This document shows, piece after piece, positions 1 through 37,131 of a DNA stretch of 37,131 bases. The notes under the pieces were generated by a model. The model was not told where the DNA came from and searched no databases. It saw nothing but the letters and a program-made list of their open reading frames with translations. The stretch lies in the IMG/VR virus record IMGVR_UViG_3300046721_000318, positions 1-37,131 of that record; one strand, written 5' to 3'. Position 1 is the first letter of the stretch. Each line of letters begins with the position of its first letter. Made by a program: the position numbers and the translations under genes. The stretch comes from a virus.

Positions 1-462
1 ATGATCCAGGCCACGGGCGAGCCCGCGCTGTACTTTCCGGTGGTCGAGCTGGGCGAGACGTGCGTGTGGCTGCCCAACGAGACCGCCATCGTCTATCCCA
101 ACCTGCGGCGCGAGCGTGACGCGCTGGACCCCGCCAGGACCAACACCGTCTACGACGGGCCTTATGGTGGGATAAAAAAGCTCTACGGCGCCAAGCTGAT
201 CGAGAACGTGACCCAGGCGCTGGCTCGCATCGTGGTGACCGATATCATGCTGCGCGTGAAACAATTGACCGGATACCGGCCTTTCATGTCGACATACGAC
301 AGCCATGACTATATCGTGCCCTGGGCCGAGGCTCCCGCGTTCGATGCGATACTTGAACGACAATTCCTGGTGGGACCCGCCTGGGCCGAGGGGCTGCCAC
401 TGGCGTCCGAGGGTGGCTGGGGCGCCACGTTGCTGGAGGCCGAGCGAGGAGTGAACCAATGA
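1..462 (+). CDS. DNA polymerase, family A, C-terminal part (5' end outside window)
   Basis: The visible 153 residues look like the end of the palm domain of a family A (Pol I-like) DNA polymerase, the probable phage replicase. Seen: the helix segment YGAKLIENVTQALARIV (residues 62-78), which matches the conserved N-x-x-Q-A-x-x-R region before motif C, followed by STYDSHDYIVP (97-107), where His102-Asp103 occupy the motif C position. The usual third residue of HDE is Tyr here. A full polymerase would be several hundred residues, so the gene must begin upstream of the window and the Met at position 1 is probably internal. The stop overlaps the next start (ATGA), so the two are translationally coupled. 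It heads the rightward replication region. I am fairly sure of the family from motif spacing, but the catalytic motif A lies outside what can be seen. Confidence 0.8.
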   Translation: MIQATGEPALYFPVVELGETCVWLPNETAIVYPNLRRERDALDPARTNTVYDGPYGGIKKLYGAKLIENVTQALARIVVTDIMLRVKQLTGYRPFMSTYDSHDYIVPWAEAPAFDAILERQFLVGPAWAEGLPLASEGGWGATLLEAERGVNQ

Positions 463-463
463 A
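435..463 (+). repeat. 29-bp perfect direct repeat, copy 1 (RBS/start-codon cassette)
   Basis: Bases 435-463 are identical to 863-891. The repeat covers the last codons of one gene, the ribosome binding site GAGGAG, the stop and the next ATG. The flanking bases differ on both sides, so the match is exactly 29 bases. The two copies are read in different frames by the upstream gene: here they encode the end EAERGVNQ of the polymerase. Confidence 0.9.
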
Positions 464-635
464 GGAATACACCACCGAGTTCCAACGCGGAGCCGAAGCG
501 ATGCGGGCCGCGTGCATCACTATCGTCGAGCCGCTTGGAACCTACTCGGACACCGTCGAGATGCAGACGATATTACGGATCAGGTCGGAACTTGAACGTT
601 TGATCCGAACCATCGAGCTTACCCATGGGGACTAA
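459..635 (+). CDS. Small hypothetical phage protein, 58 aa
   Basis: ATG at 459 overlaps the polymerase stop as ATGA and lies 8 bases after GAGGAG, so the start is well defined. The frame runs 58 residues to TAA at 633. The product begins MKEYTTEFQRG and is largely helical in appearance, with a C-terminal stretch of alternating hydrophobic and charged residues (ILRIRSELERLIRTIEL). No catalytic motif, signal peptide or membrane segment is visible and I do not recognise a family. It sits between the polymerase and the next small gene, with an 11-base overlap at its 3' end, so it probably belongs to the same early transcript. Real-gene status is supported by the coupling and RBS rather than by homology. 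Confidence 0.65.
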   Translation: MKEYTTEFQRGAEAMRAACITIVEPLGTYSDTVEMQTILRIRSELERLIRTIELTHGD

Positions 636-882
636 ACAGCATCCGGCCGCGTTCGATTGTTATGCCAACGCCGAGCCCGACGAGCCCATGTTCGTCCTGC
701 TGGCCCGCGACAAGGACGCGCCGTTGTTGGTCAAGCTATGGGCGCAGCTGCGCGAGGGCGCGGTCGAGATGGGCGCCAAGCCGGTGGAGGACCTGGTTCA
801 GGTCAACGAAGCGAAACAATGCGCTTACGAGATGGAGCGCTGGCGCATCACCAGGAACAACCGGAGGCCGAGCGAGGAGTGA
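625..882 (+). CDS. Small conserved phage-type hypothetical protein, 85 aa
   Basis: The 85-residue product begins MGTKQHPAAFDCYANAEPDEPMF and contains the core FVLLARDKDAPLLVKLWAQLR. Short proteins of this kind, with a Pro-Asp-Glu-Pro-hydrophobic-LLARD start and a following leucine/arginine helix, recur in early regions of phages from GC-rich hosts. Their function is not known to me. Start ATG 625 overlaps the end of the previous gene by 11 bases, and the upstream RBS is weak (GAG at 613-616), which suggests coupling to the preceding gene. No membrane segment or metal-binding cluster is visible. The end of the gene lies inside the second copy of the 29-bp repeat, read here as RRPSEE-stop. Confidence 0.75.
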   Translation: MGTKQHPAAFDCYANAEPDEPMFVLLARDKDAPLLVKLWAQLREGAVEMGAKPVEDLVQVNEAKQCAYEMERWRITRNNRRPSEE

Positions 883-891
883 ACCAATGAA
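863..891 (+). repeat. 29-bp perfect direct repeat, copy 2 (RBS/start-codon cassette)
   Basis: Second copy of the 435-463 repeat, again carrying GAGGAG, a TGA and the ATG of the next gene. In this copy the upstream gene stops at the internal TGA (880-882), whereas in copy 1 the polymerase frame runs through to the final TGA. The same DNA therefore serves as a start cassette for two unrelated genes while encoding two different C-termini. Confidence 0.9.
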
Positions 892-1234
892 CCATATGGC
901 AACACCGGAGGATTTCCGTAATCCCACGGGGCCGACGACCAAACCCAAGCAACGCGTATTGTTGCGTGCATGTATCGATGCCCTGCGAGAGGACGACCAT
1001 GTGAACGAGCGACACGCGGAAGTGCTGGACCATCTGGAAGCCATACACCGTGAGCTGCGTAACCGGTGGTCACCCCCGGCGCCGTCGACCTGCGTGCCGG
1101 TTACGCCCACTCTGGCCCGCAGGGTGCGGGCGTTCCACGCGCGACACTCGAACTGGACCTATCACGACATCGCCGTGAGGTTCAACGTCCAGATCGGGCG
1201 GATCAGCGAGATCCTCCGAGGCAAGCGGGTGTGA
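887..1234 (+). CDS. Small helix-turn-helix protein, 115 aa
   Basis: The C-terminal 40 residues, from LARRVRAFHARHSNWTYHDIAVRFNVQIGR onward (written here in part), end in ISEILRGKRV. They have the pattern of a DNA-binding helix-turn-helix: a first helix rich in Arg, a W-x-x-x-x-I-A-x-x-F turn-helix, then a recognition helix ending S-E-I-L-R-G. Such HTH modules are common in phage and rhizobial proteins. The N-terminal half has a coiled, charged segment (VNERHAEVLDHLEAIHRELRNR). ATG 887 is chosen because GGAG lies 6 bases upstream. The open frame extends further 5', but that part overlaps the preceding gene. It may be a phage transcription regulator. Its target is unknown, and the repeated ACTACCGTCGTAAAA sites downstream are one candidate (inference). 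Confidence 0.7.
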   Translation: MNHMATPEDFRNPTGPTTKPKQRVLLRACIDALREDDHVNERHAEVLDHLEAIHRELRNRWSPPAPSTCVPVTPTLARRVRAFHARHSNWTYHDIAVRFNVQIGRISEILRGKRV

Positions 1235-1485
1235 GCGTTTACGACGGGAGTAAGATGCTCGCCCTGGATGGCATCCAGATGGCTGGTCACTGTTCCGTGT
1301 GCGGCGCGTTCGCGAACCTGGCCGAGTTCGATGTGGTGCCCGTGCACGACGCCATGGACATGGAGAACAGGGACCCCGACGCGCCGTGGATGGACATCAG
1401 GGTCATGACGCGCGGTCGATGCATGGGCTGCGTCATGGCGAAACTAAAGACCTGGGCCAAGGGTAGACCAAGGAGTGAACCATGA
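1231..1485 (+). CDS. Small protein with two CxxC knuckles, 84 aa
   Basis: The product has CSVCGAF near residue 22 and CMGCVMAKL near residue 67, giving four cysteines arranged as C-x2-C ... C-x2-C. This is the layout of a zinc ribbon or zinc-knuckle fold, although no family was recognised. GTG at 1231 overlaps the TGA of the HTH gene (GTGA), an overlap style seen twice more in this window, and GAGG sits 9 bases upstream. An ATG at 1255 after GGGAG is the alternative and would remove 8 residues without affecting the cysteines. Its place after the HTH gene suggests a nucleic-acid-related accessory role, which is inference only. Confidence 0.6.
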   Translation: MSVYDGSKMLALDGIQMAGHCSVCGAFANLAEFDVVPVHDAMDMENRDPDAPWMDIRVMTRGRCMGCVMAKLKTWAKGRPRSEP

Positions 1486-1706
1486 ACGATAGACGGGCGG
1501 TGCTGGAGAACCAACTCGCGCATATGGATGGCGTCCCGCCTGACGGGTTCGAAGATTGCGAATGGGTTTGTCGCTGCATGAAACCAAACGGCCTTATTCA
1601 AACGCATTGGTGGATTTACGAGGACAGCGCGCATGAATGCGCGGAAACAATCGAAGGGGAATATCCGGGAACGGTATGCGCGGTTTTCACCAGAATGAAA
1701 TGTTGA
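1482..1706 (+). CDS. Small Cys-rich hypothetical protein, 74 aa
   Basis: The ATG at 1482 overlaps the previous TGA (ATGA), and AAGGAG lies 6 bases before it, so the start is well supported. The 74 residues include DCEWVCRCM (Cys 26, 30, 32), and further Cys at 52, 66 and 74, with THWWIYEDSAHEC in the middle. The tryptophan/cysteine content hints at a compact metal- or disulfide-stabilised fold, but no family is recognised. The stop TGA lies inside a TTGACA hexamer at 1703-1708 that could serve as a -35 element for the next block. This gene ends the first rightward gene cluster, and a 50-base gap follows. Confidence 0.6.
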   Translation: MNDRRAVLENQLAHMDGVPPDGFEDCEWVCRCMKPNGLIQTHWWIYEDSAHECAETIEGEYPGTVCAVFTRMKC

Positions 1707-1731
1707 CATTGCGCGAAATCTCCACGACGCT

Positions 1732-1746
1732 ACTACCGTCGTAAAA
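1732..1746 (+). promoter_or_regulatory. Repeated 15-mer ACTACCGTCGTAAAA at head of gene block 2
   Basis: This 15-mer occurs identically at 6712-6726, and both copies end directly at an AAGGAG ribosome binding site in the two largest gaps of the rightward region. Here it is embedded in an inverted repeat, ACGACG (1724-1729) and CGTCGT (1737-1742), separated by 7 bases. A TTGACA hexamer sits at 1703-1708, but no good -10 lies 16-18 bases after it. It could be an operator, a phage-specific promoter element or an RNA-level control site. The sequence alone does not decide. Confidence 0.5.
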
Positions 1747-1756
1747 GGAGAACCCA

Positions 1757-2803
1757 ATGTCTGATGCCGCTATTATAAACGTTCCACTCAACATGATCGA
1801 CATCAACCCTCACCGACGACTCGGCGACTATCCTTATATCGAACGCAAGGTCGAGGCCCTCATGCGGTCCTACGCGGACATTGGCATGTGGCCCGGCGGG
1901 GTCGTCGCCCGTAAAACTGGCGGCCGTTACCAACTGGCGTTCGGCCACCACCGCAAGGAAGCGGCGCGGCGTTCAGGTATGAAGGCCATGGCGCTGACCA
2001 TCATGGATCTGAGTGATGAACAAATGCTCGGTTACATGGGCCGGGAAAACATGGAGGACTTCAATGCCGACTTCCTGGTGATGCTGGAGACATGGGAAGC
2101 GGCGCGGGATTTTTTGCTAGGCCAGCCTAGCAAATCTATCCAACCCACTAATATCGCCCGTGTTTTGGGTTGGACCGTGGTAAAATCAAATCGGAATACC
2201 AACTTTCAGAATGACACCGCCACGGCATGTGTCGCCGCCTCCGAACTAATCGCCGAGAAGTTGATCCAGCGATCCGCTCTGGAGGGTCTGACGGTCAAGG
2301 AAGCCCGTGAGGTATGTGGTGGAGCGCGCAAGATTGCGCGACAGATCACCGAGATCAGTGAACAGGTCGGCGCGAAAAAGGAAGACATCGCGGCGGCTCG
2401 CAAACAGGTCGGCAAGGCCGTGACGCGCACGCTCGCGGACCTAAAAGACAAACAGGTTAAGGGTGTGACAGGGAAAAACCTGCGCGAAACCGTAGCCGTC
2501 AATACATATCGTTTCGCGAAAGAGGCCAGGAAGGAAAGCAAGGTCCCCTTGTTCGCCGTGTTCGCTAAATCGTTGGTAGCGCAGATCGCGCGTTGGAACA
2601 ACAGTGATACGGTTAAAGATAAGATCGACGAAATGATCAAGTCATTGCCGAGCCTCGAACTGTTGGAGGATCTTCAGGCACTCGACCGCGTGGTTCTGGC
2701 ATTGGAACATTCCGTCATGCGTAATGAGGCCAGCATCAATAATCTGTGTGCCAAACCGGCGGCGGTCGTGAAACTGCGCGCCATCGAGGGAGACCTGAGA
2801 TGA
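1757..2803 (+). CDS. ParB/Srx-fold (ParB-like N-terminal domain) protein, 348 aa
   Basis: The first 120 residues match the ParB N-terminal (ParB/Srx) fold. They start with VPLNMIDINPHRRLG (residues 9-23), typical of the 'I-x-x-NP-R' opening, and then AFGHHRKEAARR (61-72), equivalent to the GERR box that binds CTP or acts in ParB-like nucleases. The remainder (about 120-348) is Lys/Arg/Glu-rich and helical, without a recognised domain. No ParA partner is encoded nearby, so chromosome-type partition is unlikely. In phages, such proteins are usually annotated as ParB-like nucleases or DNA-binding proteins. Start ATG 1757 follows AAAAGGAG by 6 bases. It is the first gene of an overlapping block that continues to the helicase, and its stop overlaps the next ATG (ATGA). 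Confidence 0.8.
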   Translation: MSDAAIINVPLNMIDINPHRRLGDYPYIERKVEALMRSYADIGMWPGGVVARKTGGRYQLAFGHHRKEAARRSGMKAMALTIMDLSDEQMLGYMGRENMEDFNADFLVMLETWEAARDFLLGQPSKSIQPTNIARVLGWTVVKSNRNTNFQNDTATACVAASELIAEKLIQRSALEGLTVKEAREVCGGARKIARQITEISEQVGAKKEDIAAARKQVGKAVTRTLADLKDKQVKGVTGKNLRETVAVNTYRFAKEARKESKVPLFAVFAKSLVAQIARWNNSDTVKDKIDEMIKSLPSLELLEDLQALDRVVLALEHSVMRNEASINNLCAKPAAVVKLRAIEGDLR

Positions 2804-3297
2804 GCACCTACCTGCGTCGCACCGTGGCGGAACAATCCAAAATCTATCAGGCGATCAAAGACCGGGCCGCTGAATATCTTATGTTGCACACATGCTTTCG
2901 TAAAAGCGCCGTGATCGCCGACCTGAACCTGGAAGCGTTCGCCGACTCAATCCGCTGGGATTATATCCGCGATATGCTTCAGGATATACACAAGGACGTG
3001 GAGATCATCCCCATGGCCGAGGCGTTTTTCAAAGGTTATATCGAGGTGGATGGCGTCAAACGGCAAAACACACCGGCGTTGCAGAAGCGGTTGCCGGAAC
3101 GGTTCATCGCGTCGGGGCACGGTAAGAAAGCCGCTGGTTATGTCCTGGCGGTGCCAGACAACGGGCACTTCGTCCTGAAGGTCATGAGCCATAAAAACGC
3201 CGTGGCGACGGGCACCCGCAAGGCCGCTGATAAGTTCACTCGCAACGCTCGGTTGGCTGGTGTACCCATGCCGGAACGTATCGAGGTATCGCGATGA
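2800..3297 (+). CDS. Hypothetical phage protein, 165 aa
   Basis: ATG 2800 overlaps the ParB-like stop (ATGA), and the stop at 3295-3297 overlaps the next ATG, so the gene is coupled on both sides. The product is a mixed-charge soluble protein. It has a helical N-terminal half (VAEQSKIYQAIKDRAAEYLM) and a C-terminal half that looks like beta strands around YVLAVPDNGHFVLKVMSH, ending in basic residues. No catalytic motif was recognised. Position between a ParB-like protein and a Cas4/RecB-type nuclease suggests a role in phage DNA processing or replication, but this is context only. Confidence 0.6.
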   Translation: MSTYLRRTVAEQSKIYQAIKDRAAEYLMLHTCFRKSAVIADLNLEAFADSIRWDYIRDMLQDIHKDVEIIPMAEAFFKGYIEVDGVKRQNTPALQKRLPERFIASGHGKKAAGYVLAVPDNGHFVLKVMSHKNAVATGTRKAADKFTRNARLAGVPMPERIEVSR

Positions 3298-3977
3298 GCA
3301 CGACGGTCGTAAACCCCGAGGGGTTCTCCTGGAGCTACACGGCGCTCAAGAACTTCGAGACGTGTCCGAGACGATACTACAGCTACAACGTCGCCAAGGA
3401 CGTCAAGGAGCCCGAGAGCGAGGCGCTGATCAAGGGCAAGCGGATCCACGAGGCGTTCGATGCCCGCGTCGCCAAGGGCACGCCGCTGCCCCCTGGGATG
3501 ACCATGCACGAGGGCCTCCTCGCCCGGCTGGCCCGTGCGAAGGGCGAGATCCGCACCGAGCAGAGACTGGCCCTGGGGTCCGACCTGAGCCCATCCAAGT
3601 TCTTCGGTCGAAGTGCGTGGTTCCGCGCCGTGCTGGACTATACCAACGTCAACGAGGCGGGTGACCGGATCGTGGTCATCGACTACAAGACGGGTAGGCC
3701 GAGCGAGGACATGACCCAGCTCCAGCTGGCGGCCGTCACCGTGTTCGCGCATCATACCCGCGCGCGGCGCGTGTCGGTGGCGCTGGCGTTCGTGGCGTAT
3801 GATCAGATCGAACGGGCGACGTTCACGCGGGAAGACACCACCGAGATCTGGAGCGACGTCCTGCCCAGGGTAAGGAGAATGATCGATGCGAGGCAAAGCC
3901 AGAACTATCCTCCAAAACCCGGAGGATTATGCAAACGTTGGTGTGCCGTTACCTCCTGCCCGTTCCATGGCAAATGA
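3294..3977 (+). CDS. PD-(D/E)XK nuclease of Cas4/RecB type with probable Fe-S cluster, 227 aa
   Basis: The motifs match the RecB/Cas4 nuclease superfamily. They begin with SYTALKNFETCPRRYY (residues 14-29) containing Cys24, then GKRIHEAFD (48-56) with the conserved His52. Next come RAVLDY with Asp115, VVIDYKTG (127-134) with Asp130 and Lys132 of the active site, and the QLQLA helix (142-146). The C-terminus LCKRWCAVTSC gives Cys213, Cys217 and Cys222. One N-terminal plus three C-terminal cysteines is the arrangement that holds a 4Fe-4S cluster in Cas4 and AddB (family knowledge). It probably acts as an exonuclease in recombination or end processing, perhaps with the helicase three genes downstream (inference). 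Its ATG overlaps the previous stop. Its 3' end overlaps the next gene by 92 bases. Confidence 0.85.
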   Translation: MSTTVVNPEGFSWSYTALKNFETCPRRYYSYNVAKDVKEPESEALIKGKRIHEAFDARVAKGTPLPPGMTMHEGLLARLARAKGEIRTEQRLALGSDLSPSKFFGRSAWFRAVLDYTNVNEAGDRIVVIDYKTGRPSEDMTQLQLAAVTVFAHHTRARRVSVALAFVAYDQIERATFTREDTTEIWSDVLPRVRRMIDARQSQNYPPKPGGLCKRWCAVTSCPFHGK

Positions 3978-4446
3978 TCCCATGGGCATGTATGGCCAGC
4001 AGGCGGCGCCGCCCGCGTATCAGCAGGCCTCGCAGGCCCAGCAGTCCTTACAAAGCCTGTTGAACGCCGCCGGGCAGAACTTACAGAACATGCAGAACAG
4101 GATGGTGAACGCGGCACTCGATCCGAGCATCGTCGGGCAGCAGCTGCAGAACGCCAACGCGTACGGCCTGGCGTTCAATCCCCTGGATTACGCCGCCGTC
4201 CACCAGGCCAGTGCCGTGGTATCGGTGAACCCAACGACGGAACTGGCCCGCTTACGCCTGATCAAGGCCATCGACCAGTTGCCGGCGCGCGTGGTCGCGC
4301 GGATCAGCAAGATGTCTTTCCGCGCCGAGCCGCCGGCGTTCGTCATCGAGTACACCGGTCCGGCGGGCGTGCTGGTACTGACCGACACGCTGGACGAGTT
4401 CCCCACCGCCGCGCACATATCGAGGATCATCCTGGGGGTGTCGTGA
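3886..4446 (+). CDS. Hypothetical protein with Q/N/A-rich N-terminal region, 186 aa
   Basis: The start ATG 3886 follows AAGGAG (3872-3877) by 8 bases, so I prefer it despite a 92-base overlap with the nuclease gene in another frame. ATG 3967 would give a product 27 residues shorter but has no RBS. Residues 30-85 are Gln/Asn/Ala-rich (QQAAPPAYQQASQAQQSLQ) and probably disordered or coiled. Residues 105-186 look globular (ARLRLIKAIDQLPARVVARI, then alternating strands). No recognised domain. The stop overlaps the next GTG (GTGA). Surrounded by nucleases and a helicase, it may be an accessory subunit of DNA processing. No function can be stated from sequence. Confidence 0.6.
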   Translation: MRGKARTILQNPEDYANVGVPLPPARSMANDPMGMYGQQAAPPAYQQASQAQQSLQSLLNAAGQNLQNMQNRMVNAALDPSIVGQQLQNANAYGLAFNPLDYAAVHQASAVVSVNPTTELARLRLIKAIDQLPARVVARISKMSFRAEPPAFVIEYTGPAGVLVLTDTLDEFPTAAHISRIILGVS

Positions 4447-4769
4447 GGATACCAGACGATTACCTGTTATGTTTTCGTATCGATATGCTACATCCGTTCG
4501 AGCAGCGTCGGATACTGCGGAGGCAGTTTCCCAGGCGCGTGCGGGACCTTCTGTGGTTCGAGGTCCGCTGGTGGGAGGACACGCCCTGGGTGGCCGTGCT
4601 GCATGAGACGGCTGGGTCTCAACAACAGGTTCCGTGGCGGAACAGGATCAACGAATATGTCATCGCCAGCGCCCCCATGCTCAACGTGACCAAACGGATC
4701 AGCAACAAATTCATAGGCTACGCGGTGATCGATCCAGAACTCATCGCGTATGTATTGCTATCGTTATGA
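4443..4769 (+). CDS. Hypothetical protein, 108 aa
   Basis: Start is GTG 4443 in a GTGA overlap with the previous stop, with a purine-rich GGGGGTG stretch just upstream. The protein is rich in Arg and Trp in its first half (RRILRRQFPRRVRDLLWFEVRWW), which suggests nucleic-acid contact, and ends with a hydrophobic stretch IAYVLLSL. No catalytic motif or transmembrane segment long enough to be convincing. Coupled on both sides (the stop overlaps the VRR-NUC start as ATGA). Not assigned to a family. Confidence 0.55.
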   Translation: MRIPDDYLLCFRIDMLHPFEQRRILRRQFPRRVRDLLWFEVRWWEDTPWVAVLHETAGSQQQVPWRNRINEYVIASAPMLNVTKRISNKFIGYAVIDPELIAYVLLSL

Positions 4770-5071
4770 CTCCCGAGGGAAAAGTCAAACAAAAGATCAA
4801 GGACGCCTTGAAGAAGTATCCTGACGACGTATACTGGTACATGCCGGTGCCCTCCGGTTATGGCGCGCGCACGGTGGACTTCATAGGCTGCGCCTGGGGC
4901 TGGTTCTTCGCCATCGAGGCCAAGGCACCCAGGGGCAGGGCCACCGCGCTACAGGAGGCGACCCTGGACCGGATACGCGAGGCCGGTGGCAGGACGTTCC
5001 TGATATACGACGAAGTTGGGATCCAGGGGCTGGACGACTGGTTGGAGATTTTGAGTTTACTACAGGAGTGA
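4766..5071 (+). CDS. VRR-NUC-like (PD-(D/E)XK) nuclease, 101 aa
   Basis: The length and motif order match short phage VRR-NUC enzymes, which are Holliday-junction-resolvase-like or structure-specific nucleases. There is an N-terminal Glu4 in MTPEGKVKQKI, then GARTVDFIG with Asp38, and FFAIEAKAP with Glu51-x-Lys53. QEATLDRIREAG with Gln63 and a final beta segment RTFLIYDEVG follow. These supply the D...ExK...Q active-site pattern of the PD-(D/E)XK fold. It likely resolves or trims branched DNA during phage replication and packaging (family knowledge plus inference). ATG 4766 overlaps the previous stop (ATGA), and its stop overlaps the helicase GTG (GTGA). It is therefore co-translated with the helicase. 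Confidence 0.85.
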   Translation: MTPEGKVKQKIKDALKKYPDDVYWYMPVPSGYGARTVDFIGCAWGWFFAIEAKAPRGRATALQEATLDRIREAGGRTFLIYDEVGIQGLDDWLEILSLLQE

Positions 5072-6651
5072 AGATATTGAACGCCGAGACACCGATAACG
5101 TTCATTACCCGGGACGGACGTCACGTCGTGGTGCCCTGGGATGCCACCCTGGCGAACGCCGTGCCGCACGCCAGGGACTTCACCTGGGAGGGCGAGCGCC
5201 GCCTGCTGCTGCCCAACGAGCCCGAGGAGGCGCGCGTGGCGCGCAACGTCGGCGTGCCGGTGCCGGCGCCCATCCTCACACGCTACGACTGGGCGGGCAC
5301 CCAGCCCTGGGACATCCAGCGTACCACCGCCGCGCTGCTCACCGAGAGCCCCCGGTGTTATGTGCTAAGCTCGATGGGCACGGGTAAGACGCGCGCGGTC
5401 ATATATGCCACTGACTGGCTCATGCGCACGAAACAGGCCAGTCGCGCCCTGATCATAGCCCCGCTATCTACATTGACTCCAGTGTGGGAACGCGAGTTGT
5501 TCCAGCTCATGTTAAAACGACGTGTGAGTATTTTATATGGAAGCAAGGAAAAGCGCCTGAAACTATTAAAATCAGGTGCGGATATTTGTGTGATCAATCA
5601 TCATGGGCTGCGGGTACTCGGTCAAGAAGTGCAAAAATCGGGCTTCGACATCGTGGTCCTGGATGAACTGGCTATCTATCGCACCCGTAACACGGAGTTA
5701 TGGAAGGCGGCGCGCGATCTCGTCAGCCTGGATACGACCAGGTTCGCCTGGGGTCTGACCGGCTCGCCCACGCCCAACGCGCCCACGGACGCCTGGGCGC
5801 AGGTCCGTCTGCTCACGCCCGAGCGCACGGTCCGCTCGTTCGTGGCCTTCCAGGATCTCACCATGCGGAAGCTATCGCAGTTCCGCTGGTTCCCCAAACC
5901 CGACGCCAACGTCATCGTGCACGCGGCGATGTCGCCATCGGTCAGGTATACCCGCGATGACGTGATGGAGCTGCCCGAGTGTTCGGTCGTCGACCGCGCG
6001 GTCAAGCTGGATACCGATGCCGCGAAAGCCTACACGATGATGTTCAACAAGGCGCGTATATTAACAGAAAAGAACGAAAGCGTGTCCGCCGTGAACCAGG
6101 GCGTCCTGCATAATAAGTTGTTGCAATTGTCGTGCGGGTTCCTTTATACCGACACGAAGACGGTGTATGCCCTTCCCGCGCAAGGACGCCTCGACGCACT
6201 GACCGAAGTGCTGGACGAGACGGAACGCAAGGTGCTGGTGCTGGTGCCGTTCCTGCACGCGCTGACCGGTGTGGCGACACACCTACGAAAACATAATTAC
6301 GATATCGCGACGGTGCACGGTGGCACGTCGCGCGGCTCGCGGGATAAGATATTCAACGACTTCCAGATGGGGAAGTCACCAAGGATCATCGTGGCGCATC
6401 CGCAAACCCTGAGCCATGGACTGACACTGACCGAGGCCGATACCATCGTGTGGTATTCACCGACGACATCGAATGAGACTTACGAGCAGGCCAACGCCCG
6501 CATCAATCGACCAGGGCAGAAACACAAGACCATGATCGTGCACATGGTGGGGACCACGGTGGAGCGGGCCACCTACACACGTTTGCGCGACCGCCAGCGC
6601 ATGCAGAATTGTCTGCTGGACCTGTTCCATAAGCAGGATAAAGCATTTTAA
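5068..6651 (+). CDS. SNF2-type superfamily 2 helicase/ATPase, 527 aa
   Basis: A complete SF2 core is visible: Q-motif-like QPWDIQRTTAALL (79-91), Walker A SSMGTGKT (101-108), motif Ia IIAPLSTLTPVW and Walker B VVLDELA (197-202). These are followed by motif III LTGSPTPN (230-237), motif V-like TLSHGLTLTEAD and motif VI QANARINRPGQKHK (474-487). The NRPGQK form of motif VI is typical of SNF2/Rad54-like ATPases and many phage helicases. DELA replaces the common DEAH/DESH. It probably translocates on double-stranded DNA in replication or recombination with the two neighbouring nucleases. The GTG at 5068 overlaps the previous stop, but a TTG at 5077 lies at a better distance (8 bases) from GGAG and may be the true start. 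It is the last gene of block 2. Confidence 0.9.
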   Translation: MKILNAETPITFITRDGRHVVVPWDATLANAVPHARDFTWEGERRLLLPNEPEEARVARNVGVPVPAPILTRYDWAGTQPWDIQRTTAALLTESPRCYVLSSMGTGKTRAVIYATDWLMRTKQASRALIIAPLSTLTPVWERELFQLMLKRRVSILYGSKEKRLKLLKSGADICVINHHGLRVLGQEVQKSGFDIVVLDELAIYRTRNTELWKAARDLVSLDTTRFAWGLTGSPTPNAPTDAWAQVRLLTPERTVRSFVAFQDLTMRKLSQFRWFPKPDANVIVHAAMSPSVRYTRDDVMELPECSVVDRAVKLDTDAAKAYTMMFNKARILTEKNESVSAVNQGVLHNKLLQLSCGFLYTDTKTVYALPAQGRLDALTEVLDETERKVLVLVPFLHALTGVATHLRKHNYDIATVHGGTSRGSRDKIFNDFQMGKSPRIIVAHPQTLSHGLTLTEADTIVWYSPTTSNETYEQANARINRPGQKHKTMIVHMVGTTVERATYTRLRDRQRMQNCLLDLFHKQDKAF

Positions 6652-6711
6652 GCATGAGGCTGGATGTAACGTGCCTTTTGTTTACCACCCCCCGCGAAAC
6701 GAAAAAACGTA

Positions 6712-12729: not shown

Positions 12730-15700
12730 CTAGTGGTTGGCGAAGCTCCCCGTCTCCATGAGCTGACGCTCGCCGGCCTTGGGTAGCCTGAGGCCGAACG
12801 CGCCCGGATGCAGCGTGCCTTTCCGGCGTTCGTTCAGCTGCTGCAGCAGCTGATCATGGGTGATCTTCGAACCGAAGTTGACGTTCCCGTCGGCGTTGAA
12901 CCGGCGGATGTCCGACATGACGGCGGCGCGGTCACCGGGGTCCGCTTCGAGCCACCTCTGGACCAGTCTGCTCCGGGTCTCGTTCATATGGTCGCGTGCC
13001 TGGACGATGGCCTGCCGACCCATGCGCGCCTCGGATACGCTGGAGGGCGCGATGCCGACCGCCTGGTAGGCCACGTCCAGCGGACTGATCTTCGACGGTG
13101 CCAGGATCTGCTTGCCGCGCGCGTCGACAGCGCCCTTGGTGGCGAGCCCATAAGCCTTGACCGGGTCGCGCAGGATGCGTGGCAGCATGGCTACCGCGCC
13201 GCCTCGCAGTTCGCCGTCCATCATCTTGGCCATGCCGCTCACGATGCTGCCCACGTCCTCGCCCGCCGCGCCGAGCATGAGATGGCCGCCGAACTCGGCG
13301 AAGTCCTTCGGCGAGTAGCCATTAAGCTGGGGTATGTTCAGCATGTTGTTCACACCCAGCCGGTGCGACATGTCCGCGCCGAACAGATGCGGCACGCCCT
13401 GGCCCACGATCTCACCCAGGGTGGGGCCGATGGTCTTCGCCAGCCACTGCCGCATCTCCAGCACGCGATCCTTGGGTTTGTGACCCGTCGCCAGGTCGTA
13501 GGCGCCACCCAGGTAGCGCACGGGATCGGCGACCCAGGTCAGCGCGCCCGCCATGAGCGAGTGCATCATGACCGTGCCGGTGAATTGCAGGAAGGCTTCC
13601 TTACGCACCGCCGGATCGACGCCCTTGCCGAACGAGTCGCGCATCAGGTTGGCGATCAGCCAGGTCTCGTTGAGGCCGTATTGTTTGAACTGCATGATCG
13701 GCGCCGCCGCGCGGCCGAACATGCCCTTCTCCGTGGTGATGCGCGCCCGGTTGGCCACCGAGTAGTTGGGCGCCTTGCGCAGGGTGTTCTCCGCGAAGTC
13801 CATCGCGTCCTTGATGCCCTCGCCCTTGCCGCGCGCCGTCCTGAACGCGGCCCACGCGCCGCTGATGCGGCTCATCTCGTCGCTGGCGTGGGTCGTGGCG
13901 CTGGATATCTCCAGGAAGCGGTCCCACAGATTGCCGGCCGTGGTGGGACGCGACAGTTCCCTGAGCGACGCCGCCTCAGTGTTGCCGAACAACCCGAGGT
14001 CGGTGAAGTGTTTGAAGAACCGGTTCACTTCACTACCGTCGTAACCCCTGGTCAGTAATCTTTGTTTGGCCATCTCGGCGAAATCGTAGTTGACCGAGCT
14101 GAGCGGCTTGCCGATCAGCGCGTCGAGCGTGTTCCTGGCACCCTTGCCTATGATGGATGGCGCGAGATCCTTGAGCGACCGACTCAACTCCAACGCGGCG
14201 CGTCCGAAGCCATGCCGGGCTCCGATGAATACGGCCATCTTCATGTGCATCTCGGCGGCTTCGACCGCCACGCGGGACAGGCTCATCATGCTCTGCGCGT
14301 AGCCGAACGCCGAGACCTTCCGCGCCAGGGCGAACCCACCCGCGTGGTTCAGTTCGTCACCGTTCTGAAACCGCTTGCGTAGCTCGTGGTAAAGCTGGTC
14401 GCGCAACACGCTGTCGCCATCCCCGGCGCCGGCCCGCTGGTCGTTGAACGCCTTCATCCTCTCGAAGGCCGCGTCCCGCTCACCGCCGTGCATTATGGTG
14501 CCGATGCGCCGGCCCGATGCCTGGAGGTCGGTGCCGAGGGCACGCGCCACATCCTTGGACGCGCCCGCCACGTAGCGGCGCCTGGCGGTGGCGCGCTCCT
14601 GGCCGGACGCGTACTGCATCTGCAGGTGCGCCGCCATTTCCTCCAGCGCGTTGGCATGCGCCCGCAAGGCGGGGTCCCGCCGGACCGCCGCGATCATCTC
14701 ATCGACCACGGGGGAAAGGCGCATCTGCCGTTGCGCCACGATATCGTTGCGCTCGCGCACGTCCTGGACGTCGGCCACGCCGTCGGCCAGTTGCTTGTTA
14801 CGGAACGCCGCCGCCTCGCTCGGCTTCTCGAAGAACTGCACGCCGTATCCGGGGTCGCCGGGTTGCCCGCCATACTCGACGACGAAGTCACCGTAGCGGC
14901 GCATCGGGAAGTAGTCCCCGTCGACGAAGCCCATGCGGGTCAGTTTGGCCATGCCCCTGGCTATGCGCTTATGATCCTGGGCGATGGCGGCGTTGTCGGG
15001 GTCGGACAGGAACGCGTCCAGCCGCTCCTTGCTGGCCATGGTGTGGCGCATCAGTGCCTTCTCGGCGTCGGTCGCGTTGGGCATGAACCGATTGACCAGG
15101 TTGTCGGCCACCGCCTGCCGCTCGACGGCGTATTTCTCGGTCAGCAGGTCACGGGTTTTGACATAGAGGGCTTGCTTCTCCGGCGTCATGGCGTCGAAGC
15201 GCGACTGCAACGCACTCAGTTGGGCGCGCTCGTCGGGCGTGGTCAGGTGCGCGTTGGCGTCCGCCTCGCGCGTGCCCAGGGCCGCGCGGGCATACCCGGC
15301 GTCGTTCATCAGTTCGGCCACGTCGTCGTGCTTCACAAGTTCGCGCGCGACCTCGGCGAACCTTGGCGCGAACTTGCGCAGGAAGCGGTCGCTCGCCACC
15401 TGGGCGTGTTCCTGCGCCGTGCGGATGGCCACGGCGTGGTTGACGTCGCCGTCCTGGAATTTACTACGGAAGCGATCAATCAGCCGGTCGAAATGAATGG
15501 TGGACAGCAGGTTGCGGAACGCGCCGGGTTTGAGGTTATCGCCCACCGCGTCCAGGGTGCGCTCGGCCACGTGGCTGGCGCGCTCGCCGAATGCCTCGTG
15601 CGCGGACCACGCCAGCGGTGCCGAGTCGGCCCGCAATCGGGGATCGGGGTGCAGGTATTTCTCGTTGAACTTCGCGGCACGCTGCGCGATGTCGGTGACG

Positions 15701-18700
15701 GGCTGCATGATATGATCGAGCAGCGTGTATTCGGCGCCGCTTTGGGCTCTGCGTAACCCCAGCCCATCACGTACCAGATCAACGAAACTACTCCATACGG
15801 ACCGCCCGCGCGGACGCGGTTGCATACCAAGCGACGTCATTTTCTTACGGAACTTGTCCGACGCCACGAGGCTATTGGCGAAAGACCACAAGTCCGCGTT
15901 GGTCATCAGCATCGTATGCAACTCATGCTCGTTGCTTAGCGCATACATGATGCTTTCAGCCTGGCGTTTGGTTTCCGGGACATTCTTACCGAACTCTCCC
16001 ACGGCCAGCTTATCGCTGAAACCTTCCCTGAGCGCCTCCGCTATCGCGTGCAGGGCCTGAAGATCTTTATGTCCTGGGTCGTGCTGCCGTAAAGTTTCTA
16101 TGTAATGGAAGAACGCCGAGTGCACCATCTCATGCAGCGCCGTCTCCAGGTGCGTCCCATGCTGATGCTCCAGGTCAAGGTTGACCATGATATGTTCGAG
16201 GCCGGGATCCTGTTCGTAATGGCCGTAAGTCCGTTGTCTTATCCGGCCGATGTCCTTATCACCGATATAGCCCAGTTCGTGCCCTCGTTCCGCCGTTACT
16301 ACGGGAATACCACGCGCCAGTTTGTATAGTTGCCGGGCCAGTGCCGCCAGATCAGGACGTTCCGCGATGACCAGCGGGTCCTGCATGATGTTGCGCGCCA
16401 GATCCTGGTCGGTGAATGGCACATCGTATTGTTCCGATGTGCGTATCGCGTGTTCCACGCCGGCGGTCAGGCGCGAGTCCGTTAATACCCGTAACGAATT
16501 GGCTGATGTGGGATCGATGCCCGTGGACGTTGGCGCGTGTTCCAGCGTTTCGCCGCCGCCACGCTTCGCCAGGCTCTCCCTGAACGCCGCGCGCGTGGCC
16601 ATGGCCTGCGCCTGATCGGCGACGGTACCCACGGGGTCCACGATCCTGGCCCGCGCTTCCTTCAGCGCCGCGATGCGCTCGGGCGCGACCTGAGCCAGTC
16701 TGCCTTCCAGTATTTTGGTTCGCTCGGCGTATTTCTCGCGGGCCTCCTTCGCCGCTTCGGCGGTCCGGGGTTTCTGTTTCGCGCCCGGCATGTCCTTCTT
16801 CGCGCCCGCCAACAGGTGCGCGTCAAGTTGCTTCCGGTGCGTCTCGGCCAGCAGCGGGTTGCTCACGCGTTTGATCTCGGCGTCGAACGCGGCGGCCAGG
16901 CTCGTGGCATCGGCGTTGCGCGGTCGCCCCACGGTGCCCTTTTTGTCGAACTCGGCCTGTGCCTGTTCGACCGTCATGGGATCGGTCGGATCGAGTACCT
17001 TGTTGATGTAGTCGGCGGCCTTGCGCTCCTGGACATGCGCGACCGTGACGGGTTTGTTCTTGGTATCGAGTGCCATGGTCAATCCGGCGCTCTCACCCTC
17101 GCCACCGCCCACGGCGGTCTCCTCGATCCCTTCAGCGGACGTGGGCTTATCAACCTTGCCGCGCTTCTGTTCCTCCTCGCGTACGACCGAGGCTTCGCTA
17201 CGCGTGGGTTCATCGCCGGTGCGCGTGACCAGACGCTCGCCCATGACCTTCTTGTGGAACAGCTGCGCCAGATCCTCGCGGGCTTTTTGCGTGACCTCCG
17301 TGCCGCCGGCGCGTGGCGCCATGATACGATGCGCGATATCGACCAGTTGCTCGCGCGAGCCGTTGCTCATGTGCACCAGGTTGCCCAGGTCCCGCAGTGC
17401 CTCCGTCATGGCCTTGCCCCTGGGCGTCCCTGGCGGCAGCCCTCCCATGGCCTGCTTGCGCACGGTCTCTATGTCAGCGAGCGCCTGGCCCCGCGCCAGT
17501 TCAGCGGCGCGCACGGTCTGTAGGTCATCCGTGGTCGGCGCGGCGGTCTCTTCCTCGCGCGCGACGTAGGCCTGGGGTCCGGCCTTCTTCTCCGGGATGA
17601 CGACGGTGGGTTGCTTCTTGCGGCCCTTGGATGCCGCGACCGCCTTCTCGACGGCGGGTTTCTCGGCCGGGACCGGGGCCTCCGGAGTTTTCCCGCTTTG
17701 TTTCGTATCGACAAGGGTCGCCAGTTCTTCCTCGGTGGGTCCGGCGGCCACGGTCTCGCGCGTCTTGCGTAACGTTTCGGCGGACGAGCGCATGCGCGCT
17801 TCCAGATCGGCCTGGGCCGTCGAAGGGCGCTCGGTAGCCGGTGCCGAAGGGAGTGAAGTCTCCGGCACCGGCGGAGCCACGGTTTCCCTCGGGGGAACCA
17901 ACCCCTCGGACCGCTCTGGGCGTGATGCGGGAACGCCCGGCTCGACGGTAGAGGTTGGCGGAGTCGGTGTCGACGCCGCTTTACGCCGCTCCTCGCGGTC
18001 GTAGCGCGTGGCCACGTCGTTCGGCGACATGTTCTTAAGTTGTGTCGGCGACGCGCCGTATTCGCCGACCAGCACGTCCACCATCTCGGATTTTGTCTTG
18101 CCCTTGGACGGGCGCTCGCCCGGTGCCTGGGGTTTTACTCCCGGAGTAACCGGTGGTGTGGACTCTGGTGGCGCGGCCCCACCGCCGCCGCGTGGAGCGG
18201 CTGGCGGTGGCTCCACGGGTGTGTTGGGTGGCGGCGGTTCACGCGGGAACATCTCGCCCTGCGTGGGCGCTGGCGGACGCACCTGGGTCGTGGGGTCGAA
18301 CAGGTTGCCTTGCGATGCTTCCGGTGGGAGCCCTGGCTGCACGCCGGCTATGGCCGGCTCGCGCGGCGCTTGCCCCGCGCCCGCCTGACCCTCGGTGAAC
18401 ATCTCGCCCTGGCCCGACATGCCGGGCAGCATGCCCTGGCCCGGCGTCGTGGGGTCGAACGCCGGAGGTGGCGGTGGCGGCGGTGGCCCCAGCGCCTCGC
18501 CCAGTGCCGCCACCGCGTCGGGTGGCACGCCCTCGGGGGGTCTGACCTGGGGTGCTTCCGGTCTGACCGGGTGCAGCGCGCCACCGGCGGCGCCTATGAC
18601 CGCGCCCGTCAGCGCGCCGCTGGCGACACCCCGCGCGATGGCACCCTGGTCGAACTCCTGCCGCGTGCCGATGCCCTGCTGGAACTGCTGACCGATGGCT

Positions 18701-19818
18701 ACGTTGGCGCCGCCCTGGCCGCCCATGAGCGCCGCGCCCTCGCCACCCCCCACCACCGCGCCCAGCAGGCGCCCCTTGCCACCCAGCTTGCCCAGCACGC
18801 CCCTGGCGGCCAGGCTCATGGCGCCCTGACCAGCCGCCGCGCCGACCAGTGCCGCCTCCAGCATCATCGGGTCGATGGCCTGCTTTTTCAGCAACTCCTT
18901 CGCTTCGGTGTCGGAATAACCGCCGCGCCGCATCTCGGCGTAGGCCGGCGACTGCATCATCGTGGCTTCGGGCGTGTTCTTCAGCGTCTCGACGGCGCTG
19001 TTGTACTGCTCGCCCATGTTCTGCAGGCCGAACGTGCCCATCTCGCCGACGACGCCACCCGCTCTGGCGACCTTCGTCGCCGCGCCCACCAGTGACATCG
19101 CCTTGATCGCCAACCTGCCCACCAGGGCGGCGGGCAGCAGCGTCATGGCGATGTCGGGGATCAGGTTGATCGCGTTGGCGCGCATGTAGGTAAGGTAGCC
19201 AACCTCGCCCGGCGTCGGGATGTGGTTACCCTGCGCGTCGACACCGCCGAACATCGAGGCCGACAGGCCACGTTTCAGCGATGGCGAGCCTTCCTCAAGC
19301 AGCTTGTCCATCCACTGGCTGACGTTGTCGCGCTGCTGGTCGGTCCATGCCTTGGTCGACGGGTCGGCGCCGACCTTGTCCTCGAAGTAGCGCGCGGCGC
19401 CCAGCACGCCTTCGAGCGCGCCGCCGCCACCATGCTGGATCGTAGTCCACAGGTCGCCGAAGAACCCCCGCTCGCGCGACTCGTCGCTGACACCCGAGTG
19501 GCCATACGTCTCGCCCGGCGTGGCATCCCTGGCCTCATCCAGGCTGAGCGTGCGATAGCGCGGTGTTGTTGGTGTCGGAAGCGCGGTGCGCGGCAGCGCA
19601 CCGGGTTGCTCTGGAGTGGGCCGTGTCGGGATGGGCTGCGCGTATGGCTGCGTGAAAGCCTGTGTCGTGGGCAGGCCCGTGGGCTGGCCGCCGTAGCCGC
19701 CCTGCGACGGGAGGAACTGGCGGTTGAAGTCATTCTGGAACGCGACGTCGTACTGACTGGGTTGCTCTTCGGGCTCTGGCTCACGCGTGAGCGTGTCGGT
19801 GTTCGGGGCGAAGGCCAT
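12730..19818 (-). CDS. Giant polyvalent/internal virion protein with zincin motif, 2362 aa
   Basis: A 2362-residue protein of the class carried in the virion and ejected into the cell (polyvalent or DarB-like proteins and T7 gp16-like giants). The N-terminal 420 residues include hydrophobic, Gly/Ala-rich segments (IAMTLLPAALVGRLAI, GALTGAVIGAAGGAL) that may interact with membranes. Residues about 425-760 are Pro/Gly-rich and probably disordered, holding QGEMF at 470 and 520 and QGNLF at 503. Residues 1225-1300 have ALHEMVHSAFFHY, with His1229, Glu1230 and His1233 of an HExxH zinc-peptidase site, and downstream NEHELHTMLMTN that could give the third ligand. Residues about 1990-2130 (GRAAAPIMQFKQYG, then a hydrophobic stretch) resemble the PLxRFG-type region of phage polyvalent proteins. 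It follows the transglycosylase gene, as expected for ejected core proteins. Confidence 0.8.
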   Translation of the reverse strand: MAFAPNTDTLTREPEPEEQPSQYDVAFQNDFNRQFLPSQGGYGGQPTGLPTTQAFTQPYAQPIPTRPTPEQPGALPRTALPTPTTPRYRTLSLDEARDATPGETYGHSGVSDESRERGFFGDLWTTIQHGGGGALEGVLGAARYFEDKVGADPSTKAWTDQQRDNVSQWMDKLLEEGSPSLKRGLSASMFGGVDAQGNHIPTPGEVGYLTYMRANAINLIPDIAMTLLPAALVGRLAIKAMSLVGAATKVARAGGVVGEMGTFGLQNMGEQYNSAVETLKNTPEATMMQSPAYAEMRRGGYSDTEAKELLKKQAIDPMMLEAALVGAAAGQGAMSLAARGVLGKLGGKGRLLGAVVGGGEGAALMGGQGGANVAIGQQFQQGIGTRQEFDQGAIARGVASGALTGAVIGAAGGALHPVRPEAPQVRPPEGVPPDAVAALGEALGPPPPPPPPAFDPTTPGQGMLPGMSGQGEMFTEGQAGAGQAPREPAIAGVQPGLPPEASQGNLFDPTTQVRPPAPTQGEMFPREPPPPNTPVEPPPAAPRGGGGAAPPESTPPVTPGVKPQAPGERPSKGKTKSEMVDVLVGEYGASPTQLKNMSPNDVATRYDREERRKAASTPTPPTSTVEPGVPASRPERSEGLVPPRETVAPPVPETSLPSAPATERPSTAQADLEARMRSSAETLRKTRETVAAGPTEEELATLVDTKQSGKTPEAPVPAEKPAVEKAVAASKGRKKQPTVVIPEKKAGPQAYVAREEETAAPTTDDLQTVRAAELARGQALADIETVRKQAMGGLPPGTPRGKAMTEALRDLGNLVHMSNGSREQLVDIAHRIMAPRAGGTEVTQKAREDLAQLFHKKVMGERLVTRTGDEPTRSEASVVREEEQKRGKVDKPTSAEGIEETAVGGGEGESAGLTMALDTKNKPVTVAHVQERKAADYINKVLDPTDPMTVEQAQAEFDKKGTVGRPRNADATSLAAAFDAEIKRVSNPLLAETHRKQLDAHLLAGAKKDMPGAKQKPRTAEAAKEAREKYAERTKILEGRLAQVAPERIAALKEARARIVDPVGTVADQAQAMATRAAFRESLAKRGGGETLEHAPTSTGIDPTSANSLRVLTDSRLTAGVEHAIRTSEQYDVPFTDQDLARNIMQDPLVIAERPDLAALARQLYKLARGIPVVTAERGHELGYIGDKDIGRIRQRTYGHYEQDPGLEHIMVNLDLEHQHGTHLETALHEMVHSAFFHYIETLRQHDPGHKDLQALHAIAEALREGFSDKLAVGEFGKNVPETKRQAESIMYALSNEHELHTMLMTNADLWSFANSLVASDKFRKKMTSLGMQPRPRGRSVWSSFVDLVRDGLGLRRAQSGAEYTLLDHIMQPVTDIAQRAAKFNEKYLHPDPRLRADSAPLAWSAHEAFGERASHVAERTLDAVGDNLKPGAFRNLLSTIHFDRLIDRFRSKFQDGDVNHAVAIRTAQEHAQVASDRFLRKFAPRFAEVARELVKHDDVAELMNDAGYARAALGTREADANAHLTTPDERAQLSALQSRFDAMTPEKQALYVKTRDLLTEKYAVERQAVADNLVNRFMPNATDAEKALMRHTMASKERLDAFLSDPDNAAIAQDHKRIARGMAKLTRMGFVDGDYFPMRRYGDFVVEYGGQPGDPGYGVQFFEKPSEAAAFRNKQLADGVADVQDVRERNDIVAQRQMRLSPVVDEMIAAVRRDPALRAHANALEEMAAHLQMQYASGQERATARRRYVAGASKDVARALGTDLQASGRRIGTIMHGGERDAAFERMKAFNDQRAGAGDGDSVLRDQLYHELRKRFQNGDELNHAGGFALARKVSAFGYAQSMMSLSRVAVEAAEMHMKMAVFIGARHGFGRAALELSRSLKDLAPSIIGKGARNTLDALIGKPLSSVNYDFAEMAKQRLLTRGYDGSEVNRFFKHFTDLGLFGNTEAASLRELSRPTTAGNLWDRFLEISSATTHASDEMSRISGAWAAFRTARGKGEGIKDAMDFAENTLRKAPNYSVANRARITTEKGMFGRAAAPIMQFKQYGLNETWLIANLMRDSFGKGVDPAVRKEAFLQFTGTVMMHSLMAGALTWVADPVRYLGGAYDLATGHKPKDRVLEMRQWLAKTIGPTLGEIVGQGVPHLFGADMSHRLGVNNMLNIPQLNGYSPKDFAEFGGHLMLGAAGEDVGSIVSGMAKMMDGELRGGAVAMLPRILRDPVKAYGLATKGAVDARGKQILAPSKISPLDVAYQAVGIAPSSVSEARMGRQAIVQARDHMNETRSRLVQRWLEADPGDRAAVMSDIRRFNADGNVNFGSKITHDQLLQQLNERRKGTLHPGAFGLRLPKAGERQLMETGSFANH

Positions 19819-19821
19819 GGC

Positions 19822-22800
19822 TCATGCCACCCGTCGCCTGGGCAGCCCGGTCAGGTCCTGGCCGTAGCCGGATTGTAGCGCGCCATAGGTCCCGGCGCCC
19901 GCGCCGATGCCCGTGTTCTGGGGGTTGACCACCGACGGCATCATGTCGGGCGCGCCACCCGTGGGACGTGCCGGTGATAGCGGCGTGGGCGTCAGCGCCG
20001 GAGCTGGTACGCCGGGGGCCCTCAAGGGTTCCGATCCGGCGAGGCCGATGAGTGCCTTCAACCCTTCGCCCGCCGCGTGAGGTATGGACTGAACAATCTC
20101 ACCTTTTTGGTTCTTGATGGCGTAACCCGGCGTGCCGTCCTTGGCGGTGACCGCCTGCAGGCTGAACTGACGCGCGGTCGGACTGCCTGGCCTCGCACCC
20201 GCCGATAATCCGTCGGCGAAATACTTGGCGGCCGGCGCGGCTATACCGGCGCCGCCTTCCGATGGTGTCATGATAAGCTGTTTGAAGATGGACCCGGAAC
20301 GCGCGTATTCCTCGGCGTCCGTCCCCGCCGGTATCTCTCCCGGCGGATAGTAATCCTTCACCATACCGGAGACGTCTTTATCCCGCTCGCCACGAGCTTT
20401 ATCCACCTCTGTCTTGTGCTGCAGCTGTTGTTGTTTCATCGCGATATCCGCGTTGGCTTTGTCTATCGCGGCCTGCGTCCGCAGACCCACGTTCTCCGCT
20501 TTTTGGGTTTCGATCTCAGGCCGCGCGTTCGCCCACCTGGCCTGCGCGTTGTGCAGGTTGATCTCGGCGTTGACCTTCTGATGATCCTGCAAGACCTTGG
20601 TATAGGTCTGCGGATTACGTAGCTCGATCATCTTCTGCGCCAGGACTTCGTGCGTGATATGTAACGGACTGCTGATCGGGTCGCCATGACTGCCGTCGGC
20701 GATTTTATAAGCCCAGATCTCGCCGTTCTTATCCATGCCGGCGCGCGCGTAGGCGCCGTCGGGGAAGAACGCGTATGATTTCAGCACATGGTTTATGGCG
20801 CCCTGCGTGTCGCCCGCCAGCAACGCCTGATCGGCGGCCATGAGATGCGACACCGCGCCCTGGTGGCTGACCTGGGCAACCCACTCCTGCGCCATGCCCG
20901 CCATTTCGGGACGCCCGCTGATGATCAGGTAGTGCTCCATCGCCGACTGCATGCCGCGCCAACGGTCGGTGTCGCCCAGCCCGGCGGGACCGGACTGCTG
21001 CAGCTTCTCCAGCACCCCGTCCGGCCCGGCCGCCGCGTTCGCCGCCACCAGTTCCGGCACGTTGTAGGGTTTATGCTCCGGCGTGCCACCGGGAACCATG
21101 GCCGTGGTGAGCTGCGTGGTGGGGAACATGGTCTTCATGTTCTGCACCTGGTCCGCGCGCTCCACGCTGCTGGCGGCGTAACCGTCCCAACCCATGCGCG
21201 CCACGTCTGGCAGGCGATGCGGCCCAGCCCGATAGGCGAACGCGGCCTGCACCGTGTTGTAACCGAGGCCACCGAAAGTACTGTCGCCCGTCGCCAGGTA
21301 TTTATAATATCGCACACCGAGACGCAGGCTGTCGTAATCGTCCAGCGGGTTCAGTTCGTGCCGGGGGTCGATAAGGTCTCGCGTATCGCCTATGACCTGC
21401 GTTAATCCTTTCGCGTCGGTGACGACGCCATTCTTCCCCGTGCCATGGGTAAGCCCTGACTTCCACTGGCTCTCGCGCTCGATGGTCGCCGCCATGAACG
21501 CGCGGTCGAGGCCCTGGGCACCCTCGGCCTGAATGGCCTTGTCCATCAGGGCCAGCTTGTCGGGATGCGCGTGCTCGGCGCGCCGCAAGGCGCCGTAATC
21601 CACGGGTGGCGCCAGCAAGGGTGGCGTGGCCTGCGACTGCTCGACCGTTCCGCCGGTGCCCGCGACCACGACCGGACCCGGTGGCGGGTGCGCCGGCGCA
21701 CCCGCCGTGGGTGGTTGCGCGGGTGTGAGCGCGGTCGGTTGCGCGGTGGCGGGCGCGGCGGGCGCGGCCGGGGGCGGTTGCGATGGTGGCGGGATCTGCA
21801 CCGGTGTGTTCGAAGCGGCGGTGCCGACCGGGGCCGGGGGCGCGTATGCCAGGCTGGTGGGTTGCTCCTGACCCGTGGGCTCGGCGGCCTGCGCGGACCC
21901 TATCGGGTTGAGCATCCCCATGAGGCGTCCGCCCAGGGACGGCGGCCCGGCCGCCAGCGGCACGCGCCCGCCCGGCGTTCCAGGAGTACCTCCCGGCACG
22001 GCGGGGTTGCCAGGGTTGAACGGCGCGCCCTGTTGCGGTGGCGGCGTGTAAGGCTGACCCGGTTGCGTGCGGGAGATCGGCGCGTTCGGATCCTGCATGG
22101 TCTGGTAGGGCGGTGGCGGTCCGGAGGGAGACCCCGGCGGACCGGCGACGCCCGCCGCGTTGTAAGGCGTGCCAGACATCTGCGATTGCGCGGGCGGATA
22201 GACCGTAGCACCTATGGGTGCGTTAGTGATCCCGCTCCGACCCGCCCACGCGCTGGGGCTTGTGCCCAGGCCCAGACTGGCACCCACGGGTGCCGGCGGA
22301 TACACAGGCGCGCCCGAGGGAGAACCCGGTGCGCCTTGCACACCCGCCGCGTTATAGGGCGAACCCGACATCTGCGTCGGCGGCTGCGACATAACGCCGA
22401 CAGCGGGACCCGAGGGAGAACCTGGCTTACCCGGCACACCCGCCGCGTTATAGGGCGAGCCCGACATCTGTGATTGCGGCCGGGGAAGTCCCGTCGATAC
22501 GTCGTAGCCACCGTAAGGCAGCGTGCCGTTATCCGTCCTGAATGTTCCGTTCGGCCGGTTCAGCGTCGCGTCCGAAGGATAAACCGATGGTGGTCGCGCA
22601 CCTCCCGTGGTCGTAGGCGTCAGCCCCGGCTCGACATCGCCCGGTCCCGGCTCGCCACCCGTCGGTCCGCTCTCGGTGGGTTTGGCGCTGACCGGCCCGG
22701 CCGGTAACGTGGTTTGCGCCGGCGCTCCCGGACCGCCCGGGGGTGCCGGGGTTTGCTGCGCGCCAGGGAAACCCTGCTGGCCGGGTACCTCGCTCACCCC

Positions 22801-22971
22801 GGCCTGTTGCTTCTCCAGCGCTTCCTGTTTCGCCCGATCTTCTTCGCGTTTCCTGTCGATCTCGTCGAGCGCGACCTGGCGCCGAACGCCCTGGTAGGAG
22901 TCGTACAGGTTGAAGATACTCTGCGCGCCCTTGAACAGCCCATCCGAGAACGAACCCAGTGGAAACGCCAT
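19822..22971 (-). CDS. Internal virion protein with lytic transglycosylase domain and collagen-like region, 1049 aa
   Basis: Residues about 470-610 form an SLT-type lytic transglycosylase: ATIERESQWKSG with catalytic Glu500, KGLTQVIGD in the GLMQ position, then LDDYDSLRLGVRYYKYL and AFAYRAGP. This enzyme would cut peptidoglycan as DNA enters, as the N-terminus of T7 gp16 does (family knowledge). Before it, residues 60-460 are Pro/Gly-rich with three copies of a QMSGxPYNAAGVxGxPGSPSG unit. The first 60 residues are coiled (EIDRKREEDRAKQEALEKQQ). Residues about 800-900 contain a long Gln/Lys/Ala coiled coil (NAQARWANARPEIETQ, IAMKQQQLQHKTEVDKA). It sits between the PP-loop enzyme and the giant protein in the late operon. 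Confidence 0.85.
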   Translation of the reverse strand: MAFPLGSFSDGLFKGAQSIFNLYDSYQGVRRQVALDEIDRKREEDRAKQEALEKQQAGVSEVPGQQGFPGAQQTPAPPGGPGAPAQTTLPAGPVSAKPTESGPTGGEPGPGDVEPGLTPTTTGGARPPSVYPSDATLNRPNGTFRTDNGTLPYGGYDVSTGLPRPQSQMSGSPYNAAGVPGKPGSPSGPAVGVMSQPPTQMSGSPYNAAGVQGAPGSPSGAPVYPPAPVGASLGLGTSPSAWAGRSGITNAPIGATVYPPAQSQMSGTPYNAAGVAGPPGSPSGPPPPYQTMQDPNAPISRTQPGQPYTPPPQQGAPFNPGNPAVPGGTPGTPGGRVPLAAGPPSLGGRLMGMLNPIGSAQAAEPTGQEQPTSLAYAPPAPVGTAASNTPVQIPPPSQPPPAAPAAPATAQPTALTPAQPPTAGAPAHPPPGPVVVAGTGGTVEQSQATPPLLAPPVDYGALRRAEHAHPDKLALMDKAIQAEGAQGLDRAFMAATIERESQWKSGLTHGTGKNGVVTDAKGLTQVIGDTRDLIDPRHELNPLDDYDSLRLGVRYYKYLATGDSTFGGLGYNTVQAAFAYRAGPHRLPDVARMGWDGYAASSVERADQVQNMKTMFPTTQLTTAMVPGGTPEHKPYNVPELVAANAAAGPDGVLEKLQQSGPAGLGDTDRWRGMQSAMEHYLIISGRPEMAGMAQEWVAQVSHQGAVSHLMAADQALLAGDTQGAINHVLKSYAFFPDGAYARAGMDKNGEIWAYKIADGSHGDPISSPLHITHEVLAQKMIELRNPQTYTKVLQDHQKVNAEINLHNAQARWANARPEIETQKAENVGLRTQAAIDKANADIAMKQQQLQHKTEVDKARGERDKDVSGMVKDYYPPGEIPAGTDAEEYARSGSIFKQLIMTPSEGGAGIAAPAAKYFADGLSAGARPGSPTARQFSLQAVTAKDGTPGYAIKNQKGEIVQSIPHAAGEGLKALIGLAGSEPLRAPGVPAPALTPTPLSPARPTGGAPDMMPSVVNPQNTGIGAGAGTYGALQSGYGQDLTGLPRRRVA
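22121..22470 (-). repeat. Three collagen-like 60-bp repeats inside the transglycosylase gene
   Basis: Three near-identical units of about 62 bases lie at 22121-22183, 22313-22374 and 22409-22470. Each encodes QMSGxPYNAAGVxGxPGSPSG on the minus strand. The Gly-x-Pro pattern resembles collagen-like linkers. Spacing is uneven, so they are dispersed rather than strictly tandem. Confidence 0.85.
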
Positions 22972-22973
22972 GG

Positions 22974-23711
22974 TCAGGTTACCCCCGCTTCACGCCGGAG
23001 CCGGGCCAGGGAGGGCGCGATGGCGTCGATGATGACCTGCAACCGCGCGTCGTACTCGGCCCATATCTCCGGATGGTATTCTTTGAGATAGCCGGCGCGC
23101 CCCTCGCTCCACCACGCCGAACACCGCGCGCAATCGGGCGAGCCGGTCATGTGATCGTAAAGCCTGGGCAACGGCACGTTCTCGGAGCGTAAGTAATCCA
23201 GCACTTCCTGGTGCGTCCAGTCCAGCACCGGCAACCATAGCTCCATGCCGTCCGCGACCGCGCCCGACATGACAGGCAGGCGGGGCATGTCGGCGCGCTT
23301 GCTGCCGCGTATGATCAGCGTGATCCCGTCGGCGCGCATGCGCTCAAGCAGCGGCAGCATCAGGTTGGCGTAGCAGCAGTCGTATCGCGAAGAGAGCGCG
23401 CTTTTTGCCTCGCCCATGAGTCGGCCGACAGGATGATGCGAGTAAGGCATGAGGTCCGTTGGCAATCCGTTTGCCGCGATCCATCCTGTAACGTTCGTTT
23501 CGATGCGAACGAACCGAGGGGCGAATGCTTCAACAAGCGATACGTTTTCTCGCATCTCGGGCAGAAGGTCGCCCGTGTCGAGGTGGTAAATGGTGATCTC
23601 ATGGAGACAGTTCCTGAGGAGTTGGATGCACGCACGGCTGTCCTTGCCTCCCGAATAAGAGAGCCCGACCTTCTCGTGCCGGTCCAGCGGCGAGTAGTCC
23701 ATCAACCTCAT
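22974..23711 (-). CDS. PP-loop (PAPS-reductase-like) ATP-dependent enzyme, 245 aa
   Basis: The N-terminus KVGLSYSGGKDSRACIQLL carries the PP-loop SGGKDS (residues 20-25) that binds ATP or an adenylated substrate in PAPS reductases, ATP sulfurylase, DndC and tRNA thiolases. Further features of the phage PAPS-reductase-like group are a YDCCYANLMLPL cysteine pair, RGSKRADMP, and PVLDWTHQEVLDYLR. At the C-terminus, PDCARCSAWWSEGR supplies two more Cys in place of the ECGIH tail of true CysH. The missing CysH tail argues against plain assimilatory sulfate reduction. A sulfur or adenylation chemistry on nucleic acid, protein or a small molecule is possible. ATG 23711 overlaps the methyltransferase stop (ATGA), so I reject a GTG at 23726. 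Confidence 0.85.
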   Translation of the reverse strand: MRLMDYSPLDRHEKVGLSYSGGKDSRACIQLLRNCLHEITIYHLDTGDLLPEMRENVSLVEAFAPRFVRIETNVTGWIAANGLPTDLMPYSHHPVGRLMGEAKSALSSRYDCCYANLMLPLLERMRADGITLIIRGSKRADMPRLPVMSGAVADGMELWLPVLDWTHQEVLDYLRSENVPLPRLYDHMTGSPDCARCSAWWSEGRAGYLKEYHPEIWAEYDARLQVIIDAIAPSLARLRREAGVT

Positions 23712-24370
23712 CTGCGCCGCGCCCACCAGATGATCGGGCGCACCCCCGAGAAGATCCGGTCATGCAGATCCGGATCGATGAACATGGAGCGGAACACCTC
23801 GTTGCTGCCCTGGGGCAGCAGGAATGCTTCGAGGTCCCACCCGGCGACGCGGTTGACCACGCGCAAACTGTCGAACGGGATGAAGCGCGCGCCCAGATGT
23901 TGTAACGATAGCGCATCATCCTCGGCGCCGAAGCGGGCGCAGTCGAACACGAACAGCTTACCGCCCGGCCGCACCACCCGCCACGCCTCGCGCAGCGCGT
24001 GCACGAACCCGTCCGACTGGCACAGGGAATACAGGAACATGGCGCCGTCGAACGACGCCTCGTCGAACGGCAGCTCGTGCATGTCGCAACAGAACGTCGC
24101 CACGTCCGGCGGCGCCTGCGACAACTGGAACGAATTGTTGTTGACCAGCCAGAACCTCAGGTCGGGACGTAACTCCCGTAGTAAACGGACCGGCTCGCCG
24201 AACCCGCACCCGATGTCCACCCAGGTCGAGTCCTGGTCGGGCGCCATGTGCCCCAGCAGGATCGCCATGTGCTCGCGGTCGTCCTTGTCCAGCCGGCATC
24301 CCTGCAGCACGCGGATGCCCCTGGCGAGCGCGCCGCGCGACGCCTCGGTGAGTTTGTCCTGGTCGATCAT
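23708..24370 (-). CDS. Class I SAM-dependent methyltransferase, 220 aa
   Basis: Seen in order: motif I WVDIGCGFGEPVRLL, an acidic/Asn loop FWLVNNNSFQLSQ, CCDMHELPFDEASFDGAMFLYSL (motifs III-IV) and LREAWRVVRPGGKLFVFDCARFG (motif VI). This is the Methyltransf_11/UbiE layout, usually acting on small molecules or lipids but also on proteins. The C-terminal part has no DNA-target-recognition look, and no D/N-PP-Y/F box is present, which argues against a typical DNA adenine or N4-cytosine methylase. ATG 24370 overlaps the stop of the upstream virion gene. The longer in-frame extension is rejected because it is antisense-like and overlaps that gene. It is coupled to the PP-loop enzyme downstream, suggesting a two-step modification (inference). 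Confidence 0.85.
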   Translation of the reverse strand: MIDQDKLTEASRGALARGIRVLQGCRLDKDDREHMAILLGHMAPDQDSTWVDIGCGFGEPVRLLRELRPDLRFWLVNNNSFQLSQAPPDVATFCCDMHELPFDEASFDGAMFLYSLCQSDGFVHALREAWRVVRPGGKLFVFDCARFGAEDDALSLQHLGARFIPFDSLRVVNRVAGWDLEAFLLPQGSNEVFRSMFIDPDLHDRIFSGVRPIIWWARRR

Positions 24371-25236
24371 GTCGCGATGGCGATGGCGGCGACACCGGCG
24401 GCGGCGCCCGCCAGCCCGCCCACGCCGGAGGCCTGGTTCTGCGCGATGGCGGTGTTGGCGTTGAACCCGGCCATGGAGTTCTGGAAGTTGGTGTTCATGA
24501 TGTTGGCCGCGTTCATGTTGGAGGTGTTGCTCAGCCCCTGCCACTGCGTCGGCGTGCCCATCAGGTTGCCGTACGTCGACGATGTGTTCAGCCCGGCGTT
24601 GATCCCGGCGCCCCCCTGGCTGGCGGCACCCTGCCCGGCGCCCTCGGCGGTGCTGTAGGACTGCGCCACCTGACCAGGGTAGCCACGGCCGATGTTGATC
24701 GCCTCGCCCTGCAGGGCCAGCCCGGTGGCTTCCGTCTGGTTGCGCGCCTGGGTCCCGGCGCCGGCCTGGGCGGCGGCCTGCTGGATGCGGGCGCCCAGGT
24801 CGAGCGCGCCGTAGCGGGCCTGGCTGGGGTCGATGTTGAACCCCTCCAGGGTCTGCAGCGCGGCGTTGCGCTGACCCGAGAAGGCGTTGGCCACGTCGGC
24901 CTGCGCCGCCGCCGAGCGCTGGTCCGCCCGTCCCGGCGTGTTGTAGTCCTGAGCCTGTTTGGCGAACGCGCCTTCCATGGGCCGGTAGGTTTTCTCGTAG
25001 TATTGCTGCGCGGTTTGCGCGTTGGCCATGTTCTGGCGTTGCGCGTCCATCGACAGGTTCGACGCGTCCATCATGTTCTGCATGAACGCCTGGGTCCGGG
25101 GCGCCTCCTCGGCGTATTGCTGCTTGGCCCAGTCCAGCTGGTCTTTCGATGTCTGCGCGCCGATCTTCGCCGCCTCCAGCGAGGATGCCGACACCGCCGA
25201 ATAGTCCGGTGGAGCGGGCGCCCGGCCCTTACTCAT
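24367..25236 (-). CDS. Internal virion protein, T7 gp14-like, 289 aa
   Basis: The protein is Ala/Gln/Asn/Gly-rich with a long helical N-terminal half (EAAKIGAQTSKDQLDWAKQQ), MQNMMDASNLSMDAQRQ, and a central YEKTYRPMEGAFAKQAQDYNTPGR segment. Its C-terminal end is small-residue hydrophobic (GVGGLAGAAAGVAAIAIAT) and may insert in a membrane. I recognise this pattern (YRPxE/D-x-F ... ADV ... Q/A/N-rich tail, hydrophobic end) in internal virion proteins encoded before transglycosylase-type genes in podoviruses. T7 gp14 forms the outer-membrane channel (family knowledge). Starts in an ATGA overlap with the GNAT gene and ends in an ATGA overlap with the methyltransferase. Confidence 0.75.
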   Translation of the reverse strand: MSKGRAPAPPDYSAVSASSLEAAKIGAQTSKDQLDWAKQQYAEEAPRTQAFMQNMMDASNLSMDAQRQNMANAQTAQQYYEKTYRPMEGAFAKQAQDYNTPGRADQRSAAAQADVANAFSGQRNAALQTLEGFNIDPSQARYGALDLGARIQQAAAQAGAGTQARNQTEATGLALQGEAINIGRGYPGQVAQSYSTAEGAGQGAASQGGAGINAGLNTSSTYGNLMGTPTQWQGLSNTSNMNAANIMNTNFQNSMAGFNANTAIAQNQASGVGGLAGAAAGVAAIAIAT

Positions 25237-25697
25237 GACACGTTCTCCGGCAGGAGGTTACTACGGTAGTGACGCGGCCTTAGATTGAGATATCTGCACT
25301 GATCCCTGGTCATCTCCATGATCACCAGGTCCGACCCGTCGGGATAGACGTCGTCGATGACGGCGGCCACGGTCCAGCCAAGATGCTTGTTGACGCGCAG
25401 CGCGACATGGTTGGTCGACTTCACCAGCCCCATGGCCTTGCGGCAGTTCAGTTGCGCGAACGCGTAATGGAAGATCATCCAGAGGAAGTCGCGCGTCACC
25501 CAGTTATCCTTCGACCCCGCCGAGTGCATCATGAGCGAGGAACCCAGATATCCCGTGAACACGACACCGCCCACGGTCTTCCCGTCGCGGTGCATGGCCA
25601 CCACGTGGTCGGTCTTCTCGTTGAACACGCCCTCGATGCGTCCCATGACCCAGTCGCCGTCGCCGGGATGGTTGATGCGGATCTCGCGCTGGCTCAT
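25233..25697 (-). CDS. GNAT-family acetyltransferase-like protein, 154 aa
   Basis: The product has a GNAT-type layout: a central beta segment (DHVVAMHRDGKTVGGVVFTG), then WVTRDFLWMIFHYAF. The acetyl-CoA-binding region follows, CRKAMGLVKSTNHVALRVNKHLGW, matching the N-x-x-A-x-x-x-x-x-x-x-G-W/F end of motifs A and B. Proteins of this kind, often annotated as GNAT or injection-associated, recur in phages next to internal virion genes. Substrate unknown. Chain overlaps on both sides put it firmly in the late operon. The last codons (RHYRSNLL) include ACTACCGTAGTAA (25255-25267), a near match to the repeated 15-mer, perhaps by chance of coding. Confidence 0.75.
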   Translation of the reverse strand: MSQREIRINHPGDGDWVMGRIEGVFNEKTDHVVAMHRDGKTVGGVVFTGYLGSSLMMHSAGSKDNWVTRDFLWMIFHYAFAQLNCRKAMGLVKSTNHVALRVNKHLGWTVAAVIDDVYPDGSDLVIMEMTRDQCRYLNLRPRHYRSNLLPENVS

Positions 25698-25918
25698 TTC
25701 AGTTTCGCCCCGATATCGCCCTCGGTCACCAGGCCAAGCCTGACCAGGTCGTTCAATGTGACCGCGCGGTCCAGCGGATTACCGCGATGGCCGCCCAGCG
25801 ACTCGACACCCTGGCGTAGCTGACTCGCCACCGTCACCAACGATTGCAGGTCGCTGATCGGCTGGCTGATCGAAGGCACGTTGAAGTTCCGGGAAACCTG
25901 GTTTGGGTTGAGCGCCAT
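25694..25918 (-). CDS. Small virion-operon protein, 74 aa
   Basis: The start codon overlaps the stop of the gp12-like gene by one base (TGATG), and its stop overlaps the GNAT start (ATGA). The 74 residues begin MALNPNQVSRNFNVP, continue through SDLQSLVTVASQLRQGVESLGGH and end with LNDLVRLGLVTEGDIGAKLK. It looks like a short helical protein with no membrane segment. Small proteins of this form commonly sit between tail and internal virion genes in podoviruses. No function is known. A longer frame starting at 26056 is rejected because it lies inside the tail gene. Confidence 0.7.
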   Translation of the reverse strand: MALNPNQVSRNFNVPSISQPISDLQSLVTVASQLRQGVESLGGHRGNPLDRAVTLNDLVRLGLVTEGDIGAKLK

Positions 25919-28209
25919 CACACGGTCTTCAGTTCGCGCATCGTCGACGCGAGTTCGACGCTGTGGATCGAACATCTGGCGATGATCTCGAACTGCCAGT
26001 TGAACGCCTTGCGCCCCGACGGGAAGCGGAAGATGCAGCGTGTCTGTTGCAGCCACTCCTCGTGGATCAGGTCCTGCGATGGACCGGCGTAAAGCCGGAA
26101 CCGCGCGTTGACGCCGGGCGGCAAGGTCAGGTTCTCCATCGGCGTGTCGGGCGGCGGGACGACATCCGTCGGCGCCGGATCAAGCACCTCCGGATCGAGC
26201 GATACCTGGCAGGCGCCCAGCGACACCGGACTGGCGAAGTAGAACTCGCGCGACCGCCAGCGGTAGATCAGCGGCGGCGTGTCCATGCTGTCCCATTTGT
26301 ACACGACCTCGTTGGCCATGATGTAGGCGTCGCCCGTGTAGACATCGTTCCAGATGCTGACCACGTCGACGAACGGCGACACCGAGCATATCCCCAGGCG
26401 TTCCTCGGTGTAGTCGATGAGGAAGCCCATGCCGGTGCCGTTGATCGCGAGGTATTGCGCGCGGTGGCGGCAGGCGACGAGGTTATCCCCGTGGAACCGC
26501 TTGATCCAGATCTCGCGCGTGAGGTTGCTGAGCGTCTGGTTCTGCGCGCCGTAGTAATTCAGCGCCACCAGACCATTGGGCGAGGAATAATAGACCCCCG
26601 CGAGGTCGGTCACCACCGAGCCGCGCGAGATGCATGGCTCCGGCGTCTGGATCTGCGCGAAGATGTACTGCGCCGGGGAATTGCCCGTGCCGGTGCTGGG
26701 GAACCCCGAGGTCAGCACGACCAGGGACTGCTGCCATAGCGCCAGCGCCACGATGGGATAATGCAGGCTCTGGTCGTAGCCCGCCGGCCACGCGTTGGGC
26801 CGGTTGGGTTCACAGAAGTGGATGGTGTTGCCGGTGAAGCCCACCAGCATGCCACCGGGGATCGAGATCAGCCCGTCCAGGTCTTCCACGGGCGGCGCGA
26901 AACTCACCGATGCCAGTATGTTGTTCTGCACCACCGTCGTGTTGGGGATGGTATCGTTGTAGACCGTGATGCCGATGGCCAGGTCGACCACGAAATAGAA
27001 CGTGGCGCCGCCGGAGACCCCGGCAACGGTACGATACAGCCTGGTCGTGACGATGGGTGGGTAATTCTTGCCCGACGGCGTGGGCGGCGCCGAAGCGGGC
27101 AGGTTGGCCACGTGCCATACCGCGTCCGTGGCACCCGACTTCACGATGGAAGGCGCGGACGGCGAGCTCTCGGTGCCCAGCGAGTCGACGAACGTATAAC
27201 AGTAGGACCGGTCCTCCAGTGGCGCGTCGCCGCTGGGATCGTAATGCACGTCGAACGTGAGGCCCGAGCCCGTCCCGGAAATCAGCGTGGGCGTGATCGG
27301 ATTGGCCGGCGTGGTGGTGTAGTGCGTGTCGGGCCCTATCGGCATCAGGTCCCTGGCGCCCATGTCGAACCTCACGGCCGCGCCGGTAGGCCCGACCGCT
27401 CCCGGTCCCGCGTCGATCAGGCGGACCGGCTCGTTCGCCGGGTTGACGGGATTGGTGTTGTAAGTGCCGGGTAACGGCACGTCGACCACCGACACCAGGG
27501 CGCCGCCGACGACCTGCAGGTGCACCTCGATCTGCGCCCCCTCACCCGTGGTGCCCTGGAACAACGCCGACGCGGCGTCCGTGCCCCCGGTGCCGGCACT
27601 GGCGATGCCGACGTTCACCGCCTGCGTGGTGTTCAGCAGGAACCGCTGCGGCAGGTGGCCGAACGCAAGCACGCCACCAGGGACTTCCAGCACGGTGTTC
27701 TGCGTGTAGTTGGCGCCTGGGGTCACGACGGTGGCGCCATTCGGGACGAGCGCCGGGATGCCGCCGCCAATGGGTGACACGACGGGCGCCGCCGCGTCCG
27801 ACGGATCGACGGGGATGAACCCCAGGCTGTAGTGTGGGTCGCCATTTTTAATACGGTCGTAAGTATTCCACCAGGCGCCCGCGTCGGGCACGCCGGGCGG
27901 GTTGGTCCAGAACACCCGGTGCAGCGTGTCGTTGGCCAGAGGCGAGACGCAGACGCAGGAGAACTCGCTCGGCAAGGGCAGCCATTCCTCGGGGTCCCCA
28001 GGCTTGGGACCCGGCACGCGATAGGCCTTGCGTACCTCCCAGGTCGCCTTGCCGGACAGGTCGATGACCGGCTCGGGCTGCGGCAACCCGTTCAAGGGCC
28101 CGTGCGCCAGGTCGGTGTTGGTGGCGCGCGAAGCCATGTTGTCGGGCAGGAGCCTGGGCTCCCGCCTGGGTATCTCACCTCCGAAATCCTTGACCGCGAA
28201 CGCGACCAT
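25918..28209 (-). CDS. Large tail protein, T7 gp12-like (tail nozzle) candidate, 763 aa
   Basis: The N-terminus, MVAFAVKDFGGEIPRREPRLLPDNMA then SRATNTDL, has the pattern of tail tubular protein B (gp12) N-termini, with a 'GGI-x-x-R-x-P-x-LLPD-x-x-A-x-x-A-x-N' start and an immediately following GPLNGLPQP. The rest is beta-rich with Gly/Pro-dense loops and short strands (FHGDNLVACRHRAQYLAING), as in the nozzle. The length (763) is close to T7 gp12 (794). No enzymatic motif seen. It would form the tail nozzle below the adaptor. I am reasonably but not fully sure, since the similarity is only visible at the N-terminus and in gene order. Confidence 0.65.
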   Translation of the reverse strand: MVAFAVKDFGGEIPRREPRLLPDNMASRATNTDLAHGPLNGLPQPEPVIDLSGKATWEVRKAYRVPGPKPGDPEEWLPLPSEFSCVCVSPLANDTLHRVFWTNPPGVPDAGAWWNTYDRIKNGDPHYSLGFIPVDPSDAAAPVVSPIGGGIPALVPNGATVVTPGANYTQNTVLEVPGGVLAFGHLPQRFLLNTTQAVNVGIASAGTGGTDAASALFQGTTGEGAQIEVHLQVVGGALVSVVDVPLPGTYNTNPVNPANEPVRLIDAGPGAVGPTGAAVRFDMGARDLMPIGPDTHYTTTPANPITPTLISGTGSGLTFDVHYDPSGDAPLEDRSYCYTFVDSLGTESSPSAPSIVKSGATDAVWHVANLPASAPPTPSGKNYPPIVTTRLYRTVAGVSGGATFYFVVDLAIGITVYNDTIPNTTVVQNNILASVSFAPPVEDLDGLISIPGGMLVGFTGNTIHFCEPNRPNAWPAGYDQSLHYPIVALALWQQSLVVLTSGFPSTGTGNSPAQYIFAQIQTPEPCISRGSVVTDLAGVYYSSPNGLVALNYYGAQNQTLSNLTREIWIKRFHGDNLVACRHRAQYLAINGTGMGFLIDYTEERLGICSVSPFVDVVSIWNDVYTGDAYIMANEVVYKWDSMDTPPLIYRWRSREFYFASPVSLGACQVSLDPEVLDPAPTDVVPPPDTPMENLTLPPGVNARFRLYAGPSQDLIHEEWLQQTRCIFRFPSGRKAFNWQFEIIARCSIHSVELASTMRELKTV

Positions 28210-28662
28210 CTACTTTCGCCTGCTCCCATCCCTGGCGCCACGCGCCGCCGTCGGCACCTCGTCACCCAGCCAGATCCCAAGCACGGCGGCGCTGTCCACG
28301 GCATCCGAGTCCTGCATACCATACTGGTCGGGACGGAACCCGCGCGCCGTCTGCCCGGAACGGATATGCACGTAATAGAGCGCGGGATCACCACGCGCGG
28401 GCACCTGTACCACGTCACCATTCGGATCGGTGTAGCTCGTCGCGGCACTCCCCGGTCGACCGTACCAGACATCGGGTGGTGGCACGGATGGATCGAGGTT
28501 GGTGTCACGGATGACGATGTCACCGCTCGCATCACGTGGATCGCCGAGCGCGTTCCGCGCGGAACCGGGTGCATCGCGTTCAAGTTCTTCGCGTAACGCG
28601 AACACGCCCGCGACCCCACTGACGAGCGCGGTCACGGGGAACGTCATACGATAGTCGTTCAT
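28210..28662 (-). CDS. Virion-operon hypothetical protein, 150 aa
   Basis: Start ATG 28662 overlaps the stop of the previous small gene (ATGA). The stop TAG is directly followed by the gp12-like ATG. The product starts MNDYRMTFPVTALVSGVAGVFALREELE, giving one short hydrophobic stretch (residues 8-22). An Asp/Pro/Gly-rich loop region follows (DTNLDPSVPPPDVWYGRPG), then YYVHIRSGQTARGFRPDQYG. It is not long enough in hydrophobics to call a membrane protein. Located directly before the gp12-like gene, it could be a tail adaptor or connector component, but no family is recognised. Confidence 0.6.
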   Translation of the reverse strand: MNDYRMTFPVTALVSGVAGVFALREELERDAPGSARNALGDPRDASGDIVIRDTNLDPSVPPPDVWYGRPGSAATSYTDPNGDVVQVPARGDPALYYVHIRSGQTARGFRPDQYGMQDSDAVDSAAVLGIWLGDEVPTAARGARDGSRRK

Positions 28663-28853
28663 GTCGTCACCTTCTCGATGACGGGCAGGATCGCATCGAT
28701 GATCCGCTCGACGTCGATCAACAGATCGACATCCGTGGCACCACGCCCAGGAATGACAATAGCGTCCCCCACCATTTCAGCGTGCGCACCAAGTTGGTTG
28801 AGGATCGCAGCGGTGATCGCGTCGTTGAGTTTGTCTCGGTCAGCGGTGGTCAT
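28659..28853 (-). CDS. Small hypothetical protein, 64 aa
   Basis: Sits in ATGA overlaps on both sides, between the duplicated-module tail protein and the 150-aa gene. Sequence MTTADRDKLNDAITAAILNQL, then GDAIVIPGRGATDVDLLIDVERIIDAILPVIEKVTT. It looks like helix-strand-helix, acidic and soluble. No catalytic residues or membrane segment. The chain overlap is the main evidence that it is expressed. Confidence 0.65.
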   Translation of the reverse strand: MTTADRDKLNDAITAAILNQLGAHAEMVGDAIVIPGRGATDVDLLIDVERIIDAILPVIEKVTT

Positions 28854-31327
28854 ATTGTCACCTGTTGCATCTCGGTGTCGGACAGGGCGCGGTTCCAGTA
28901 GGTCACGCGGCGTATATAGCCGGTTGGCATGGACTGGTATCCAACCTGATCACCAAAGAATTTAAGCGTTGTAATGACAGGAAGCGAACCATTCCATGGG
29001 TTCAATGCCATCATGGTTCCACCAACCGCGCCCTTGGCTGTTGCCTGTTGATACGCGATTGCCGCCTTCCGCACGGCTCCAACTGCTATAGCGCCCATGA
29101 CGCCACCAGATACAACACTACTTCCGTTCGCCGTGATTACCATGTTACCCGCGAGATTATCCTGTTGCACATAAAGACTGATGAAATCGGTAGTTACAAT
29201 GGCTCCAGTCAAAGATGTGACATGAGAATATGAACCAATCGGTTCACCAAGATATACAAACTCAGCTTGCAACGTGCCGAAGTTCGCGTTGAACCAACTC
29301 ACGTTGGTTAGCATCGATGCGACATCAGCCGCCCTGGTCACCGACACCGATGTCGTTGGGATGTGACTGGTCGGGAACGCGCCAGCCTCGACCTGATTGC
29401 CCCAGACCCATACACCATCGACGTTGTTACCCGCGAACACGGCGCTACCGGTGTTATCACAAGGAACGATATTCGCGATATAAGCACCAACGGTCGAGGT
29501 GGATGTATTGCTCGCGGAGCACCGATACCAGCCATTGCCCACCGCTTGGATTTGTCCCGAGCCATTTGGTGCCTGACTACTAACTGTTCCGTTCGACAGG
29601 TCGAACACCACCGACTGGTAAGTCGGGTAGGAACTGTTTTCCAGTCCTATCCTGCACAACTTAATTCCAGCCGCCTTCATGTAGACGGAATACGTATAAG
29701 TCGTGTTGATCGCACCAGTCTGCTGGCCGACGAAAAGCTGATGCACGGTGTTCGTCGAACCAGGAATTAACGCCATCGCATCACTGGCGCCCGATGGGCT
29801 GACGCCGATGTTTTGCGTATAGCCATCCTGTGATGCGTTGGCTGGCTGATTGGCCGCCCAGTTCACGCTCGGAGCGACGACATTGGCGCGCTGTTCTTCG
29901 ATCAGCAAACCTTGCAACACACCCGCTTTGTAATCCCAACGCGGCGCGTTGACCGCCGCCGTCTGAACCAATCCGCTGGCGTTGACATAGGTCGCGGTCG
30001 ATGCGCGCGTGAACGTGATACGGCTGTCGAGCGTGCCGGGTGTCATGAAGTCGAGCGATAACGTGGGACCATCAAGTGTGGTCGCGCTGATCAGTTCGCT
30101 CTGGCTCAGTTGCCGGGGCCAGTAGCGCGTGCGTCGTGCCCACTGGCTCATGGAATATTGGTAAATCACCGGACCAGACAGGGTCAGCTTAACAATCACG
30201 GGAAGCGACGCGGGAGGACCAACCGAATTGAAATCATGCGGGATCGCATTATGCGCCGCGTTAACATTTTTGTTGATGGCCCATGACATGGCGCCGCGTT
30301 GTGATACATCACGAAACACCGTCAGTGACGGGCCCCAGTTGGCGGCACCAACACCGGTCCCGCTGGCATTGACAGAAACCCCATTTATAGTACGCGCCAC
30401 GCTTGTCCCCTGCGCGTCGCCTTGATCCGGGAGGATGAAATCACTATTCGGATCAGTCCCAACAAAAGCAATGGGACCATTGTACGAGAGCGGCGTCCCT
30501 TCCATGATATACTCATGTACCAAACTACCCTGCGTCGTGCTGAACCCGGTCACCGACGCAATCGGATAACCCAACACATCCACCGCGCGTGTCACCGCCG
30601 TCGTCGTGGTCGGGATATAGCTGGATGTGAAGTTGAGTTCGACCTGACCGCCCCAGGCGAAGATGGTTTGCGCGGGCGTGCTGGTTTGCGTTGCATCTCG
30701 CAGGTCAGTGCCGATCAACGGATACCATGTCGTCGCCGTCAACGCCGGGGTGGCGAATACGAACCGTTGCCATTGCGTGGTAAGAGTGATGCGCGGCGCG
30801 GAATACCACGTGACGTTGTTTGTCGCCCCGAGGTAAATCTGCTCCCCGCCCGCGTTGCCTTTCAGCCATACACTGAACGCATAGGATGCCGCCGTGGCGG
30901 TAATGCCCTGGCATATGAAACTGTATGCCCCCGCACCCGTTACCGCCGGATAAACAATACGCGTAGCTGTCACGGTTCCGTTGGGAGACGCGATCTGGTT
31001 TGCCGTTGGTGTGGGTGCCACGACAACACCCGCCGCCAGTATCCACACCGCGTTCGCCAGGTTCTCGCTCTGCAACGCAAGGTTCGTGCTCGTATCCTCA
31101 AGCAACAAACCCTTGAGTTGCAACGTCACCGGATCGTAATCGAAGCGCGGCGCATTGATCGCCGCCGAGGCCAGCGTTCCGCTGGCATTGGTGTACCAAC
31201 CAGATGAGGCACGTGAGAACACCGCGCCCACGCCGAGTGAGCCACCCATGAAGTTCCGTTCGAACGACGGTGATGAACGGCCGCTTTTACCCGTCCATAA
31301 CCAGGGCCTGTTGGAAAACGCGTTCAC
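28850..31327 (-). CDS. Tail/receptor-binding protein with two repeated carbohydrate-binding-like modules, 825 aa
   Basis: Two similar halves are visible. The first contains FSRASSGWYTNASGTLASAA, then APRFDYDPVTLQLKGLLLEDTSTN near residue 37-85. The second contains FTRASTATYVNASGLVQTAA, then APRWDYKAGVLQGLLIEEQRAN near residue 440-485. Each is followed by beta-rich segments with YTYSVYMKAAG or YAFSVWLKGN and a closing FTSSYIPTT/FPTSHIPTT-VTRAAD motif. This is the FTRAST-type module of phage tail and capsid-decoration proteins, likely jelly-roll and sugar binding (family knowledge). Start is GTG 31327, 4 bases after the previous stop. The gene looks less GC-rich than its neighbours, consistent with exchange of receptor-binding genes. 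Confidence 0.75.
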   Translation of the reverse strand: MNAFSNRPWLWTGKSGRSSPSFERNFMGGSLGVGAVFSRASSGWYTNASGTLASAAINAPRFDYDPVTLQLKGLLLEDTSTNLALQSENLANAVWILAAGVVVAPTPTANQIASPNGTVTATRIVYPAVTGAGAYSFICQGITATAASYAFSVWLKGNAGGEQIYLGATNNVTWYSAPRITLTTQWQRFVFATPALTATTWYPLIGTDLRDATQTSTPAQTIFAWGGQVELNFTSSYIPTTTTAVTRAVDVLGYPIASVTGFSTTQGSLVHEYIMEGTPLSYNGPIAFVGTDPNSDFILPDQGDAQGTSVARTINGVSVNASGTGVGAANWGPSLTVFRDVSQRGAMSWAINKNVNAAHNAIPHDFNSVGPPASLPVIVKLTLSGPVIYQYSMSQWARRTRYWPRQLSQSELISATTLDGPTLSLDFMTPGTLDSRITFTRASTATYVNASGLVQTAAVNAPRWDYKAGVLQGLLIEEQRANVVAPSVNWAANQPANASQDGYTQNIGVSPSGASDAMALIPGSTNTVHQLFVGQQTGAINTTYTYSVYMKAAGIKLCRIGLENSSYPTYQSVVFDLSNGTVSSQAPNGSGQIQAVGNGWYRCSASNTSTSTVGAYIANIVPCDNTGSAVFAGNNVDGVWVWGNQVEAGAFPTSHIPTTSVSVTRAADVASMLTNVSWFNANFGTLQAEFVYLGEPIGSYSHVTSLTGAIVTTDFISLYVQQDNLAGNMVITANGSSVVSGGVMGAIAVGAVRKAAIAYQQATAKGAVGGTMMALNPWNGSLPVITTLKFFGDQVGYQSMPTGYIRRVTYWNRALSDTEMQQVTI

Positions 31328-31331
31328 GGCA

Positions 31332-31796
31332 TCAGCCCCAGATCACGTTCAACGATATCGTCACGTCCGTGGTGCTGCCCAGCGTCACCCCCGAGCGGGC
31401 TATCAGGGCGGCGTACAGGCTGGTGCCCGTGGGCAGGTCGAACGGCATGACCGCCGTCGTGGCCTGCACCACGGAGGGCGCCGAGGCGCCCAGCAGCGCG
31501 GTGTCCGTGAGATGCAGGACACCAATGACCTTGGCCAGGTCCGCCGCCGCGATGGCGACCGCCGTTCGGTCGGTGACGGTGCTGGCGGTGGGAGACGCCG
31601 AGAACAGCACCAGGTCCATCGTCGGGATCACCCCCGAAGCGAACGTGACCGACGCGCCCTGGACGATGGCCGCCCCACCGGATACGGAAGCGATGTAGGG
31701 GAACACCAACAGGCCACCGATGGACGCGCCGATGGCGTAAGCCGCCGCCTGTACGGCCGGCCTGACCTGACTTTGCGGGTTCGACGTGCCGCTCAT
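31332..31796 (-). CDS. Virion protein candidate, 154 aa
   Basis: Starts MSGTSNPQSQVRPAVQ and continues as a Ser/Thr/Ala/Val-rich, low-charge protein of alternating strands (TMDLVLFSASPTAS, KVIGVLHLTDTALLG, SLYAALIARSGVTLGSTTDVTISLNVIWG). The pattern is that of small phage structural or decoration proteins with a jelly-roll-type fold, without enzymatic motif. ATG 31796 overlaps the stop of the basic 57-aa gene upstream (ATGA). It is encoded directly before the duplicated-module tail protein. It has no visible signal peptide. Confidence 0.6.
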   Translation of the reverse strand: MSGTSNPQSQVRPAVQAAAYAIGASIGGLLVFPYIASVSGGAAIVQGASVTFASGVIPTMDLVLFSASPTASTVTDRTAVAIAAADLAKVIGVLHLTDTALLGASAPSVVQATTAVMPFDLPTGTSLYAALIARSGVTLGSTTDVTISLNVIWG

Positions 31797-31966
31797 TTGC
31801 GTTTCCCTCCGGCTTTGCCACCTTTACGCGCCGCTGATAACGCGATGGCGATGGCCTGCTTCCTGTTCTTCACGATGGGGCCACCCTTGCCCGAATGCAG
31901 GTTGTCCGCCTTGAACTCAGCGAACACCTGTTTCTTCTTTTGATCGGGCGTGCCGACGAGGGGCAC
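31793..31966 (-). CDS. Small basic DUF6496-like protein, 57 aa
   Basis: The product has the pattern QVFAEFKADNLHSGKGGPIV, then KNRKQAIAIALSAARKGGK, ending in KRK. This matches the recurrent small phage/plasmid protein with 'V-M-x-E-F-K-x-x-x-L-H-S-G ... V-x-x-x-K-Q-A-I-A-I-A-L-S-x-A' (DUF6496-like, from memory). It is strongly basic (many Lys) and probably binds nucleic acid or packs in the virion. GTG 31966 directly follows the TAG of the preceding gene with only a weak RBS. Its stop overlaps the next ATG. Confidence 0.75.
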   Translation of the reverse strand: MPLVGTPDQKKKQVFAEFKADNLHSGKGGPIVKNRKQAIAIALSAARKGGKAGGKRK

Positions 31967-32311
31967 CTACTTCACCCAGACCCAGGAACCGACCCCCGCC
32001 GAGGTGACCACCCACAGCATGGTGACCTTGGTATTGACCACCAGTGCCGTCGGCGCGCCGGACACGGCGCCACCCGTGGCCGTCTGCATGGTGAGCGTGG
32101 TCACCGCCGCCGTGGACACGATGGACGCCATGTCGCCCGCCGACGGCCCGGCTGGCAGTCTTACCGTCAGCGTGGCCAGCGTACCAGCCGGGGTCAGGAA
32201 CAGACTGGGTCCCGACATGGAGATGACCGCGCCGGCGATGGGCGTGGCCGCCTGCGGCGCGATGCCGCCGTCGGGGAAGAACGTTCCGTTATTGAACAGG
32301 AAGCTGGGCAT
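31967..32311 (-). CDS. Small virion protein candidate, 114 aa
   Basis: Starts MPSFLFNNGTFFPDGGIAPQ and is a Gly/Thr/Ala-rich, charge-poor beta protein ending GSWVWVK. RBS AGGAAAGG lies upstream of ATG 32311. The composition (threonine-rich strands, SLFLTPAGTLATLTVRLP) fits a tail or decoration subunit. Its first residues echo the MPTFxxxGTSFL start of two neighbouring proteins (32335-33234 and 33457-34677), which suggests a shared docking peptide, although the match here is loose. No further function visible. Confidence 0.6.
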   Translation of the reverse strand: MPSFLFNNGTFFPDGGIAPQAATPIAGAVISMSGPSLFLTPAGTLATLTVRLPAGPSAGDMASIVSTAAVTTLTMQTATGGAVSGAPTALVVNTKVTMLWVVTSAGVGSWVWVK

Positions 32312-32334
32312 GGCGATTATCCTTTCCTAAGAGA

Positions 32335-33234
32335 TCATGTTAACACAACGCCGCGCCAGGACGTGCCATCGTGCATCATAAGTTTGTGGTTCACCGTGTC
32401 GTAGGTCAGCGCCACGCGACCCGCCGATGCCTGAAACGGCGCGCCTGTTGGCGGTCCGGCGCAGGCGGAAACGTGCAAGAAATGAGAGGTCGCCGTCGTC
32501 GCGTTCGGCTGGCCGTTATAACCAACGATAAGGTCGGTGCAGCCGAAACCACCCGCGATGCCAGTGTTATACGCGGGATAAATGTAGGTGCCCGTGCTGG
32601 TTACCAGAAAGCTTCCATCGGAACCGCCAAACCCAACCGCGAGTCCTCTGTCAGGGTGCATGTTTCCGCCAACGCCGCAGCTTATCTCAAGATTATACGT
32701 GGGCGCTGGAGTTCCTATACCGACCGGCGCGCTAAGGAACGCGCCATATTCGTTCGTCGCCTGTGATGATCCTTCCTGATACAGGAAATAGTGATTGGTT
32801 ATCGTTCCACCACCGGATTTATAGTTTCCGTGCCCAAAGTAATCCACGCCATTGACCAGCGTCCCGGGGGTGGCGATGCCGGATACCGCCATGATGCCGT
32901 TAACCTGTTGCACGACGCTACCGGGGACATTGTCGAAAACCGACGCGTTGCCGTAAATCGCGGAAGTGTGTCCGGAAAGCGGGACCGCGTGACCGTTCGC
33001 CTGCACGAACATGTAGCTGACGAGTCCCAGACTGTCGCCGCCCGTTTGGTTCGCGGTATAGACAGTCGTGCTCGCTATTTGATTAAATATATAGTCTGCC
33101 GTGGGCTGCGTCGTGACGCCGCTGATGTTGAGATTATGCTTTCCGGCATCCGCGAGCGGCAGAAACGGGCCACCAGTCGTCGTGCCACTTTTTGGCTGTA
33201 AAAAACTCGTACCAACAACAGCGAACGTCGGCAT
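32335..33234 (-). CDS. Virion or tail protein with MPTFxxxGTSFL start, 299 aa
   Basis: AAGGGGGG precedes ATG 33234. A longer in-frame extension to 33345 overlaps the 70-aa gene and is rejected. The product begins MPTFAVVGTSFLQPKSGTTTGG and continues as a Gly/Ser/Thr-rich beta protein with repeated small motifs (YFGHGNYKSGGG, PAPTYNLEISCGVGG, GTYIYPAYNTGIAGG). It ends VALTYDTVNHKLMMHDGTSWRGVVLT, a common C-terminal module of phage tail proteins. No catalytic motif. It shares the N-terminal peptide and its DNA sequence (33198-33213) with the SGNH hydrolase gene, so both may be attached to the same tail part. Confidence 0.65.
   Translation of the reverse strand: MPTFAVVGTSFLQPKSGTTTGGPFLPLADAGKHNLNISGVTTQPTADYIFNQIASTTVYTANQTGGDSLGLVSYMFVQANGHAVPLSGHTSAIYGNASVFDNVPGSVVQQVNGIMAVSGIATPGTLVNGVDYFGHGNYKSGGGTITNHYFLYQEGSSQATNEYGAFLSAPVGIGTPAPTYNLEISCGVGGNMHPDRGLAVGFGGSDGSFLVTSTGTYIYPAYNTGIAGGFGCTDLIVGYNGQPNATTATSHFLHVSACAGPPTGAPFQASAGRVALTYDTVNHKLMMHDGTSWRGVVLT
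33198..33213 (-). repeat. 16-bp identical segment in tail-protein N-terminus, copy 1
   Basis: GTAAAAAACTCGTACC on the + strand occurs at 33198-33213 and at 34641-34656. On the minus strand it encodes Gly-Thr-Ser-Phe-Leu with the AT-rich codons GGT-ACG-AGT-TTT-TTA, unusual in these GC-rich genes. Both copies lie 9 to 14 codons from the start of two different tail proteins. Confidence 0.85.
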
Positions 33235-33244
33235 GAAACCCCCC

Positions 33245-33457
33245 TTATCCGATACCCGGGAACCTGGCGCGGACCTTGGCGCGGACCTTGGCCGCGACTG
33301 GTTTGCCGGCGGAACGCGCCAGCGCGTTTCGCGCATGCGATGCATCCGGGATCGGATAGCTTCCGGAACCGGAACCTTTGGGGCCTTCGCCCTTACCCGG
33401 CAGAGCGAAATCCTTTCGTGGCAGCTTCTGGCGCTGCCCTGAAGACAATTTTGCCAT
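33245..33457 (-). CDS. Small conserved phage-type protein (YPIPDxxHARNAL), 70 aa
   Basis: The sequence has LPRKDFALPG, GSYPIPDASHARNALARSAG, then KVRAKVRARFPGIG. This is a pattern I know from many phage and bacterial proteins, sometimes as a short stand-alone ORF and sometimes at the end of larger proteins (L-P-x-x-x-F-x-x-P ... Y-P-I-P-D-x-x-H-A-x-N-A-L ... V-x-x-x-x-x-x-x-F-P). Function unknown. ATG 33457 overlaps the SGNH stop (ATGA), so a GTG at 33460 is not needed. Strongly basic C-terminus. Confidence 0.8.
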   Translation of the reverse strand: MAKLSSGQRQKLPRKDFALPGKGEGPKGSGSGSYPIPDASHARNALARSAGKPVAAKVRAKVRARFPGIG

Positions 33458-34677
33458 CACGCTTTCAGCACCAGGCGCGCGATGTCGGCCGCGAGGCAGC
33501 GCGCGATGTAGGCGTGTCCCGCGTCGTTCGGATGTGTGTTGTCAGAGCTGATATAAAGGTCGCAATTGCCAGTACCGTTGGGCGCCGTCGCGTTACCGGT
33601 GCCGGTCATGTACGGCCCGGCTGGGCTGCTTATATTTGGAATGAAATAAACCAACGGATTATTGATCGCCGCGACGGCATTCGCGATGGCGGTTTCGAAC
33701 GGTGCCGTGGTGGCGGTTGGTATGTTGCCTCCGTTGATGCCGGTCACGACAATTGGAACTCCCGTCAGTACTGGTTGCTGGATAATAGCGGAAAGATACG
33801 TCATTACCTCGGTCTGGACCGCCGCCGGGGTGAACGCCAGATCGTTTGACGCGTCTTCTATCACAACGATACCCGGTGCCGCCGTTATCATATCGGACAA
33901 TCGTTGCCGGTAGTTTCTCTGCGTGCCTGATGCCGTGGCCAGGTATCCGGTGCCGCCGACGCCGCCATTCCAAATATCGCGAATACCCAACAGATCCGCC
34001 ATCACCTGGGGAAATGCGTTGTAAACGATACTCGCTCCGCCCGCCGCCACCCAACTATCCCCCACCACGAACATGCGCTGGGGCAGGCCCGCCGGTCGCG
34101 TGACGGTCTCCGTTGGGCCTACCGTCACCGCCTGGAAATGCAGCGCCGCATTACCCTCCATGGTGATCGTGCGAACCGCGCGTCCGCCCGCCGCCGTGAA
34201 GTCCAGAGTGATATACCCCCCGCCAGCGACGGGTGCCGTCGGCGTGAGGGATACGTATTGGCCGTTGACGATAAATCGCGCGGTCGCGGAACCCGCGACG
34301 TTTAACACGGTGAACATGACCTTCACCGCGTCCGCTACTATTTCGAAACGTCCCAGGAAGGGTGTATAACCACCATTCACGGTGACGCTGTTCAGTTGCG
34401 TGAACAGCGCGCCGTCCAAAGCTGGCTGCCCTCCCAGATAATTGATCGCCGCCGCTTTTGGGCCTGTGTTGATCCAGACATTGCTCAATCCGGCTGTCGG
34501 CGTCCCGCTCGCGGTTATCGTGGGTGGCGTGGTCATGATGGGATTGACGCGCGGATTATTGGCCCTGGCGACGGCGGCGGAATGTGCCATGGACGTCAAC
34601 GTGCTGGCAGCGCTAACGGCGGCGGCACCACTGGAAGAACGTAAAAAACTCGTACCGGTATTAGTAAACGTAGGCAT
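33457..34677 (-). CDS. SGNH/GDSL hydrolase (tail esterase candidate), 406 aa
   Basis: The SGNH blocks are clear: block I MFVVGDSW with Ser208, block II GGVGGTG around Gly241, block III DASND with Asn278, and block V SDNTHPNDAGH with Asp379 and His382. The family contains esterases, including sugar O-deacetylases. Phage versions on tails often remove acetyl groups from capsule or O-antigen (family knowledge). Residues 1-195 are a Thr/Ala-rich beta region starting MPTFTNTGTSFLRSS, with no enzyme motif, and presumably attach the protein to the tail. It probably trims the host surface glycan during adsorption (inference). Lies in the late operon near the tail fibre. Confidence 0.85.
   Translation of the reverse strand: MPTFTNTGTSFLRSSSGAAAVSAASTLTSMAHSAAVARANNPRVNPIMTTPPTITASGTPTAGLSNVWINTGPKAAAINYLGGQPALDGALFTQLNSVTVNGGYTPFLGRFEIVADAVKVMFTVLNVAGSATARFIVNGQYVSLTPTAPVAGGGYITLDFTAAGGRAVRTITMEGNAALHFQAVTVGPTETVTRPAGLPQRMFVVGDSWVAAGGASIVYNAFPQVMADLLGIRDIWNGGVGGTGYLATASGTQRNYRQRLSDMITAAPGIVVIEDASNDLAFTPAAVQTEVMTYLSAIIQQPVLTGVPIVVTGINGGNIPTATTAPFETAIANAVAAINNPLVYFIPNISSPAGPYMTGTGNATAPNGTGNCDLYISSDNTHPNDAGHAYIARCLAADIARLVLKA
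34641..34656 (-). repeat. 16-bp identical segment in tail-protein N-terminus, copy 2
   Basis: Identical to 33198-33213. Encodes GTSFL near the N-terminus of the SGNH hydrolase. The surrounding 12 codons differ apart from MPTF, so this is a short conserved patch rather than a recent duplication of the whole start. Confidence 0.85.
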
Positions 34678-34704
34678 GACCTTACCCCTTCACATGATCA
34701 ACCG

Positions 34705-34959
34705 TCATGCCTCGACCTTCTGCCGTTCCTCGCTCCACGCGTCGGTCCAGGCCACGCGCAACGCCTCGACCAGCCGGCATTCGTTCCACAAATGTAACAT
34801 TGGCGTGTTGCCGTAGCGCTCGATGGCGGCCGTGAGCGACGCGTCGAACGGCAGGTGGTCCGCGTTCAACGAGTCCCGCAGACCATGGTGCGCCACCAGC
34901 AGGTTGTCGATGGCGGTGCCCACCATGGCCATTTTGTAGAGCGCCAGCGATCCGTCCAT
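34705..34959 (-). CDS. Small hypothetical protein, 84 aa
   Basis: ATG 34959 overlaps the stop of the preceding small gene by one base (TGATG). The product is helical and mostly soluble: MDGSLALYKMAMVGTAIDNL, then HLPFDASLTAAIERYG and MLHLWNECRLVEALRVAWTDAW. No metal site or membrane segment is evident, and I do not recognise a family. Gap of 27 bases after it (34678-34704) holds only the RBS of the SGNH gene. Confidence 0.55.
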   Translation of the reverse strand: MDGSLALYKMAMVGTAIDNLLVAHHGLRDSLNADHLPFDASLTAAIERYGNTPMLHLWNECRLVEALRVAWTDAWSEERQKVEA

Positions 34960-35165
34960 CAGCGCAACGTCCCGGCCTGACCCGTGGCGGTGCCGCGCGG
35001 GGACTTCTTCGCCAGTGCCTTCTTCATGGCGATGGGCTGGCCCGGCGAGGTGGGGCCGGGGATGGGCTGCTGGGCGAAGCTGTGCCCCGGCCCACCGGCC
35101 ACGACATGCGTGGGCGAGCTGCCGCGAGAGCTCGGGTTGACGTTCTTAGGTCCTGACTTAGCCAC
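34959..35165 (-). CDS. Small basic Pro/Gly-rich protein, 68 aa
   Basis: GTG 35165 is preceded by a strong AAGGAGG at 9-base distance, and its reading frame overlaps the tail-fibre stop by 8 bases. The product is Pro/Gly/Ser-rich with a basic C-terminus (MAKSGPKNVNPSSRGSSPTH, then KKALAKKSPRGTATG), probably disordered. No domain recognised. The good RBS is the main reason to accept it. Confidence 0.55.
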   Translation of the reverse strand: MAKSGPKNVNPSSRGSSPTHVVAGGPGHSFAQQPIPGPTSPGQPIAMKKALAKKSPRGTATGQAGTLR

Positions 35166-37131
35166 GAAAGCCTCCTTTTTCCATTGCGTCCAGCCGTACG
35201 GCGAGTTCCTTGATGGCGTTCAACATGGCGAAGGTGAGCGCGGTCGTATCCAACGTGCGAAGATCATCGATGGGTCCTACCTCATCGAGGTCCGCCGGGA
35301 TCCGCTTCACCATCTCAGGCATGGCCTGCTCAGCCTCCTGCGCGACCAGACCCACGTACTCAGCATCATCCCGCTCGTCGTCGCCGATCCTTCCGCCACG
35401 ATGCCCCCCGCGTGACCAGTTGTCCCTGTAGCGGTAGCGCACCGGACGCAGCGCCATGATGGCCTCAAGCCCACGGTCGTAGTCCACGACGTCCCGCTTG
35501 ATCCGCGCATCCGATGACGCCGCCCACGAACCACCACCCGGTTTCAACGCGTTTGGCGCGTTCAGCTGCCAATTGGTAAGGTTACCGAACCAGACCGCGC
35601 CGCCGGTCATGACGAAGTTCACATCGGCCGTGCTTCTCAGTCCGATGACGTTCAACGAGATGGCTCCCCACTCCTGTATGGGAGCGCCGGAGGTATCCGT
35701 CTGACCCCAACGCAACGCCTGTGTCGGCGAGAGGCTGGGGTCTATCCACATGCCCGCCGACCCGCCCGTGGACTGTGCATAAACCGCGACACAAGGCAGG
35801 CCGATATTGGATGTCGAGAAGATATCCGCGTTGTTCACCCTCAGGTTTCCCGAGAGCGTGCCCCCGGTCAGGGGCAGATAGCCGCTGATCGCGGACGACA
35901 CCTGCGCCGCCGTCTGGTAGCCGCTCGGGTTGCTCGCCGCGTAGCGCGACGTATCGACCGGATGGACGTGATCGCCGCGCGCCCACGCGGTGGACACGCC
36001 CGCCGCCACGGCGCCGTTCATGCTCGGCGCGGCGTTGGAGGACGGCAACACGTTCGTGACGTCCGCCATGGCCATCGTGACATTGCCCGAGCGGCCATTC
36101 CAGGTGGCGACGCCCGTGACGGACGAGGCGACCTGCGCCATGACGAACGCCGTCGTGGCGAGTTGCGCGGTGTTGGTCCCGAGGCCGGCGGTGGGCGCCG
36201 AGGGCGTGCCTGTGAACGTAGGACTCGCCAGTGGCGCACCGCCCACGCCGGTCACGTCCGACGACGTCAGCGTGACCGCGCCCGTACGCGTGTTGAAACT
36301 GGTGACACCGGCGGTACTGGCACTGACTTTGGCGTCCACGTAAGCCGTGGTCGCACCGCCCACGTCGGTGAAGTCCTTGGTGGTGAATGTGACGTTACCA
36401 GTACGAGTGTTCCAGGTGGTGACGCCCGAGGAAACCGCCGCGACCTGACCCAGGACGAACGCTGTCGTGGCGAGTTGCGTGGTATTGGTCCCGACGGTGG
36501 CGGTGGGTGCCGAGGGTATCCCGGTGAACGTGGGGCTCGCCAGCGGCGCGCCGCCCACGCCGGTCACATCGGCCAACGTCATGGTGACCGCGCCCGTGCG
36601 GGTGTTCCAGGAAGCCACGTTATTCGTATTGAGCCACGTCAGAGCCGCCTGCACGTCCTGGTTACCCTGGATGGGGGGTATGACGGCGATCTCGGACGCG
36701 GTGAAGAACTTCAGCCCCAGCTTCAGGTGTACCCAGACGGTCCCGTCGCAGATCAACCAGTCATGTTGTGTGTAGTCGTCAGCCGGGATGTTCGACCCGA
36801 CGGGAGGCCGGCCGTTGTCCACGACGATGACGTAATAACCTTTATAGCTGGGCTGGGCGGGGGGAAGCGGGCCCGGCGAAGGCGTGATACCCGACACCAC
36901 CGTGAACAGCGTGGTGTCCGTCAGTACGTGACACTGACCCACGAACAGCAGGTTCTCCGCCAGCAGCTCGATCTCGCCCTGAAGCACGTCATCCCGCTCG
37001 TCCACGTAGAGCTTGTTTGTCGCCTGCGTATCGATGGTGGGCAGCGCCACGGGGAGGAACAACGGACCGGTCAACGTGCCTCCGGTCAGTGGCAAGGACC
37101 CGCTGGAACCCCCACCCCCACCCCCACCACC
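35158..37131 (-). CDS. Tail fibre with S74 intramolecular chaperone C-terminus (5' end outside window)
   Basis: The window holds 657 residues. The first visible residues are a run of glycines and Ser-Ser-Gly-Ser, followed by LPLTGGTLTGPL, a typical tail-fibre repeat start. A TTG at 37095 is therefore not the real start. The middle contains repeated WNTRTGxVT ... DVTGVGGAPLASPTFTG ... TTAFV units, as in trimeric phage fibres. The C-terminal 130 residues, starting SSDARIKRDV (the Ser-Asp-x-x-x-Lys dyad region of peptidase S74), continue with LRPVRYRYRD and YVGLVAQEAEQAMPEMV and end in a short helix LNAIKELAVRLDAMEK. In S74 fibres this domain folds the trimer and then cleaves itself off (family knowledge). 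It would recognise the host surface. Confidence 0.85.
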   Translation of the reverse strand, partial: GGGGGGGGSSGSLPLTGGTLTGPLFLPVALPTIDTQATNKLYVDERDDVLQGEIELLAENLLFVGQCHVLTDTTLFTVVSGITPSPGPLPPAQPSYKGYYVIVVDNGRPPVGSNIPADDYTQHDWLICDGTVWVHLKLGLKFFTASEIAVIPPIQGNQDVQAALTWLNTNNVASWNTRTGAVTMTLADVTGVGGAPLASPTFTGIPSAPTATVGTNTTQLATTAFVLGQVAAVSSGVTTWNTRTGNVTFTTKDFTDVGGATTAYVDAKVSASTAGVTSFNTRTGAVTLTSSDVTGVGGAPLASPTFTGTPSAPTAGLGTNTAQLATTAFVMAQVASSVTGVATWNGRSGNVTMAMADVTNVLPSSNAAPSMNGAVAAGVSTAWARGDHVHPVDTSRYAASNPSGYQTAAQVSSAISGYLPLTGGTLSGNLRVNNADIFSTSNIGLPCVAVYAQSTGGSAGMWIDPSLSPTQALRWGQTDTSGAPIQEWGAISLNVIGLRSTADVNFVMTGGAVWFGNLTNWQLNAPNALKPGGGSWAASSDARIKRDVVDYDRGLEAIMALRPVRYRYRDNWSRGGHRGGRIGDDERDDAEYVGLVAQEAEQAMPEMVKRIPADLDEVGPIDDLRTLDTTALTFAMLNAIKELAVRLDAMEKGGFRG
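36142..36606 (-). repeat. Internal duplication in tail fibre (312-bp period)
   Basis: Bases 36142-36259 and 36454-36571 align without gaps at an offset of 312 and differ only at scattered, mostly third-codon positions, with weaker similarity continuing to about 36294/36606. Each copy encodes ADVTGVGGAPLASPTFTG, then SAPT and TQLATTAFV. Between them lies a diverged copy of the same unit. Confidence 0.85.
37105..37131 (-). other. G-rich tract at window end (glycine hinge of tail fibre)
   Basis: The last 22 bases (37110-37131) on the minus strand are only G and T, with three runs of five G and two of GG, encoding eight consecutive glycines. The window ends inside it. The tract could be a flexible hinge, and it could also form G-quadruplex DNA or slip during replication. 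Confidence 0.7.

Follow-up and report, generated by a model that had tools for sequence, protein, structure and literature searches.

A PP-loop enzyme and its methyltransferase neighbour in the ejection operon of short-tailed phages

Phage genes resembling PAPS reductases are routinely reported as auxiliary genes for sulfate assimilation. In the virus genome studied here, such a gene lies next to that of a SAM-dependent methyltransferase, and both are enclosed by genes for internal virion proteins, which raises the question of whether the two enzymes act together and, if so, in what chemistry and on which substrate.

Position of the two genes in the ejection operon

In this region, the window analysed, that is, the whole 37,131-base virus record, is near-identical to an IMG/VR contig of 67 kb. 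Both reading frames are open on the minus strand of the window, that of the PP-loop enzyme P0001 (245 aa, of the [4Fe-4S] type) at 22974..23711 and that of the class I SAM methyltransferase (P0002, 220 aa) at 23708..24370. On the same strand, the genes follow each other from position 28853 in the order g64, X8, internal virion protein (25918..28209; phrog_511, E=1.1e-90), X6, GNAT acyltransferase (25233..25697; phrog_4470, E=5.5e-36), gp14-like ejection (virion structural) protein (24367..25236; phrog_8003, E=3.5e-51), methyltransferase, PP-loop enzyme, SLT transglycosylase (19822..22971, an internal virion protein; PF01464, 21.9 bits against a cut-off of 21.3) and a giant 2362-aa polyvalent-type protein (12730..19818; a weak LPD39 match, E=7e-4, below the Pfam cut-off), with which the operon ends. 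This layout resembles that of genes 12-16 of T7, a comparison that leans in part on the PHROG names, with two extra enzymes between the equivalents of gene 14 and gene 15/16 and with the GNAT gene in the position of gene 13.

A run of overlapping genes from 28853 down to 22974 had been proposed in a preliminary description of this DNA, and most junctions as far as the PP-loop gene are indeed 4-bp overlaps (g64/X8, X6/GNAT, GNAT/gp14-like, gp14-like/methyltransferase and methyltransferase/PP-loop), the last three in the form ATGA. The exceptions are X8 and the internal virion protein gene, which abut exactly, and X6 (25694-26056), whose listed start makes it overlap the gene of the internal virion protein by 139 bp, in a different frame; this is the sole irregular junction, and the listed start is probably not genuine, the real one lying further downstream. 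Beyond the PP-loop gene, gaps of 2 bp (to the transglycosylase) and 3 bp (from the transglycosylase to the giant gene) follow. The interval 22700-29000 showed no sigma-70-like promoter. Compared with 65%-identical relatives, the differences fall mostly at codon position 3, which marks real coding. Both genes are genuine and lie in the internal-virion (ejection) operon. The ATGA overlaps alone are ordinary operon anatomy, and what goes beyond chance is the repeated pairing and fusion of the two genes described below.

The conservation of this position was surveyed in the 67 PP-loop clusters with enough upstream DNA. By a conservative test, the gene directly upstream was recognisably gp14-like in 44 of them, and a GNAT gene was present within the locus in 50. 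The same operon was also found with neither gene in Rhizobium phage RHph_TM3_14A and Klebsiella phage SopranoGao. As one of the genes or the whole pair is missing from close relatives, the pair is an optional insert, conserved in its position. Elsewhere in the window, a ParB-like protein (1757-2803; phrog_3264) is encoded in a module separate from the PP-loop gene; in E. coli, the PAPS-reductase-like IbrA pairs with the ParB-like IbrB.

A location amid ejection proteins could mean that both enzymes are themselves virion components, injected to act in the newly infected cell. In purified virions of phage JC1, mass spectrometry detected gp64, gp67 and gp68, which are encoded by flanking genes, but neither the acetyltransferase (gp63) nor the PAPS-reductase-like protein (gp65) (PMC9144972), a non-detection that is not proof of absence. 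JC1 gp64 is the positional homologue of the gp14-like protein of the window. Judged from gp65, the homologue of the PP-loop protein, a role as virion component finds no support, the injected-component explanation appears very improbable, and the JC1 data rather favour enzymes that would work inside the cell.

Motifs and folds of the two enzymes

P0001 carries SGGKDS at residues 20-25, C112C113 and C194xxC197, and has no ECGxH tail. For comparison, 128 PP-loop loci were grouped into 79 clusters, 71 of them informative on neighbouring genes. The ATP-pyrophosphatase motif SGGxDS and the pattern CC-x77..90-CxxC were present in 79/79 clusters, counts with a partial bias, since the patterns by which the loci were gathered covered SGGxDS or CxxC, though not the CC pair. 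The catalytic tail ECGxH, or ECG(I/L)H, was present in 0/79, so that the absence of the CysH ECGIH tail noted earlier for this protein extends to the whole set. The protein had also been credited with cysteine pairs of its own: the pairs are there, but they are not novel, as in a profile alignment C112C113 and C194xxC197 fall on the [4Fe-4S] cysteine pairs of the APS reductase 7lhr, the classical ligand pattern.

With respect to the fold, P0001 was assigned by Pfam to PF01507 (PAPS_reduct; 53.5 bits against a cut-off of 22.5, E=3.9e-14) and matched phrog_424. Its AF2 model (pLDDT 96.8) gave CysH 6vpu as the best structural match in Foldseek (E=8.8e-9); CysH and APS reductase came first, at TM 0.5-0.57 and 13-19% identity, followed by the sulfurtransferases TtuA and LarE, GMP synthase, TilS and YcfA. 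These assignments would fit a true PAPS/APS reductase that boosts host sulfate assimilation, the published interpretation for JC1 and CSP3, beside an unrelated methyltransferase. Against it stand the missing tail in all 79 clusters, the SGGxDS sequence, which aligns with SFGIQAA of PAPS reductases and replaces their SFG-type loop, the modest TM-scores and identities given above, the constant position within the ejection operon and the fusion to a methyltransferase. This explanation was rejected on account of the tail and the loop, and we consider it extremely unlikely. Thus, the label PAPS-reductase-like holds at the level of the fold and not beyond it: P0001 is a CysH-fold enzyme and probably not a sulfonucleotide reductase, and the absence of the ECGxH tail from every cluster makes 'PAPS reductase' a probable misnomer.

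Some members of the PP-loop set have unusual lengths or origins. Apparently extra-long open reading frames (e.g. L037, L038 and L042) were mostly upstream start extensions and not fusions. In three loci (L049:5413-6792, L116:5413-6792 and L114:2210-3493), the PP-loop domain has phrog_5845, of unknown function, fused at its N-terminus; in this part, a GDC and, further on, H and D are conserved and by eye resemble those of a papain/C39-type cysteine enzyme, and it gave no Pfam match and no convincing PDB match. A further clade (L029-L034, L108-L111 and relatives) comes from alphaproteobacterial genomes and viral contigs, possibly prophages, mostly without the methyltransferase.

P0002 (METHYLTRANSFERASE) is a class I SAM methyltransferase (PF08241, Methyltransf_11; 49.8 bits, E=5.5e-13) with DIGCGFG in the GxGxG region that binds SAM and an AF2 model of pLDDT 95.8. 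Both Foldseek and profile comparison placed it nearest to AtmM, RebM, TleD and SpnF, which methylate small molecules in natural-product pathways; a query with P0002 alone gave no matches in the phage collection. P0002 lacks the DNA-methyltransferase motif IV, [DNS]PP[YFW], as do 15/16 members of the subfamily, and a DNA methyltransferase was rejected on this basis.

These features bear on the possibility that progeny DNA is modified in the manner of DndC, by phosphorothioation or base thiolation plus methylation, for genome protection. DndC, likewise a PP-loop enzyme, contains a [4Fe-4S] centre (PMC10853773), and the operon closes with the giant polyvalent-type gene, in whose place relatives have DarB-like antirestriction genes. 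However, the methyltransferase is of the small-molecule type, the pair is absent from the relatives that carry the giant DarB-like gene, no DndD/DndE-like gene was seen among the annotated genes, and no cysteine desulfurase (PF00266) was found in 8 phage records, although IscS of the host might take its place, as has been described for Dnd. Modification of DNA is possible, and we rate this DndC-like form of it as decidedly unlikely. The preliminary description had favoured modification of the virion or of progeny DNA; neither gained specific support from these observations, nor from the missing JC1 orthologue in virions.

Pairing and fusion of the two genes

Rare co-occurrence of the two families in relatives had been proposed as part of what would speak against a joint function, and this was not what was observed. 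A methyltransferase of the subfamily lies within 57 bp of the PP-loop gene, in either order, in 20 of the 71 informative clusters: 12 with the methyltransferase first, 5 with the PP-loop gene first, 2 fused in the former order (L045 and L122) and 1 fused in the latter (L011). The fused proteins are of 466-480 aa, and Pfam confirms the fusions in L011 and L045.

The methyltransferase subfamily was also scanned independently, with two narrow alignments, as a single broad alignment lacked conserved stretches. Members scoring at least 196 bits adjoin a PP-loop gene except for L135/L136, L124, truncated by the end of its contig, and L145, in which the methyltransferase is cut at the first base of the contig and the PP-loop gene sits at the opposite end, as expected from a circular genome. 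About 35 unrelated methyltransferases (below 100 bits) were never beside a PP-loop gene; L106 and L107, early matches that were weak or unrelated, were left out. The only subfamily methyltransferases without a nearby PP-loop gene (L135:2225-2884 and L136:737-1396) come from related fragments of 8.6 and 17.7 kb, where they lie two genes ahead of a terminase-like protein.

The association has been lost or gained repeatedly. The PP-loop tree requires no fewer than 14 changes between presence and absence of the methyltransferase, and well-supported branches force 10 of these; gene order or fusion state changes at least 5 times on the methyltransferase tree. Mirror-tree distances of the two proteins correlated with r=0.59, a value reached by 0/5000 permutations, to which shared phage ancestry contributes.

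The PP-loop gene was without a subfamily methyltransferase in 51/71 clusters, and no convincing copy was found elsewhere in 15 such records that were searched. Therefore, the PP-loop product would be useful unmethylated, or another enzyme finishes it. As the PP-loop gene is often alone and the subfamily methyltransferase is rarely without it, the latter seems to depend on the product of the former. That most PP-loop phages lack the methyltransferase, and that the RHph_TM3_14A and SopranoGao operons lack both genes, would also be expected of two independent cargo genes that occupy a common insertion site among the ejection genes without acting jointly. Nevertheless, three fusions in two orders, both unfused orders and a methyltransferase subfamily nearly confined to PP-loop neighbours argue against this, and such unconnected cargo is highly improbable. 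Thus, there is strong support for a coupling of the two enzymes: their genes adjoin in either order, they are fused in either order, and this methyltransferase subfamily is scarce without its partner.

A putative two-step modification and its relation to known systems

The preliminary description had suggested a two-step modification by the pair; the coupling stands, and the chemistry is read from motifs and folds, of which a sulfur- or adenylate-type step plus methylation would be the most economical interpretation. The best explanation, to which we give an even chance, is that the module transfers sulfur in an ATP-dependent reaction assisted by Fe-S, or carries out a related conjugation, and that a dedicated enzyme then methylates the product. 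The PP-loop protein would activate the substrate with ATP by adenylation, with release of PPi, and its probable [4Fe-4S] cluster would support sulfur transfer to give a thiolated product, the sulfur most likely coming from a host cysteine desulfurase. The methyltransferase would then methylate this product, possibly on the new sulfur. Although translated with ejection proteins, the module would most likely be a soluble enzyme in the infected cell and not a part of the virion. As for the substrate, about half of our expectation falls on a small molecule, nucleotide or tRNA, a clearly smaller share on a virion or ejection protein, and the smallest on DNA.

A more specific form, in which a phage-specific thiolation-methylation (or nucleobase-conjugation-methylation) modifies ejection proteins or a molecule carried along with them, is on present evidence unlikely; if true, a large class of phage 'cysH' genes would serve virion maturation and not sulfate assimilation. 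The strongest rival, because it has a precedent for protein modification by a PP-loop enzyme, is an ATP-dependent conjugation onto the gp14-like or another ejection protein, completed by the methyltransferase, as by a QueC-family enzyme like Cap9. In type IV CBASS, Cap9 deazaguanylates a partner protein, and it is (as 9nto) among the best, though weak, profile matches of the PP-loop protein, whose gene mostly comes directly after the gp14-like one (44/67 by the conservative test). Conversely, no Cap10-like partner was noticed, the cysteine pattern is that of APS reductases, and Pfam assigns P0001 to PF01507 and not to the QueC family PF06508. An N-terminal GGKGSSAPPPPD-type motif of gp14-like proteins was considered as a PP-loop-specific target and was weakened as such, since relatives without the PP-loop gene have it too. 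Altogether, a Cap9-like conjugation seems rather improbable. Gp14-like proteins encoded upstream at many loci (e.g. L051, L067, L073 and L087) also show a GGKGSSAPPPPDY-type motif, N-terminal or behind an N-terminal extension, which is reminiscent of a double-glycine processing site and occurs in PP-less relatives as well.

Returning to sulfur transfer plus methylation, the dedicated methyltransferase and the three fusions point to an undescribed two-step chemical modification in this group of short-tailed phages, where the ejection-operon PP-loop enzyme is usually labelled, probably wrongly, as a sulfate-assimilation enzyme and the methyltransferase almost always has it as neighbour. A literature search, with subscription journals mostly outside its reach, returned no described fusion of a PAPS reductase and a methyltransferase, no report of this enzyme as one of the internal virion proteins, and no account of the PP-loop/methyltransferase partnership or of its link to the ejection operon. 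The two families themselves are known, and phrog_424 already embeds the fusion. If this interpretation is right, the cysH annotation of viral genes in this PP-loop group is mistaken, and phages possess a two-step modification; the fused proteins offer a single polypeptide for purification and assay.

Among known systems, the Burkholderia Lessievirus BcepIL02 and JC1 (gp67/gp65) have the PP-loop gene at the equivalent operon position with 46-47% identity but without a methyltransferase neighbour. The phrog_424 family ('phosphoadenosine phosphosulfate reductase', moron/AMG) is matched by both window proteins, the methyltransferase through its residues 16-100 at profile positions 9-93 and the PP-loop protein at 151-366; therefore, the fusion is already within that family model, although it is annotated solely as PAPS reductase and no description of its methyltransferase part was found. 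RebM, AtmM, TleD and SpnF share the class I fold as the best structural and profile matches to P0002, which is shorter (220 aa) and about 20% identical to them. CysH and the APS and PAPS reductases (PF01507) share the PP-loop fold, and the CC..CxxC spacing of the window protein is that of the APS reductase [4Fe-4S] ligands, whereas SGGxDS and the lack of the catalytic ECGxH tail set it apart. DndC, of which the window enzyme has about half the size, belongs with SspD to another comparable group. These are PP-loop ATP pyrophosphatases with a [4Fe-4S] centre (PMC10853773), the cluster of the window enzyme being predicted from sequence; they differ in that the window enzyme has a methyltransferase partner and no dnd/ssp partners were seen. 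TtuA, LarE and YcfA have the same PP-loop scaffold as structural neighbours of P0001, with 11-16% identity and no operon partners in common. They show that PP-loop enzymes can put sulfur on tRNA or a small molecule.
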